This document shows, piece by piece, positions 1-54,958 of a stretch of DNA of 54,958 bases (the stretch's first letter is position 1; the number at the start of each line of letters is the position of its first letter). The notes under the pieces are model-generated. The model was not told where the DNA came from and made no database searches. It saw only the letters and a list, made by a program, of their open reading frames with translations. Source of the DNA: Candidatus Hydrogenedentota bacterium. Lineage in GTDB: Bacteria; Hydrogenedentota; Hydrogenedentia; Hydrogenedentales; CAITNO01. Made by a program: the position numbers and the translations under genes. The stretch lies in the NCBI GenBank assembly GCA_012730105.1, contig JAAYBJ010000059.1, forward strand, positions 1-54,958, read 5' to 3'.

Positions 1-45
1 CTTTTAATCCGGTGGCCGCGGGTTCGAGCCCCGCCCCGTTCACCA
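1..45 (+). tRNA. tRNA-Lys (UUU), 3' part only
   Basis: The window opens inside a tRNA. Bases 1-7 form an anticodon loop CTTTTAA, which gives anticodon TTT (Lys). They are followed by the 3' half of the anticodon stem, a short variable region and a perfect T arm (stem GCGGG at 18-22, loop TTCGAGC, stem CCCGC at 30-34). The 3' acceptor strand CCCGTTC lies at 35-41, the discriminator A at 42 and an encoded CCA at 43-45. The D arm and the 5' acceptor strand lie upstream of the window. Confidence 0.9.
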
Positions 46-60
46 ATATAATTTCCAGGA

Positions 61-110
61 AAAGCCTGTAAGCATCGGCTGAAACGCCAGTTTATAGGCT
101 TTTCTTTTTC
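61..110 (+). terminator. Rho-independent terminator after tRNA-Lys
   Basis: AAAAGCCTGTAA at 61-72 pairs with TTTATAGGCTTTT at about 92-104, with one mismatch or wobble. A T-rich tract (TTTTCTTTTT) runs to 110. It sits 16 bases after the tRNA CCA end, as expected for its terminator. The rest of the space to 324 shows no supportable gene. Confidence 0.7.
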
Positions 111-324
111 CAAGAAGATCCGTTGTCGGTCTCAAGTGGGGTGTGTACTTAGAATTTACAAAACCTTTGTAAATGTCTTCTTCTTATGAACAATAGCCCG
201 GGGCCAGACTATGTGAATTCACGGGCGTCTGGTCAAAGAACTCGCGCGCCTCATCCTTTCACCCTTACGCCCGCCGTAATTGATTGCTCCGCCTTCCCCG
301 CTAACACTATGTTTAATCCCGGAC

Positions 325-441
325 TCAGGATCCCTTTGACTTCGGTGCCTTGTCCTTTTTTATCTTCGCGATGTTTGTGTCTTTGACCGCCTTCTGCTTC
401 TGTGCTTTGTTCTTTTCCTTTTTCCCTTTAGTGTCACCCAT
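325..441 (-). CDS. Small lysine-rich protein (38 aa)
   Basis: This is a 38-residue protein starting MGDTKGKKEKNKAQKQKAV and made almost entirely of Lys, Asp, Gln and Ala, so it is strongly basic and probably disordered. A longer reading frame runs upstream to 642, but this start is preferred because a strong ribosome-binding site (TAAGGAG) lies 7 bases before it and a good promoter-like sequence lies about 130 bases upstream. From memory, similar very short Lys-rich proteins beginning MGDTKGKK or MGDKGKK are annotated as hypothetical in many bacteria. No function is known to me, and binding to nucleic acid is only a guess from charge. It stands alone, transcribed away from the tRNA. Confidence 0.7.
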   Translation of the reverse strand: MGDTKGKKEKNKAQKQKAVKDTNIAKIKKDKAPKSKGS

Positions 442-803
442 GAGTGTTCTCCTTACGGTTGTAATCTGAGTATTCCATCCGTGTTTAATGGGCTTTTTCC
501 CATCCTTCGCCAGTTGCCGCTGTAAAACATGAGGGTATTCAGGGGGGTAGGGCCCCGCGTTTCTAATCACAGTGTAGCATGATGTTGAACCCAAGGCAAA
601 CCGTCTGGCGTGGAGGCGCTTGTTGGGGCCGTTCTTAAGCATGATTGCGCAAAGCCATCCCTGTAGACACGCACCTCACGCTGTGCCACGGGTTCGGATC
701 CTGCTTGTTCATTTTTTAGTTATTGTTCCGAAAAATTCCCGGTGGTGTTTCGTAGCCTGGGATGGCAAACGTTAACTGCGCGCCATTCTAACCTGTATTC
801 TTG
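442..803. other. Intergenic stretch between ptb and the small lysine-rich gene
   Basis: About 360 bases with no supportable gene. It holds the promoter-like sequence at 571-599 (minus strand) and a leader of about 120 bases for the small gene. I see no convincing terminator after ptb, which ends at 804 on the minus strand. Confidence 0.5.
571..599 (-). promoter_or_regulatory. Sigma70-like promoter for the 38-aa gene
   Basis: On the minus strand, TTGCCT (599-594) and TACACT (576-571) are separated by exactly 17 bases. TG lies one base before the -10, an extended -10. Transcription would start near 565 and leave a leader of about 120 bases before the start codon at 441. Confidence 0.45.
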
Positions 804-1748
804 TTACGCTTGTGGTGTGAAGGAGTACTCGTGCCGGTGTGACGTGAGCACGCCGAGGGCGATGCTGTAGAGTTTGCTCCTGGCGGAGTCGGAGCGGCTG
901 GATACGACCGCGGGCGCCGCGGCGCCGACGACAATGCTGGCGATTTCGCGTTGCGCAAGATACCGAATGGTCTTGTAGACGGCGTTCGCGGTTTCGATGT
1001 CGGGGGCGACAATAATGTCCGCATGGCCCGCCACGGGACTGACGCGCCCCTTGATTTCAGCGGTGTGGCTGTCGAGGGCATTGTCCATGGACAGGGGGCC
1101 GTCCACGATGCACGGGCCGAGTTTTCCGGATTCGCCCAGGCGCCGCAACAGGGCGGCATCCAGCGTGGCGGGCATGGCCGGCAGTTCCACCGTTTCTACC
1201 GCCGCAATGACGGCCACCTTGGGCACCGCGATGCCCAGGGCGTTGGCCACGGACAGGGCGTTTCGGACAATGGCGACTTTACGGTTGAACCGGGGCCGGA
1301 TATTGATACCTGAATCGGTTAGCAGCATCAGGCGGGACTGGTCGGCCGATTCGATGGCGGCGACATGGCTCAAAGGCTGCCCGCGCCGCATGCCGAATTC
1401 CTGGTTGAGAATGGCCCGGATAAATTCTTTCGTGGTCACCAGCCCCTTCATGACGAGCTCCGCCCGGCCCTCGTGCACCAGACGCACCGCTACTGCGGCG
1501 GCTTCCACGGCATTGGGGTGGTGGAGCATCTCCACGCCCCGCAGGTCCAGGGACTGTTGCGCGGCAAGTTCCTGGATGCGCTCCACGTCTCCAGCAAGAA
1601 TGGGTTCAATCAGACCTTCTTTCATGGCATCCGCCGCAGAAGCGAGCACGGCCGCTTCCGCCGCTGCCGCAACGGCCATGCGGGGGCGTATGGTACCACG
1701 TGCGCGTTCCAGCAGTTCCTCGAAACTCCGGACGGGCGCGGGGATCAT
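804..1748 (-). CDS. ptb: Phosphate acetyl/butyryltransferase family protein
   Basis: The 314-residue protein has the size and sequence pattern of the phosphotransacetylase/phosphate butyryltransferase family, which moves acyl groups between CoA and phosphate in the cytoplasm. Typical family stretches are a helix-rich N-terminus, VMKGLVTTKEFIRAILN near residue 100, SHVAAIE and LLTDSGINIRP in the middle, and IVDGPLSMDNA with ADIIVAPDIETAN towards the C-terminus. The start overlaps the stop of ilvN in an ATGA junction, so the two are translationally coupled. No acetate or butyrate kinase is adjacent. Linkage to ilvN suggests branched-chain or short-chain acyl-CoA metabolism, but this is inference. 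The acyl chain preference cannot be read from sequence. Confidence 0.85.
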   Translation of the reverse strand: MIPAPVRSFEELLERARGTIRPRMAVAAAAEAAVLASAADAMKEGLIEPILAGDVERIQELAAQQSLDLRGVEMLHHPNAVEAAAVAVRLVHEGRAELVMKGLVTTKEFIRAILNQEFGMRRGQPLSHVAAIESADQSRLMLLTDSGINIRPRFNRKVAIVRNALSVANALGIAVPKVAVIAAVETVELPAMPATLDAALLRRLGESGKLGPCIVDGPLSMDNALDSHTAEIKGRVSPVAGHADIIVAPDIETANAVYKTIRYLAQREIASIVVGAAAPAVVSSRSDSARSKLYSIALGVLTSHRHEYSFTPQA

Positions 1749-2245
1749 GGCTGTTCCCCGTGCGTGTCTTCATCGTCTACGGATACGGCGATGAGTCCAC
1801 TGCGCGCCAGGGCGACAATACCCAGCGGCCGCACCAGCCGCAGAAACCCGTCCAGGGCATGGTGTTCCCCGGAGAGTTCAATCGTGATGGTATGGTCGCT
1901 CATGCCGATTACGCGGGCCTGGGACAGTTCCGCCGCCTGCATGATGACGGGAATGGTATCCGGGCTGACGCGCAACTTTACCAGCATCAGCTCGCGCGCA
2001 TAGAATTCTTCACTGGCCAAGTCTTCAAGACGCACCACGACTTCCAGTGCTTCGCATTGCCGTTCCGCTTCGGTCACGGTGGTGTCGTCCCCGGATACCA
2101 CGATCGTGGCGCGGCTGATTTCCGGCGTTTCCGTTTCGGCCACAGCGAGGCTTTCGATGTTGATGCCTTTGGCGGCGAAAGCCTCGCTGACCTGCGCCAG
2201 CACGCCGCGCTGATTTTTCACCAGGCAGGAAAGGGTATGTTTCAT
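1745..2245 (-). CDS. ilvN: Acetolactate synthase small (regulatory) subunit
   Basis: The 166-residue protein begins MKHTLSCLVKNQRGVLAQVS, a typical ACT domain for sensing branched-chain amino acids. It continues with GINIESLAVAETE and, in the C-terminal half, the family stretch ELMLVKLRV. IlvN/IlvH binds the catalytic subunit IlvB and confers valine feedback inhibition on the first common step of valine, leucine and isoleucine synthesis. The ATG at 2245 is chosen over an upstream frame (to 2353) because the ACT domain begins directly at it. The ribosome-binding site (GTGAAAG) is modest. The catalytic subunit is not in the window. Here ilvN is followed by ptb with a 4-base overlap rather than by ilvC. 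Confidence 0.9.
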   Translation of the reverse strand: MKHTLSCLVKNQRGVLAQVSEAFAAKGINIESLAVAETETPEISRATIVVSGDDTTVTEAERQCEALEVVVRLEDLASEEFYARELMLVKLRVSPDTIPVIMQAAELSQARVIGMSDHTITIELSGEHHALDGFLRLVRPLGIVALARSGLIAVSVDDEDTHGEQP

Positions 2246-2554
2246 ATACAATCTTTCACGATGATGATGTTTCTGGTACTGTTTGTTTAGATCATGAATA
2301 GTATACCCTATCGAAAGCCCGGTTATCGGACCGTCTTGGGCGCCCAGGGCCATGGCGCTGATAATTTGTTATGGGGCTGCACAAATCATTATTGATATTT
2401 TGTAGGCTGGGTGGAGCGAACCCATGTATTACCGATTCTAGTATGAAATGGTGACTGAACCATCTCTTAAATCGTCGGTCAGACAAAACCAGAGCGAAAT
2501 TCGCCTTTCCTCTGCGAGTCTTAATTTCTGATCAGCGGAAAAACAGGAGTAAAC
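2246..2554. other. Divergent intergenic region between ilvN and a secreted hydrolase
   Basis: About 310 bases without a supportable gene. On the minus strand a TATACT -10-like box at 2305-2300 could serve ilvN, but its -35 is poor. On the plus strand a good ribosome-binding site (ACAGGAG) precedes the hydrolase start. I see no clear plus-strand promoter and no terminator. Confidence 0.4.
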
Positions 2555-3418
2555 ATGAAGATTTTTACCTTTTTTATTCTCTGCACTACGGCGACGGGGT
2601 TTCTGTTCCAGCCGGAGGTGGTTGTTGCCGAAGCGGTTCCTTCCGCCCCAGGGATTTCTGAAACCTCCCCAAACGCGTATCCCGGCGAAGCGCGGATACG
2701 GGATGTCGCCTTTATCTCACGCAGGGATCAAACCGAACAGCGCTACGTGGTGGTGTTTCCCGAGGCATTCAGGGAAGGTGACCGACATGATGTGTTGATC
2801 GCCCTGCATGGGCACGGTTCGGACCGGTGGCAGTTTGTAAAGGACCCAAGGGATGAATGCCGGGCGACTCGAGATGTCGCAGCAAAGTACAAGATGATTT
2901 TTATATCTCCCGATTATCGTGCGAAAACCTCCTGGATGGGTCCAGCGGCAGAGGACGATCTGGTGCAAATCATCGGTGAGGTCAAGGAAAAGTATCATGC
3001 GGGCAAGGTGTATCTTTGCGGCGGGTCTATGGGAGGGACCGCAAGCCTGACCTTTGCCGTTCTTCATCCAGAACTGATTGCCGGCGTGGCCTCCATGAAT
3101 GGCACCGCAAACCTGGTGGAATATGAGAACTTTCAGGATGCGATACAGGAATCCTACGGCGGGACTAAGGCGGAAGTCCCGGAGGAATACAAAAAACGCA
3201 GTGCGGAATTCTTTCCGGCGCGGCTGACCATGCCTGTGGGTATTACCGCGGGGGGTAGGGATGATGTTGTGCCGGCCGCTAGTGTCCTTAGACTTGTGAA
3301 ATCGCTGGATGAAATGGGCAGGCGCGTCTTGCTGGTCTATCGCGAAACAGGCGGTCACGAAACGAACTACGAAGACGCAAGCACCATACTGGAATTTGTT
3401 CTCAATAAACAGGAGTGA
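2555..3418 (+). CDS. Secreted alpha/beta hydrolase (esterase/peptidase-like)
   Basis: The 287-residue protein has an N-terminal signal peptide (hydrophobic residues 4-26, likely cleavage near VVVAEA). It carries the features of the esterase/prolyl-oligopeptidase group of alpha/beta hydrolases: an oxyanion-hole stretch LIALHGHGSD near residue 85, a nucleophile elbow CGGSMGG with Ser158, an acid residue in GGRDDVVP (Asp236 or 237) and a late His268 in GGHETNYED. The complete triad suggests an active enzyme outside the cytoplasm, perhaps a carbohydrate esterase given the glycan-degrading neighbours, but the substrate is unknown. ACAGGAG lies 7 bases before the start. It appears monocistronic. 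Confidence 0.8.
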   Translation: MKIFTFFILCTTATGFLFQPEVVVAEAVPSAPGISETSPNAYPGEARIRDVAFISRRDQTEQRYVVVFPEAFREGDRHDVLIALHGHGSDRWQFVKDPRDECRATRDVAAKYKMIFISPDYRAKTSWMGPAAEDDLVQIIGEVKEKYHAGKVYLCGGSMGGTASLTFAVLHPELIAGVASMNGTANLVEYENFQDAIQESYGGTKAEVPEEYKKRSAEFFPARLTMPVGITAGGRDDVVPAASVLRLVKSLDEMGRRVLLVYRETGGHETNYEDASTILEFVLNKQE

Positions 3419-3739
3419 AATCTTTCACAGGGCGCGCCTTCAAAGTTTTATGACCAAGGCCGCTTGAAGCCAACCTCACAGTGCTACTTTTCGGCTTTCA
3501 AGCTCGTTTCGCGGATAGTACTGGAAAGAGGCTTTTTGTTTTTTATATAGCCATTCTTTGAGCGCATGCTTTGCCACACGAAGCACAGAAGCCACAAAAG
3601 GATCCCGAATTTTGCGGCTACAATGAAGCAATAAATTTATTGACAATAAACAGCACTCAATGTACTATATATGACTGGTGGGGTACACGGATTCCCTCCA
3701 TAGAAGTGTCGTTTCTTGTCTAACAAAGGGATCAGCAGT
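3419..3739. other. Intergenic stretch with promoter for the ELW-repeat protein
   Basis: About 320 bases with no gene. An imperfect inverted repeat (GCTTGAAGCC near 3468 with GGCTTTCAAGC near 3498) has no following T-tract, so it is not called a terminator. The distal part is AT-rich and ends in the strong promoter listed at 3640-3668. Confidence 0.45.
3640..3668 (+). promoter_or_regulatory. Strong sigma70-like promoter for the ELW-repeat gene
   Basis: A consensus TTGACA (3640-3645), a 17-base spacer and TACTAT (3663-3668) lie in an AT-rich stretch. Transcription would start near 3675, giving a leader of about 65 bases before the ATG at 3740. Confidence 0.75.
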
Positions 3740-6700
3740 ATGGCAACAGTATCTGGAAAGCTCAAGTTCTATTCTGTCTTGTGTTCCATTGTGGTTCTTG
3801 TCGAATTTGTTTCCCTGTTTGCCTGGGCAGGTGGTGTGCCTTTCCCACTGGGCCCGGAATCCATTGGAAGTCCTCAGGCACCTGCCGCGAATCCGGAGTA
3901 TTTAACGACCGCTGGTACCAAGGTGTTTTTTCTCGCTACCACGGCACTGACTGGCAGGGAATTATGGGTGAGCGACGGCACGGCGGAGGGAACCTATTTG
4001 GTGCGGGATATCATGCCGGGTCCGGCGGAAATATATTTTGAGGAGGTGGCGCCCATGGGGGATAAGGTCTTTTTCTGTGCGGAGGGGCCTTCCACGGGCC
4101 ATGAATTATGGGTGAGCGACGGCACGGAAGAAGGCACACACCTTGTCAAGGACATCTACCCCGGGGCGGGAGGCTCCGATGTCGAACACTTGACCGTGCA
4201 GGGCAGCAAACTTTTTTTTCAAGCCACGGACCCCACGCATGGTCAGGAACTTTGGATAAGCGATGGCACCGAGCTCGGCACGAAACTGGTCAAAGACATC
4301 AATGTGGGGCTGGGTGATGCGGACATCTACTCCATAATTGCCGCGGGTGGCGGTGTGATGTTTAATGCCTACGCGGCTAAAACCGGAAACGAACTCTGGT
4401 TTTCGGATGGTACGGCAAAGAACACGGTAATGATCAAAGATATTAACCCGGAGGGGGATTCCCAGCCGGAAATGGGTGCTTTTGTTGACGGTGTGCTCTA
4501 TTTTTCCGCTGACGATGGTACCCATGGTTGGGAATTGTGGAAAGTCGTTAGCAGGTTCCCTGATGGACTTGACGCCGTGTTGGTGAAAGATATCAACGAA
4601 GGTGCCAACGGTTCCGTTCCGGATGACTTCGCCCCGTTGGGCACAGATAGTATTGTGTTCGTCGCGAACGACGGCGTCAACGGCCGGGAGTTGTGGAAGA
4701 GCGACGGGATCGCGGGCGGTACGGTGCTTGTGGAAGACATTGCCATTGGTGCCGATTCTCCCGAAATTCGTAACATGACCCCGACAGGGGGGGATTTCGT
4801 CTATTTCTCGGCTGATGAGTCGGCATCCGGGCGGGAATTATGGATAAGCGATGGTACGGCAGGTGGCACCAGGCTCGTAAAGGATCTGTGCGCCGGTACC
4901 TACGGTAGTTTTCCGGATCCCATGATATGGACCGGCGGAAATCTTTATTTTGAGGCGGATGACGGGGTACTCGGCGCCGAATTGTGGAAACATGATGGAA
5001 GCAAGTTTGACCCGGTCCTGGTGAAGGATATTGTTCCCGGTGAAGACGGCACAAGCATCAGTTATATGGCGGCGCTGGACGGCGTCTTTTTGTTTGATGC
5101 CTATCCGGGTGAGGGTGGGACGGAATTATGGATAAGCGACGGCACAGAGGCGGGAACGGGCCGTTTGCTGGAGATCGGACAACCGTACTGGGAACAGAAT
5201 AGTCAATACCCGACAAAAGCGGGTTCCGTTGTATTCTTTTCCGCTTCCGGCGATGAGAACGGACTGGAACTCTGGAGAAGCAACGGAACCGCCGCAGGCA
5301 CGTATCGGCTGAGTGACATCGCCGCTGGAGAGGAAAACGCCTATCCGGGATTTCTGACGGCCATGGGTTCCACCCTCTTTTTCAGCGCCAATGATCAAGG
5401 CGACTATGGGAGTGAGCTGTGGAAAAGCGATGGAACGCCGGCCGGGACGGTCATGGTCAAAGATATTCAGGCAGGTTCCTGGGGGTCGAGTCCAAGCGAT
5501 ATGATCGCCTTTAATTCCCTGCTCTTTTTTTCGGCGGATGACGACATCAACGGAAACGAACTGTGGGTTTCCGACGGAACAGAAGCCGGGACCACTATGG
5601 TAAAAGACATCAGGCCCGGCAATACGGGCAGTTATCCTGGCGCCCTTACCGCTGTGGGATCGGTGTTTTATTTTTCGGCCAATGACGGTGTTAATGGCTC
5701 GGAGTTGTGGAAGAGCGACGGAACCGAGGCCGGCACGGTGATGGTCAAAGACATTTATTCCGGCGCCAATGGCTCATTTGTCCGAAACTTCACGGTTGCC
5801 GGCACGCAGATGTTTTTTACCGCCCAAGACGGCACACACGGTGAAGAGTTGTGGGTGACAGACGGCACCCCTGCCGGCACGGTCTTGATCAAGGATATTC
5901 GTTTCGGGGCGGATGGCAGCGCGCCGTCACAGTTAACAGTGGTGGGCACCACCCTGTATTTTACGGCGTATGATGAAGTGCTTGGCAGGGAACTGTGGAA
6001 AAGTAACGGCACCGAAACGGGCACCGTCGCGGTGCTGGAATTGGTGCCCGGTGTGGATTACACACTGGAACTCGAAGATCCGGTTAGTTTATTCGGCCTT
6101 CTTTACTTTGTGTACAACGATTCCGTGCACGGCGCTGAACTTTGGAAGACAGACGGTACCGAGGCTGGCACGGTGATGGTTAAGGATATCCGGCAGGGCG
6201 TGCTGGGTTCCAGCATCAAAGACTTGTATGTGGTCAACGACACGCTCTACTTCGCTGCCGAGGGCGATGAGGCCGGCCTGGAGCTCTGGATGTCCCGGGG
6301 AACGGAAGAATCGACCCTGCGTGTGTCGGATATCGTGCCAGGCATGGAAGGATCTGCGCCGCAACGCATGCTGGCGCTGGGGGGCAAATTGTTGTTCACG
6401 GCGTCTGATGCGGACGTATCGAACCGGTTGTGGGGGCTGTCCATGGTACCTGATCCCCCCTTGGATCCGGGGTCAAGGGACCGTACCCCGACTTCCATCA
6501 CCTGGGTGTGGCAGGATGATTCCTTTGATGAATCCGGGTTCATGGTGTTTGCTGATCCCGGCAACGGCGCTCCAGCCACGATACGCACCTTGACCTTGCC
6601 CAACGAACTCTCCTGGGTCCATACCGGACTGACTCCGAATACGGAATATTCCTTTCAGGTGGCGGCAGTCAACGGGGGGTTGACAAGCGCGAAAACCGAT

Positions 6701-7639
6701 GTGTATACCACGTGGACCTTCGCCAACATTCCCGTGGCGCCCGTGGTGGATGGGCCGACAACAACTACGGTGAACGTGGCTATCGGTGCCGGAGACGGCA
6801 ATCCCGACTACACCACCTACGCGATTTACTGCGAGACAACGGAACAATGGGTGCAGGATGACGGCTTTTTGGGTGACGAATGGATGTTTTTAACCGCGGA
6901 GACCTGGGGAACAAAGACCGTTACCGGGCTTTCGCCAGCAAGTTGGTACTATTTCTCTGTGCAGGCCATGAACGGAAAGGGCAGCCGCACAGACTTTGGC
7001 ATGCACGGCTGGACAAAAACCTTATCACTGGAAGGCGAGGGTGAATCCCCGGTAGAAGGTGAAGGAGAATTGCCTGCCGAGGGTGAAACACCCGTTGAAG
7101 GCGAGGGTGAAGTGCCCGCCGAGGGTGAGGTGCCTGTTGAAGGTGAAGGCGAACCACCTGTCGAAGGCGAGGGCGAAGTCCCTGAAGAAGGTGAGATGCC
7201 AGCCGAAGGCGAGGGCGAAGTCCCTGCCGAAGGTGAGGTGCCAGCCGAAGGCGAGGGTGAAGTCACTGCAGAAGGTGAAGTACCTGCTGAGGGCGAGGGT
7301 GAAGTACCCGCTGAGGGCGAAGTTCCGGCCGAAGGCGAAGCGCCTGCCGAGGGCGAGGGCGAAGTCACTGCCGAAGGCGAAACGCCTGCGGAAGGCGAGG
7401 CAACTGTGGAAGGTGAAGTCCCTGCCGAAGGTGAAGTGTCCTCCGAAGGCGAGGGTGAAGTCCCGGCCGAAGGTGAAGGTGAAGTGCCTGCCGAAGGTGA
7501 AGACGAAGAAGGCGGTTGCTGTAAGTCATCGGACAAAACCCAGACAATCAGGGATCTGTTAGAACGAAAATTCGGTGACTTCTTGTTGATTGGCGTGAGT
7601 CTGCTCTGTCTCGGCGCGTTGAGGATCCGGCACCGCTAA
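3740..7639 (+). CDS. Secreted ELWxSDGT-repeat protein with Fn3-like domains and EGE-rich tail
   Basis: The 1299-residue surface protein starts at ATG 3740, preceded by AAAGGGAT at a good distance; a TTG 24 bases upstream is rejected. A signal peptide (residues 8-35) is followed by about 18 copies of a 47-50 residue repeat with core ELWxSDGTxxGTxxVKDIxxG, a pattern expected to fold as a beta-propeller-like or solenoid structure. Then come two fibronectin-III-like domains (roughly residues 900-1085, with LTPNTEYSFQVAAVN and LSPASWYYFSVQAMN), about 160 residues of repeated EGE/PAEGE, a GGCC cysteine pair, one hydrophobic helix (LLIGVSLLCLGAL) and a basic end RIRHR. The C-terminus resembles a cell-surface sorting tail. 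The binding partner is unknown. Confidence 0.85.
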   Translation: MATVSGKLKFYSVLCSIVVLVEFVSLFAWAGGVPFPLGPESIGSPQAPAANPEYLTTAGTKVFFLATTALTGRELWVSDGTAEGTYLVRDIMPGPAEIYFEEVAPMGDKVFFCAEGPSTGHELWVSDGTEEGTHLVKDIYPGAGGSDVEHLTVQGSKLFFQATDPTHGQELWISDGTELGTKLVKDINVGLGDADIYSIIAAGGGVMFNAYAAKTGNELWFSDGTAKNTVMIKDINPEGDSQPEMGAFVDGVLYFSADDGTHGWELWKVVSRFPDGLDAVLVKDINEGANGSVPDDFAPLGTDSIVFVANDGVNGRELWKSDGIAGGTVLVEDIAIGADSPEIRNMTPTGGDFVYFSADESASGRELWISDGTAGGTRLVKDLCAGTYGSFPDPMIWTGGNLYFEADDGVLGAELWKHDGSKFDPVLVKDIVPGEDGTSISYMAALDGVFLFDAYPGEGGTELWISDGTEAGTGRLLEIGQPYWEQNSQYPTKAGSVVFFSASGDENGLELWRSNGTAAGTYRLSDIAAGEENAYPGFLTAMGSTLFFSANDQGDYGSELWKSDGTPAGTVMVKDIQAGSWGSSPSDMIAFNSLLFFSADDDINGNELWVSDGTEAGTTMVKDIRPGNTGSYPGALTAVGSVFYFSANDGVNGSELWKSDGTEAGTVMVKDIYSGANGSFVRNFTVAGTQMFFTAQDGTHGEELWVTDGTPAGTVLIKDIRFGADGSAPSQLTVVGTTLYFTAYDEVLGRELWKSNGTETGTVAVLELVPGVDYTLELEDPVSLFGLLYFVYNDSVHGAELWKTDGTEAGTVMVKDIRQGVLGSSIKDLYVVNDTLYFAAEGDEAGLELWMSRGTEESTLRVSDIVPGMEGSAPQRMLALGGKLLFTASDADVSNRLWGLSMVPDPPLDPGSRDRTPTSITWVWQDDSFDESGFMVFADPGNGAPATIRTLTLPNELSWVHTGLTPNTEYSFQVAAVNGGLTSAKTDVYTTWTFANIPVAPVVDGPTTTTVNVAIGAGDGNPDYTTYAIYCETTEQWVQDDGFLGDEWMFLTAETWGTKTVTGLSPASWYYFSVQAMNGKGSRTDFGMHGWTKTLSLEGEGESPVEGEGELPAEGETPVEGEGEVPAEGEVPVEGEGEPPVEGEGEVPEEGEMPAEGEGEVPAEGEVPAEGEGEVTAEGEVPAEGEGEVPAEGEVPAEGEAPAEGEGEVTAEGETPAEGEATVEGEVPAEGEVSSEGEGEVPAEGEGEVPAEGEDEEGGCCKSSDKTQTIRDLLERKFGDFLLIGVSLLCLGALRIRHR
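3955..6445 (+). repeat. About 18 diverged coding repeats (ELWxSDGT units)
   Basis: Successive units of roughly 140-155 bases encode [small]-ELW-[VIKM]-S-[DN]-G-T, then about 30 residues ending in a FFSADDG/FFTA-type strand. I count 17 ELW cores plus one decayed RLW. One unit (near 4530) has lost the SDGT, reading ELWKVVSRFPDG. Repeats differ at many silent and replacement sites, so the array is old rather than freshly amplified. Confidence 0.85.
7030..7515 (+). repeat. Low-complexity EGE/PAEGE-coding repeat
   Basis: Tandem units built on GAAGGCGAGGGTGAAGT-type DNA encode EGEGEVPAEGE and variants. The peptide is highly acidic and should be extended, acting as a stalk between the folded domains and the terminal membrane helix. 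The short near-identical units make it prone to length change by slippage. Confidence 0.85.
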
Positions 7640-7665
7640 GCCGGAAATCGTACCGCTGAATTACC

Positions 7666-7717
7666 GGCTTCCGGGAGTCAAAGCACGAAGGTGTTTTGGC
7701 CATCGGAAGCCTTTTTT
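7666..7717 (+). terminator. Rho-independent terminator after the ELW-repeat gene
   Basis: GGCTTCCG (7666-7673) pairs with CGGAAGCC (7704-7711) and is followed directly by TTTTTT. The loop is long (30 bases), but stem and T-tract are canonical. It lies 26 bases after the stop codon. Confidence 0.75.
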
Positions 7718-8052
7718 ATTCACCAATACAGGGCTTCCAATCTTGGGAAATAAGGAGCAAATAGTGGACTGACTATGAACCTAAATAACTGAATGCAAAT
7801 AAACCTGTTGTCATTGGTAAAAGTAGAAGCGGCGTCCTCGCCGCTTTCAAGGTGAGGGCACACCGCGTCTACGTTTTCATTGGTTACGGTGGATCCACAA
7901 TGTTCATGGGAATTGTCCCGTATTTACTAGATAAGGATGGTTACGTTTCCGAAGTATCGAAGGTTATTGACGCTATCTTTAGGAAACCCATAGAATAACT
8001 GTCGCATAGATGTCCGTACCGGATTCACCTGTTGAAACAAGGAGATGTACCC
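7718..8052 (+). other. Intergenic stretch with a small perfect hairpin and a promoter
   Basis: No gene is seen. AAGCGGCG-TCCT-CGCCGCTT (7827-7846) is a perfect 8-base stem with a 4-base loop and no T-tract after it, resembling dispersed palindromic repeats rather than a terminator. A promoter for the downstream gene lies at 7967-7996. Confidence 0.45.
7967..7996 (+). promoter_or_regulatory. Sigma70-like promoter for the LamG protein
   Basis: TTGACG (7967-7972), an 18-base spacer and TAGAAT (7991-7996) lie 57 bases before the chosen start codon at 8053. Confidence 0.6.
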
Positions 8053-11000
8053 ATGTACAAATGGTTTTGCGTGTTCAGTATGATTGTCAGCCTGGCTGCG
8101 GCCCTGCCCGGTTCTGCGGAACAGGCGGAACCTTGGGAGTCGGCCTATGTCGGCGAAGACACCACCGGCGAACATGTCATTGGGTATTGGAACGGCGACG
8201 GTGAGGGGGAAACGGTGGCCGACCTGTCGGGCAACGGCCATGATGGTGTCCTGGAAGGCGCGGTGCGTCGCCCGGACGGACGTTTTGGCGGGTGCCTGGA
8301 ATCGTTTGCCGGTTGGCCGGTTGAGGATGTCTGCCACCGGATACGCATTAAAGATGCCGAACGGCTGTCACCACGCGGTGCCTTTACCGTTGAAATGTGG
8401 GTTTGTCCGGGAGAAATCTTCGAGACCTATGACGAGGTATTCATAGCGGATAAAAAATACGTTGCCCATACGGATTACCAGTGGGTCTTGGAGAAACCCG
8501 ACAAACTGGGGCACCGCTATATGCGGGTCTGTCTCGGCTTCGGGCAGGATTCCGACACCTGGTGGTCTCAGGACCCCGTTCCCTTCAAGCGAGACGTCTG
8601 GTCGCATATTGCCTTTTCCTATGACGGCGCGGGCGGGGTCTGTTTTTTTTATAACGGCCGGTCCCTGGGAGCGTCTGTAAAGCCGGGACGCGGCGGGGTC
8701 TGCCCGGGGGATCATTTCCTGTCTTTAGGTGACCGGGTGGGCAGTTATCATCATGGTTTCCCGGGACGTATGGATGAAATACGTATCACTGAAGGGGTAC
8801 GCGAGTTCCGTCCTTTGGCGGTTGCCGCTGAATATGCACGGACCGCTTACGAACGCATGGAGCCCGCCCCGGCACTGCGCTTCAAGATCACCAACCTTCG
8901 GAGAAATGCGGTTTCAGGCATTACGGTGACCATAGGAATTGCCGGAACACCGGAGAAGGACTATGTAGTGCCGGAACTGGCCCCGGCCGCCACCCATGTG
9001 CTGGAATACCCGTTAGACACGCGTCTGCGTCCGGACGCCTATCAGGCGGTCGTGGAGTGCCGCATGGGTGAAGGAGAGGATGCCTGGTCAAGCCGGGAAT
9101 CCTTTGCGGTGAGTATTGTGGCGCGAAAGCCCCCCCATAAAATGCCGGTAGTCATGTGGGGCTTGGGCGGGGTGGATTCTGTTCTGGAAAACATGGACAC
9201 CCTGAAGGAAATCGGCTTTACCCATTGCCTGGGTCTGCGTTGTGATTACCAGCGCGTCTGGGAGGCGGGAACGCCCGTGAACGCTGTCAGCGAGGAAGAA
9301 CTGGCCGCCAGCACGCGCATGCTTGATCAGGCGTTTATCAATGACCTGGGTATTATCATCAGCCTGGGCGTAGGGCACTGGCTGGAAGAAAAGCAGGAAC
9401 TGCTTCGCATTGACCGGAACGGTAACGAGTATGAGCGGGGTAATATCTGCTGTAATTTCCCCGAGATGCTTCCTTTCGCGCGTAATGTGGGCGCTTCCGT
9501 GGCACAGACATTCGGGGAATTCCCCGCTTTTGAAGCGGCGCTGATCAACACGGAGGTCCGCGACGGTTCTCAGCTCTGTTTCCACGAACATGACCGGGCG
9601 CTGTATCGGGCCGCGACCGGCCTTGAGATTCCGGAGGCAGCCGTCATCAAAAACGGCGTGAAATTTGATTCATTACCTGAATTTCCACAGGATCGCGTTC
9701 TTGCGGATGACCACGAGCTACTGCGGTTCTACCAGTGGTTCTGGCGCGAAGGGGATGGCTGGAACGGCTTTCATTCCGCGATTAACGACGGGTTGAAATC
9801 CGCCGGGCGAAAGGGGTTCTGGACATTTTTTGACCCGGCCGTGCGCGTTCCGCCCCTGTGGGGAAGCGGCGGGAATGTGGATTTCCTGTCGCACTGGACC
9901 TACAGTTATCCCGACCCGATACGCATCGGGCTATGCGCTGATGAACTCTTCGCTATGGCCAAAGGCGGGCCGGAAGGGCAAGAGGTAATGAAGATGACTC
10001 AGATCATCTGGTACCGCTCGCAGACGGCGCCCATTGCCGAAGCTGCGGCCACTGACGGCGCGACGTCGCCCTGGGAAGATTATGATCCCGATGCCGCGTA
10101 CATTACCATCGCGCCCGCCCATCTCAGGGAGGCCTTCTGGACCAAGATAAGCCGTCCGGTCAAGGGGATCATGTATCACGGGTGGCAGTCCCTGGTGCCG
10201 ACCGAAAGCAAATCCACCTACCGCTTTACCCACCCGGAGACGCGGCATGCCTTGAAGGAATTGACCGAAACAATCGTCCAACCCCTGGGTCCGACGCTGC
10301 TGCAGGTGCCCGCGGTAAAATCGGACGTGGCCATGCTGGAAAGTTTTACCGCTTCTATGTTCGCGGGCAGGGGCACCTACGGCTGGGGCGGCTCCTGGGG
10401 AGGCGATGCCTATCACATTCTGCTGTATGCGGGTTTTCAGCCTGACATTATTTATGAGGAAACCGTCCTCAAGGAGGGGCTTGAAGGATTTAAAGTCCTT
10501 GTGCTGGCGGATTGCGATGTGCTGTCGACGTCCGTGGTGGAACGGATACATCGGTTCCAGCAGGCAGGCGGCGTTGTGGTGGGTGATGAACGGCTCTGCC
10601 CGGCGGTTACTCCGGACGTGAGCCTGGCAATATATACGCGCACCAAACAGGCCGATGCCGACAAGGAAGCGCTGTTGGCCCGGGCGCGAACGCTCCGCGA
10701 GCAACTCCGCGACCGTTATCGGCCCTATGTGGCTTCCTCGAGCGAAGAGGCGTTGCCCTACCGGCGTGGGTACGGCTCCTCTGATTACCTGTTTGCCATC
10801 AACGATCACCGCGAGTTTGGCGCTTATGTAGGGCATCATGGCCTGGTAATGGAAAACGGTTTGCCGCTGTCCGCCGAATTTACGATACACAGGTCCGAGG
10901 GGCATGTTTATGATTTGGTCGAACACCGGGAAGTGACGGCTGGATCAGAAGGCGGCGTCCTCCGCATTCCTGTGGCCTTGGAACCCGGCGGGGGGCGTTT

Positions 11001-11322
11001 ATGGCTTATAACGGAAAAGCAGGTCAGCGGAATACGTATCGAAGGGCCCGAAGAACTAAAACGTCTGGAAGAAAATGTCATACCCGTCACGGTCACTGAT
11101 GACGCAGGATCCGCTTTGGCGGCGATCATTCCACTGGAAGTCATTCTAAAAGACCCGGACGGGCGTGTCGCCGAGTTCAGCGGGTATTATGGGGCGCGGG
11201 ACGGGCGCCAGGAATTGAGGGTGACGCCCGCTCCCAATGATACCGCCGGCGTATGGACCCTGACGGCGCGGGAACTGGCCTCGGGAAAACTGGCACGCCA
11301 TTACTTCCGGTTGCGCGAATGA
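8053..11322 (+). CDS. Secreted LamG-domain glycoside-hydrolase-like protein
   Basis: The 1089-residue protein starts at ATG 8053, with AAGGAG 8 bases upstream; an in-frame start 21 bases earlier lacks this spacing. After a signal peptide (to about residue 23), residues 40-255 form a LamG/concanavalin-like fold, recognisable from WSHIAFSYDG, FFYNGR and the closing FPGRMDEIRI. A beta-sandwich linker follows. Residues about 365-690 look like a TIM-barrel hydrolase (VVMWGLGG near the start, later FLSHWTYSYPDP). Residues 730-860 resemble the class-I glutamine-amidotransferase-like domain of GH42 beta-galactosidases (ILLYAGFQPDIIYEE, VLVLADCDVLS). The substrate is unknown. Its neighbours are carbohydrate-active. 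The gene ends 14 bases from the convergent GH106-like gene. Confidence 0.7.
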   Translation: MYKWFCVFSMIVSLAAALPGSAEQAEPWESAYVGEDTTGEHVIGYWNGDGEGETVADLSGNGHDGVLEGAVRRPDGRFGGCLESFAGWPVEDVCHRIRIKDAERLSPRGAFTVEMWVCPGEIFETYDEVFIADKKYVAHTDYQWVLEKPDKLGHRYMRVCLGFGQDSDTWWSQDPVPFKRDVWSHIAFSYDGAGGVCFFYNGRSLGASVKPGRGGVCPGDHFLSLGDRVGSYHHGFPGRMDEIRITEGVREFRPLAVAAEYARTAYERMEPAPALRFKITNLRRNAVSGITVTIGIAGTPEKDYVVPELAPAATHVLEYPLDTRLRPDAYQAVVECRMGEGEDAWSSRESFAVSIVARKPPHKMPVVMWGLGGVDSVLENMDTLKEIGFTHCLGLRCDYQRVWEAGTPVNAVSEEELAASTRMLDQAFINDLGIIISLGVGHWLEEKQELLRIDRNGNEYERGNICCNFPEMLPFARNVGASVAQTFGEFPAFEAALINTEVRDGSQLCFHEHDRALYRAATGLEIPEAAVIKNGVKFDSLPEFPQDRVLADDHELLRFYQWFWREGDGWNGFHSAINDGLKSAGRKGFWTFFDPAVRVPPLWGSGGNVDFLSHWTYSYPDPIRIGLCADELFAMAKGGPEGQEVMKMTQIIWYRSQTAPIAEAAATDGATSPWEDYDPDAAYITIAPAHLREAFWTKISRPVKGIMYHGWQSLVPTESKSTYRFTHPETRHALKELTETIVQPLGPTLLQVPAVKSDVAMLESFTASMFAGRGTYGWGGSWGGDAYHILLYAGFQPDIIYEETVLKEGLEGFKVLVLADCDVLSTSVVERIHRFQQAGGVVVGDERLCPAVTPDVSLAIYTRTKQADADKEALLARARTLREQLRDRYRPYVASSSEEALPYRRGYGSSDYLFAINDHREFGAYVGHHGLVMENGLPLSAEFTIHRSEGHVYDLVEHREVTAGSEGGVLRIPVALEPGGGRLWLITEKQVSGIRIEGPEELKRLEENVIPVTVTDDAGSALAAIIPLEVILKDPDGRVAEFSGYYGARDGRQELRVTPAPNDTAGVWTLTARELASGKLARHYFRLRE

Positions 11323-11336
11323 TTGTTGCGATGGTG

Positions 11337-14300
11337 TTACGGGCACAGTACCGTGACGGGTCCCATAAGACCGGAGGGCTGCAGCGTGTCCTCCGCGGTC
11401 CAATGTCGCCAGGTGGCGAAACTGATGCGGCCGGTGGGGCTTGGCTTCCCGTTAAGGAGCCATTGCGGCCATTTCTTAAGCGTGCCGTCCGACTTGCGTT
11501 CACTGTCAGGAGGCACCGTTTCATCTCCGATCAGTCGGTTCACCCAAAGATTGGCAACGTGCACTTCAAGATGGTTCTTACCGACGCGGGCGGCCTCGCC
11601 GATCGGCACCCGGTAAGGCGCTTTCCAGGCGATGCCGGCCTCTTTTCCGTTCAGCCGCACCGAGGCGACTACCTCGACGCGGCCCAGGTCGATCATGAGC
11701 GAATTATTTTTCGCGAGATCGTCTTCGAAAAGGTCAAAATCACAACGGTACACTGCGGTTCCGGAATAATGCCGGATGCGCGGATCTTCGAAGGCGGACC
11801 AGTCCATGAGTTCAACCATTTCCACCGGCGTCTCCGGCCCTCCCGACTCCGCTTCAAATACTACATTCCAGGGACCGTCAATTTCCCGAAGTGCACGATG
11901 GGCGGTAAAGTTTTCCGGTGTTGAAGACGGATCCGGTGGTTCTTGCGGGAAGAGGATGAAATAACTTTCGCCAGCCTCAAAGCGAAGCGGCACTGCGGTA
12001 CGGCCGTCTTCCGTGTGCGTATATTCCGGCAGGGTCCTGGAACTGCCGTCTTCCGGATGGAGCAGCACGGGAACGCCCCCGGCTACCCGGAAAATACACT
12101 CGGATTCTACCAAGCGATCTTCCCCGTTGCTGACGAAATACAGGTCACCTTTCGGTGTTTGCCGGTGATTGAAGCGCAGGGACGTTTCAGACATAAAATC
12201 AGGCGGCACACCCCGTTCCTTGAGAAGGTCTTTAATCGCCTGGGAGGGAGGATAGATATTCAAATTAACCCGCTTCTCGCCGATTGTTCCCCACGGAGCC
12301 ATACCCATGGGGCCTGCAATGACGGCCTTCGGCCAGTCAGCGCCTGCTTCAGGATCGGTAGTCCAGTTTTCTACGGGTGTGTTCGAGTACTGCCATTCCG
12401 AGTCTGTGACTATAGCGGTCTTTGTCCCGTTCCCGTTGTCAATCGAGATCACTCCGGCCAATCCGGCAGGATTGGGACTTTCGCCTCCGTTTACAACATC
12501 CACCGCGATAATGTTTTCCCCGGGGCGGAGGAAATCGGTTAAGGAGATGGTTTGGGCAAGAGTAAAATTATCACTGCTTCCGGCTTTTTCCCCGTTTATG
12601 AATAGAACGAAGCCGTTGTCGGCGGTAAGGGTGATTTGCGCGTTAGGGATGGTGTCCGTAGCCTCAAGGCGTACAACTCGTCGAAAATACAGGCGGCCGG
12701 GAGGCGCGGCAAGCGCCGGAGTCTCATGCCCCCAGATCCAATGGGTCGCTGCTAGGGCGTTTTCGGTCTCCGCGGCCATTGTTGCGGTATTCAGTGCCCC
12801 TCCCCAATACACCATGCCTGTCCCTACCGTATTTGCCTGCCGTTCGGCGGGACGACGCTCGCCGGTCCAGAATCGAGCCGCCATGTCGCGTACCTCCTGG
12901 TCGCAGTGCGGATAATTGGACAGGCTGGGGGACTTTAGGGGTGGGGGGCCTGTAATGACCGCGCCCGCCTTGGCCAGGTCGCCAACCTTTCTGAGTAATG
13001 CCGGAGTCATGGTTTCCCGATCCGGCAAAACCAGCATCCGGTAACACGCCCCCTTCCCGTTCGTAAGCACACCGTTGTCACACGCTATGATATTCAAAAG
13101 GGCTTCGGGCGTGCAGGCATCGTACTTGTAACCTTCAGGTGCCGGTTCCGGTCCCTGGAATACGTTCGGGGCGCCCTCCGGACTTAGATACAGCAGGTCG
13201 GCCACAGGTGTATTGCGCAAGGCGTTCTGGCATCGCGCCAGGTATTCGTGCCAGGGGCGGGTGTATTCCCACCAGGTCTGGGTCCGTTCGTAATGCAAAC
13301 CATGGGGCCCCAGGCTCAGGCCGGGTCGTGCCTGCGCAAAGGGTTGATGGATATAGCGGTGAATGACCAATTTATTGACGCCCTCGGAAAAAGCCCAGTC
13401 ACCCAGGGGCTTGATGGCGCCCGGATGGATCAGCCACTTATCTACGGAGGTGAAGGCCTCGGCGCCTACGACCGGGCGGCCGTAGACATGAGCAACAGAA
13501 ACCGCTTCGCGCATGCTGTAACGAGTGTCAAAGGTGTTGCTCCAGAATTCGCACATGGGAAGGTCGGCGGCGGCTCCAAGGGTCATGTCGTCACAGGGGG
13601 TCATATCATAAGGTTCAATGGACAGGGAAAGCCCCAAGGCGTGAGCCAGATCGCGCATGTGACGCCCATGATATTCCGCGATCATTTCAGAGACCGTCTG
13701 CCGCAAATCCCAGAGAAAGCGCTCGGATACTTCCCTGGATGTGACCACATAGCCCCGCATAGCGGGCAGGTAGGGAGTACAAGCATAACCACGGCGGCGG
13801 CGGAACTCCTCCTGGAAATTGTCGGTCCAGTTCTGTCCGCCGACTTCCCAACTGTCAAAGTGGGTGCCTGCAAGCGTTTTCCCCGCATAAGGGGCGGAGT
13901 CCTCCACCAATTTGCGGAGGTAGGCGTTGAAATGGGACTCCAGCGCCCTACGGTCCAGTTTGTCGCATTCCAAGCCCGGAAGCGGTGCGGGCCGGTTGGT
14001 TTGACCGGTGGTGGTATAACCGAAACGCATGAGGGTCCAGTCGCCTTCAGGAACGTCCCAGATGAGTGTACCAGAATCATCCATTTTATCACTGATTTCC
14101 AGCGTTCGTGAAAGGTCGATGGCGTTTCCGACTTCTATGGCAGGGTAGTCAGCCCGGTTTTCAAAGTGCGGGCGGATGCCGGGAGCGGATGAGAAGGGCC
14201 CGCGCACATAAAGCGCCTTTTCTTCTATGTCCTCGATGCGCGCGCTCCCTTTCACAGCGGGAAAAGCAAGCACCGTTATATCCCGATAGTAGTCGAGCAG

Positions 14301-14792
14301 TGTTTCTGGTTGGGCCAGTGAAATCTCAACGTGTTTTGGCCCGGTAACATGCGTTTCCGAGGATACCACCTTTTTCATCGAAAGCTCTGGTGTAATCCAC
14401 GGGCCACCGCTGCCCGTCCAACCGGGCGCGCTGTTGATCACTACTTTCAATCCGAGGCGGTCCGCTTCTTTCACCGCGAAGGCGAACAGAGAACGCCATT
14501 CGTCACCGAAGAAGGTAATCGGTCCCCCTGGCACGCTTAAGGATACCTCCATGACGATCATACCGCCGATGCCCGCCTTGTGCATCGCTTCCAAATCGCT
14601 GGTGATGCCTTCACTGCTTATGTTTCCGTTCTTCCAGAACCAGTATACCCACGGCCGGGTCTCCTCAGAGATACACAGTAACTCCTCGGAGCCGGGAATG
14701 GCCGCAGCGTTTAACGCGAAGAATAAGGGCGCAAGCGTTACATAAAGAAAAAAAACGAAACGGCAGAAACGTATACCCGAAATGGAAATCAT
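11337..14792 (-). CDS. Secreted GH106-like glycoside hydrolase (alpha-L-rhamnosidase type)
   Basis: The 1151-residue protein has a signal peptide (residues 9-32). It matches the GH106 pattern: an early RPWVYWFWKNGNISSEGIT, then ADLEAM-type barrel strands with AGIGGMIVME, and NSAPGWTGSGGPWITPE. The C-terminal quarter has a jelly-roll typical of these large enzymes (GTAVYRCDFDL, VRLNGKEAG, NHLEVHVANLWVNR). A second sugar-binding-like sandwich is inserted around residues 690-790 (VLFINGEKAGSS). Length fits the family. GH106 members remove alpha-L-rhamnose from pectin or flavonoid glycosides; activity here is inferred. AAAGGAGA precedes the start. It is transcribed divergently from the Tat-exported protein. 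Confidence 0.8.
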   Translation of the reverse strand: MISISGIRFCRFVFFLYVTLAPLFFALNAAAIPGSEELLCISEETRPWVYWFWKNGNISSEGITSDLEAMHKAGIGGMIVMEVSLSVPGGPITFFGDEWRSLFAFAVKEADRLGLKVVINSAPGWTGSGGPWITPELSMKKVVSSETHVTGPKHVEISLAQPETLLDYYRDITVLAFPAVKGSARIEDIEEKALYVRGPFSSAPGIRPHFENRADYPAIEVGNAIDLSRTLEISDKMDDSGTLIWDVPEGDWTLMRFGYTTTGQTNRPAPLPGLECDKLDRRALESHFNAYLRKLVEDSAPYAGKTLAGTHFDSWEVGGQNWTDNFQEEFRRRRGYACTPYLPAMRGYVVTSREVSERFLWDLRQTVSEMIAEYHGRHMRDLAHALGLSLSIEPYDMTPCDDMTLGAAADLPMCEFWSNTFDTRYSMREAVSVAHVYGRPVVGAEAFTSVDKWLIHPGAIKPLGDWAFSEGVNKLVIHRYIHQPFAQARPGLSLGPHGLHYERTQTWWEYTRPWHEYLARCQNALRNTPVADLLYLSPEGAPNVFQGPEPAPEGYKYDACTPEALLNIIACDNGVLTNGKGACYRMLVLPDRETMTPALLRKVGDLAKAGAVITGPPPLKSPSLSNYPHCDQEVRDMAARFWTGERRPAERQANTVGTGMVYWGGALNTATMAAETENALAATHWIWGHETPALAAPPGRLYFRRVVRLEATDTIPNAQITLTADNGFVLFINGEKAGSSDNFTLAQTISLTDFLRPGENIIAVDVVNGGESPNPAGLAGVISIDNGNGTKTAIVTDSEWQYSNTPVENWTTDPEAGADWPKAVIAGPMGMAPWGTIGEKRVNLNIYPPSQAIKDLLKERGVPPDFMSETSLRFNHRQTPKGDLYFVSNGEDRLVESECIFRVAGGVPVLLHPEDGSSRTLPEYTHTEDGRTAVPLRFEAGESYFILFPQEPPDPSSTPENFTAHRALREIDGPWNVVFEAESGGPETPVEMVELMDWSAFEDPRIRHYSGTAVYRCDFDLFEDDLAKNNSLMIDLGRVEVVASVRLNGKEAGIAWKAPYRVPIGEAARVGKNHLEVHVANLWVNRLIGDETVPPDSERKSDGTLKKWPQWLLNGKPSPTGRISFATWRHWTAEDTLQPSGLMGPVTVLCP

Positions 14793-14855
14793 TTAAAAGT
14801 CTCCTTTAGACATGTAACAGATAGTTTATAGTATCATTCTGGTGACAGACTAAAA

Positions 14856-14884
14856 AATATAAAATAGTCGAAGCAACTTGGCAA
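14856..14884 (-). promoter_or_regulatory. Sigma70-like promoter for the GH106-like gene
   Basis: On the minus strand TTGCCA (14884-14879), a 17-base spacer and TATATT (14861-14856) give a start about 55 bases before the ATG at 14792. Just upstream, CACTGTC (14891-14897) and GACAGTG (14915-14921) form an inverted repeat shared with the divergent gene, a possible operator. Confidence 0.5.
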
Positions 14885-14951
14885 TACAAACACTGTCGAG
14901 CCAAATGACACTCTGACAGTGCTGCGTTACAGGATGACCAAGGGAAATAAC

Positions 14952-16064
14952 ATGTTAATTGACAGAAGAACCTTTCTGGCGGCGGCGGGTTCGTGCGCCG
15001 CAATGGTGTCCCATGGAAATACCTCGGCGGCACAGGAGGCCCGCCCCCCTATGAAAGTGCTCTTGTGGTGCTGGGATTCGCGGATGACCTGGGATGACGA
15101 GCCGGACCGAATTCAACTGAACATGGCCGCGTCTGACACGAACTTTTCCTATCCCAAGCGGCCGGAATCTTTCGAAATAGGTTTCCGCAGGCTTATCGAT
15201 TACTGTGAGAAAAACGGCATTTGGGGTATCGTTATATGGGGCTTTTTGCGGGAAGCCCACGGAGGAGTTCAGGTGGCCCGCGATTTATGCAAGTACGCAA
15301 AGGACAAAGGGGTGGCCATTATTCCCGGTGTCGGTTTATGTTCTTACGGCGGCTATTATTACGAGGGGGAACACATGTTTAACCTGGATATGTATTTGAA
15401 AACATATCCGGAACGCGCAAGCCGGGCCAATGAGGAAAGAGGCGGGCGGGAAGTCAGGCAGGTTCTGGATCCTTCCCTGCCCCTGAATCAGCAGTGGTGG
15501 CGGGATGGACTGGAGTGGATGCTTGAAAATTTCGAAATAGCTGGAATTAATTATGAGATGGGCGATTTTATCGTAAATCCATCCGAGGGTGCCCGTGCGG
15601 CGCGGTCCACATTGGGCGTGGACACGGACGAGAATATTTTGGATATCATCGTCGCTACGCAGGCGCTCATGGATCGTGCCTATCAACTTATGCCGGAGGG
15701 CGCTTTCATTAACGCCTTATACAGGGGATACCATCAGATTAAAAATATCCAGGATCTTGCCTATGTAAAATGTATGCATCCAAAGACCGTATGGGAATAT
15801 ACCTTAACCGGAATGGTGCGCGAAAAGGATTTTGATGCCGCCAGCCAGGCTTTGCCTGAACATCGTCAGTATGGTTATCTGCATTGGTTTAATGCGTCAA
15901 CAAAAACGATGGATAAAGATTACACTGCAGACATTGCGCGCGTATTTCCAGTGGCGTATGCATTGGGTTTTGAGTTCATAGGTACCTACGGAGAACTATC
16001 GGGCAGTACTGCTGTCGCTGACCGCAATTACTGTGCTCAGGTCACATGGTCACGTCCCCTCTAA
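14952..16064 (+). CDS. Tat-exported protein with glycoside-hydrolase-like barrel
   Basis: The 370-residue protein starts at ATG 14952, preceded by AAGGGAAAT. The N-terminus has a twin-arginine signal, DRRTFLAAAGSCAAMVS, so it is exported folded through the Tat route. The body begins with MKVLLWCWDSRMTWDD and continues through stretches like IWGIVIWGFLREAH, VAIIPGVGLCSYGGYYY and INYEMGDF, consistent with a TIM barrel carrying acidic and aromatic residues at strand ends. I do not recognise a named family. The genes on either side point to carbohydrate handling. A C-terminal discrete domain is not evident. Confidence 0.65.
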   Translation: MLIDRRTFLAAAGSCAAMVSHGNTSAAQEARPPMKVLLWCWDSRMTWDDEPDRIQLNMAASDTNFSYPKRPESFEIGFRRLIDYCEKNGIWGIVIWGFLREAHGGVQVARDLCKYAKDKGVAIIPGVGLCSYGGYYYEGEHMFNLDMYLKTYPERASRANEERGGREVRQVLDPSLPLNQQWWRDGLEWMLENFEIAGINYEMGDFIVNPSEGARAARSTLGVDTDENILDIIVATQALMDRAYQLMPEGAFINALYRGYHQIKNIQDLAYVKCMHPKTVWEYTLTGMVREKDFDAASQALPEHRQYGYLHWFNASTKTMDKDYTADIARVFPVAYALGFEFIGTYGELSGSTAVADRNYCAQVTWSRPL

Positions 16065-16364
16065 ATTCCGAATTGAACAGAACGTCGTCACTTCCTTCCT
16101 TGCAGTAGTATCATTTTATTGTTGCATCTGCAACTACTTATAAGGGTTGTGATTTTATTTCTTCTTTCTTATTGATATTTGGTATCACTACCCTTTCTTT
16201 ACAGAAAGACAAAAAGTTACTATTCTGACTCGCCTATATGGTACAATGAACGCAATGGTGAGTGTAAAGGGCGGGGGAAATAAGATTTTTTGATTTTTAA
16301 TTCGAGGTTACCTAAGGTTGTGTGATCGGTAAATCACCACATTTTGTTACAAAATGCCCAGATG

Positions 16365-16391
16365 ACAGAGTGGCGTCACTCTGTTTCTTTC
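16365..16391 (+). terminator. Terminator-like hairpin in the AT-rich region
   Basis: ACAGAGTG (16365-16372), loop GCGT, CACTCTGT (16377-16384), then TTCTTTCT. It is a perfect 8-base stem with a T-rich tail. It could end the transcript of the Tat-protein gene or a small RNA starting near 16254. Confidence 0.4.
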
Positions 16392-16538
16392 TGTACAGCA
16401 TGCTTTTAGAAGAATATGAATACAAACTAAAAATAGGTTTTTGATTTGCATAAGATAGTCGGAATATGCGCAGATTAGAGATGGAAAGTTAAAATATTCT
16501 TGCATTTTTGTGCCGTTATTAGTATGATATAAGCGATT

Positions 16539-16567
16539 TTGATAATTTATCAAGGTCGTTTTATATA
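16539..16567 (+). promoter_or_regulatory. GntR promoter overlapped by a perfect palindromic operator
   Basis: TTGATA (16539-16544), a 17-base spacer and TATATA (16562-16567) form a good promoter. The -35 is embedded in the perfect palindrome TTGATAA-T-TTATCAA (16539-16553). A dimeric GntR-type repressor bound there would block RNA polymerase, so autoregulation by the next gene product is likely. Confidence 0.6.
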
Positions 16568-16623
16568 AGTAGACGCAAAATAGTACGCTGACACACACTA
16601 ACACCAACAGAAGGAAAAAGGAC

Positions 16624-17085
16624 ATGCCAAGAGGAAAATTTATTTCAAGAAGTGAAATTTTGGATTTATTATCAGCAATAAATCCAGACAGCAACATTTC
16701 CGTGTATATTCAGCTGGAAAACCTGATCCGCTTCGGGATAGCATCAGGCACCCTGATCCCCAACGATCAGTTGCCGCCCGCGCGTGATCTGGCCGAACGC
16801 CTCGGCATTAATATGAACACCGTTTCGAAGGCGTATCGTGATCTGGTCGTTATGGGCCTTCTCACCACCAAGCGCGGCCTGGGCGTCTTCATCAAGGATG
16901 ACGTGATCGAACAATGCAAGGAAGTTTCCCGTAAAACCGTCATGCGTCATTTCTTCGAAGCGACAGCCGAAGCAAAAATCGCCGGTTTCAAGGCGGAAGA
17001 CTTGAAGGGCATTGTGGACAGGATCTACGCGAATAACGTCTATCCTTATGGTCCCATCCCCGAATCCATCATCCCGAATGTCTGA
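16624..17085 (+). CDS. GntR-family transcriptional regulator, YtrA-like
   Basis: The 153-residue protein has a GntR winged helix: IYIQLENLIRFGIASGTL-like dimer-proximal helix, then LPPARDLAERLGINMNTVSKAYRDL (residues 50-74) and the wing GLLTTKRGLGVFI (78-90). The remaining about 60 residues are helical and too short for a FadR, HutC or MocR effector domain, which fits the YtrA subfamily. YtrA regulators usually control ABC transporters and their own operon; no transporter is adjacent here. AAGGAAAAAGGA precedes the start. The C-terminal EDLKGIVDRIYANNVYPYG is unlike canonical members I know. A strong terminator follows, so it is probably monocistronic. Confidence 0.8.
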   Translation: MPRGKFISRSEILDLLSAINPDSNISVYIQLENLIRFGIASGTLIPNDQLPPARDLAERLGINMNTVSKAYRDLVVMGLLTTKRGLGVFIKDDVIEQCKEVSRKTVMRHFFEATAEAKIAGFKAEDLKGIVDRIYANNVYPYGPIPESIIPNV

Positions 17086-17200
17086 GTCGCTTTAATCGGC
17101 TTATTGCGATGATTGCGGACCAAGCGGACGGTAACGGATGCTTTGATCCGGGCAAGCCGAAACGATTTCAGACGCTACTTTTAATGTATGCTGGAAATAT

Positions 17201-17239
17201 GTTCCCAAGCGCGCTATGATGCGCTTGGGAACGTTTTTT
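17201..17239 (+). terminator. Rho-independent terminator after the GntR gene
   Basis: GTTCCCAAGCGC (17201-17212) pairs perfectly with GCGCTTGGGAAC (17221-17232) over 12 bases with an 8-base loop, followed by GTTTTTT. It is the strongest terminator in the window. Confidence 0.85.
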
Positions 17240-17292
17240 AATGGTTGATATTTTTTCGGGAAAACCCGGAATAGAACTACAAGCAAAGAATA

Positions 17293-18087
17293 ATGGAATT
17301 ATCTGAAATAACATGGCATGCCCCGCAGGTTTCATGGGCGCGAGACTATGAGGAGTATGGCCCAGACTGTGGGAAAACCTCTGTATTTGCGCTCAAGATT
17401 CCGGATTGCCAACTCCCTGAGATGACATGGTTGAAAAAACTGAATAGCGAAGATCGACTTTCCGGTCTCCTGAATAGCGGAGAAAAATTCCATCGTCAAC
17501 GACTGGTTTCATTGGCATTGCGGTACTACGTAACCAGCGTAATTTTCAGGGTGCCGGTTCAAGATATCTCTTTTCATTATTCGCATAGGGGTAAACCACG
17601 ACTTGTACAACCGGTAACGCTTTGCCCGGTGTATTTCAGCCAGAGTCATTCGGACACCTGTGCGTTGCTTGCCCTGTCGACATTTCCCTGTGGTGTGGAT
17701 GTCGAAAAAATAAGGTATCCCGAAAACTATCCGAATGTTCTTTCAAGGGGATTCCCCCGTGCCTGGACCAGCAAAGTACGTTCTATGCAGGATGGATCCC
17801 CGGAACAGGCAAGATGCTTCACGGCTTACTGGACCACACTGGAATCTTACTTTAAAATTACGGGGAACGTTCCCATGTTTAGATTCCTGCGGGAACAGTG
17901 CAGAGACGGAGAAACCCTTTGTGGCGGTGGCGGGAACATGAACTATCACGGGTACCACTTTGATGTGGATTCTGAAAACATGGCCTGCCTGACCTTATCC
18001 GGTGAAGCGTCCGAAATCCTCTTTTTTCGGGTTTCACCATCGTTCCTTGAAGAAAAGACAAATGTGGCGTTACAGGAGGGACTTTAA
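17293..18087 (+). CDS. 4'-phosphopantetheinyl transferase (Sfp-like)
   Basis: The 264-residue protein shows the Sfp/AcpT pattern: HRGKPRL (98-104), YFSQSHSDTCALLALS (114-129, the F-x-SHS stretch), CGVDVEKI (133-140, Mg-binding Asp and Glu) and YWTTLESYFKITG (179-191). Such enzymes transfer phosphopantetheine from CoA to a serine on acyl or peptidyl carrier proteins. One oddity: the last motif is normally W-x-x-K-E-A-x-x-K, and here the first Lys is Leu183 while Glu184 and Lys188 are kept. No carrier protein, PKS or NRPS is in the window. dtd follows after 3 bases, and its ribosome-binding site lies inside this gene, so they are co-transcribed. Confidence 0.8.
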   Translation: MELSEITWHAPQVSWARDYEEYGPDCGKTSVFALKIPDCQLPEMTWLKKLNSEDRLSGLLNSGEKFHRQRLVSLALRYYVTSVIFRVPVQDISFHYSHRGKPRLVQPVTLCPVYFSQSHSDTCALLALSTFPCGVDVEKIRYPENYPNVLSRGFPRAWTSKVRSMQDGSPEQARCFTAYWTTLESYFKITGNVPMFRFLREQCRDGETLCGGGGNMNYHGYHFDVDSENMACLTLSGEASEILFFRVSPSFLEEKTNVALQEGL

Positions 18088-18090
18088 GAA

Positions 18091-18543
18091 ATGAGGACCG
18101 TGTTACAACGCGTTTCTTCCGCTTCGGTCATGGTTGAAGAATGTATCGTTGGTGAAATCGGCCGGGGGCTCGTGGCATTGATCAGTGTTGAAGAAGGGGA
18201 TGCGGAACGAGATGCCATTTATATCGCAGAAAAAATAGCCACCACAAGGTTTTTTAATGATGCCGACTATAAGATGAATCTTTCGGTCCTTGATGTGGGG
18301 GGCAGTGTGTTGGCCATTTCACAATTCACGTTGCACGGGGATTGTCGGCGGGGCCGGCGCCCTTCCTTCGTATCCGCGGCAAAACCCGAAATAGCGGTAC
18401 CCTTGTACGAAGCAGTGTTGAACCGGCTGCGGACGTACTTCAAACTGCCCGTCGCCACCGGCATATTCGGGGCGCACATGCAGGTCATGCTGATTAATGA
18501 AGGTCCGGTGACTTTGTTATTGGATTCGCGCAAAATCTTTTAA
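18091..18543 (+). CDS. dtd: D-aminoacyl-tRNA deacylase
   Basis: The 150-residue protein is full length for DTD, which hydrolyses D-aminoacyl-tRNA and so keeps D-amino acids out of proteins. The two signature motifs are present: SQFTL (77-81) and NEGPVT (136-141, the cross-subunit Gly-Pro motif). It starts MRTVLQRVSSASV, typical of the family. AGGAGG lies about 11 bases upstream, within the end of the phosphopantetheinyl transferase gene, indicating coupling. It is followed by an oppositely oriented tRNA-Ser. Confidence 0.95.
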   Translation: MRTVLQRVSSASVMVEECIVGEIGRGLVALISVEEGDAERDAIYIAEKIATTRFFNDADYKMNLSVLDVGGSVLAISQFTLHGDCRRGRRPSFVSAAKPEIAVPLYEAVLNRLRTYFKLPVATGIFGAHMQVMLINEGPVTLLLDSRKIF

Positions 18544-18594
18544 AGATGATGGTCCGTAAGGAGAGGAATTTGCTGGTATACCTGTGGGAGGGAA

Positions 18595-18685
<91 letters not shown>

Positions 18686-18696
18686 GGGGAAACGCA

Positions 18697-18705
18697 ATTG
18701 TATCA
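18697..18705 (-). promoter_or_regulatory. Extended -10 promoter for tRNA-Ser
   Basis: On the minus strand TGATACAAT (18705-18697) is a good extended -10, with a start point a few bases before the mature tRNA 5' end at 18685. The -35 (TGGAAC, 17 bases upstream) is weak. Confidence 0.45.
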
Positions 18706-18744
18706 AATAGACTCGTATCGTTCCACTTTGACAGAGTGAAAATT

Positions 18745-18773
18745 TTCCGTTGGCGACCAGAAACAGGTATAAT
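18745..18773 (+). promoter_or_regulatory. Sigma70-like promoter for serC
   Basis: A consensus TATAAT (18768-18773) has TTCCGT (18745-18750) 17 bases upstream. The leader to the serC start at 18897 would be about 115 bases. Confidence 0.45.
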
Positions 18774-18896
18774 CCCATCGTTTTCCATCCAGTCAATTCC
18801 CTGAACACGATTGCGGCAAATCGCAATTCTTGAGTGGGGCCTGATTCACAACGATACAATCCCAAGTCCCGTATGGGGCAAAAAAAGGAGAATCCT

Positions 18897-19988
18897 ATGT
18901 CAGACAGTCGAATATTCAATTTTTCTGCGGGTCCCGCCACCTTGCCGCTTCCCGTTTTGGAACAGGCACAGGCTGAGTTGCTTTGCTATCCCGGGGCGGG
19001 CGCGTCCGTAATGGAAATCAGCCATCGCTCAAAAGCCTTCGCGGGCATTCTTGAAGAAGCGAAATCCAATCTTAAAACCCTGCTGGGTGCCTCAGATGAA
19101 TATCACGTGTTGTTTACCCCGGGCGGCGCCACCATGCAATTCTCCATGCTGGCCATGAATTTTTTGAAGGGCGGCACGGCGGACTACATAAACGTCGGTT
19201 CCTGGGCCTCAAAAGCCATGAAAGAGGCCGCTCGATGCGGCACGGTGAGAACCGCCTGGAGCGGCAAGAACGAAAACTATGTCCGTGTTCCCGCCAATAG
19301 CGAGTTGGACCTGGATCCGAAGGCCGCCTACGTCCATTTCACGTCCAACGAAACGATCCAGGGCATTCAGTTTTCTTCTGAACCGGAGGTGAACGGTAAG
19401 CCGCTGTTTTGCGACGCCTCATCGGACTTTCTCTGCCGTCCCACGGATATCAACAAGTATGCCCTGCTCTACGCGGGCGCCCAGAAGAATATTGGTCCGT
19501 CGGGAACCGCCGTGGTCATACTTCGCAAAGATATGCTGGATCAGGTACCCGAAAACCTGCCCCCGCTCCTGGACTATAAAAACATGGTGGAAAATGATTC
19601 CCTATACAATACACCTGCCACATTCACGATATACATCATTTCCCTGGTAAGCCGGTGGTTGCTGAAAGAAATCGGCGGCCTTGAGAAGATGTACGCCATT
19701 AACAAGGATAAGGCGAAACTGCTCTATGACGCCGTTGACGCCAGCGGCGGTTTCTACCGAGGTCACGCCCTGCCCGACAGCCGTTCCATCATGAATGTTA
19801 CTTTCCGGGTGGGAACGGAGGAACAGGAAAAACAGTTCCTCTCGCAAGCCGCGGCTGCCGGACTCGACGGATTGAAAGGCCACCGGTCGGTCGGCGGCTG
19901 CCGGGCCTCGATCTACAATGCCATGCCCATGGAAGGGGTGGTCGCGCTGCGCGACTTCATGCTCGAGTTCCAGCGGGTAAACGGATAA
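18897..19988 (+). CDS. serC: Phosphoserine aminotransferase
   Basis: The 363-residue protein starts at ATG 18897 with AAAAAAGGAG six bases upstream and begins MSDSRIFNFSAGPATLP, the hallmark SerC N-terminus. It contains PGGATMQFSM (phosphate-cup region), HFTSNETIQGIQF, and the PLP lysine in YAGAQKNIGPSG (Lys197, matching Lys198 of the E. coli enzyme). It ends with the family stretch GHRSVGGCRASIYNAMP. It converts 3-phosphohydroxypyruvate and glutamate to phosphoserine in serine synthesis and may also act in pyridoxine synthesis. serA and serB are not adjacent. A longer frame to 18834 is rejected. Confidence 0.97.
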   Translation: MSDSRIFNFSAGPATLPLPVLEQAQAELLCYPGAGASVMEISHRSKAFAGILEEAKSNLKTLLGASDEYHVLFTPGGATMQFSMLAMNFLKGGTADYINVGSWASKAMKEAARCGTVRTAWSGKNENYVRVPANSELDLDPKAAYVHFTSNETIQGIQFSSEPEVNGKPLFCDASSDFLCRPTDINKYALLYAGAQKNIGPSGTAVVILRKDMLDQVPENLPPLLDYKNMVENDSLYNTPATFTIYIISLVSRWLLKEIGGLEKMYAINKDKAKLLYDAVDASGGFYRGHALPDSRSIMNVTFRVGTEEQEKQFLSQAAAAGLDGLKGHRSVGGCRASIYNAMPMEGVVALRDFMLEFQRVNG

Positions 19989-20038
19989 ACGGCGGAATCC
20001 AACGCCGGACAAAGATATGTCACGATTGAATCGCATGG

Positions 20039-20081
20039 GCGCCGGGTCGCTATCGTCTACAACACAATGGCGGCCCGGCGC
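20039..20081 (+). terminator. Possible weak terminator after serC
   Basis: GCGCCGGG (20039-20046) pairs perfectly with CCCGGCGC (20074-20081), with a 27-base loop, but only GTTCTATT follows. The stem is strong and the T-tract poor. Confidence 0.35.
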
Positions 20082-20179
20082 GTTCTATTGGAATCCTGCC
20101 GCCCGCTTGCATTACGATGCAGGTGTCAAGCCGGGATATGGAAAAAAGGCGTTGTTCCCAGGAATGAAAGGACCAGAAG

Positions 20180-21346
20180 ATGAACAAGGAAACTATGACT
20201 TCCCGAGAGCGCGTGCTGGCCGCTTTGAATCATACTGAGCCCGACCGTGTTCCCATTGATCTGGGCGGCAACCAGACCGGAATCCACAAGTTCGCCTATC
20301 TGGAGTTGCTCCGGCATCTCGGTATGCAAGACGAAATGCGCATCATGGACGCGGTACAGCAGCTGGCCCAGCCCTGCGAGGAACTGTTGCGGCGCTTTCA
20401 TGTGGACACGCGCTACATCGCCGCAGGGGCGGCATCGGATTGGAAGGGCGGTATCGTTCAGGAGCGCAGGGATGGACGGCTCTGGCATGACCTGGTGGAT
20501 GAATTCGGGGTGCGCTGGTCCATGCCTGACGACCAGCCGTATTTCATGGACATTACCCTTCATCCTTTGGCGGGCGCGGCGATAAGCGATATCAAAGATT
20601 ATCCTTTCCCGAAGGGAGATGATCCGGGACGTTTCCAGGGGTTGCGGGAAAGGGCCTTGCTCTTAAAAAAGGAAACCCCCTACGCGGTAGTGAGCGGCAT
20701 ATCCGGGGTTATCTATGAAACCTGCTGGTATATGCGCGGCCTGGAAAACTGGTACATGGACATGATGATGAACCCGGAATTTTGCGAGGCTCTGCTCGAT
20801 CAGACCCTGCAGTTCTGGCTGGATTGGTTCCGTGTTTTTCTGGACGAGGTGGGGGATGTGGTGGATGTGATCATGATAGGCGATGATCTGGCGGGGCAGG
20901 GAGGTCCATTGTTTAATCCGGATACCTACCGGACTATTGTAAAGCCCAGGCAAAAGCGTCTCGTCCAGTATATCAAGGGGCGCACACAGGCGAAAATCTG
21001 GTATCACACCTGTGGTGCGTGTGCGGGCTATATACCCGATCTGCTGGACAACGGGATAGACATTCTGAATCCGGTGCAGATAAGCGCCGCAGACATGGAC
21101 CCCGCAGTTCTGAAGCGGGAGTACGGCGACCGCTTATCCTTTTGGGGCGGCGCTATTGACGCCCAGCACATTTTGCCCGTTGGCTCGCCGGAAGATGTCA
21201 GGCAGGCGGTGCGCGAAAACCTGCAGGCCTTAAAACCCGGCGGAGGATATGTGTTCAACAATGTGCACAATATTCAGGCCGGCGTGCCGCCGGAGAATAT
21301 CGTCGCCCTGTATGACGCGGCTTATGAGTTCGGATTTTACAGATAA
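20180..21346 (+). CDS. URO-D superfamily protein, probable corrinoid methyltransferase type
   Basis: The 388-residue protein begins with the typical MTSRERVLAALNHTEPDRVPID. It carries the uroporphyrinogen-decarboxylase fold with GDDLAGQGGPLFNP, a barrel stretch and HTCG at 276-279 (His276, Cys278), then FNNVHNIQAGVPPENI at the end. The His-x-Cys pair is the zinc site of MtaA/MtbA/CmuA-like methyltransferases rather than a feature of true HemE, so methyl transfer to or from a corrinoid is more likely than haem synthesis. Many copies of this subfamily occur in polysaccharide-degrading, anaerobic or planctomycete-like bacteria, and may handle O-methylated compounds. AAAGGA lies upstream of the start. 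It converges on the second GH106-like gene. Confidence 0.75.
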   Translation: MNKETMTSRERVLAALNHTEPDRVPIDLGGNQTGIHKFAYLELLRHLGMQDEMRIMDAVQQLAQPCEELLRRFHVDTRYIAAGAASDWKGGIVQERRDGRLWHDLVDEFGVRWSMPDDQPYFMDITLHPLAGAAISDIKDYPFPKGDDPGRFQGLRERALLLKKETPYAVVSGISGVIYETCWYMRGLENWYMDMMMNPEFCEALLDQTLQFWLDWFRVFLDEVGDVVDVIMIGDDLAGQGGPLFNPDTYRTIVKPRQKRLVQYIKGRTQAKIWYHTCGACAGYIPDLLDNGIDILNPVQISAADMDPAVLKREYGDRLSFWGGAIDAQHILPVGSPEDVRQAVRENLQALKPGGGYVFNNVHNIQAGVPPENIVALYDAAYEFGFYR

Positions 21347-21408
21347 GCCCTGTCTACTTCACATTGGTCTTGTCGCGTACCTGGTTTGATTCACATCTGT
21401 AGATCCGG

Positions 21409-24400
21409 TTAATGGTGATAAACCTCAAAAGGAGCCATTAATCCGTACTCAAGGGAGAAGTAATCCCCTCCCGGCGGTGGTCCGGCTTCGGGAGCGTTAT
21501 TCCAGGAACCCGGATGGGTCAGGCCGACGCTTCCTTCCCCGAAATGCGGTCCGAGCGTATTGCGAAGGGAGCCGCACACGATCACTTCTACGACATTGGC
21601 GCCCGCTTGTACCTGGTCCGTAATGTCGCATTCCATGGGAGGTGTAAAAATATGTCCGGCTTCATTCCCGTTTACCAGGACCCGGGCAACAACACCTCGC
21701 CAGGACGGCAGGGTGAGCACATATCTTCCGGAAGGCTGTGTGATATCCAGCGTTGACGTATACGCCACACGGTGCCCATACAGCGGGAGTCCCTGCGTTT
21801 TCCAAGCGCCGGGGGCAAAAGGCGACGGCGGTATGATTACGAAGCCCTTTTCCGTTGCCTTAAGCGAAAAATCGCCCAGGATGTGCGCGGCCTCAATTTC
21901 ATGGAATATGCTCATGGGCCGGGCTTTGATAGTTAGCGCATTCTCTCCGATTTGGGCCACTTTGGCAATATCGATTCTGGGGAAGGTGCCGTCAAGCCAT
22001 CTTTCATCGGATGCCTCTGTCACCGGAACGCCGTTGCAGGTGACGGTGTACAGGTCCGGCCGCTCAATGACGGCAAAGAGTCTTTCAGGTACGGCCTCTT
22101 CAAGGGTAAAGTGATAAACGGCTTCGAAACCGCTTTCATCCGTGAATTCGGTCCGGAGCAGTTCATCCCGGAACTGTACGCAGTGGTCCCAAATATTGCC
22201 GCGCAGACCGTTTTGTTTGAAGGTGATTTCCGCGGCCTTTTTCCAGAAAACGCCGGAGGCGCTTTCACTACCGGCCGTCACATCCACGTAATCCAGTATC
22301 AGGTTATTGTCATCCAGGCGGCGGGCGGTTATTGCTGATAAGGGAATGGCAACTCGGTCGAAGGAGGCCTCAATGGGCGCTTCGGCGGGTACGGCGGTCT
22401 TGTCGATAAACAGCAACAGGCTTCCGCACGGTGGCAGGCTGAAGGATACTTCACGCCCTGCTTCCGGAGTTTCCACGGAGGGGTAACTCCAGATGTGGCC
22501 GGTTTCAGGATCGGCCTTGCGAATGCCGCCCGTGCCGACAGCCATCACCTTCCCGGAGGCTATGTTTTCATTACTGGTGTTGATGATAAAAAGAATATCA
22601 CCGTCTTCCAGTTGGCGCCTGTGATGGTAGAGTATGCCCTTGTTTTCAGGGTCAGGTACAATGCGCAGGGATGGATTACAATGAGAGAGAACCTGTCCTG
22701 TCAACTCATTGGCGGGTACGAGTTGCCAATTGGCGTGGCTTCTCAGAGATGCGCATATTCCGCTGGGGCCGCCGTCAAGACAGGAAGGCAGGTCAGGGCC
22801 GGCGCAGGAAAATACTATGCCGCCTTTGTCCAGAAATTCCTGGAGCAGGCTGGCAACGGGACTGTTTATATTTTCCATCTCCGCCGGAATAACAACCACT
22901 GTGTACAGGCATTCGCCTACCTGGAGGGCGGGTTTCCCCTCCAACTCCGCAATAGCGCCGTGCGACTTTATAATGGCTTCGCTTCCCAGGTCAAAGGCAA
23001 GTTGTTCTTTGGCCAGCATGGTTACAAGGGTCTGGAAACCCTCCCCGATCGCGTTCAGCCTTCCCGTATCTGTAAAGTGATGCATCCATGCCGAGGTGGT
23101 CGGTTCCAGTACTACGCAGCGGTTGATTTGCCGGCCTTGTGAGAGTGCGGAAGATATCCGTGCAAAATAATCCACCAGCACATGATAGGATTCCATCCAG
23201 GGGGAGTGCTGGGAAAATGTCGGCGGGTAGTCGCGTTTGCGCGCCCCGCGCAGGGAAATCATGGAAAGATGCTCGTTCAGGGTGTTAACGCCCAAAGCCA
23301 GCAGCCAGTCGCCAATACGCTTATAATCTTCAAAGCGCATCTCCGCGCTGCTTCCTCCGTATGCCTCGCAGAGGGTGCGTGTGTGGCCGCCCTGGCGCGC
23401 GACACTGGCCAGTTCGATGACGGCCCGGACATTGCCGAATTGGGCATGGGGTCCTTCAGAGTATTGGTTGAATAGGGTGTCTATGCCTGGGCGTTGCTGC
23501 CAGAAACTCATGGACATATTATCGGGAACGGAAGCGCAGTTCGGCCATTCGTGCTCCCAGTAATGGCCTGTGAAATCAAGGTTGTTGCGGGCGCAATACT
23601 CATAATACGGTTTTGCCCAGCGCTCCACGAACAACTCATTCAGGGTGTACAGGTAATGATGACGAAAACGCCGGCCTGCCTCGGAATCGTCGCGCAGATG
23701 GGGCAGCCCGGCAAGAAATTCCTCATTCCAGCGCTGCCGATACTGTTCAGGCAGGTCCGGCGTCCAGTGAATATCGCCGCAGGGTTTGAGGTGGGGCTCG
23801 TCGGTGAACGAACCGGGAATAAGGCTTCCCAGGGCGGGGCCGAACCGGTCTTTATAAGCGTCCAGGGTAATCGCGAGGAAAGTTTCCGTGACACCGGGGC
23901 GCAGCAGGTCGACGTATGTCTTCCCGCCGAACCAGGGGGACGGGGCGGCTTGCTCCACGCGGGCGATGAGGAAATCGCCTTCCGCCACCGCGTCGGCATC
24001 CGAAAGTTCCCTGGTCACATCCTGATAGCCCGTTTCAGTTTTCTTGTAAACGGCAAGGATGTCCTTGTGGGGCATTTTGACCTTGTCTTCCTGGCGTAGT
24101 GTCAGGCCGAGTCCACGGGATTCTTGCATTATCTCAGGCACATTGCCGCCCGCAAAGCCGGAAGGATAGGAATTCTCGTCATAGATCCAGACCAGCATGC
24201 CCCGCTCCTTTGCCGCGGCCAGGGTCGCCTCCCATAAGCCGAACCACGTGTCCGACAGGTAGGGCGTCATCAAGCCGGGGCGCGGATGGACCCATACCTG
24301 GCGGATATGCTGTCGGGCAAGCACGTCCAGCGATTCCACCACCTGTTCAGGTGTTAACATATCATTCCAAACCCACAACGGTCCGGAAGTATATTCCGGG

Positions 24401-24495
24401 GCTGGGTTTTGGAAGAGTGCGGTTACTGTATTAATGTCGTTTGCCGGCACGGAAGCGGCCGCTGAAAAAAGAAGCAAAAAAGAAGCAAGCATCAT
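21409..24495 (-). CDS. Secreted GH106-like glycoside hydrolase (second copy type)
   Basis: The 1028-residue protein has a signal peptide (residues 1-18) and an N-terminal barrel with SGPLWVWNDMLTPEQV, VHPRPGLMTPYLS and VWIYDENSYPSGFAGG, the second branch of the GH106 pattern. The middle includes FTDEPHL (acidic residues at a strand end) and FTGHYWEHEWPN. The C-terminal parts form beta-sandwiches (YTSTLDITQPSGRYVLTLPSW, VLVNGNEAGHIFTPP). It differs much from the GH106-like gene at 11337, so the two probably target different linkages. AAGGAA precedes two adjacent ATG codons; the first is used here. Activity on alpha-L-rhamnosides is inferred from family only. Confidence 0.75.
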   Translation of the reverse strand: MMLASFLLLFSAAASVPANDINTVTALFQNPAPEYTSGPLWVWNDMLTPEQVVESLDVLARQHIRQVWVHPRPGLMTPYLSDTWFGLWEATLAAAKERGMLVWIYDENSYPSGFAGGNVPEIMQESRGLGLTLRQEDKVKMPHKDILAVYKKTETGYQDVTRELSDADAVAEGDFLIARVEQAAPSPWFGGKTYVDLLRPGVTETFLAITLDAYKDRFGPALGSLIPGSFTDEPHLKPCGDIHWTPDLPEQYRQRWNEEFLAGLPHLRDDSEAGRRFRHHYLYTLNELFVERWAKPYYEYCARNNLDFTGHYWEHEWPNCASVPDNMSMSFWQQRPGIDTLFNQYSEGPHAQFGNVRAVIELASVARQGGHTRTLCEAYGGSSAEMRFEDYKRIGDWLLALGVNTLNEHLSMISLRGARKRDYPPTFSQHSPWMESYHVLVDYFARISSALSQGRQINRCVVLEPTTSAWMHHFTDTGRLNAIGEGFQTLVTMLAKEQLAFDLGSEAIIKSHGAIAELEGKPALQVGECLYTVVVIPAEMENINSPVASLLQEFLDKGGIVFSCAGPDLPSCLDGGPSGICASLRSHANWQLVPANELTGQVLSHCNPSLRIVPDPENKGILYHHRRQLEDGDILFIINTSNENIASGKVMAVGTGGIRKADPETGHIWSYPSVETPEAGREVSFSLPPCGSLLLFIDKTAVPAEAPIEASFDRVAIPLSAITARRLDDNNLILDYVDVTAGSESASGVFWKKAAEITFKQNGLRGNIWDHCVQFRDELLRTEFTDESGFEAVYHFTLEEAVPERLFAVIERPDLYTVTCNGVPVTEASDERWLDGTFPRIDIAKVAQIGENALTIKARPMSIFHEIEAAHILGDFSLKATEKGFVIIPPSPFAPGAWKTQGLPLYGHRVAYTSTLDITQPSGRYVLTLPSWRGVVARVLVNGNEAGHIFTPPMECDITDQVQAGANVVEVIVCGSLRNTLGPHFGEGSVGLTHPGSWNNAPEAGPPPGGDYFSLEYGLMAPFEVYHH

Positions 24496-24921
24496 GATGA
24501 ATTCCTTGTCCTGATAACAACAGGATTTCTAGAGGTTAAACCGATCCGTGAGAAAGGCCTTTTAAACTATGCTTATTGTGGCATACTAGGGCAGGAACCG
24601 ACAAACGCGGATGTCAAACAAGGCCAGATTCTTCGCGCCGGCAAGTCTGGGAGACAAGGCGTGGGGTTGCGCCTGGTACCAGAAAACCGTGGACACTATG
24701 TTTTTCTGAAGGGATTATAAGAGGTATCTTCTGGAATCGTGCAGTAATACAACGGAGTCAACGCATTTTTAGGAATGTTTCCGATGAAATACTATCCGCC
24801 TGTTAATAAACTGGCAGGATGGAGCAAAAAAACGGTAATATTAAGGTTCTTCAGAATTGTGAAGTGGAAAGAGGTTATAACATGTATCTGACAATGAAAC
24901 ATCATAAGGAGCGTAGATGCA
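24496..24921. other. Divergent intergenic region between GH106-like and GH172 genes
   Basis: About 425 bases with no supportable gene. A short frame on the plus strand (24576-24806) has no ribosome-binding site or recognisable product. A TATAAC box lies near 24876 before the GH172 gene but has no good -35. No terminator is seen. Confidence 0.4.
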
Positions 24922-26064
24922 ATGAAACCCCAAACGCTATTACTTTCTATGGTCTGGGCGATTGCCAGTGTATCTCAGGCATTCGCGGTGAGTAATCCCA
25001 TGTCCGATCTGTGCCGGCTGAAGGATGCCGATACGCGCTCCATCAGCCCGGAGAATTTCACCGGCGAGAAGGGGAAGGGCGGGATGGCCACCCTGGAAAC
25101 AGGAACCGCAGCCCGTGCTGCGCGAGAACTGGGTGTGGGCTGGAAGGTTAACCCTTATGTTCACATAGAACCGGGCGCCACATTTACGCTGGGTGAAACA
25201 ACGGGGATGGGAGTGATTAACCACATCTGGATGACGCCTGTGGGGGATTACAGGCTCATGATATTCCGTTTTTATTGGGATGGCGAGGATGTTCCCTCGG
25301 TGGAGGTGCCGGTCGGTGATTTCTTCGCAGCCGGGTGGGGCATGGGTAATGAGCCGCGCATTTCTTCCCTGGCGGTTTGCGTGAATCCCCGCAGCGGATT
25401 TAACAGTTACTGGCAGATGCCGTTCCGGAAGGGATTCAAAATCACCATGGAGAATCTGGGCGAAAAGCGGGCCACTGTTTATTACCAGATAGACTATTCC
25501 CTTGAGACAGTGGCCGATTATGCCCCCTATTTCCATGCCCAGTTCAGGCGTGTAAATCCCCTGCCGGATAAGGTGGACTACACGATCGTGGACGGCATTC
25601 GAGGGAACGGCCATTATGCGGGAACCTATCTGGCCCGTGGTGCGAACAGCCCGGGATGGTGGGGGGAAGGAGAAATCAAGTTCTTTATCGACGGCGACAC
25701 GACCTTTCCCACCATATGCGGTACGGGCGAAGAGGATTATTTTTGCGGATCCTACTGCTATAACGAAAAGAAAGAGGGGGAACGATATAGTTATGAAGGC
25801 TTCAGCAGCCCCTATACGGGTTTTTATCATGTGCCCTATGAAGGCGTGCAACGCCGGGTAGGTCAGTACCGATGGCATATTGCCGACCCGGTCAGGTTCA
25901 AGGAGGATCTGCGCGTGACCATACAGAGCCTTGGCTGGCAAAGTGAAGGGCGTTACTTGCCGTTGCAGGATGATCTCGCGTCCGTGGCGTACTGGTATCA
26001 GATGGAACCTCATAATCCTTTTCCTGCGCTTCCAGCCGCAAAGGATCTGGTTGTCAGTGAGTAA
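24922..26064 (+). CDS. Secreted DUF2961 (GH172-type) protein, first copy
   Basis: The 380-residue protein has a signal peptide (residues 4-22). It shows the DUF2961/GH172 pattern: ISPENFTGEKGKGGMA, GETTGMGVINHIWMTP, DGEDVPSVEVPVGDFFAAGWG, NPRSGFNSYWQMPF, and GTGEEDYFCGSY late in the protein. Characterised GH172 enzymes act on alpha-D-fructofuranosides or alpha-D-arabinofuranosides, folding as two jelly-rolls with catalytic glutamates. The GTGEEDYF motif with two Glu is retained. AAGGAG lies 10 bases before the ATG. The near-identical-length copy directly downstream indicates tandem duplication and an operon. Confidence 0.85.
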   Translation: MKPQTLLLSMVWAIASVSQAFAVSNPMSDLCRLKDADTRSISPENFTGEKGKGGMATLETGTAARAARELGVGWKVNPYVHIEPGATFTLGETTGMGVINHIWMTPVGDYRLMIFRFYWDGEDVPSVEVPVGDFFAAGWGMGNEPRISSLAVCVNPRSGFNSYWQMPFRKGFKITMENLGEKRATVYYQIDYSLETVADYAPYFHAQFRRVNPLPDKVDYTIVDGIRGNGHYAGTYLARGANSPGWWGEGEIKFFIDGDTTFPTICGTGEEDYFCGSYCYNEKKEGERYSYEGFSSPYTGFYHVPYEGVQRRVGQYRWHIADPVRFKEDLRVTIQSLGWQSEGRYLPLQDDLASVAYWYQMEPHNPFPALPAAKDLVVSE

Positions 26065-26164
26065 ATGAACGATCGGAGCGTCATGCTCGAAGCGAGTGTG
26101 TATGCAGGTTGTTGCCCATCGTTAATTTGATAAGAGAATAGAACCAACAGGAGCGATTCATAGT

Positions 26165-27307
26165 ATGATGACAAAACATGTGTTCCCCTATCTGCTCATG
26201 GTGTTTTGCGGCCTGTCTGCCATGGATGTTATGGCAAATCCCATGGAAGGTCTTTGCGCGCTCAAGGATGCCGACACCCGTTCCATCAGCCCGGAAAACT
26301 TCACCGGGGAAAAGGGCAAGGGAGGCATGGCTACCTTGGAAGAGGGTACCGCCGCGCACGCGGCTCGGGAATTGGGGCAGGGATGGAAGGTCAATCCCTA
26401 CGTCAACATCGAGCCTGGTGCCACAGTTGTACTGGGCGAGACAACGGGTATGGGGCATATTAATCATATATGGATAACGCCCACTGGCGAATACCGAACA
26501 ACGATTTTACGCTTTTACTGGGATGATGAGATATCCCCTTCCGTGGAAGTGCCCGTGGGCGACTTCTTCGCCGCGGGATGGGGAATGGGCAAGGAACCAC
26601 GCATTACATCGCTGGCGGTCTGTGTGAATCCGCGTAGTGGATTCAACTGTTACTGGCAGATGCCGTTTCGTAAGGGATTCAAAATTACCATGGAAAATAT
26701 GGGCGAGAAAAAGGCGCGGGCCTTCTATCAAATAGATTATACCCTTGAATCCGTGCCGGAAGACGCCCCCTATTTTCATGCTCAGTTCCGAAGAGTCAAT
26801 CCACTGCCGGAAAAGTCAGTGTATACCATCGTGGACGGCATAAAGGGCCGGGGGCACTATGTGGGCACCTATCTCGCGCACGGCGCCAACAGCCCGGGCT
26901 GGTGGGGAGAAGGTGAAATCAAGTTTTTTATCGACGGCGATACAGAATTCCCCACCATCTGCGGTACCGGGGAGGAGGATTACTTCTGCGGCTCCTACGG
27001 ATATAATGAAAAGGAGGATGGCGACAAATATACATACGAAAATTTCAGCAGCCCCTATACCGGATTCCATCACATTCCTTTTGAAGGCGTTCAACGGAGA
27101 TTTGGACAATACCGGTGGCATATAACGGATCCAGTGTGTTTCAAGCAGGACATGCGCGTGACCATTCAAAGTCTGGGATGGCAAAGTGAAGGCCGCTATC
27201 TTCCCCTGCAGGATGACCTGGCGTCCGTGGCCTACTGGTATCAAGTGGAACCGCATGCGCCTTTCCCGGAGTTACCAGGGGGAGATGCTCTTGCGATCAA
27301 AAACTAA
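26165..27307 (+). CDS. Secreted DUF2961 (GH172-type) protein, second copy
   Basis: The 380-residue tandem paralogue of the preceding gene follows its stop after 100 bases. Long blocks are identical (for example ISPENFTGEKGKGGMATLE, VEVPVGDFFAAGWGMG, GTGEEDYFCGSY), while the signal peptide, loops and ends differ. The shared motifs argue that both are active. ACAGGAG precedes the start. Retained divergence suggests related but separate substrates (for example anomeric or ring-substituent preference), though dosage is an alternative. A terminator follows at 27336-27366. Confidence 0.85.
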   Translation: MMTKHVFPYLLMVFCGLSAMDVMANPMEGLCALKDADTRSISPENFTGEKGKGGMATLEEGTAAHAARELGQGWKVNPYVNIEPGATVVLGETTGMGHINHIWITPTGEYRTTILRFYWDDEISPSVEVPVGDFFAAGWGMGKEPRITSLAVCVNPRSGFNCYWQMPFRKGFKITMENMGEKKARAFYQIDYTLESVPEDAPYFHAQFRRVNPLPEKSVYTIVDGIKGRGHYVGTYLAHGANSPGWWGEGEIKFFIDGDTEFPTICGTGEEDYFCGSYGYNEKEDGDKYTYENFSSPYTGFHHIPFEGVQRRFGQYRWHITDPVCFKQDMRVTIQSLGWQSEGRYLPLQDDLASVAYWYQVEPHAPFPELPGGDALAIKN

Positions 27308-27335
27308 CCGTCCTAGAAACTAGTTCATCCGTAAT

Positions 27336-27366
27336 AGGTGCCCTGTGTAAAGAGGGGTACCTTTTT
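27336..27366 (+). terminator. Rho-independent terminator after the GH172 pair
   Basis: AGGTGCCC (27336-27343) pairs with GGGTACCT (27355-27362) with one G-U wobble, followed by TTTT, 29 bases after the stop codon. This closes the GH172 operon. Confidence 0.7.
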
Positions 27367-27395
27367 GAAGGTTGACAGCAGGATGTGTGTTGGGA

Positions 27396-28796
27396 TTACT
27401 TTGCTGCAGGGGTGGCCGGAAGTTTAGGCTTGGAAGACAATAGAAAGGTTGCAAGCAGTTTGAGCGTTCTGCGCGGGTTTTTGATGAATGTTACTAGATG
27501 CGTGAAAAGAACCCGAGGACGCAGATAAAAATACCGGTACAGACGTTGCCTCCGTTTATTCGCAATATGGTAAATGTCAAGGTTCTTGTAAGCACATCGG
27601 AATGGGATTAGGCTGAAATCGATGTCTTCAGATATCTGCTCAAAATAGGGCGTGGTAGCAAACGGTTCCAGTGTGTTCACGGTAATGAAATCCAAGGGGG
27701 AATCAAGAGCGCCTTTAATCGTAATTTTGAAGTCGTCTTCTGTTTCAAAAGGGGCGCCAACCATGAAAAAAGCGAGTGTTTCTATCCCGGAATGCTGAAT
27801 TAGTTTGAGCTGCGGGTTGATGATTTCCGGCGATATACCCTTGTTTAACTTGTTAAGAACGTTTTGTGAGTAACTTTCAATGCCGATCATGATTCGCTTA
27901 CAACCTGCCTTGAACATCCAATCGAGCATCTCTGCGTCGATTGTGTCGATTCTCGAAAGACAAGTCCATGGAATGTCAAGATTCTTTTTGATAAGCAACT
28001 TGCATATGGAGATTACACGGGACTTGTCGCAGGTGAAGATATCGTCGAGGAAACGGACGATTTTAATGCCCTTTTCTTTCAGGTAATGTATTTCAGCGAC
28101 CACACTTTCAGGAGAGCGATAGGACACAAAGCGACCGTAGGTCGTGGTGCAATAGTTGCAGGAAAACGGACATCCGCGTATGGACAGAATCGCCGCGCAC
28201 GGACCGCCCAGAAAGGCTTCTTCATAGTGGGATATGTCCACTAGGGAGGGGTCGGGAAACGGGAGGTCATCAGTGTTTTCAATGCGTTCTTCAGGGTTGT
28301 TAAAAAGGCTGCCATCGCTTCTGCGACCAGCCAAACCAGGGATTGTGTCCACGGGTGTCCCGTTTTTGATTGCCTCAAGATATTGCGACAACGGCAGCTC
28401 GGGCTCACGGCGCAATACGAGATCTATGGCGGTTTTTTTTAGCAACTCATCGGGAAATCCGGTGGGATAATAGCCGAACACTGCTAGCGGTATTTTGTGG
28501 AAATGTTCTTTAATCTTTGATACACAGTCCAGATCATCGCCAAATACTTTTATGCCCATCAAGACAACGATCAGGTCAGGTTCATAAGTGTCAATGCGTT
28601 CTATAACAGTGTGCAAATCTGCCCTTTCCGCGATTGCATCGAGAACCTTCACGTTGACTTGATTCCATTCTCGCACGCAGGTCGCCAGGGAAAGCAGATC
28701 ATAGGGAGGCAACATATACTCAGGAGAGTAATAACTGCACATGTAACGGCGCATTATCGGCAGTTCATGCGGCGGATTTAAAAAGAAAATCTTCAT
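27396..28796 (-). CDS. B12-binding-type radical SAM protein
   Basis: The 466-residue protein starts at ATG 28796, because MKIFFLNPPHELP is the usual beginning of B12-binding-domain radical SAM proteins; a longer frame to 28898 lacks support. Residues 1-150 have the cobalamin-binding-like fold (DLIVVLMGIKVFG). The radical SAM cluster motif CPFSCNYC has Cys209, Cys213 and Cys216 (C-x3-C-x2-C). IRFLDDIFTCD and RIMIGIES follow in the barrel, and the C-terminus is basic (RRTLKLLATFL). The reaction is unknown. It could be a methylase or ring-modifying enzyme for the glycan locus starting here. It is divergent from a second enzyme of the same type. Confidence 0.8.
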   Translation of the reverse strand: MKIFFLNPPHELPIMRRYMCSYYSPEYMLPPYDLLSLATCVREWNQVNVKVLDAIAERADLHTVIERIDTYEPDLIVVLMGIKVFGDDLDCVSKIKEHFHKIPLAVFGYYPTGFPDELLKKTAIDLVLRREPELPLSQYLEAIKNGTPVDTIPGLAGRRSDGSLFNNPEERIENTDDLPFPDPSLVDISHYEEAFLGGPCAAILSIRGCPFSCNYCTTTYGRFVSYRSPESVVAEIHYLKEKGIKIVRFLDDIFTCDKSRVISICKLLIKKNLDIPWTCLSRIDTIDAEMLDWMFKAGCKRIMIGIESYSQNVLNKLNKGISPEIINPQLKLIQHSGIETLAFFMVGAPFETEDDFKITIKGALDSPLDFITVNTLEPFATTPYFEQISEDIDFSLIPFRCAYKNLDIYHIANKRRQRLYRYFYLRPRVLFTHLVTFIKNPRRTLKLLATFLLSSKPKLPATPAAK

Positions 28797-29137
28797 CTTG
28801 ATAGTATCCGAAAAGAAAAAGATAAATTGCAGCAGGAATTTGTACAGGCGAAGCCGCTTATAGTTCCTCTCCTCTCCTCTGCTCGGTTTATGGCACATAT
28901 TTGCTTTATCCGGCAGGTGGCAGGTAAGCCCGCTGTTGTTAAATATTTGCTTGTGAAACGATACGAGAGGGTTTTAACCCACTGTTTGACAGAGGGTAAT
29001 TTAAATATACCACCTAACACATACCATTCGGAGATGACAACCAACCTGTCTCGGAGCAGATGAAATGATCATAAATAACAAGCCTGGATAGAGTGAAATG
29101 TATTTTAACACGCTGTTTCAAGGGGATGCAATTTATG

Positions 29138-29168
29138 AAAAATAGGCCTTGAAAAAATAGGCCTTGAA
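29138..29168 (+). repeat. Tandem 15-base direct repeat at a promoter
   Basis: AAAAATAGGCCTTGA occurs twice back-to-back (29138-29152 and 29153-29167). It ends 9 bases before the extended -10 at 29174-29182, so it covers the -35 position, where a -35 hexamer is absent. The layout suits a regulator binding as two head-to-tail units. Confidence 0.55.
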
Positions 29169-29173
29169 GATTG

Positions 29174-29182
29174 TGCTATAAT
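29174..29182 (+). promoter_or_regulatory. Extended -10 promoter for the second radical SAM gene
   Basis: TGCTATAAT is a perfect extended -10 (TG-n-TATAAT). No -35 is present at the right spacing. The start would be near 29189, leaving a leader of about 225 bases. Confidence 0.55.
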
Positions 29183-29413
29183 AAATTTCAATAGTTTTGC
29201 ATCAGACAGAGGCGTACATATTGCCCGCTATACCAGACATGGTTTGTGGCGGCGGAAGTGACAAGGGCCTGTTCTATTATTGGGAAAACCCGGAAAAACA
29301 AGGGAAAAAGCCGGCAAAAAGTGCCCAATGAACGGCAACTCCTGTGTGAAAAGCCGCGGATACTTGCTATTATTTCGGGGTGCAGGCAATTTCGGTTTAT
29401 ATTTGAAGGCATT

Positions 29414-30883
29414 ATGAATATCTTACTTATTAACCCGCCGGGTGAAAATGTAGTTGCCGAGTTTCAAGACTCCAAAGGCAAGGGGTTTCTTGAAGTGGAT
29501 GACTTTGGCAAGTTTCCTCCTTTGGGAGCGCTGTATGTGCTGTCCTACGCTGAGAAATATCTGCCGGATCACCATTTTTATTTTCTGGATTGTGTGGCGG
29601 AAAAAATATCCCATGCAGATTTGCCGGAACGGTTGGCGGAAATTGCCCCGGATATTATCGGAGTGACAAGTTTTACCATTTCCCTGATGGATGCGATAAA
29701 GGTGGCCGAAGCTGCACGCGATGTAGTACCGGGCGCGCATTTGTGTCTTGGGGGGCATCATGCTACGGATTTCCCGCTTGAAGCGGCAAAACTTGACGAA
29801 TTCGACTCGATAGTCGTGGGAGAAGGGGAGCAGGCATTTGCTTCGTTGATTGAAAACATAGCAACTGGAAAGGAGATTACCGGAATAGCCGGAGTGTATA
29901 CCCGGGATACGATTGAGGCGCATGCGCGGCTCAACGTGCGGGATCCACGATTCCGTGGATCCATGCCGGTGCCCCCTGCGTATATAGAAGATATTGATAT
30001 ACTGCCTCCACCCGACAGACACCACGTTGCGCATATTAACTATCACAGTGTGGTCGGCATGGATGCTCGGCTTGCCACCATGATTACCAGCAGGGGATGC
30101 CCCTGCAAATGCACTTTTTGCAATGTGCCATGCAAGCAATACCGTCCCAGAAATCTGGGGCTTGTGATGGATGAAATAGAGGAATGCAGGCGCATGGGGT
30201 ACAGGGAATTTCATTTTTATGACGACCTTTTCAATATTACTTCACGTCGTTTAGAGGAATTTTGCCTGGCTTTGAAGGAAAGGAATCTGTCTGTTGTATG
30301 GGATTTTCGTGGACGTGTAACCGGCGTGACCCGTGAGTCACTGGCTTTGGCAAAGAGTCTTGGGTTGCGGTTGATTTTTTTTGGTGTTGAAACGGGATCA
30401 GACGAGGGGCTTCGGCTTCTTAACAAAGGATGCTCCATTGCTCAAATCCGGCAGGCCTTCCAATGGTGTCGGGAACTTGGTATTAAAACTGTCGCCGATT
30501 TCATGATCGGATTACCCCATGAAAAATCCGTGGATGACGTGCGGGAGAACATAGATTTCTTGATATCACTGCGGCCGGATTACGCCCAGATCGGCATCAT
30601 GAACTTGTATCCACATACCGAGATATATTCGCAGGCGGTTGAAAAGGGATTGGTGGAGCTTAACCGTTGGAGCGAATGGGCAAAAAATCCTACACGTGAT
30701 TTCAGAGTCGAACACTGGACGGAATTCCTTTCTGAAGAGGAACTGGTTCGGCTTCACAGGGAATCCTATCGGCGGTTCTATTTCAGACTCTCCTATATTA
30801 TGCGAAGCATCGTAGGTCTCCGTTCTTTTCATGAATTCAAATCCAAGGTAACGGGTGCTCTGAAACTTCTGATACTCCAATAA
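29414..30883 (+). CDS. B12-binding-type radical SAM protein
   Basis: The 489-residue protein starts at ATG 29414 (GAAGG four bases upstream; MNILLINPPGENV is the typical opening), not at the longer frame from 29246. The N-terminal domain has the B12-binding pattern, including LCLGGHHATDFP (110-121) and VVGEGEQAF. The cluster motif is GCPCKCTFC with Cys229, Cys233 and Cys236. Barrel motifs include FHFYDDLFNI and FFGVETGSD; LPHE follows in a later strand. The reaction is unknown. The family includes hopanoid and tetrapyrrole modifiers and methylases. Next comes a GT2, with a 69-base gap, so co-transcription is likely. Confidence 0.85.
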   Translation: MNILLINPPGENVVAEFQDSKGKGFLEVDDFGKFPPLGALYVLSYAEKYLPDHHFYFLDCVAEKISHADLPERLAEIAPDIIGVTSFTISLMDAIKVAEAARDVVPGAHLCLGGHHATDFPLEAAKLDEFDSIVVGEGEQAFASLIENIATGKEITGIAGVYTRDTIEAHARLNVRDPRFRGSMPVPPAYIEDIDILPPPDRHHVAHINYHSVVGMDARLATMITSRGCPCKCTFCNVPCKQYRPRNLGLVMDEIEECRRMGYREFHFYDDLFNITSRRLEEFCLALKERNLSVVWDFRGRVTGVTRESLALAKSLGLRLIFFGVETGSDEGLRLLNKGCSIAQIRQAFQWCRELGIKTVADFMIGLPHEKSVDDVRENIDFLISLRPDYAQIGIMNLYPHTEIYSQAVEKGLVELNRWSEWAKNPTRDFRVEHWTEFLSEEELVRLHRESYRRFYFRLSYIMRSIVGLRSFHEFKSKVTGALKLLILQ

Positions 30884-30952
30884 TGTCGGTTCTTTTAACT
30901 GAAGGTTTTGTCTGTGGGTCGTTTTGAAAAGAGAGAAGGAGAGGTGCCCGCG

Positions 30953-31954
30953 ATGCGTGCTGGCGTTGACAGCGGCGGCGAACATTCAAGAAAAGCGCAA
31001 TCCAAAAATGCGTCCATTATTATCCCTGTTTACAATAGGACGGATGATCTTCTTAAACTCTTGGCGCAGTTGAAGGTCCAGAACAGAAATGATTTTGAAC
31101 TTGTAGTCGTAGATGACGGTTCCTGTCCGCCTGTTTCGGAGTCATTGATCGTTTCAAATTATCCCTTTCCCGTCCTATTAATACGGCATCACGACCAGCG
31201 TGGAATAGCGGCCGCAAGAAACACCGGTATAGCATCTTCAAGTGGCGAGTTAGTGGTGTTTATCGACAGCGATGCTTGTGTTGCTGACCCCGATTGGTAT
31301 GAAAAACATATGAGGTTATATCGGCGTGCCGAGGACATGGCACGGAAGAAAAATAAAACCTCGTATGTTTTTCACAGCGAGGTATACGGTATTTCAGAAT
31401 CTTATATTGGTCGGGTGGATACCTATGCAAACTGGCTGGGATCTTGTATGAAGAAGGCTTGCCTGATAAGGGACAGGCATGTCCCCATGAATAATACGAG
31501 CATGCACAGAAGTGTATTTTCGGCCGTTGGCATGTTTGATGAAGAGTTTCGTATCAGCGAAGACATTGAATGGGGGTTCCGCTGCTTGTCCCATGGGGTG
31601 GCGCTAATTTATGTGCCCGGCGCTCCTGTAGGGCATTATGATCGCAATACAGTCGGGGGGGTTTGGGACCATTACTACAGGTTTGGCCAGTACACGCCAA
31701 AAGTGCGGGCTAGGCATCCGGACGCGCCCAGGTCTTGGCTCTATCCTAAAAACATATTCCAAGCGGTCATTCTGTTTCTGCCGCTTACTTTCCTTAAGAC
31801 AATTTATATACTCATGCAATGGATTCCCCAGTCGCCCTGGGTTTTTTTATACACTCCCGGCATATATCTGGCCAATGTCGCGAGCTTTTGGGGAATGTGC
31901 AAGACCTTGCGTGCGATTGGGTGTAGAAAAAGACAAAAACATATTTCCAGGTAA
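30953..31954 (+). CDS. Glycosyltransferase family 2
   Basis: The 333-residue protein starts at ATG 30953, with AGAAGGAG about 11 bases upstream; earlier TTG and GTG starts are less well placed. The GT-A fold is clear: ASIIIPVYNRTDDLL, LVVVDDGSCPP (Asp54-Asp55), GIAAARNTGI, and the metal-binding VVFIDSDACV (Asp105-Ser-Asp107). The catalytic acidic stretch FRISEDIEWGFR is present. One or two C-terminal hydrophobic helices (VILFLPLTFLKTIYILM) suggest membrane association. It transfers a sugar from a nucleotide donor to an unknown acceptor, probably in the surface-glycan pathway. Confidence 0.9.
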   Translation: MRAGVDSGGEHSRKAQSKNASIIIPVYNRTDDLLKLLAQLKVQNRNDFELVVVDDGSCPPVSESLIVSNYPFPVLLIRHHDQRGIAAARNTGIASSSGELVVFIDSDACVADPDWYEKHMRLYRRAEDMARKKNKTSYVFHSEVYGISESYIGRVDTYANWLGSCMKKACLIRDRHVPMNNTSMHRSVFSAVGMFDEEFRISEDIEWGFRCLSHGVALIYVPGAPVGHYDRNTVGGVWDHYYRFGQYTPKVRARHPDAPRSWLYPKNIFQAVILFLPLTFLKTIYILMQWIPQSPWVFLYTPGIYLANVASFWGMCKTLRAIGCRKRQKHISR

Positions 31955-32101
31955 CAACAAGCGCCTAGATGGGGTGAGTGAATGAGCCGCCGGAAAGACA
32001 CAGAAGAGATATATGTGCATCCAGGTGTCAGGTAAATAGAATGTGTGACGGCAGATTGCATAATATCGCCGTTGGTGGGTAGAAGTTATGCAAAACCTCT
32101 G

Positions 32102-32110
32102 TGATAGAAT
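32102..32110 (+). promoter_or_regulatory. Extended -10 promoter-like sequence before the membrane GT-C-like gene
   Basis: TGATAGAAT is an extended -10 lying 75 bases before the ATG at 32186. There is no good -35. Confidence 0.4.
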
Positions 32111-32185
32111 ACACGAAGAGAAACGGCGATCCTTATATGAAGGTTGCTTTTGGAATCTGAAAAGCGGATGAAATGCTAGTCTTCC

Positions 32186-34522
32186 ATGAATAATCAATCG
32201 CTGGGAGTGAATAACATCCGGAAGTCATCTTTGGTCTTACGGGGCATGCCACTTGATATATTTTTGATTGTTTTGTCATGTGCCACAGGCTATTTCTTGT
32301 GTCGCATATATCACGGTTCACTCGAATATCCGATAGATTATGCCAGTCCCAACACAATGGCAATGCTGGGGCCCGCAGTGTATTTTGCGGCAGGAAATGG
32401 ATTAGGGGTTTGGGAGCCGGATACCATACCAGGTCTGAGGGATTTTGTCGGTGGCAGGACGAAATCGTTTGTTCCTTCGAATATCCCGTTTGACATTAAA
32501 GTATCTCCGATAAGCACGCCTATTGAGCTAACCCATATTTATTATCTCTATACCATAGGGTGGTTTTGGCGATTGTTGGGCATATCTCTGAATACACTCT
32601 CTATATATGCTGCGGTATGGTATGCGTTTTCAGCAGGCGCGCTTTACTGTTTGTTTCGTAATGGATTGGGCAGGCTGCTGAGTTTCTTGGGGGTAGTACT
32701 GATTATTTCTTCACCGGTATTTTTGCATAACAGCATAATGCTTCGGGATTTTGCGAAGACACCTTTTATCCTTCTAGTCTTGTGTCTGCTGATACGGCTT
32801 GTGATTCACAATTTCTCTAATCGAAGCCTTTTGTGCATGGGGGCCCTGATGGGTGTTTTGATGGGGGTGGGAATGGGTTTCCGCCAGGATATGCTGGTCT
32901 GTTTGCCCTGGGCCGTTGCGGTCTTTATTGTCGCACAAAACAAGGATGGAAAGTATCTCTGGAAAACCCGTTTCGCTTCAATTATCATATTTCTTTTGAT
33001 TTTTATCCCTTTGGCACGCCCAGTATTCAAGGGGGCGGCCCTTGAGGGCAATCAGGCTTCTGTGCATGGTTTTTTTCAAGGGCTTTCCGATGAGGTGGAG
33101 GCGCGGTTAAATTTTGCTGGGGCCTCATACAACTTTTTGGTGTGGTCGGATTCAGGCCTTTATGCACAGGCAAATGTGTTCGCGCGTCGCATGGGTTTCA
33201 AAGACCCAATGGATAATCCCCATACAGCGGAATATCGTCGTGTTCATGGCGACTCTGATGCACCTTTTATTATAAACCCGGGATTGTATTATACCGGCGC
33301 GGCTTATGTCAGATTTCAGCGTCAATTAATGCGGGAGGTATTGCTTACCTTTCCAGCGGATATAATAAACAGGGCGTGGCGCGCTGTTGTTTCGCTCTAC
33401 TCAATGCCTGCCAAGGTGCTGCAGGAGCGATCGTGGCTTGAGCATGGTTTGCCCGGTTTTTTTAAAGGCTTGTATCAATTCCACCACTTCGTCGCTATCT
33501 GGCTTCGTTACACGGGATTGCTTTTTGTGGTGGCAACTGTGCTCCTCATCTGTGTTCGCCATTTCAAACGTGCTCTACTGCTTACGGGCATGCTGCTATG
33601 GTTTAGCGGATATCCGAGTATTAACTATGAATATCGACTTACGGCTTATCTGCTTTTTATTCCCTATGGAGGAATGCTATTCTGTTTGGAAAGGGTTGGA
33701 CGATGGATTTATCATACTTCCACTGCCGGGAAAAGGAAGAGAGGAGACTTCCCAGCCGAGGTAAGCAAAGAATGGCCGTGGCAGAGAAGAAAGCCGGTGG
33801 TTCATACACTCGCCCTGATTGGTATCCTGTTACTCGTTCTTTTGTTGCCACTTGCGACTGCGCGCGCCTGGCAGCGAATTTCTGTCCAGGAACTGGCAGA
33901 AAAACTCTCGGCGTTAGAATTTGAGGAACTAGACACTGAGTCTAAACGACTGGACGGTAGAATTCACGTAATGCCGGACGTTCGGTCCGCCGGATTGGAT
34001 AGTGCTGTATCGATGGCGTCCGGAGAGACAGCGTGGTTATACGCTGCGGCCGTTTTTGAAACGAAGGGACAGGACATACCCATCGTTATTGAATACGATC
34101 AAAAACGGGTCTTTAATGATTTTACCCAACGGCTCACCATTTTGGGGGTGGATGACAATAAAAATGGCCACGTAACCCTTTTCTTCCCTGTGTACGAAAC
34201 AACAACGATATATGACGCACAGTTATTCGAGGATTTTCTTGGTACTCTTAAGTTTCCTCAATGGCATAAGCAGGTTGAACCGAAAATTCCTTTTGAAGAA
34301 CAACCAATCTGGCAGCGCAGCAGGTTTTTGGGCATATCTTTTCCGGAATCCTACAAAGATGCATTTAAAGGATTCTATCGTGTCAAGGATGTGGAGGATC
34401 TTCGTTTCCTGCCGTTTTTTCAGGTACCGGATACCATCTCCTTTCTTCGCGATCACAAAATAGGGCCCTTGGAAAAATGTATGCGGGAATATTCAGCAGC
34501 ATCACCGTCTTGCGTGAATTGA
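32186..34522 (+). CDS. Polytopic membrane protein, possible GT-C glycosyltransferase
   Basis: The 778-residue protein has about ten or more hydrophobic helices spread over residues 20-550 and a soluble C-terminal domain of about 200 residues (from about 575), which is likely extracytoplasmic. The segment after the first helix (DYASPNTMAMLGPAVYFAAG, then a long loop before the second helix) and the membrane layout resemble polyprenyl-phosphate-sugar-dependent (GT-C) transferases. A clear catalytic DE/DD motif in the first loop was not found, so it may be a flippase-like or structural component. It lies between a GT2 and a Wzt-like ATPase, which supports a role in surface-glycan assembly. Confidence 0.55.
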   Translation: MNNQSLGVNNIRKSSLVLRGMPLDIFLIVLSCATGYFLCRIYHGSLEYPIDYASPNTMAMLGPAVYFAAGNGLGVWEPDTIPGLRDFVGGRTKSFVPSNIPFDIKVSPISTPIELTHIYYLYTIGWFWRLLGISLNTLSIYAAVWYAFSAGALYCLFRNGLGRLLSFLGVVLIISSPVFLHNSIMLRDFAKTPFILLVLCLLIRLVIHNFSNRSLLCMGALMGVLMGVGMGFRQDMLVCLPWAVAVFIVAQNKDGKYLWKTRFASIIIFLLIFIPLARPVFKGAALEGNQASVHGFFQGLSDEVEARLNFAGASYNFLVWSDSGLYAQANVFARRMGFKDPMDNPHTAEYRRVHGDSDAPFIINPGLYYTGAAYVRFQRQLMREVLLTFPADIINRAWRAVVSLYSMPAKVLQERSWLEHGLPGFFKGLYQFHHFVAIWLRYTGLLFVVATVLLICVRHFKRALLLTGMLLWFSGYPSINYEYRLTAYLLFIPYGGMLFCLERVGRWIYHTSTAGKRKRGDFPAEVSKEWPWQRRKPVVHTLALIGILLLVLLLPLATARAWQRISVQELAEKLSALEFEELDTESKRLDGRIHVMPDVRSAGLDSAVSMASGETAWLYAAAVFETKGQDIPIVIEYDQKRVFNDFTQRLTILGVDDNKNGHVTLFFPVYETTTIYDAQLFEDFLGTLKFPQWHKQVEPKIPFEEQPIWQRSRFLGISFPESYKDAFKGFYRVKDVEDLRFLPFFQVPDTISFLRDHKIGPLEKCMREYSAASPSCVN

Positions 34523-34584
34523 TCTTCCCAAAAATTTCCAGCCTTGATATCATATTATGCGGCATGTATATCTCTTGGTAATGT

Positions 34585-34614
34585 TTGGCTCTTGTCACGG
34601 AATAATGCTACTAT
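34585..34614 (+). promoter_or_regulatory. Sigma70-like promoter for the ABC ATPase gene
   Basis: TTGGCT (34585-34590), an 18-base spacer and TACTAT (34609-34614), with TG one base before the -10 (extended -10). The start codon lies at 34720. Confidence 0.5.
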
Positions 34615-34719
34615 TTTGCTCTCCAATGTAAACGAGGTCAACAAGGTATACGCCCAAGATACAGGCAATTGACAACTGGTGGCGTATTCCAATAAACGCG
34701 CCCGTTAATGCAAGGTATC

Positions 34720-36798
34720 ATGAACGAAATCATTAAACTAGACCATGTAACCAAGCGTTTCCCAGCCCGACGGGGTTCGCGCGACCTGCGGGGCAAAGGC
34801 GGGTTGGGCGACTGGATAAAGGGGCGTAAAGAGGGAAAATTTACTGCATTACATGATATTTCACTCGCCGTGGCGCAGGGAGAATCCCTGGGTATTATAG
34901 GCAAGAACGGCTCGGGGAAAAGCACGCTGCTCAGTATTATTGCGGGGGTTACAGTGCCTTCTGAAGGCATGGTGCAGGTTTATGGAAGGGTGGCATCGCT
35001 GCTCGAATTGGGGGCCGGGTTCAACCCGGTGCTTACGGGCCGCGAAAACATCTACCTGAATGCGGGACTTTTAGGCATGCGCCAGGCACAGGTGGACGCG
35101 GTTTACGATGAAATTGTGCGTTTTTCGGGCATCAGCGAGTTTATGGAACAGCCGGTGGAAACCTACAGCAGCGGGATGTATGTGCGTATCGGATTCTCCG
35201 TGGCGGCCTTTGTTAATCCGGATATTTTTATCGCTGATGAGGTATTGGCTGTTGGAGACGCGGAGTTTCAGCGAAAATGCCGCGCCAAGATAGGGGAACT
35301 TCGGGAACAGGGCAAGACGATCGTATTCGTGTCCCATGACTTGGGGATCGTCAACACCTTGTGTGAAAGGATCATATTGTTGGACAAGGGGCGTATGGTT
35401 CAGCGTGATACGGCGCAAAAGACCATCACCTATTATCTGCGCCAGGTGGGGCGCGAGAAAGGGATACACACGTTTGCGGCGGGCCGCACAGAAGCGGTGT
35501 TTTGCGACGGGCGAATTTCGCTTTTCCATGACCAGGAAGAAGTAAGCGCGCCCGCGGGATTTCAGATAGAATTTATCTCGCTGGGGCAAATACAATCCAG
35601 TACGGATGCGGAATGGGATATTGAGGAGGGCGACAGTTCCGGGTGTAAGGCTGTTGGCCGAATGTTACGTATGCCTGTCCTTTTGCGGTGGGATATGCGT
35701 ATTGACAAGGATACCTTGTCGTGGCGGGTCGCTATTGAAGCTGAGCGTGAAATGGCTATTGAGGAGATTACTATTCGGTTTTTTATGCCCATGGCCTATA
35801 ACCAATGGATGTATGACGGCCAATCGGGTGAGTTTCCTGAAATCATACCCAGTGATACTGCATGGCGTGTCGTTGTTTCCGGAAGCGCGGATATCTCGGA
35901 AACGGCCTGCCTTCCTGAACCGGGTTCCGGATTGCCGCCGGCCATGTTTCATGTGGAATCAGAATACGAACGCTTTCGCCTGTATTGGATGAGTTCAGAT
36001 TATTTATCCTGCAGCCGGGTCTTGTGTGCCCAAGCCCGATATCCGGAGAAGGATTGTATTTTTCAAAAAGGGAATCACGAATTAGTCGAAACGTGTGTTG
36101 CCCTAAACATTCTTGAAGATCAGGTCGCAGAACACATGGCGGCAAAAAAGATGATCAGAGATGGGGACTTGTCGCTCTCTCTGGACCGAGGAAAGGTCAT
36201 TATCAACTGGAAAGGTGTTTGCATCACCTGGCTGCATCATCTTTATACATCCGTTTTGATAGGCGGTCTCTGGAATGACAGCATGAATTTGCATTGGGGA
36301 AAATTCATTCGCAATGCTGATGGTATTTTGCAAAAGGGAGAGTCCAGACGTTTTCCCTTCTCTCAGGAATGGGAGGTGGGGATAGAAAATGGGGTACTTC
36401 TATTGCGAATATGGATGCAGAGCGAAACGGAAATGGACCTGCAGGAAATGCAAACGAGTATTATATTACCAGCTTCCTATACGCGGTGGAAAACGGATCA
36501 CGAACAGGGAAGTTATGGTGAATATACTGCCGGCATGAATGATTGGATTCACTGTAACCGGATTTATGAGCCGGGAAAAGTCATATACGCCGGCGGTAGT
36601 GATATGCCTGCAGTGGAAATGCGCGTCAGCGATGATTGTCCTGAGGTGCGTATGACGGCCATTAATACCGGATATCAGGAGCAGGGAAGGGTGCTCCAGG
36701 CTTTGCGCACTTCAGAAAAAGGGTGTTTCCACCTGCCGGCCGGCCGACATCTTTATTTTTCTGGTACGATCAGGTTACTGCCCGGGTTTGAACTCTAA
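34720..36798 (+). CDS. ABC-transporter ATPase, Wzt/TagH-like, with long C-terminal region
   Basis: The 692-residue protein starts at ATG 34720, with AAGG just upstream (an ATG 12 bases earlier lacks a ribosome-binding site). The ATPase occupies residues 1-250: Walker A GKNGSGKST (61-69), the Q-loop region LELGAGF, signature YSSGMYVRIGF, Walker B DIFIADE (168-174) and H-loop His206. The GRENIYLNAGLLGM stretch is characteristic of polysaccharide-exporting Wzt and TagH. The remaining 440 residues are beta-rich and form probably two domains, like Wzt C-terminal carbohydrate-binding domains but longer. No Wzm-type permease gene lies nearby. Export of a glycan or glycoconjugate is inferred. Confidence 0.8.
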   Translation: MNEIIKLDHVTKRFPARRGSRDLRGKGGLGDWIKGRKEGKFTALHDISLAVAQGESLGIIGKNGSGKSTLLSIIAGVTVPSEGMVQVYGRVASLLELGAGFNPVLTGRENIYLNAGLLGMRQAQVDAVYDEIVRFSGISEFMEQPVETYSSGMYVRIGFSVAAFVNPDIFIADEVLAVGDAEFQRKCRAKIGELREQGKTIVFVSHDLGIVNTLCERIILLDKGRMVQRDTAQKTITYYLRQVGREKGIHTFAAGRTEAVFCDGRISLFHDQEEVSAPAGFQIEFISLGQIQSSTDAEWDIEEGDSSGCKAVGRMLRMPVLLRWDMRIDKDTLSWRVAIEAEREMAIEEITIRFFMPMAYNQWMYDGQSGEFPEIIPSDTAWRVVVSGSADISETACLPEPGSGLPPAMFHVESEYERFRLYWMSSDYLSCSRVLCAQARYPEKDCIFQKGNHELVETCVALNILEDQVAEHMAAKKMIRDGDLSLSLDRGKVIINWKGVCITWLHHLYTSVLIGGLWNDSMNLHWGKFIRNADGILQKGESRRFPFSQEWEVGIENGVLLLRIWMQSETEMDLQEMQTSIILPASYTRWKTDHEQGSYGEYTAGMNDWIHCNRIYEPGKVIYAGGSDMPAVEMRVSDDCPEVRMTAINTGYQEQGRVLQALRTSEKGCFHLPAGRHLYFSGTIRLLPGFEL

Positions 36799-36822
36799 TA
36801 AGGGAATATTTAAAGTAGAGTC

Positions 36823-38088
36823 ATGCACAAAGAGATGTACACAAAAACGAGGAGACGCGTTCTGACGAGACGTGGCGTAATGTGGCTTGGTCAAACATGC
36901 AATCAACGGTGTTATTTTTGTTACTTCATAAATCGCATTACAGATCATAAGCATCCGGAACATGCGTTTATGTCACTTGAAAAAGCGAAACATATTTGTT
37001 ACACACTGCGACATTTTTTCGGTAACACATCAATCGACATACAGGGCGGGGAGCCAACCATATATCCTTCCATATTAGAACTGGTGCGTTACTGCAGGGA
37101 CATTGGACTTATCCCGACACTGATTACGAATGGACTTGTGCCTGCCAAATCGGGAGTCATTGAAGCGTATCGAGATGCGGGATTGCGGGATTTTTTGGTA
37201 AGCCTTCACGGCATTGGCGACATCCATGATGAGGTAGTCGGGGTAAAAGGCGCGCATGAAAAAATACTGGCGGCTTTGGAGCGGATGCGCGTGTTGAACT
37301 TTCCATTCAGAATCAACTGCACCATGTCCAAGCCTGTGGTTCCTCTTCTTCGGGAAGTGGCTCGGTATGCGGTTGATTACGGAGCATATGCTGCCAATTA
37401 TATAGCGTTTAATCCGTTTGGAGACCAGGAAGCCGGTAGGCGTTGTGCCGATACTGTTTCACGCTATACAGAAGTGCGCGATCAACTTACCGGCGCCATG
37501 GATATTCTGGAGAGCGCCGGCATCGAGGTAAATGTCAGGTATCTTCCTTTTTGCATGGCTGAAGAACGCCACAGGAAGAACTTCTATAATTTTCAGCAGC
37601 TGCCCTATGATACCCATGAGTGGGATTATCAAAGTTGGTCCTGGACAATGAGCGCCCCCCAGCTGCGGAAGGAGGGCGGTAATATGCCGCCCTTTTTAAT
37701 CGGAGGGCCCTACAGCCGGAGTCTGTTAAATGCGGATGCCTTGTATATACGGGACCACTATGAGAGAAATCCCCGGATACAGGCTGCAAAGTTCAAAACG
37801 CACCAGATGATTACGCGAGTGGTTCAACGTGTGCGTGGATTGGACACAATTTATCGAGAGGAAGCGCGTTATCGTGCCAAGTATCACTGCCACTATAAGT
37901 ACCATGAGGCCTGCGGGTCTTGTGCCGCAAGAAACATATGCGACGGCTTTCATGGTGACTATGCCGAAATGTTCGGTACCAGTGAAGCCAATCCCATAAC
38001 CGGTGTAAATATTATTGACGATCCTCTTTTTTACGCGCGGGAGCAGGAGAAAACCGTTGAACGGGAAGACCTGGTATGGGCTGGGTAG
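36823..38088 (+). CDS. Radical SAM protein with SPASM-like C-terminal cysteines
   Basis: The 421-residue protein starts 25 bases after the ABC ATPase. The radical SAM cluster motif is TCNQRCYFCYF with Cys26, Cys30 and Cys33, and IQGGEPTIYP (74-82) is the SAM-binding GGE motif. LPFC (Cys244) and a C-terminal cluster CGSCAARNIC (Cys364, Cys367, Cys373) plus Cys356 in CHYKYHEAC look like a SPASM/twitch auxiliary iron-sulfur site. There is no B12 domain. Related enzymes modify peptides or sugars. The next gene is a paralogue fused to a GT2. The shared C-x2-C-x5-C pattern suggests the two act as partners. Confidence 0.85.
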   Translation: MHKEMYTKTRRRVLTRRGVMWLGQTCNQRCYFCYFINRITDHKHPEHAFMSLEKAKHICYTLRHFFGNTSIDIQGGEPTIYPSILELVRYCRDIGLIPTLITNGLVPAKSGVIEAYRDAGLRDFLVSLHGIGDIHDEVVGVKGAHEKILAALERMRVLNFPFRINCTMSKPVVPLLREVARYAVDYGAYAANYIAFNPFGDQEAGRRCADTVSRYTEVRDQLTGAMDILESAGIEVNVRYLPFCMAEERHRKNFYNFQQLPYDTHEWDYQSWSWTMSAPQLRKEGGNMPPFLIGGPYSRSLLNADALYIRDHYERNPRIQAAKFKTHQMITRVVQRVRGLDTIYREEARYRAKYHCHYKYHEACGSCAARNICDGFHGDYAEMFGTSEANPITGVNIIDDPLFYAREQEKTVEREDLVWAG

Positions 38089-38127
38089 AATAGGCGGAGC
38101 TTATCTCTGAAAGTACGGTTTCATTTG

Positions 38128-40503
38128 ATGTCAGTAAAGGTAGACAATTCAAAAATATCCATGGACCATGTGTCATGGTCCCCGCCTCCCCTCCGGGGTC
38201 TGGTCCTTTCACAAAATAGAAAGGGGAGACCCTTTCGCCTTGTGGATCAAAAAAAATGGATGCGCCTGAATACCCGGGTATTCAAAAATTTAAAAATAGA
38301 TTATATGGCGTGCCCGGCTTCTCTGGAGTCGCTTCCAGATTTGATCGCATTTTCAAAGGCGGAAAAAGTAAGATTGTCTCTGCGGCTTGATGACAAGGTT
38401 AGACCGGGGAAAGCGCTTGCCGTAGTTGTACCGGATGTCTTGGATATATTCTTATGTCTTACAAAAACGGATCCTGTAGTACTTAAGGAATGGGTAAGGT
38501 TTTGTGAAGAAAATGGAGCGGCGTTGCGAGTGCAAGTCAGTCCATTCCCTGGTCTAAGACCGGCTCCGGAAATGTTGGCGGAATGTCTACACAACGCTGT
38601 ATCCGTCAACGTCGCCTTAAGAGATCCTTTCTTGTTTACAGAGCGGAACAGGGGTGCCGATGAGTGTCGCCAGGTTGTTCAGTGGATGAATGCATTGATA
38701 GGCGCATTAGATAGCCTGGGGGTGGAAGCAAATCTGGTCGGACTCCCCTTCTGTCATGTTACTCCGGAAGTTCAAAATCATTTGCTTAATAGCAGGCAGT
38801 TTTTCTTGGATCATCAGCAGTATGATCGAAAATCCTACGAATTGGCGGAGAGAATCCAGTATTTTGGACCCGCCCGCATGGCGAATACGATTGAAAACCT
38901 GCTTGCACGGGGAAAATCAAATAGTGAGTTGTTGAACAATATACTTTTCCCATGGCTTATTGGCCATCCTATGCTCCACGTGAGGGCATGGATGCTGCAT
39001 CGCCTGACGCGTCATCTTGGCTCTTTGAGAAGGGAAATGTCGCTTCCTAAAAACGATGCAGAATGGCTCTCTTGCCTCGCGAATAAAAAAAACGGTTATT
39101 TGCGTACTCTTGACGATCAATGTCGGTGTTGTAGGTTCTTGCGGATCTGTGACCATAAAACAAAAGCCTTCTCGCAGGTGTTGCCTGATTTGTCCGTTCA
39201 GGCGGTTGAAGGCGAACCTGTCATGGTGCAGACGGAATGCGCGGAAGGCAGGAAGCGATACTATGATGTTATAGATGAAGCGCGCCATAAACTTCCCCAA
39301 CGTTTGAATACGCTGTCTGAAAATGCCTTAAGAGTTATTGTTTCGGAAAAACCTTCCCGGGAAATTCCGGTAGACGCGTACAAAATAGAAAATCACTATA
39401 ACCCGACGGATGATGCCTCCAAACGGTGGTACTCATTGTCCAGGGGTGAGTTGAAGAGTACGGTGATCGGGCGTTTTACTCCCCCTCTGACAATAGCGGT
39501 TACTTTTGGCGGGGGGATTGCGGAACAAGTCGGCTTTAGTTTCGGAAGATACGCCACTATTGTATGCCCAATGATAGACTATTCACACCAGGTAGCGCTG
39601 CATGTCGACTGCGACGGTTATTATGTCCTGTTAAGGGACGGGAGGCCGGTTCGTCCTGCGGAACTTACAGGCATGGCAAAAGCGCCTGAGCGGCTGCCGG
39701 ATATACTGGAACCGCGCATTTCCATTCATAATATTGACGGTTTTATCCTGACTCAGACGCTGCTTGTTTGGGAGGGAGAACCTCGCAGGGATGAAAGGCC
39801 AGTTCAGGCCAAGTATTCTGTTCTTATCGTGAGTACCCGGTATACACGCCGTCTTCAGGCGGTGCTGCTTGCCCTGGCTCACCAGGCGGGTATCGCGCCC
39901 GGACTGCTGGAGGTGGTTGTGGCCTATGTCCCGGGCATAGACGCCACAGATGATTTATTGAACGGCATTTCCCATGCACATCCAAATCTGCGTATAGTCC
40001 GGATGCCTTTTCCGGAGGAATACGCCTGTTCAAAAGGGTTTATGATTAATGAGTCTGTACGTGCTGCGTCCGGAAGGTGGATTGTGCTCTTGGATTCCGA
40101 CATCATAGTACCACCGGATATTTTTGGAAAAATCGACGCCGCGGAGGCAACGTCTGCCTTTATTGTGCCGGACGGCAGGAAGATGCTGTCGCCAGAGATG
40201 ACGTCAAAAATTCTCCTGGGGGAAGTCCGTTCTTGGGAAGCGTATGACGCCATATCCAGCGCCACTGAAGAGTTCCGTTACCGTGAGGGTAGCGGCGTGC
40301 CCTGTGGCTTTTTTCAGTGTGTACGCAGGGAAGTGCTGGAAAACATCCCATACCATGAATACGATCATTTTGAAGGGTCAGACTGGTTTTTCGGACGGGA
40401 TGTAATTAACCAGTATGGTGAGGTGACATGGCTTGAAGGGGTGCATGTGTTGCATCTGGATCATGGCGGCAGCCAGTGGTACGGAACGCAGAAACATCGA
40501 TAA
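38128..40503 (+). CDS. Degenerate radical-SAM-like domain fused to a GT2 glycosyltransferase
   Basis: The 791-residue protein starts at ATG 38128 (a TTG three bases earlier is ignored). Residues 1-350 resemble the upstream radical SAM protein: LGVEANLVGLPFC matches its AGIEVNVRYLPFC, and CRCCRFLRIC (Cys332, 335, 341) keeps the same C-x2-C-x5-C pattern at almost equal distance (about 120 residues). The canonical C-x3-C-x2-C is absent; the corresponding N-terminal part is shorter. A beta-rich middle domain (about 400-560) follows. The last 230 residues are a GT2 (YSVLIVSTRYTRRLQAVLLAL, IVLLDSDIIVPP, FEGSDWFFGRDV). It is probably a non-catalytic radical SAM scaffold coupled to a glycosyltransferase. 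Confidence 0.75.
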   Translation: MSVKVDNSKISMDHVSWSPPPLRGLVLSQNRKGRPFRLVDQKKWMRLNTRVFKNLKIDYMACPASLESLPDLIAFSKAEKVRLSLRLDDKVRPGKALAVVVPDVLDIFLCLTKTDPVVLKEWVRFCEENGAALRVQVSPFPGLRPAPEMLAECLHNAVSVNVALRDPFLFTERNRGADECRQVVQWMNALIGALDSLGVEANLVGLPFCHVTPEVQNHLLNSRQFFLDHQQYDRKSYELAERIQYFGPARMANTIENLLARGKSNSELLNNILFPWLIGHPMLHVRAWMLHRLTRHLGSLRREMSLPKNDAEWLSCLANKKNGYLRTLDDQCRCCRFLRICDHKTKAFSQVLPDLSVQAVEGEPVMVQTECAEGRKRYYDVIDEARHKLPQRLNTLSENALRVIVSEKPSREIPVDAYKIENHYNPTDDASKRWYSLSRGELKSTVIGRFTPPLTIAVTFGGGIAEQVGFSFGRYATIVCPMIDYSHQVALHVDCDGYYVLLRDGRPVRPAELTGMAKAPERLPDILEPRISIHNIDGFILTQTLLVWEGEPRRDERPVQAKYSVLIVSTRYTRRLQAVLLALAHQAGIAPGLLEVVVAYVPGIDATDDLLNGISHAHPNLRIVRMPFPEEYACSKGFMINESVRAASGRWIVLLDSDIIVPPDIFGKIDAAEATSAFIVPDGRKMLSPEMTSKILLGEVRSWEAYDAISSATEEFRYREGSGVPCGFFQCVRREVLENIPYHEYDHFEGSDWFFGRDVINQYGEVTWLEGVHVLHLDHGGSQWYGTQKHR

Positions 40504-40568
40504 TGAGGTCGGGCCAGCAGGCCACTGTGTGGACACGCGTCGCGGTAAACGGCGAGGGCGAAAGCAAC

Positions 40569-41324
40569 CTAAAATGCGGCATAAAAATTCCATTCCGCGT
40601 CAATCTTTTCCGGATCGTGTTCTTGAATTTTCTCTAATACGATATAGTTGTGAAAGTAATGGGCGGCATACAGGCGGGCCGCGTGAATATCCAATGGGGA
40701 TGCCTTAAGCGCCTGGGCAAAAGCGCGCCACCGATCGCTGCCGGTGCGGTTGCCGCCGCAAAATCGGGTATCCAAACGGTAGCAGCCCCTGCGGTTCGTA
40801 TCGATGAATGAAAAGAGTTTTCGTATTGAAGGCATCCAGGTGTCATGAAGCATGATGCGCCCTCCTGTCTGCAATAGTCGGTCCGTGTAAAAGAAGTCCA
40901 GCAGCGAGAATTCGAAACGATGGTTGCCGTCAATAAAAATAAAGTCGTAGCGCTCCTTATCGCCAAGCAGGCGAGGCAATACCATATAGGATGGTTCAAC
41001 AAAACAGCGGAATATATCCTGCAATCCAGCACGCTTCACATTCAGAACGCCAATGCCATTCCACCATTTCTGTTGATAGGGGTCTACGGCTGTATGCGCC
41101 CCGCCGCCGTTATCCTGCAGCGCCTGGAGGATATGCAGGGCTGAAATGCCGTATGCCAGGCCCACCTCCAGCGTCCTGCTTCCATTTGTGTGGGTTACGA
41201 CATCATATAGGGCTTCGCCATCACTACGGCTCAGGGATACGGGGAAGGCATCTTTCGGTGTGCCTTCAGGGTCAAGAACCTTTTCTGTCCTGTAGATTTC
41301 CTCCAGAACCGTATTAATCATCAT
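40569..41324 (-). CDS. Class I SAM-dependent methyltransferase
   Basis: The 251-residue protein starts at ATG 41324 (AAGGAA five bases upstream; a longer frame to 41378 is rejected). Motif I reads RTLEVGLAYGISALHIL, with the acidic end of the next strand at HTAVDPYQQ, then YDFIFIDGNHRFEF and GGRIMLHDTW. This is the Methyltransf_24-type pattern. Members often act on sugars or glycoconjugates. The acceptor is unknown. It converges on the radical-SAM/GT2 fusion and is probably the last gene of a minus-strand group with an epimerase and an ATP-grasp enzyme, though 166 bases separate it from the epimerase. Confidence 0.8.
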   Translation of the reverse strand: MMINTVLEEIYRTEKVLDPEGTPKDAFPVSLSRSDGEALYDVVTHTNGSRTLEVGLAYGISALHILQALQDNGGGAHTAVDPYQQKWWNGIGVLNVKRAGLQDIFRCFVEPSYMVLPRLLGDKERYDFIFIDGNHRFEFSLLDFFYTDRLLQTGGRIMLHDTWMPSIRKLFSFIDTNRRGCYRLDTRFCGGNRTGSDRWRAFAQALKASPLDIHAARLYAAHYFHNYIVLEKIQEHDPEKIDAEWNFYAAF

Positions 41325-41490
41325 ATTTTTCCTTAATGGGCGTCTCCGTGGCAACTGTAAATAATCGATACGTACCACATGAAGCCATGAAGTTAAAGAA
41401 AGCCTTTGGTTGCGTATTTACCACGCTGCGAGCTCAACTATCCAACGGTTGCGCATAAAAGTACGGGATTGGGGCGATTCCCGGATGTGT

Positions 41491-42378
41491 TCAGCGGATT
41501 TCGGCGGCCAGGTCTAAAACGCTTTGTTCCAGGGCAAACTGGGGTGCATACCCAAATTCACGGGCTGCCTTGGCAATGGACAAATCCCAACACACCTTGT
41601 CGTCAGGGTCGTTCACACCCGTCAAAACGATTTCAGAGGAGGAGCGCAGTGTTTGTATGCACCGTTGCGCGAGTTCGAGATTCGAGACCGGGACGCCGGA
41701 ACCCAGATTATAAATTCCACGGCAATCTGAACACACTGCCTGCAGTATGCCTTGGGCGATATCGCGAACATCCACATAGTCCTGCCGCCGGGCGCCTGTC
41801 CCGTGTATCTGAAGAGGGGCATTCTCAAGCGCGTGTTCCACGAAGAGACGGAATATACGCCTGTGGCGCAACCCGGGGCCTACCGGGGAAGAAACACGCA
41901 GCGAAATCGTGCGCCGGCTGTCAGTGCCGCCCTCTATTATCTTGTGTTCGGCTTTAAGTTTTGACACAGCATAGCCGGTGCTGGGGGTCAGGGGATGCGC
42001 CTCGGTAATGGGATGTTCACAAGGCATACCCAGGATACTTAAACTGGAAAGATAAATGAAACACCGGGCTTGGAGTGTATCCGCCGCATCCAGCAGATTC
42101 AGGGAACCCGCGTAATTTACCTGCATCATTTCCGCAGTATACGTATCGTCTTTTATACTGGCTGCGGCATGCACAATAACTTCGCATTCACTTACGCCAT
42201 GCACGGCCTTGTCGATAAATTCAGGATCCGTAATATCCAGGGAGTACTGCCGCACCGCTTCCGGCAGGGCAGGGTTTAGCGTGCGGCTGATACCGATGAC
42301 CTCATGCCCCTCTTGACAGAGCGTGTAGGCAACGGCGCCGCCGATATGGCCGCTGGTTCCGGTTACAAGGATACGCAT
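41491..42378 (-). CDS. NAD-dependent epimerase/dehydratase (SDR family)
   Basis: The 295-residue protein starts MRILVTGTSGHIGGAVAYTL, a Rossmann GxxGxxG motif, and has an active-site YAVSK (Tyr-x3-Lys) following SSLSILG. These define an extended SDR of the nucleotide-sugar epimerase/dehydratase type. The sugar nucleotide is not identifiable. An upstream GTG (42384) overlapping the ATP-grasp stop is a possible alternative start, but ATG 42378 gives the usual N-terminus. It is spaced 2 bases from the ATP-grasp gene, so they are clearly coupled. The next gene downstream is the methyltransferase. Confidence 0.85.
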   Translation of the reverse strand: MRILVTGTSGHIGGAVAYTLCQEGHEVIGISRTLNPALPEAVRQYSLDITDPEFIDKAVHGVSECEVIVHAAASIKDDTYTAEMMQVNYAGSLNLLDAADTLQARCFIYLSSLSILGMPCEHPITEAHPLTPSTGYAVSKLKAEHKIIEGGTDSRRTISLRVSSPVGPGLRHRRIFRLFVEHALENAPLQIHGTGARRQDYVDVRDIAQGILQAVCSDCRGIYNLGSGVPVSNLELAQRCIQTLRSSSEIVLTGVNDPDDKVCWDLSIAKAAREFGYAPQFALEQSVLDLAAEIR

Positions 42379-42380
42379 TA

Positions 42381-43451
42381 TCACATTCCATAGGGTTCGA
42401 TACGGACATCGTTGTCCGACACGGCGCTGATGGTGCCTTTTCGCTTCGTTGCTTCACAAAGTTCAGGTGAAACATACAGTTCATTCCAGTAGCGCAGGGC
42501 AATGCCCCGGGTGATATTCGGCAAGACCAGGGGGCTTTCATGCAACAGGAAATGGCGCAGCACAGATTCCACCTCGTTGTATCCCAGTGCCGCGCGGATA
42601 GGGGTGGTACCGGAAAAGCGCGGATTAATTTCGAAACAAACAGGCCCCCGCTCCGTCATCCGCAGTTGAATATTGCACGGCCCGGGACAACGTAGCGCCC
42701 CTGCAATCCGTTCCGCTTCTCGTTTTACCTCGGGATATTCCCCCGCAACTGCGCGATAGGTGGTGCCCGCAAGCAGTTCCCGCCACATGACGATACTGCC
42801 GCACACCATGCCGTTGCGGTCGCAAAAGCATCCGGCAGTATATTCCTGATCATCAGTTCCCAGGAACTCCTCGATAATATACGCTTTTTTCCGGGACACA
42901 TATTCCAGGTCATCGGCACTTTGAATCATGAGGATTCCGTACGCCCCGCCGCCGATACGTGGTTTCGCGATCAGGGGAAACCCGTGTGTTTCAGCAAGGT
43001 GATGCAAACCGGCATGGTCTTCAGAAGCGGCATGCGCGGGGCAGGTGAAGCCATTTTCGGAAAGCCATTCACAGGTAAGCAGTTTATCATCACAAGTCGC
43101 CCACACTTCCGGCGGGCATACAAAACATAAGGCCCGGGTGGAGGATTCGATTTGTTTCCGTGCCGGGGCCAGTATGCGCAACACGGGCTCGCAACCGCTC
43201 AAGATGATATCAACTTCTTCCTTGTTACATAAGGATATGAGCCAATCAAGGAACCCCGGAGCAGTGGCGTGGGGCGCTATATACCCTCGGTCTACGGTAT
43301 ACAACCCCATCTGCAGCGCATCCAAATCTGTGCCGATAACGCGGCACGGCAGGGAGGACGTCGCCAGGGCTTTCAGAATGCCCTCGCTGACATTGCCGCC
43401 CACGGCCAGAACAAGCACATTCAGGGGATGTTGCTTTGATAATTTTTCCAT
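42381..43451 (-). CDS. ATP-grasp protein (carbamoyl-phosphate-synthase-like)
   Basis: The 356-residue protein starts at ATG 43451 (a TTG two codons earlier is ignored). After an N-terminal Rossmann-like domain (LNVLVLAVGGNVSEG, RVIGTDLDALQMGLY), residues 110-290 form an ATP-grasp fold: FPLIAKPRIGGGAYGI, AYIIEEFLGTDDQEYTAG and RGPVCFEINPRFSGT. That is the CarB/PylC-like branch, which ligates a carboxylate to an amine or other nucleophile through an acyl phosphate. With an epimerase and methyltransferase it may amidate or link an amino acid to a sugar. The substrate is inferred only. Upstream lies a 9-base repeat region. The ribosome-binding site is weak. Confidence 0.8.
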   Translation of the reverse strand: MEKLSKQHPLNVLVLAVGGNVSEGILKALATSSLPCRVIGTDLDALQMGLYTVDRGYIAPHATAPGFLDWLISLCNKEEVDIILSGCEPVLRILAPARKQIESSTRALCFVCPPEVWATCDDKLLTCEWLSENGFTCPAHAASEDHAGLHHLAETHGFPLIAKPRIGGGAYGILMIQSADDLEYVSRKKAYIIEEFLGTDDQEYTAGCFCDRNGMVCGSIVMWRELLAGTTYRAVAGEYPEVKREAERIAGALRCPGPCNIQLRMTERGPVCFEINPRFSGTTPIRAALGYNEVESVLRHFLLHESPLVLPNITRGIALRYWNELYVSPELCEATKRKGTISAVSDNDVRIEPYGM

Positions 43452-43455
43452 CAAC

Positions 43456-43615
43456 AAAAGTTCTTTAAGTCCTTCATGTCCATTAAGTCCATCAGGCCCA
43501 TTACCAATTTTCTTCTGGTTCCCAAATTCCTATTTGGGAACCAGTCGAAACCGGCGCATTGGTCGTTTATGTCCTTGATGTCCTTTACGTCCTTTAAGTC
43601 CTTTAAGTCCTTGCC
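43456..43615. repeat. 9-base tandem repeat array split by a palindrome
   Basis: Two blocks of near-regular 9-base units (consensus AAGTCCTTT on the plus strand) lie at about 43457-43503 and 43565-43612. Units such as ATGTCCATT, AAGTCCATC, ATGTCCTTG, ACGTCCTTT and AAGTCCTTT are visible. Between them sits the inverted repeat at 43516-43543. On the minus strand the array would code for repeated KDLKD-like peptides, but no ribosome-binding site supports a gene. It precedes the ATP-grasp start by a few bases. Confidence 0.75.
43516..43543. repeat. Perfect inverted repeat within the 9-base array
   Basis: TGGTTCCCAAA (43516-43526) and TTTGGGAACCA (43533-43543) pair over 11 bases around the 6-base loop TTCCTA. 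There is no T-tract, so it is not a classical terminator. It resembles a small dispersed palindromic element. Confidence 0.7.
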
Positions 43616-43670
43616 ACGCCTGATTATGGCGCATCCCCACCCAAAAACACAATCACTACCGTACAACATA

Positions 43671-43710
43671 AAAAAAACGAGGCGAGCATGTCTAACTACA
43701 TTCTCGCCTC
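43671..43710 (-). terminator. Rho-independent terminator for the small secreted protein gene
   Basis: On the minus strand GAGGCGAG (43710-43703) pairs perfectly with CTCGCCTC (43686-43679), and the RNA end is GTTTTTTT (from 43678 down). It lies 36 bases after the stop at 43747. Confidence 0.85.
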
Positions 43711-43746
43711 ATGTATTACTGCAAATTTGATTGCGTTAAGAATTCA

Positions 43747-44265
43747 TCATGCTCCCGGAGGCAGCAAGTGCGCATAGGACAGATTGCTCGCCGTGGTGGC
43801 GACCATGCCCTGCACATCATTGGGTCCGCCTGTCCACGAAATGGAGGCAGAACCGTTCTTCTGGTTCGTGGAAGCGTCATCAGACAGGTAACGAGGCCTG
43901 TCCGGAACCAGATTGGCCGCAGCACTTTCCTGACCAGCGGGAACCGGGTCGTCAGCAACCGGGCGGAAGCCCTGGGTGCTACGGGCCGGGATCACGAACG
44001 TATTGTACGGGAATTCTGCTTCATTTTCAGGAGTTGCAGGATCATCCAATACGCTACCATTCGCACTGGTATAAGCGATTTCCGCTACGACATCATCGTC
44101 CGTGTTGTTCTTCAGGTAAATGATCGTCATAATACCGGAAGCCGGGGGCACACCTTGTGCAGTTGCCGCATTGTCCACAAACCACGGAACGGCGATGGAA
44201 CTCGCATACGCAACGCCTACACCAACCACAAGCGCGATTGCCAGTACCAAACTCAGTTTCTTCAT
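43747..44265 (-). CDS. Small secreted protein of unknown function (MKKLSLVLA type)
   Basis: The 172-residue protein has a clear signal peptide (MKKLSLVLAIALVVGVGVAYA, cleavage near residue 21) and a mature domain rich in Ser, Asn, Ala and Pro: SSIAVPWFVDNA, GIMTIIYLKNNTDDDV and, at the end, SYAHLLPPGA. It looks like a beta-rich extracellular or periplasmic domain. I do not recognise a characterised family; from memory, similar proteins with the VPWFVDNA opening occur in uncultured lineages and I do not know their role. It has its own promoter (44391-44419), a perfect ribosome-binding site (GAGGAGGTGA) and its own terminator, so it is a monocistronic gene likely to be well expressed. Confidence 0.8.
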   Translation of the reverse strand: MKKLSLVLAIALVVGVGVAYASSIAVPWFVDNAATAQGVPPASGIMTIIYLKNNTDDDVVAEIAYTSANGSVLDDPATPENEAEFPYNTFVIPARSTQGFRPVADDPVPAGQESAAANLVPDRPRYLSDDASTNQKNGSASISWTGGPNDVQGMVATTASNLSYAHLLPPGA

Positions 44266-44631
44266 TCTATTTCACCTCCTCTCGTTACGAAAATTCTGCA
44301 GTATATTGGGAATATTCCCATCGGTCGAGCGACCGCCTACAGACATTTTCAACTTCTTTTGAGCCCGTATCCTTAACTGACTCTAACTAGTTTGTACCAC
44401 AAACCGGTCTGGATGTCAAGCTTTATTTTTTCATCCCCTGTATTTCCTTTTGCAGCAGGAGTTCATAAAATACATATCATATTGATATTGTTGCCGATAG
44501 GTTTATTTGCGTAATTATTTTCGAAGGATAATTGAAAGGTTGTTGCGTAAAACAAAGGTTGTACCGTTATTCCAACGATCCCGATGGTCCGTTTCCCATC
44601 GTTTTGTCTGGAAATAACGCAAAGCAAAAAA
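44266..44631. other. Intergenic region with palindromic leader of the small secreted protein
   Basis: About 365 bases without a gene. The leader of the small secreted protein contains TGGGAATATTCCCA (44307-44320), a perfect 14-base palindrome, and CGGTCGAGCGACCG (44322-44335), a hairpin. The remainder (44420-44631) is AT-rich, shows nothing recognisable and lies just after the stop of the downstream-facing GT-C gene (44632, minus strand). Confidence 0.5.
44391..44419 (-). promoter_or_regulatory. Strong sigma70-like promoter for the small secreted protein
   Basis: On the minus strand, TTGACA (44419-44414), a 17-base spacer and TACAAA (44396-44391). Transcription would start near 44384, giving a leader of about 120 bases that carries two palindromes. 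Confidence 0.6.
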
Positions 44632-46293
44632 TCATCCCTGAGGCGATAGGCGTTTAAAGTGTACAACCTTGATTCCCGTGAATTCTTCTATCTCCATCAC
44701 CGAAAACCGAGAGTTAAACCAGTTTAGGATGTCATCGGCTGAAGGCGGAATTTCGAAAGCTTCCCACCAAGAAATAACTAGCCAGACGGAATCCCTTGAT
44801 CCGACAGCGTCTTCGATTAACTCCGGTACAAGTTCGAGTTCCCGCCACATGGGTTCGTTGGGATAGGCGTTCAGGAATCCTTGAATGCCATCTTCTGTCA
44901 GGACTATGTGTTTCTGAAGCAAGCCTGGTTGATAAATTCGGAAGGGTTGCATGGTGACGTGACTGAAATGCGCTATGAGTTCACCCGGTTCAACATGTGT
45001 GCCCACATAGGCTGCGGCATCCCGATTGTCTACTTTATGCCGAACGGCGAGGCGGTGGTGTTGGAGCGGGTGTATTTGATTGTTGTAATGAGCCTTTAGA
45101 CTGGGCAGAGTCAACAAGCATATGAGCAGGAGAAGTATCGCGCGCGGCCTGTGTGGTATCCTGCTGAGACCGATGGCAACTCCCATCGAGGCGGCCATGG
45201 CGGAACATAAAAATAATCGAATTTCATAATAAGAAAAATCACGGGCACGCCAGATGAGTACGCAGGCGATAATCGGAAACCAGGTCCAAAGCAGGAGCAA
45301 CAGGGCGGCTTTACAGTTCTTACGTATCACATACAAGCCATAAAAGAAAAGAATGAAGGCAATAAGAAATAGCGGCCAGTATGCCCATGCATAGGGGCTA
45401 TATCCGGCGAAGAATGCCTTAAAGGTGATAAAGGCTGTTTTGTAATCCGGCGCAGGCATCCACTGACCTTTAATACCGTTAACGATCTGAGTGACACCGT
45501 AGGCCTGATGGATTGCGGGCAGGCACAATAGCAGCGAAATACTGTGCCAAAAAATCCACTTAAAATAGTAGCGAACCGAAAAACCAAAGTGAAGCACAAT
45601 TAAAATATCCACTACAACGAAAAGCCAGAAAGAAAAAAAATGATTCCAAAAAGACAGGGAAAGTAGCAGCCCCAATATGGCAAAATTCCAGTGTGAATTC
45701 TTTCGGAGGGCATTGGCGAGCGACCACAGAACCAACGTTCCCAAGAGTGTAAACAAACTGTAATTCCTGAGTTCCTGCGCGTAAAAAAGGTGGAACGGGG
45801 AAATCGCCACCAGTGTAGCGGCAATTAAAGCCGCTACGTTGTCAGAACAAACCTGTTCCGCTCCACGAGATGCTTTTCCAATCTTCAGTACCGATTTGCA
45901 CGCAAAAAAAACAACAGGAATGCAGGCGATGCCAAAAAGGCAGGGTAGAAAACGCAAGACAAAATCATAGGAGATTGAACCGGGTTTGAAGGACCAAAAG
46001 AGAAGGATGAAGTTTTTCCAGGCCCAGGTAAACACGATAAACAAGGCCGGGTCCGTATTCTTATCAATGTTAATGAGGTCCAGCGGATGCCATACGTAGT
46101 TTGTGAAAACAATGGTATTAGCTTCGTCATACCAGAGACTGGCCTGGCCAAGATGGTATAATCGCAGAACAGCCCCGATCGCAGTTATTAAAAGCAACCA
46201 GGGCAAGGCGTTTATCTTAGTACTGTCTGATAAAGTGCGGGACAAGGATCGGGATGATTTTTTTATTGCGAAATCGTAAAAATTCTTCTTCAC
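44632..46293 (-). CDS. GT-C membrane glycosyltransferase (GT39/ArnT-like)
   Basis: The 553-residue protein starts at GTG 46293, with GTGAGGG 9 bases upstream. About eleven hydrophobic helices follow. The first extracytoplasmic loop has SLWYDEANT (Asp56-Glu57), the catalytic DE pair of the PMT/ArnT group, and the FYAQELRNYSLF stretch is typical too. Such enzymes transfer a sugar from a polyprenyl-phosphate donor on the outer face of the inner membrane. A C-terminal soluble domain begins about residue 430. Its position beside radical SAM genes and GT-C copies supports a lipid-linked glycan pathway. Confidence 0.85.
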   Translation of the reverse strand: MKKNFYDFAIKKSSRSLSRTLSDSTKINALPWLLLITAIGAVLRLYHLGQASLWYDEANTIVFTNYVWHPLDLINIDKNTDPALFIVFTWAWKNFILLFWSFKPGSISYDFVLRFLPCLFGIACIPVVFFACKSVLKIGKASRGAEQVCSDNVAALIAATLVAISPFHLFYAQELRNYSLFTLLGTLVLWSLANALRKNSHWNFAILGLLLSLSFWNHFFSFWLFVVVDILIVLHFGFSVRYYFKWIFWHSISLLLCLPAIHQAYGVTQIVNGIKGQWMPAPDYKTAFITFKAFFAGYSPYAWAYWPLFLIAFILFFYGLYVIRKNCKAALLLLLWTWFPIIACVLIWRARDFSYYEIRLFLCSAMAASMGVAIGLSRIPHRPRAILLLLICLLTLPSLKAHYNNQIHPLQHHRLAVRHKVDNRDAAAYVGTHVEPGELIAHFSHVTMQPFRIYQPGLLQKHIVLTEDGIQGFLNAYPNEPMWRELELVPELIEDAVGSRDSVWLVISWWEAFEIPPSADDILNWFNSRFSVMEIEEFTGIKVVHFKRLSPQG

Positions 46294-46602
46294 GAGCGTA
46301 GTGCCCTCACAAGTTGCATATATGAAATAAAATTTAACCCTGAACTACTTTACAGATTTTGGTTTCTCGGAGCAATTCTTAAACGTATGGGCGATGTCGT
46401 CTTGATGTGGCAAAGATTATGATGATAATAAGTCCAGCACAATAAAGGGGTATTGCTCCGACGTTATGAATTGACTTTCTGGGCATAATTTTGGAAAATG
46501 CCATGACATTCCTTCTTTGAGGGAACCGTGGCAGATCCTGAAACATAGTTTAAAATACCAATAGGGGTATTTAGTAGAGACTAAATAACTGAGGTTTTCA
46601 GA
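46294..46602. other. Divergent intergenic region with overlapping palindromes
   Basis: About 310 bases with no gene. Just before the radical SAM start lie AAATACC/GGTATTT (46553-46559, 46566-46572) and an overlapping ATTTAGT-AGAG-ACTAAAT (46569-46586). They look like operator sites for a regulator of the next gene. A clear -35/-10 pair was not found on either strand. Confidence 0.4.
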
Positions 46603-48033
46603 ATGCGATTAACTCTTGTTATTCCTCCATTTGACCAGAAAAAGACTTTTGGTGGCGGCGTGTTTAATCGGGGTATGCTGCCGCCCTTGGGCGTCGGTTA
46701 TCTTGCTGCTTATGTCAGGCCGCGCGGGCATACGGTAGTCCTCATCGATTCCCCTTTATATGATTATGATTGTGCGGGCGCCGCTGATGCAATTATGCGG
46801 TCAAAACCCGATATCGTGGGCATGTCTGTGTTGACAAAGTGCGCCCATTCGGCCTACGCTCTCGCCAAGGCGCTAAAGCAAAAAGACAAATCCCTCCCAA
46901 TCATCTTTGGGGGGGCTCATGTTACTTCTTTTTTTGAGAACATTTTTAAGGAGTGTCCGGACGTTGATTATTTGATTCCGGGCGAGGGAGAGGAGTCTCT
47001 CGGAGAATTGCTGGACCGCTTGGAAAAAAAACAAGAGGTTGATGATATCAAAGGTCTTCTTGTGCGTCTTTCGGATGGTACCTGCATCGCCACTGCCCCG
47101 CGCACACCGGTTAAGAATCTTGATGCTTTGCCCTCACCCGATAGAGATATTTATGATAATCGTCTTTATGTTCCACTTCCAAATCAAAACAGACAGCTTC
47201 CGGCGACAACCGTTATAACCTCGCGAGGCTGTCCTTATGGCAAGTGTCGTTTTTGTTATCAGGGAGGCTGTTATTCCTCACCCTATCGAAGGCGTTCTCC
47301 CGAAAATGTTGTATCAGAAATAGACAATCTGGTGCAGACGCTTAAAGTGAAGGAGATTATTTTCTGGGACGATAACTTTTGTGTTAATTACAATTGGATC
47401 GAACGTTTTTGTGATTTGCTGGATGAAAAACAACTTGGCATCGGTTGGACTGTTCAGGGCAGGGTGAATACCGTTTCGGAAAAGATGTTGATGCGTATGG
47501 CCGCCTCGGGATGTTACAACATCTATTATGGCCTTGAAAGCGGGTCCCAGGAAATGCTTGATTTCGTACAGAAAGGGATTACCCTTGAACAGTCCCGGAA
47601 TGCTGTAAAGTGGGCAAAACGAGCCGGTATGGAAATAAGGGGATCCGTCATATTTGCCATGCCGAGTGACACACCTGAAATCTCTGAACAAACTATCCGT
47701 TTCGCATGCGAACTCAACGTGGATTGGATGATTTTCTACCCCTATCATGTGCAGCCTGGGACATTTCTGGGAGAAATCGCGAGTGACTATGGGACGATTT
47801 TACAAGAACAGGCTGATATGTCCAGTCCCTCATACGTTCCTAAAGCATACCTAGACGCCGAACAAATTTCCAAACTGATTAAGGAAGCGAACCGCCGTTA
47901 CTATTTACGTCCAAGGTATATATTAAGGACGTTATGGCGCATAAAAAATCCCTACACATTAAAGAGCACGATCATAGCATTCTTTTATTGGTTCTCTCTT
48001 GTAACTAAGCGGATAGATAAAAAGAACGCTTAA
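46603..48033 (+). CDS. B12-binding-type radical SAM protein with C-x4-C-x2-C motif
   Basis: The 476-residue protein opens MRLTLVIPPFDQ and has a B12-binding-like N-terminal domain (IIFGGAHVTSFF at 100-111, IPGEGEES). The cluster motif is GCPYGKCRFC: Cys210, Cys215, Cys218, so the first gap is four residues, not three. Barrel motifs IIFWDDNFCVN and IYYGLESGS follow. The C-terminus is basic with a hydrophobic stretch (IIAFFYWFSLV), suggesting membrane contact. The variant spacing occurs in some B12-type radical SAM proteins, so it is not in itself a defect. The reaction is unknown. A GT-C gene follows after 45 bases, so a shared transcript is likely. Confidence 0.8.
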   Translation: MRLTLVIPPFDQKKTFGGGVFNRGMLPPLGVGYLAAYVRPRGHTVVLIDSPLYDYDCAGAADAIMRSKPDIVGMSVLTKCAHSAYALAKALKQKDKSLPIIFGGAHVTSFFENIFKECPDVDYLIPGEGEESLGELLDRLEKKQEVDDIKGLLVRLSDGTCIATAPRTPVKNLDALPSPDRDIYDNRLYVPLPNQNRQLPATTVITSRGCPYGKCRFCYQGGCYSSPYRRRSPENVVSEIDNLVQTLKVKEIIFWDDNFCVNYNWIERFCDLLDEKQLGIGWTVQGRVNTVSEKMLMRMAASGCYNIYYGLESGSQEMLDFVQKGITLEQSRNAVKWAKRAGMEIRGSVIFAMPSDTPEISEQTIRFACELNVDWMIFYPYHVQPGTFLGEIASDYGTILQEQADMSSPSYVPKAYLDAEQISKLIKEANRRYYLRPRYILRTLWRIKNPYTLKSTIIAFFYWFSLVTKRIDKKNA

Positions 48034-48078
48034 ATAAACCGGATTTTTTTAATAGCAATCAGCAAATAGATTCGCCAT

Positions 48079-49758
48079 ATGAGCCTGCTGGTATATAAAA
48101 TTTTAGGTGAAATTCGGAGTCTATTAAAGAAAAATATCTATTCGGGAACTTTACGACTAATGCGTGGGAACGTTGCAAATAGCTATCAAAAATTGAAAGA
48201 AATATTAACACGTAATTTTTATTTCATTGATATGTCTAATAATCCTGTAATTCCAGCTGTTGTATTAATAATGTTTTCGTTATTAATGATTTACTTTGCC
48301 TTTCTTAGATGGCCTTGTTTAATAGACGATGCTTTTATAACGCTTACATATTCAAAAAATATCGTCTTGGGAAGGGGCTTTGTCTACAACTATGGGGAAC
48401 CTACTTATGGGTCTACCAGTCCATTATTGGTACTGATTGGTGCCGCACTGGGGGTGTTACTACCATGGTTACCTTTGCATTTATTAGTAACACTATTTAC
48501 TGCATTATGTGCAATTGGTATAGGGTGGATTCTTCTTATATTTCACAGGCAATTTCGTATTTCACCTTGGATCGCTGTTTTCATGGGCAGTGCGGTTATT
48601 ATAGCAAGTGATCCTGTGTATTTGGGGATGGAATCTTTCCTTTTTCAGTTCCTTTTAGTTTTGTCATGCACACAAGCCTTCCGTAAACGTTATCTAAGTT
48701 GCGGTGTATGTATCGCTTTACTACATTTAACCCGCGCCGAGGGGGTCCTTTTATTACCCGTTCTTATGCTCTATGTTTGCGTATCAGATTTTAATAAAGG
48801 AGAGCGCGACATCTATAATCTGTTCAGGCCTCTATTAAGGATGGCACTAGGCGCAGGTGTTGTTGCCGGTATCTGGACGTGTTATGCCTATATTACCTTC
48901 GGGCGGATAACCCCGAATACGTTTAGTGCGAAAATAACGGCGTTAGAATATACAGGGAAAGGTTTGGACTTCAGGGCTAGTTGGTTGCTTTATGTAAATA
49001 ACAGGTTTAAGGACTGGGGGGGCTTTTTTAATGTTTATAATGTTTTTGGGGTTATGATTTGGAGTCTTGCAGGTTTGGGGATTTATGATATAGTTCGTTA
49101 TCGTCGCAGGTGGATCATCTTCCTGTTGTATGCGCTAGCATATATAATAGGATACAGTATAATTAATATAGGATTTCATAGGTGGTATGGTTTACCATTG
49201 GTTTTGATTTTAATTCTGTCAATGGTTTTAGGAGGAGCTAGGCTTGCAGGTCGGGTGCTTGCATCTCAACGAAAAATATTAATGGTGGGTATGATTCTCA
49301 CAGTAACAATCCTGTTTTTGGGTGTGGAGATATATCGTGGTGTGGGACAAAGCAGTAGGAAGTGGATGGATCCGCGAGCCCCAACATATCTCAAGGTTGC
49401 TTCTTGGCTTCGAAGCAATACTGAACCTGGTTCAAGTGTTTCAATTGGAGAAATCGGATATATTGGATACTTTACTGATAATAAAATAGTTGATCTCGTG
49501 GGACTCGTATCACCCGAAGTTGTTCCCTTTCTGGCGAAGGGAGATACTGTAGGCGGTTTCATGATGTACAAACCCGACTATCACATCCTTATAGAAGGAT
49601 GCCCGTTTAGCGAGCCAATATTAAAACATCCATTTTTTATTGAGAACTATACACAAGTGGCTTGTATTAGGGGTCCAAAGCCAAGAGAAAAAATGTATAT
49701 ATATAAACGCAAGCAAGAAATATGTAGTTTTAATAGTTGTGTAAAAAATAGTATTTGA
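48079..49758 (+). CDS. GT-C-like membrane glycosyltransferase, tandem copy 1
   Basis: The 559-residue protein has about ten membrane helices from residue 58 to about 420 and a soluble C-terminal domain (about 430-559). The first loop has LIDDAFITLTYSKNI (Asp83-Asp84), then GRGFVYNYGEPTYGSTSPL, matching the arabinofuranosyltransferase-like/DPM-dependent GT-C pattern (acidic DD as catalytic pair). The C-terminal region contains IGEIGYIGYFTDNKIVDLVGLVSPEV. It has a paralogue immediately downstream. Its DNA is notably AT-rich, with many TTA codons, compared with most of the window. The initiator ATG has a weak ribosome-binding site, so the N-terminal 50 residues are less certain. Confidence 0.75.
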   Translation: MSLLVYKILGEIRSLLKKNIYSGTLRLMRGNVANSYQKLKEILTRNFYFIDMSNNPVIPAVVLIMFSLLMIYFAFLRWPCLIDDAFITLTYSKNIVLGRGFVYNYGEPTYGSTSPLLVLIGAALGVLLPWLPLHLLVTLFTALCAIGIGWILLIFHRQFRISPWIAVFMGSAVIIASDPVYLGMESFLFQFLLVLSCTQAFRKRYLSCGVCIALLHLTRAEGVLLLPVLMLYVCVSDFNKGERDIYNLFRPLLRMALGAGVVAGIWTCYAYITFGRITPNTFSAKITALEYTGKGLDFRASWLLYVNNRFKDWGGFFNVYNVFGVMIWSLAGLGIYDIVRYRRRWIIFLLYALAYIIGYSIINIGFHRWYGLPLVLILILSMVLGGARLAGRVLASQRKILMVGMILTVTILFLGVEIYRGVGQSSRKWMDPRAPTYLKVASWLRSNTEPGSSVSIGEIGYIGYFTDNKIVDLVGLVSPEVVPFLAKGDTVGGFMMYKPDYHILIEGCPFSEPILKHPFFIENYTQVACIRGPKPREKMYIYKRKQEICSFNSCVKNSI

Positions 49759-49825
49759 TACGTGTAAATGTATGTGTGATAATATGTATAAACCAGAAAA
49801 GTGTCCCTGCAGAAAGTAGAGGCTA

Positions 49826-51391
49826 ATGGATGAGCATTTAAAAAAAAACTGTCAAACGGTTAACGGAATATTAAGCAATCGGGTATATTGGGGCTCCATA
49901 ATTAATCATCCAGTTTTACCGTTGGTCGTTTTATTTATTTTTTCTTTGTTACCGATATACTATGCCTCGCTTAGATGGCCTTACTTGAAAGATGATTTTT
50001 TTATAACGCTTACCTATTCAAAGAATATTGCTCTGGGAAGGGGGTTCGTCTATAACTATGGAGAACCGACCTTTGGGTCTACCACCCCATTATTGGTGTT
50101 GATTGGTGCTGTACTTGGCCTATTGTTGCCTTGGTTTCCTTTACATTCGCTCGCGACCCTGTTTACCGCGTTGTGTCTGGCCGGTATAGGGTGGATTTTT
50201 CTATTGTTTCATAAACACTTTCGCATTTCGCCCTGGGTTGCTGCTTTTCTGGGTAGTTCACTTATTATTTCAAGTGATCCTGAGTTTTTGGGAATGGAAG
50301 CATATCTGTTTCAGTTTTTGCTCGTCTTGTCTTGTGCGCTGGCCTTCTGTCGATGTTATCTCAGTTGCGGAGTGTGCATTGCCTTGCTACACTTGACGCG
50401 TGCCGAAGGAGTTCTTTTATTACCCATATTGATGACATATGCCGGCATAGCGGATTTCGTTAAGGGAGAACGAGATATTCGCAGATTAAGTGCCTCTCTT
50501 CTGAGGATGGCGATAGGGGCGGGTGTTGTGGCCGGTATCTGGACGTGTTATGCATATATCACCTTCGGACGAATAACGCCGAACACATTGAGTGCTAAAC
50601 TTGTGCATTTAGAATTTTTTGGAGATGCCCCAAGTTTCCGGAATTACTGGCTTATTTTTTTAAATGCCAGGTTTAGGAATTGGGGAGGTAATTTCAATAT
50701 CGTTAATGTTTTTGGAATAGCGCTATGGGTACTTCTTGCCTATGGGGTATATGATGTTATTCGGTATCGACGCCAATGGATGGTTTTCATTTTGTACTTT
50801 ATAGCGCATGTAACCGGTTACAGTATTATTAATGTCCTGTTTTTCCGATGGTATGCACTTCCTCTGATCTTTATCCTGATGCTGCTCGTGGTTTTGGGGG
50901 CAGCAAGACTCATGAGCACAGTATTTACCTCAAAGCCTGTAATTACGACGATTACGTTGATGGCCATGATGTTAATTTTGTTTTTTGGCGCCGAACTATA
51001 TCGTGTCGCAGAGCAAAGCAGAATGAATTGGGCTGATCGTAGAGCGCCTACTTACCTTATGGTCGCCAGTTGGCTCAGAAACCACACGAAACCAGGTTCG
51101 AGTGTTTCGTTCGGTGAAATCGGTTATATTGGATATTTTACAGACAACAAAATAATTGATACTGCGGGACTCGTTTCTCCTGAAGTCATTCCTTTATTAG
51201 CAAAAGGAGATATTATAAGTGGCTTTTTGATGCATAAACCCGATTATCATATCTGGATAGAAGGAGATAAGAACTGGGAACAAATCATAAGGCACCCTTT
51301 TTTCGTGGAGAACTATATACAAGCGGCACGCATTACCGGACCAAAACCACGAGAGGTAATGTACATCTATAAACGAAAAGATGTGGTTTAA
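49826..51391 (+). CDS. GT-C-like membrane glycosyltransferase, tandem copy 2
   Basis: The 521-residue paralogue of the previous gene is shorter at the N-terminus. Large blocks are near-identical (YSKNIALGRGFVYNYGEP, SCGVCIALLHLTRAEGV, AGVVAGIWTCYAYITFGRI), but the first loop reads LKDDFFITLTYSKNI (Asp56-Asp57) and the middle and C-terminal loops differ. Both copies keep the acidic pair, so both may be active with different acceptors. AGAGG precedes the ATG at 49826. The next gene converges from the other strand. Confidence 0.75.
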   Translation: MDEHLKKNCQTVNGILSNRVYWGSIINHPVLPLVVLFIFSLLPIYYASLRWPYLKDDFFITLTYSKNIALGRGFVYNYGEPTFGSTTPLLVLIGAVLGLLLPWFPLHSLATLFTALCLAGIGWIFLLFHKHFRISPWVAAFLGSSLIISSDPEFLGMEAYLFQFLLVLSCALAFCRCYLSCGVCIALLHLTRAEGVLLLPILMTYAGIADFVKGERDIRRLSASLLRMAIGAGVVAGIWTCYAYITFGRITPNTLSAKLVHLEFFGDAPSFRNYWLIFLNARFRNWGGNFNIVNVFGIALWVLLAYGVYDVIRYRRQWMVFILYFIAHVTGYSIINVLFFRWYALPLIFILMLLVVLGAARLMSTVFTSKPVITTITLMAMMLILFFGAELYRVAEQSRMNWADRRAPTYLMVASWLRNHTKPGSSVSFGEIGYIGYFTDNKIIDTAGLVSPEVIPLLAKGDIISGFLMHKPDYHIWIEGDKNWEQIIRHPFFVENYIQAARITGPKPREVMYIYKRKDVV

Positions 51392-51485
51392 GGGCGCTTT
51401 GATTGCCAAAGTAGTCGATACGGTCAGGCATAGGGCACTTGCTTCAACTTATGTTGCCAGGTTAATACTGAGAGCGAACGTCAAG

Positions 51486-51509
51486 AAAAAAAAGGACTTT
51501 AAGCCCCTT
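51486..51509 (-). terminator. Possible terminator for the sulfatase-family gene
   Basis: On the minus strand a short stem AAGG(G)..CCTT (51509-51492) with a G-U pair precedes eight T residues (51493-51486). The stem is weak, the T-tract strong. It lies 20 bases after the stop codon. Confidence 0.4.
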
Positions 51510-51529
51510 ATTCAGACCATAATGGTACT

Positions 51530-54190
51530 TTAAATCACATACCCAAGGGCTTCCATTTGTTCACGAATTTCGCGGGGCACCTCTTTGGTCGGTGCGCCAG
51601 TCGTCGGCGGGATATGCCAAATAAATATGCGTGGACGATTGGAATGTTCTTGCATTTCTGGCCGAATATATTGATCGCTGAGTGGGTTTAGTTCCTCTTC
51701 AAAGGACGATACCGCCTCTCTTCCATTTGAACCGAAATAAATGTCGAAAGGCGGGGACGCTGTAATTGAAAATTGGACAGGAGCAACCGTGTCCATCAAC
51801 ACATGCAGTTGTTGTGGAAGTGGTGGGTGCAAGGGAATAGTAATAGAATTCTGATTTGATGGTTCAATTATCCGCATTTGTTCCCAAAAACTGTAATAGC
51901 GAACGCCTTGGATTTGAGTCGATGAAGTGATAACTATATTGCCTTCTAATGGCATGTCATTGGGGATATCGAGATTTATCCGCCAACCCGCTTTCGGAAA
52001 ATCGAAATACCGCTCCATTTCAGCCTGTAATTGGTGGGCAATATCTATTTCTTGTGAATAGAGGTCGGTTAACTCTAATGGATCTTTCTCAATATCGTAG
52101 AGATGGTATCCGCTATTGCCTTCAAGTAGTTCTCGATGCAGTTTCCACTTTTCGGACCGTACAGAGAAAAAACGGTCACGTCTCTGTATATGCGTATATT
52201 TTATAGGATGGGTGTTGTTCTCTAATAGATCCGTTAAATCCTGTCCATCGAGTCCTGCGGGCAGTTTAAGGTTAAGAGCGGAAAAGACTGTAGGCAAAAT
52301 GTCTGCAAGAGAGACTTGCGGACGGTATCGCTGTCCTGCAAAGTCTCCGTTTGGAAAACGTATGAACAAGGGGACGCGGCATTCCGTCTCATAAACGCGG
52401 GCGTGGCCATAGTAACCATGTTCTCCCAAGTCTTCACCGTGGTCGGCTGTTACTATGATAAGTGAGTTGTCGTAAAGGTCATGCTGCTTCAGGAAAGCGA
52501 AAAATTTTCCAATGCCTTCATCGACGAAACGGATGCAATCATCATAAAGCGCCGTCATTAAGGAATGCTCATCTTGGGTAAAAGATATATTGCCGAGTAT
52601 TTGTTCATCAAGCAATTCGCTTGCCATGAGCGTGTTTTTGGGAGGAGTGTCAAAGTGGGTGTGTTGCAACCATGGTCGTGAAAAAAACAAGTGGCTGTCG
52701 TCGCCAGGATGGTAGGGATAGCGATAGCCGTCTTGTTTTGTTTTAAAATGAATATCGAAATTATGGAACCAAACAAACATGGAATGGTCTCTATGGCGCT
52801 CAATCCAGGAGGTCATCCGGGGATAGGTCTCATAAAAGGGACGGAAGAGTTTTGTAGGACAGTCATAAAAATCAAACCCCCTCGCATATCCTCGCCATGG
52901 CGCCAGCCACCACAGATGACTGGTAAAACCGGCTGTCAAGTACCCTGCTTGCTGCAGTCCCTCCTGAAAACTCTGGATATGCGGCGAAAGATGAGTTTCT
53001 GATGATACTCCATGCGATTTAGGCGTCAGGCCGGTCAGTATTGTCATGTGCGAGTTGAGTGTCCAAGGCTCTGGCGTCACGGCATTCTCAAAAGCGACCG
53101 CTTCTGTTGCGGCCCATTGATCGAGAAAAGGCGTTGTTTCGCGGTGATATCCATAATAGGAAACATGGTCGGCGCGCAAAGTGTCATTGGTAATCAAAAT
53201 AATGGGAATGCCCCTAGTGGAAAGAACCGGCACACGAAGAGAAGGATTGCCCCAGAACGCATAGTTTTCGCCGGGACCGTCAGGGAAATGTGTTCGCATG
53301 GTAACCTTAATGTTCTTACCACTGTAGGCGGAAAGGTCTACCTGCACCGGTTCCCATCCGGGAGATTCTTTATCCTGAAACGTGGGATGGCATTCAGTCG
53401 ATATTTCTTGAGTGATTGCAGCATGGCCGTCCAGTGAAACTTGAATAATGAACCTTACCGGGTCAGTCGGATTCGTTCCCGCGCGCCTGTGGACTCCGGT
53501 ATATGTTTCCAAAATGCATTTTTCGGGCACCATGAACTTCCAGCCATAGGGAGTATAGGCGGGAAGCACTTCCATGGTTTGTGTGCCCAGTGTTACACGC
53601 CGTTGTATTTTCGGGTCATAGATGAGGGAAACAGCTTCGAAAGTAAATTCAGTTGCGCTTTCAGGTGGAATCAAAAAAAGTTTGTTTATAGAACCAAGCC
53701 AGCAAATATCCTGTTCTGTTATAAGGGGAATTGTGTACTCAGCTGGTTCTTCCGTGTTTTCAACTAGCCATTGTACATTAGGAAGGAGACGTTGGGAAGG
53801 GCCTTCTGGACTCAAGGTGCTTGCCCACGCGAATTTCATTGGCCCATCACCGTTCGTGCGCAGGGTGATCTTCAGGACATTATAGGAATTGGCGGCAATG
53901 GAACAATGGTACCCTATCTGGGTATCTTTTGAGAGTCTCGTTATAGTGGTTGTGACGTCCGTGTCGCTCCTGGTAGCATCTGAAATTTTCCATTTCTGGG
54001 CAGGTAGTAAAAGTGGCTCAAGATCTTGTTGTCGATCCGTTGAAGTCCGCGATAACCGTGTTAATCGTTCTGGCGTGACCGAAATATATGTTTCAGGTTC
54101 AGATGACCTTTTACAGCCGACCAAATATGGAAGGATTAACGATAGAACCAAGGCTACAAAAAGTTTTTTATTTGGATTAATGAGTGTCAT
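51530..54190 (-). CDS. Lipoprotein of the sulfatase/alkaline-phosphatase superfamily
   Basis: The 886-residue protein has a lipoprotein signal peptide with lipobox LVGC (Cys26). Residues 40-325 are beta-rich and look like one or two carbohydrate-binding sandwiches. The hydrolase domain begins at residue 327: ILITNDTLRADHVSYYGY (metal-binding Asp336), PEPWTLNSHMTILTG, and later TADHGEDLGEHGYYGH. The canonical sulfatase C-x-P-S-R is replaced by T-L-N-S-H, with Thr377 where the formylglycine Cys sits, so it is probably a phosphatase, phosphotransferase or other non-FGly hydrolase. The C-terminus has more beta structure. It follows a membrane-protein gene by 24 bases and is likely co-transcribed. 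Confidence 0.8.
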   Translation of the reverse strand: MTLINPNKKLFVALVLSLILPYLVGCKRSSEPETYISVTPERLTRLSRTSTDRQQDLEPLLLPAQKWKISDATRSDTDVTTTITRLSKDTQIGYHCSIAANSYNVLKITLRTNGDGPMKFAWASTLSPEGPSQRLLPNVQWLVENTEEPAEYTIPLITEQDICWLGSINKLFLIPPESATEFTFEAVSLIYDPKIQRRVTLGTQTMEVLPAYTPYGWKFMVPEKCILETYTGVHRRAGTNPTDPVRFIIQVSLDGHAAITQEISTECHPTFQDKESPGWEPVQVDLSAYSGKNIKVTMRTHFPDGPGENYAFWGNPSLRVPVLSTRGIPIILITNDTLRADHVSYYGYHRETTPFLDQWAATEAVAFENAVTPEPWTLNSHMTILTGLTPKSHGVSSETHLSPHIQSFQEGLQQAGYLTAGFTSHLWWLAPWRGYARGFDFYDCPTKLFRPFYETYPRMTSWIERHRDHSMFVWFHNFDIHFKTKQDGYRYPYHPGDDSHLFFSRPWLQHTHFDTPPKNTLMASELLDEQILGNISFTQDEHSLMTALYDDCIRFVDEGIGKFFAFLKQHDLYDNSLIIVTADHGEDLGEHGYYGHARVYETECRVPLFIRFPNGDFAGQRYRPQVSLADILPTVFSALNLKLPAGLDGQDLTDLLENNTHPIKYTHIQRRDRFFSVRSEKWKLHRELLEGNSGYHLYDIEKDPLELTDLYSQEIDIAHQLQAEMERYFDFPKAGWRINLDIPNDMPLEGNIVITSSTQIQGVRYYSFWEQMRIIEPSNQNSITIPLHPPLPQQLHVLMDTVAPVQFSITASPPFDIYFGSNGREAVSSFEEELNPLSDQYIRPEMQEHSNRPRIFIWHIPPTTGAPTKEVPREIREQMEALGYVI

Positions 54191-54214
54191 TGAGCTTACA
54201 CTGTCATGGTGCTA

Positions 54215-54958
54215 TCAACCAGATATCTGCCGCTTGGAAATACTTGCGAATAATAGAAAAACGAGAAGATAGCAGAGGATACCGGCGTAAAATGTTGAAC
54301 GTATACCGGTATTCATGGCTAAGATTGTGGCACCGACACTTCCAAAAACACTGCCCACACCATTAATACCCCAAGCCCAACAGGTCATCTTCAAATTGTT
54401 GTATTCTGCAAGCCGTAATGCATTTGGAAAGAAAAATCCCATGGGCGTGGCCAGAGAAAAGATAATGCCAAAGACGGCTGCCAGACGAAATAGCATATTC
54501 ATGGCCTGTATTTCACGTAAGATGAAGGGCAGAATGGCAATAAGGGCCGTTTGTATTATAAGAACGCCCAGACCGCACAGGATCATTGATCGAAGTAGAA
54601 GTTGTAATTTCATATATTTCGCCAAAAAACTTCCGAACCCGGTGCAGCTGAGCATGATGCCGAGAATTACTGAAAAAGTAAGCGTGGGATTGCCAAGTAA
54701 AAGAAAAAAATGCTGTAATAAGGATAGTTCTATCAGCATGAAGCCCAATCCCAACAAAAAGAAAACGGCAAGGAAATGTATCTGTATAAGATTTGCTCCT
54801 TTTAATTCATTACGCTTAAATAATATCATGGGCGTTAACATGAGAAGGCAAATACAGAGTCCGATTACAAAAAATAATTGAATCAATAGATAAAAAATCC
54901 TTGCGTTCATGCCGAAATCGCGGGTTGCACGAGCCGGATGAAGAAAAGATAGCAGAAA
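54215..54958 (-). CDS. Polytopic membrane protein, C-terminal part, N-terminus outside window
   Basis: The open frame runs through the window edge with no stop in the last codons, so the gene starts beyond the window; an internal ATG at 54910 is not a convincing start. The 247 or so visible residues hold about seven hydrophobic helices with FFLLGLGFMLIELSLLQHF, GIMLSCTGFGSFLA, MGFFFPNALR and WGINGVGSVFGSVGATI. These resemble the membrane half of large spermidine-synthase-like (SpeE-fused) integral membrane proteins. The enzymatic half, if present, would be upstream. It precedes the lipoprotein gene in an apparent operon. Confidence 0.6.
   Translation of the reverse strand, partial: FLLSFLHPARATRDFGMNARIFYLLIQLFFVIGLCICLLMLTPMILFKRNELKGANLIQIHFLAVFFLLGLGFMLIELSLLQHFFLLLGNPTLTFSVILGIMLSCTGFGSFLAKYMKLQLLLRSMILCGLGVLIIQTALIAILPFILREIQAMNMLFRLAAVFGIIFSLATPMGFFFPNALRLAEYNNLKMTCWAWGINGVGSVFGSVGATILAMNTGIRSTFYAGILCYLLVFLLFASISKRQISG

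Follow-up and report, generated by a model that had tools for sequence, protein, structure and literature searches.

Here we report that a protein found almost throughout the uncultured phylum Candidatus Hydrogenedentota joins a radical-SAM-derived domain, which has lost its SAM cluster and kept a putative auxiliary site, to a glycosyltransferase of family GT2, and that its gene often lies beside that of an intact paralogue. The intact enzyme is called P1 and the fusion P2. Both were studied in the window (the whole stretch of DNA that was analysed, 54,958 nucleotides) and in related genomes. The two may represent an undescribed radical-SAM/glycosyltransferase unit, a reading that we put forward tentatively and with less than even confidence, in which P1 changes a sugar and the SAM-less paralogue with its auxiliary cluster reads the substrate for the GT2; the unit would be a core trait of the phylum and would have fused relatives in other phyla and in phages.

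P1 is encoded on the forward strand with the following features:

36823..38088, + strand: P1, intact radical-SAM enzyme, 421 aa (PF04055 at aa 24-163, E 1.8e-18)
36898..36921, + strand: P1 motif C26-x3-C30-x2-C33 (from the sequence; invariant in 19 P1)
37045..37056, + strand: P1 GGEP, SAM-binding motif, aa 75-78 (invariant in 19 P1)
37543..37554, + strand: P1 LPFC, aa 241-244, putative first auxiliary-cluster ligand (P242 and C244 invariant in 19 P1)
37912..37941, + strand: P1 C-x2-C-x5-C, aa 364-373, putative auxiliary-cluster ligands (C364, C367 and C373 invariant in 19 P1)

The PF04055 match, C-x3-C-x2-C and GGE place P1 in the radical-SAM superfamily, and its motifs lie where the earlier note had read them (C26/C30/C33, LPFC at 241-244, C364-x2-C367-x5-C373). 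The strand order in the AlphaFold model (pLDDT 83.7) is beta1 17-21, alpha1 52-64, beta2 70-74 and on to beta7 235-239. The best solved-structure matches obtained with Foldseek were DesII and BlsE, both sugar-acting enzymes; TM scores of 0.41-0.42 make this a modest match in fold, and peptide- and lipid-modifying enzymes are among the matches too. P1 scored far under every NCBIfam cut-off shown (best TIGR04545, 74.9 vs 500 bits) and reached the cut-off of no peptide-maturase family. It resembles the auxiliary-cluster radical-SAM enzymes (SPASM/twitch) in its core, its C-x3-C-x2-C, its GGE and one extra four-cysteine site, but differs from them in having no Pfam SPASM match, while P2 differs in having lost the SAM cluster. 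PF13186, the Pfam SPASM family, matched neither P1 nor P2; the SPASM/twitch-type cysteine pattern (C-x2-C-x5-C plus a distant fourth cysteine) is present in both. NCBIfam also holds a radical-SAM relative named pseudo-SAM/SPASM, TIGR04347, which did not match P2 and matched P1 weakly, through the intact core (56.7 vs 525 bits); the name of this model suggests no glycosyltransferase fusion.

P2 begins about 40 bases downstream of P1 and comprises three domains:

38128..40503, + strand: P2, pseudo-radical-SAM + middle domain + GT2, 791 aa (alternative TTG start at 38125)
38185..39207, + strand: P2 pseudo-radical-SAM domain, about aa 20-360 (hhalign to the P1 family; beta-alpha order as in P1)
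38209..38238, + strand: P2 shortened beta1-alpha1 loop, aa 28-37 (site of C-x3-C-x2-C in P1)
38743..38754, + strand: P2 LPFC, aa 206-209, retained putative auxiliary-site ligand (in 49 P2, P207 invariant and C209 at least 90% conserved)
39121..39150, + strand: P2 C-x2-C-x5-C, aa 332-341, retained putative auxiliary-site ligands (census of 71)
39250..39807, + strand: P2 middle domain, about aa 375-560, beta-rich (strands in the AlphaFold model; no Pfam match)
39814..40419, + strand: P2 GT2 glycosyltransferase domain, aa 563-764 (PF13641, E 1.5e-10, 41.9 vs 27 bits)

The comparison of P1 and P2 had begun from motifs, and these were confirmed: P2 contains LPFC at 206-209 and C332-x2-C335-x5-C341 and has no C-x3-C-x2-C, and the spacing of the cysteines is alike, 120 residues in P1 (C244 to C364) and 123 in P2 (C209 to C332). 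The N-terminal part of P2, said to be some 35 residues shorter, owes this mostly to the beta1-alpha1 loop, which has 30 residues in P1 vs 10 in P2. BLASTP aligned only residues 186-272 of P1 with residues 155-237 of P2 (29% identity, E 6e-7). Profiles of 19 P1 and 43 P2 N-domains proved homologous by hhalign (probability 99.4, E 4.5e-21) over 341 columns, P1 51-417 aligning with P2 37-384, and in three genomes that do not belong to the phylum the P2 profile by itself detected the P1 homologue (E 4e-13 to 1.5e-11). In the joint alignment the cysteine sites of P1 and P2 fall in identical columns; chance matches of the motifs were considered and are ruled out by column conservation and profile homology.

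The AlphaFold model of P2 (pLDDT 85.0, pTM 0.78; mean pLDDT 82-95 in the blocks spanning 21-250) gave the strand order beta1 23-27, alpha1 38-51, beta2 56-61 and on to beta7 200-204. The order of strands and helices is common to the models of P1 and P2, and LPFC follows beta7 in both. The N-terminal 360 residues of P2 matched nothing in Pfam and nothing meaningful in NCBIfam; hhalign, secondary structure and the tree assign this domain, a partial beta/alpha barrel, to the radical-SAM superfamily by descent. In the maximum-likelihood tree, 12 sampled P2 N-domains formed one clade (100/100), which joined the group of P1 and P1-like proteins (94/81), apart from the radical-SAM proteins of the type-B locus described below; long branches meet here (a tool warning), so the exact joining point is unsure. 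Since the sampled P2 N-domains form one clade, the simplest reading would be a single, old loss of the SAM cluster, before the radiation of the phylum.

C-x3-C-x2-C near the N-terminus occurred in none of the 71 complete P2 N-domains of a phylum-wide census and in none of 49 aligned P2; a candidate intact motif in one P2 (L129, aa 341) was rejected as it falls in the retained C-x2-C-x5-C site. The GGE after beta2 was not kept in the P2 examined, where non-GGE sequence aligns with the GGEP of P1. Both cysteine parts, P-x-C and C-x2-C-x5-C, were kept in 61 of the 71 census domains; two, both type-B copies, had a P-x-C match without C-x2-C-x5-C, and eight had neither part. The GT2 part is still there in these ten, so the cysteine site is dispensable in some lineages. 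The sites were mostly kept or lost together, which fits one metal centre, the counts referring to related sequences and not to independent events. P207, C209, C332, C335 and C341 were the only invariant columns in 43 P2 N-domains, a set chosen for C-x2-C-x5-C, for which the fair figure is the 61/71 of the census; R23, G24, N30, W44, D58, D228 and Y232 were conserved to at least 90%. Because it is conserved in concert, the cysteine site does not appear to be a pure relic. Its four cysteines are putative ligands of a [4Fe-4S] cluster. The earlier description of P2 as a pseudo-enzyme paralogue joined to a GT2 is thus borne out: the SAM-cluster loop and GGE are lost, the auxiliary cysteines are kept and the coupling is both ancient and conserved.

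That the P2 N-domain is still a radical-SAM enzyme, its remaining cysteines forming a non-canonical SAM cluster, is very improbable: a cysteine-rich site is retained, but with four cysteine ligands no iron would stay free for SAM, P1 has this site as well as a normal SAM cluster, and GGE is gone. The domain might also be a scaffold only, with cysteines that bind zinc or a cluster for the stability of the fold and no role in the choice of substrate. Six close pairs of P2 gave dN/dS values of 0.10-0.25 for the N-domain, 0.07-0.12 for the middle domain and 0.03-0.19 for the GT domain; the N-domain is under purifying selection, but looser than the other two. Its faster evolution and the several lineages that retain the domain without the cysteine site agree with a scaffold, whereas purifying selection on about 320 residues across the whole phylum, and the non-cysteine columns listed above, speak against it, and we consider a pure scaffold unlikely.

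The middle domain of P2 shows good conservation, its columns averaging 58% identity across 49 sequences, and the family libraries recognised no known family in it (aa 375-560); as a conserved, separate domain it had been overlooked in the first reading. A GlfT2-like fold, suggested for it by the top Foldseek match, was rejected: GlfT2 overlaps poorly with the whole of P2 (TM 0.20, rmsd 23.6), and the profile search matched the GT parts only.

PF13641 was the sole Pfam match above cut-off in P2, and this match together with the D-x-D motif (D656 and D658, invariant) assigns the C-terminal domain to GT2. Further invariant residues in 49 sequences were E749, D752, H776 and H779, and Foldseek matched the fold to GlfT2, K4 chondroitin polymerase and SpsA, all GT-A. 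P2 is like these enzymes in its GT-A domain, D-x-D and further invariant acidic residues; to our knowledge, none of them, or of the glycosyltransferases of their type, has a radical-SAM-derived N-domain. As the invariant motif residues are kept and the fold matches GT-A, the GT2 should be active, a prediction from sequence and model.

P2 was present in 63 of 68 genomes of Candidatus Hydrogenedentota, among them all of the 38 good ones. P1 was present in 48 of the 68, in 47 of them with P2; the lone genome with P1 and no P2 is 66% complete. Sixteen genomes had P2 without P1, and 15 of the 18 P2 copies there keep the four-cysteine site; a dependence of this site on P1 was therefore not seen. A scan of one genome per species over 84,980 species gave 55 P2 loci; it used two GT-domain patterns, which remote P2 forms could escape. 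Most of these loci are titled Candidatus Hydrogenedentota, Hydrogenedentes or Hydrogenedens, and a few 'uncultured bacterium'. One P2 typical of Hydrogenedentota came from a sequence titled Nitrospiraceae bacterium (L090, JAACEL010000023.1), possibly a mislabelled genome. No P1 was found in plasmids and no P2 in IMG/VR. Tandem P2 paralogues adjoin in several genera (L095, L096, L098, L101, L105, L222 and L249).

In the window, P1 and P2 are preceded by the first gene of a conserved block:

34708..36798, + strand: ABC exporter ATPase, Wzt-like, with a C-terminal extension of ~450 aa (PF00005 at aa 48-179, E 1.7e-18)

The ATPase gene ends 24 bases upstream of P1 and lies ahead of P1 in many genomes; the recurrent order is ABC-2 permease, ABC ATPase, P1, P2, GT4. 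A search for the two-gene order, as proposed in the earlier note, found P1 directly before P2 in 14 of the 16 genomes of the family. Other families have P1 behind the permease and ATPase and P2 elsewhere, often with at least one GT4 after it; several families have the two genes on different contigs. With an ABC-2 permease, GT2 and GT4 genes and an ATPase whose C-terminal extension is long, the block resembles glycan assembly of the Wzm/Wzt type, but differs in that a radical-SAM enzyme and a pseudo-radical-SAM-GT2 fusion belong to its core. In the genome of the window the ATPase with its extension adjoins P1; the permease differs in place, a 64%-identical one being found on another contig (C253), whereas in relatives it lies beside the ATPase.

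These distributions bear on the idea that the dead domain partners P1, or other radical-SAM proteins, as a subunit, dimerising with the live enzyme while its auxiliary cluster serves to transfer electrons or to shape the live active site. Such a role would agree with the near absence of P1 without P2 (47/48 genomes have both), with the frequent gene pair and with the retention of precisely the cluster site, and for PapB a transfer of electrons from one radical-SAM molecule to another by way of clusters has been reported (PMC10470005). It is opposed by the 16 genomes without P1, whose P2 mostly keep the four cysteines, and by the families in which the two genes are on different contigs, and we regard it as fairly unlikely. 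The earlier note had proposed that the domain was kept for substrate binding or partnering; the pure-partner version is counted against, since P2 keeps its cysteine site where P1 is missing and so is not simply a subunit of P1. Nor are P1 and P2 always one unit, given P2 without P1 and the distant loci.

P2 also exists in a second, type-B form that lacks the cysteine site, at L046:6286-13045 (G000:C148) and in the relatives L041, L044 and L161. Its neighbours, in several genera, are two or three radical-SAM proteins, of which rB1 and rB2 match Pfam SPASM, a GT4 and a 160-aa protein without a Pfam match.

Peptides are frequent substrates of auxiliary-cluster radical-SAM enzymes, and P1 could modify a peptide or protein that P2 then glycosylates, in a RiPP-like or glycoprotein pathway. 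The radical-SAM proteins of the type-B locus, two of them with a SPASM match, point the same way. On the other side, no conserved small precursor-peptide gene was seen beside P1-P2, P1 falls under every peptide-maturase cut-off of NCBIfam, and the genes nearby encode an ABC-2 exporter of glycan type, a GT4 and a GT2. Because of these gene neighbours a peptide substrate is less likely, and we hold such a pathway to be quite improbable.

A glycan, favoured by the same neighbours (ABC exporter, GT4, GT2), would then be the substrate of P1 and P2. The reading that we prefer, at roughly even confidence, is a glycan pathway that depends on an ABC exporter; in it P1 would alter a sugar, and the dead domain of P2 would dock the same glycan for the GT2. 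Both proteins would take part in the cytoplasmic assembly of a glycan that leaves the cell via the ABC exporter. P1, as an active radical-SAM enzyme carrying a single auxiliary cluster, would modify a sugar in the glycan or in its activated precursor, for example by epimerisation, oxidation or deoxygenation; there is a precedent for such sugar chemistry in BlsE, whose substrate is cytosylglucuronic acid (PMC3715490). The P2 N-domain, an ancient paralogue of P1 without the SAM cluster but with the barrel and the four-cysteine auxiliary site retained, may act in substrate docking, recognising or holding the same glycan while the fused GT2 adds the next sugar. As P2 is near-universal in the phylum and often stands beside P1 and a glycan exporter, it probably helps to build an unusual surface sugar.

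The coupling of radical-SAM proteins with glycosyltransferases, which the earlier note had not recognised from elsewhere, extends beyond the phylum, where the P1 family is tied to glycosyltransferases through independent fusions and neighbouring genes. One genome of another phylum (G100) has permease, ATPase, P1 and a P2-like gene in the same order as in Hydrogenedentota; hhalign gave no link between the N-terminal part of this P2-like protein, a single sequence, and the pseudo-domain (probability 0.5%). In G200 and G324 a GT2 is fused ahead of a P1-like domain that retains C-x3-C-x2-C, the frame breaking near the end in G324 and the contig of G200 ending there, and in G302 and G337 a GT2 adjoins a P1-like gene. 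Further P1-type copies were rare or absent in the few other genomes of the outside phyla. Among viral contigs, L199 (3062-7035) carries genes for GT4, GT4, GT2 and a P1-like radical-SAM protein in a row, and L198 (2-2089, IMG/VR) encodes one protein in which a P1-like domain is joined to a methyltransferase and to a GT-like domain with a weak match to nucleotide-sugar transferases. Campylobacter phages of the CP220 type (L204:5932-6948) have a distant relative of P1 (~25% identity), which adjoins thymidine kinase and phosphoesterase genes and has no GT neighbour. From the repeated pairing with glycosyltransferases, which is the best evidence, we infer that the P1 family may work on sugars or glycans.

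The components described here are of known kinds; we found no published description of their combination in the open-licence literature searched, where neither a fusion of radical-SAM and GT2 domains nor any account of radical-SAM proteins from Hydrogenedentes turned up. P2 is a clear natural case in which the SAM cluster was lost and the auxiliary site was kept under selection phylum-wide, so that the disputed role of auxiliary clusters becomes testable apart from SAM chemistry. Through independent fusions, the findings also tie a radical-SAM family that has no name to the making of glycans, and they supply an almost universal marker and a likely trait of the cell surface for a phylum without cultured members.

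Several other genes of the window were observed. A methyltransferase, an NAD-dependent epimerase and a PylC-like ATP-grasp gene (40569-43457, - strand) run towards P2, and the pair of epimerase and ATP-grasp genes also adjoins P2 in two further genomes (G009 and G010). Three further proteins, putatively radical-SAM proteins of the B12-binding type (27396-28898, - strand; 29246-30883, + strand; 46603-48033, + strand) flank the glycan-like region, and C-x3-C-x2-C is visible in the first two. Tandem paralogues encode two 380-aa proteins with signal-like N-termini (24922-26064 and 26165-27307) and two large membrane proteins (48079-49758 and 49826-51391), and a 1307-aa protein (3716-7639) has a long tail of EGEGE-type repeats followed by a C-terminal hydrophobic segment.
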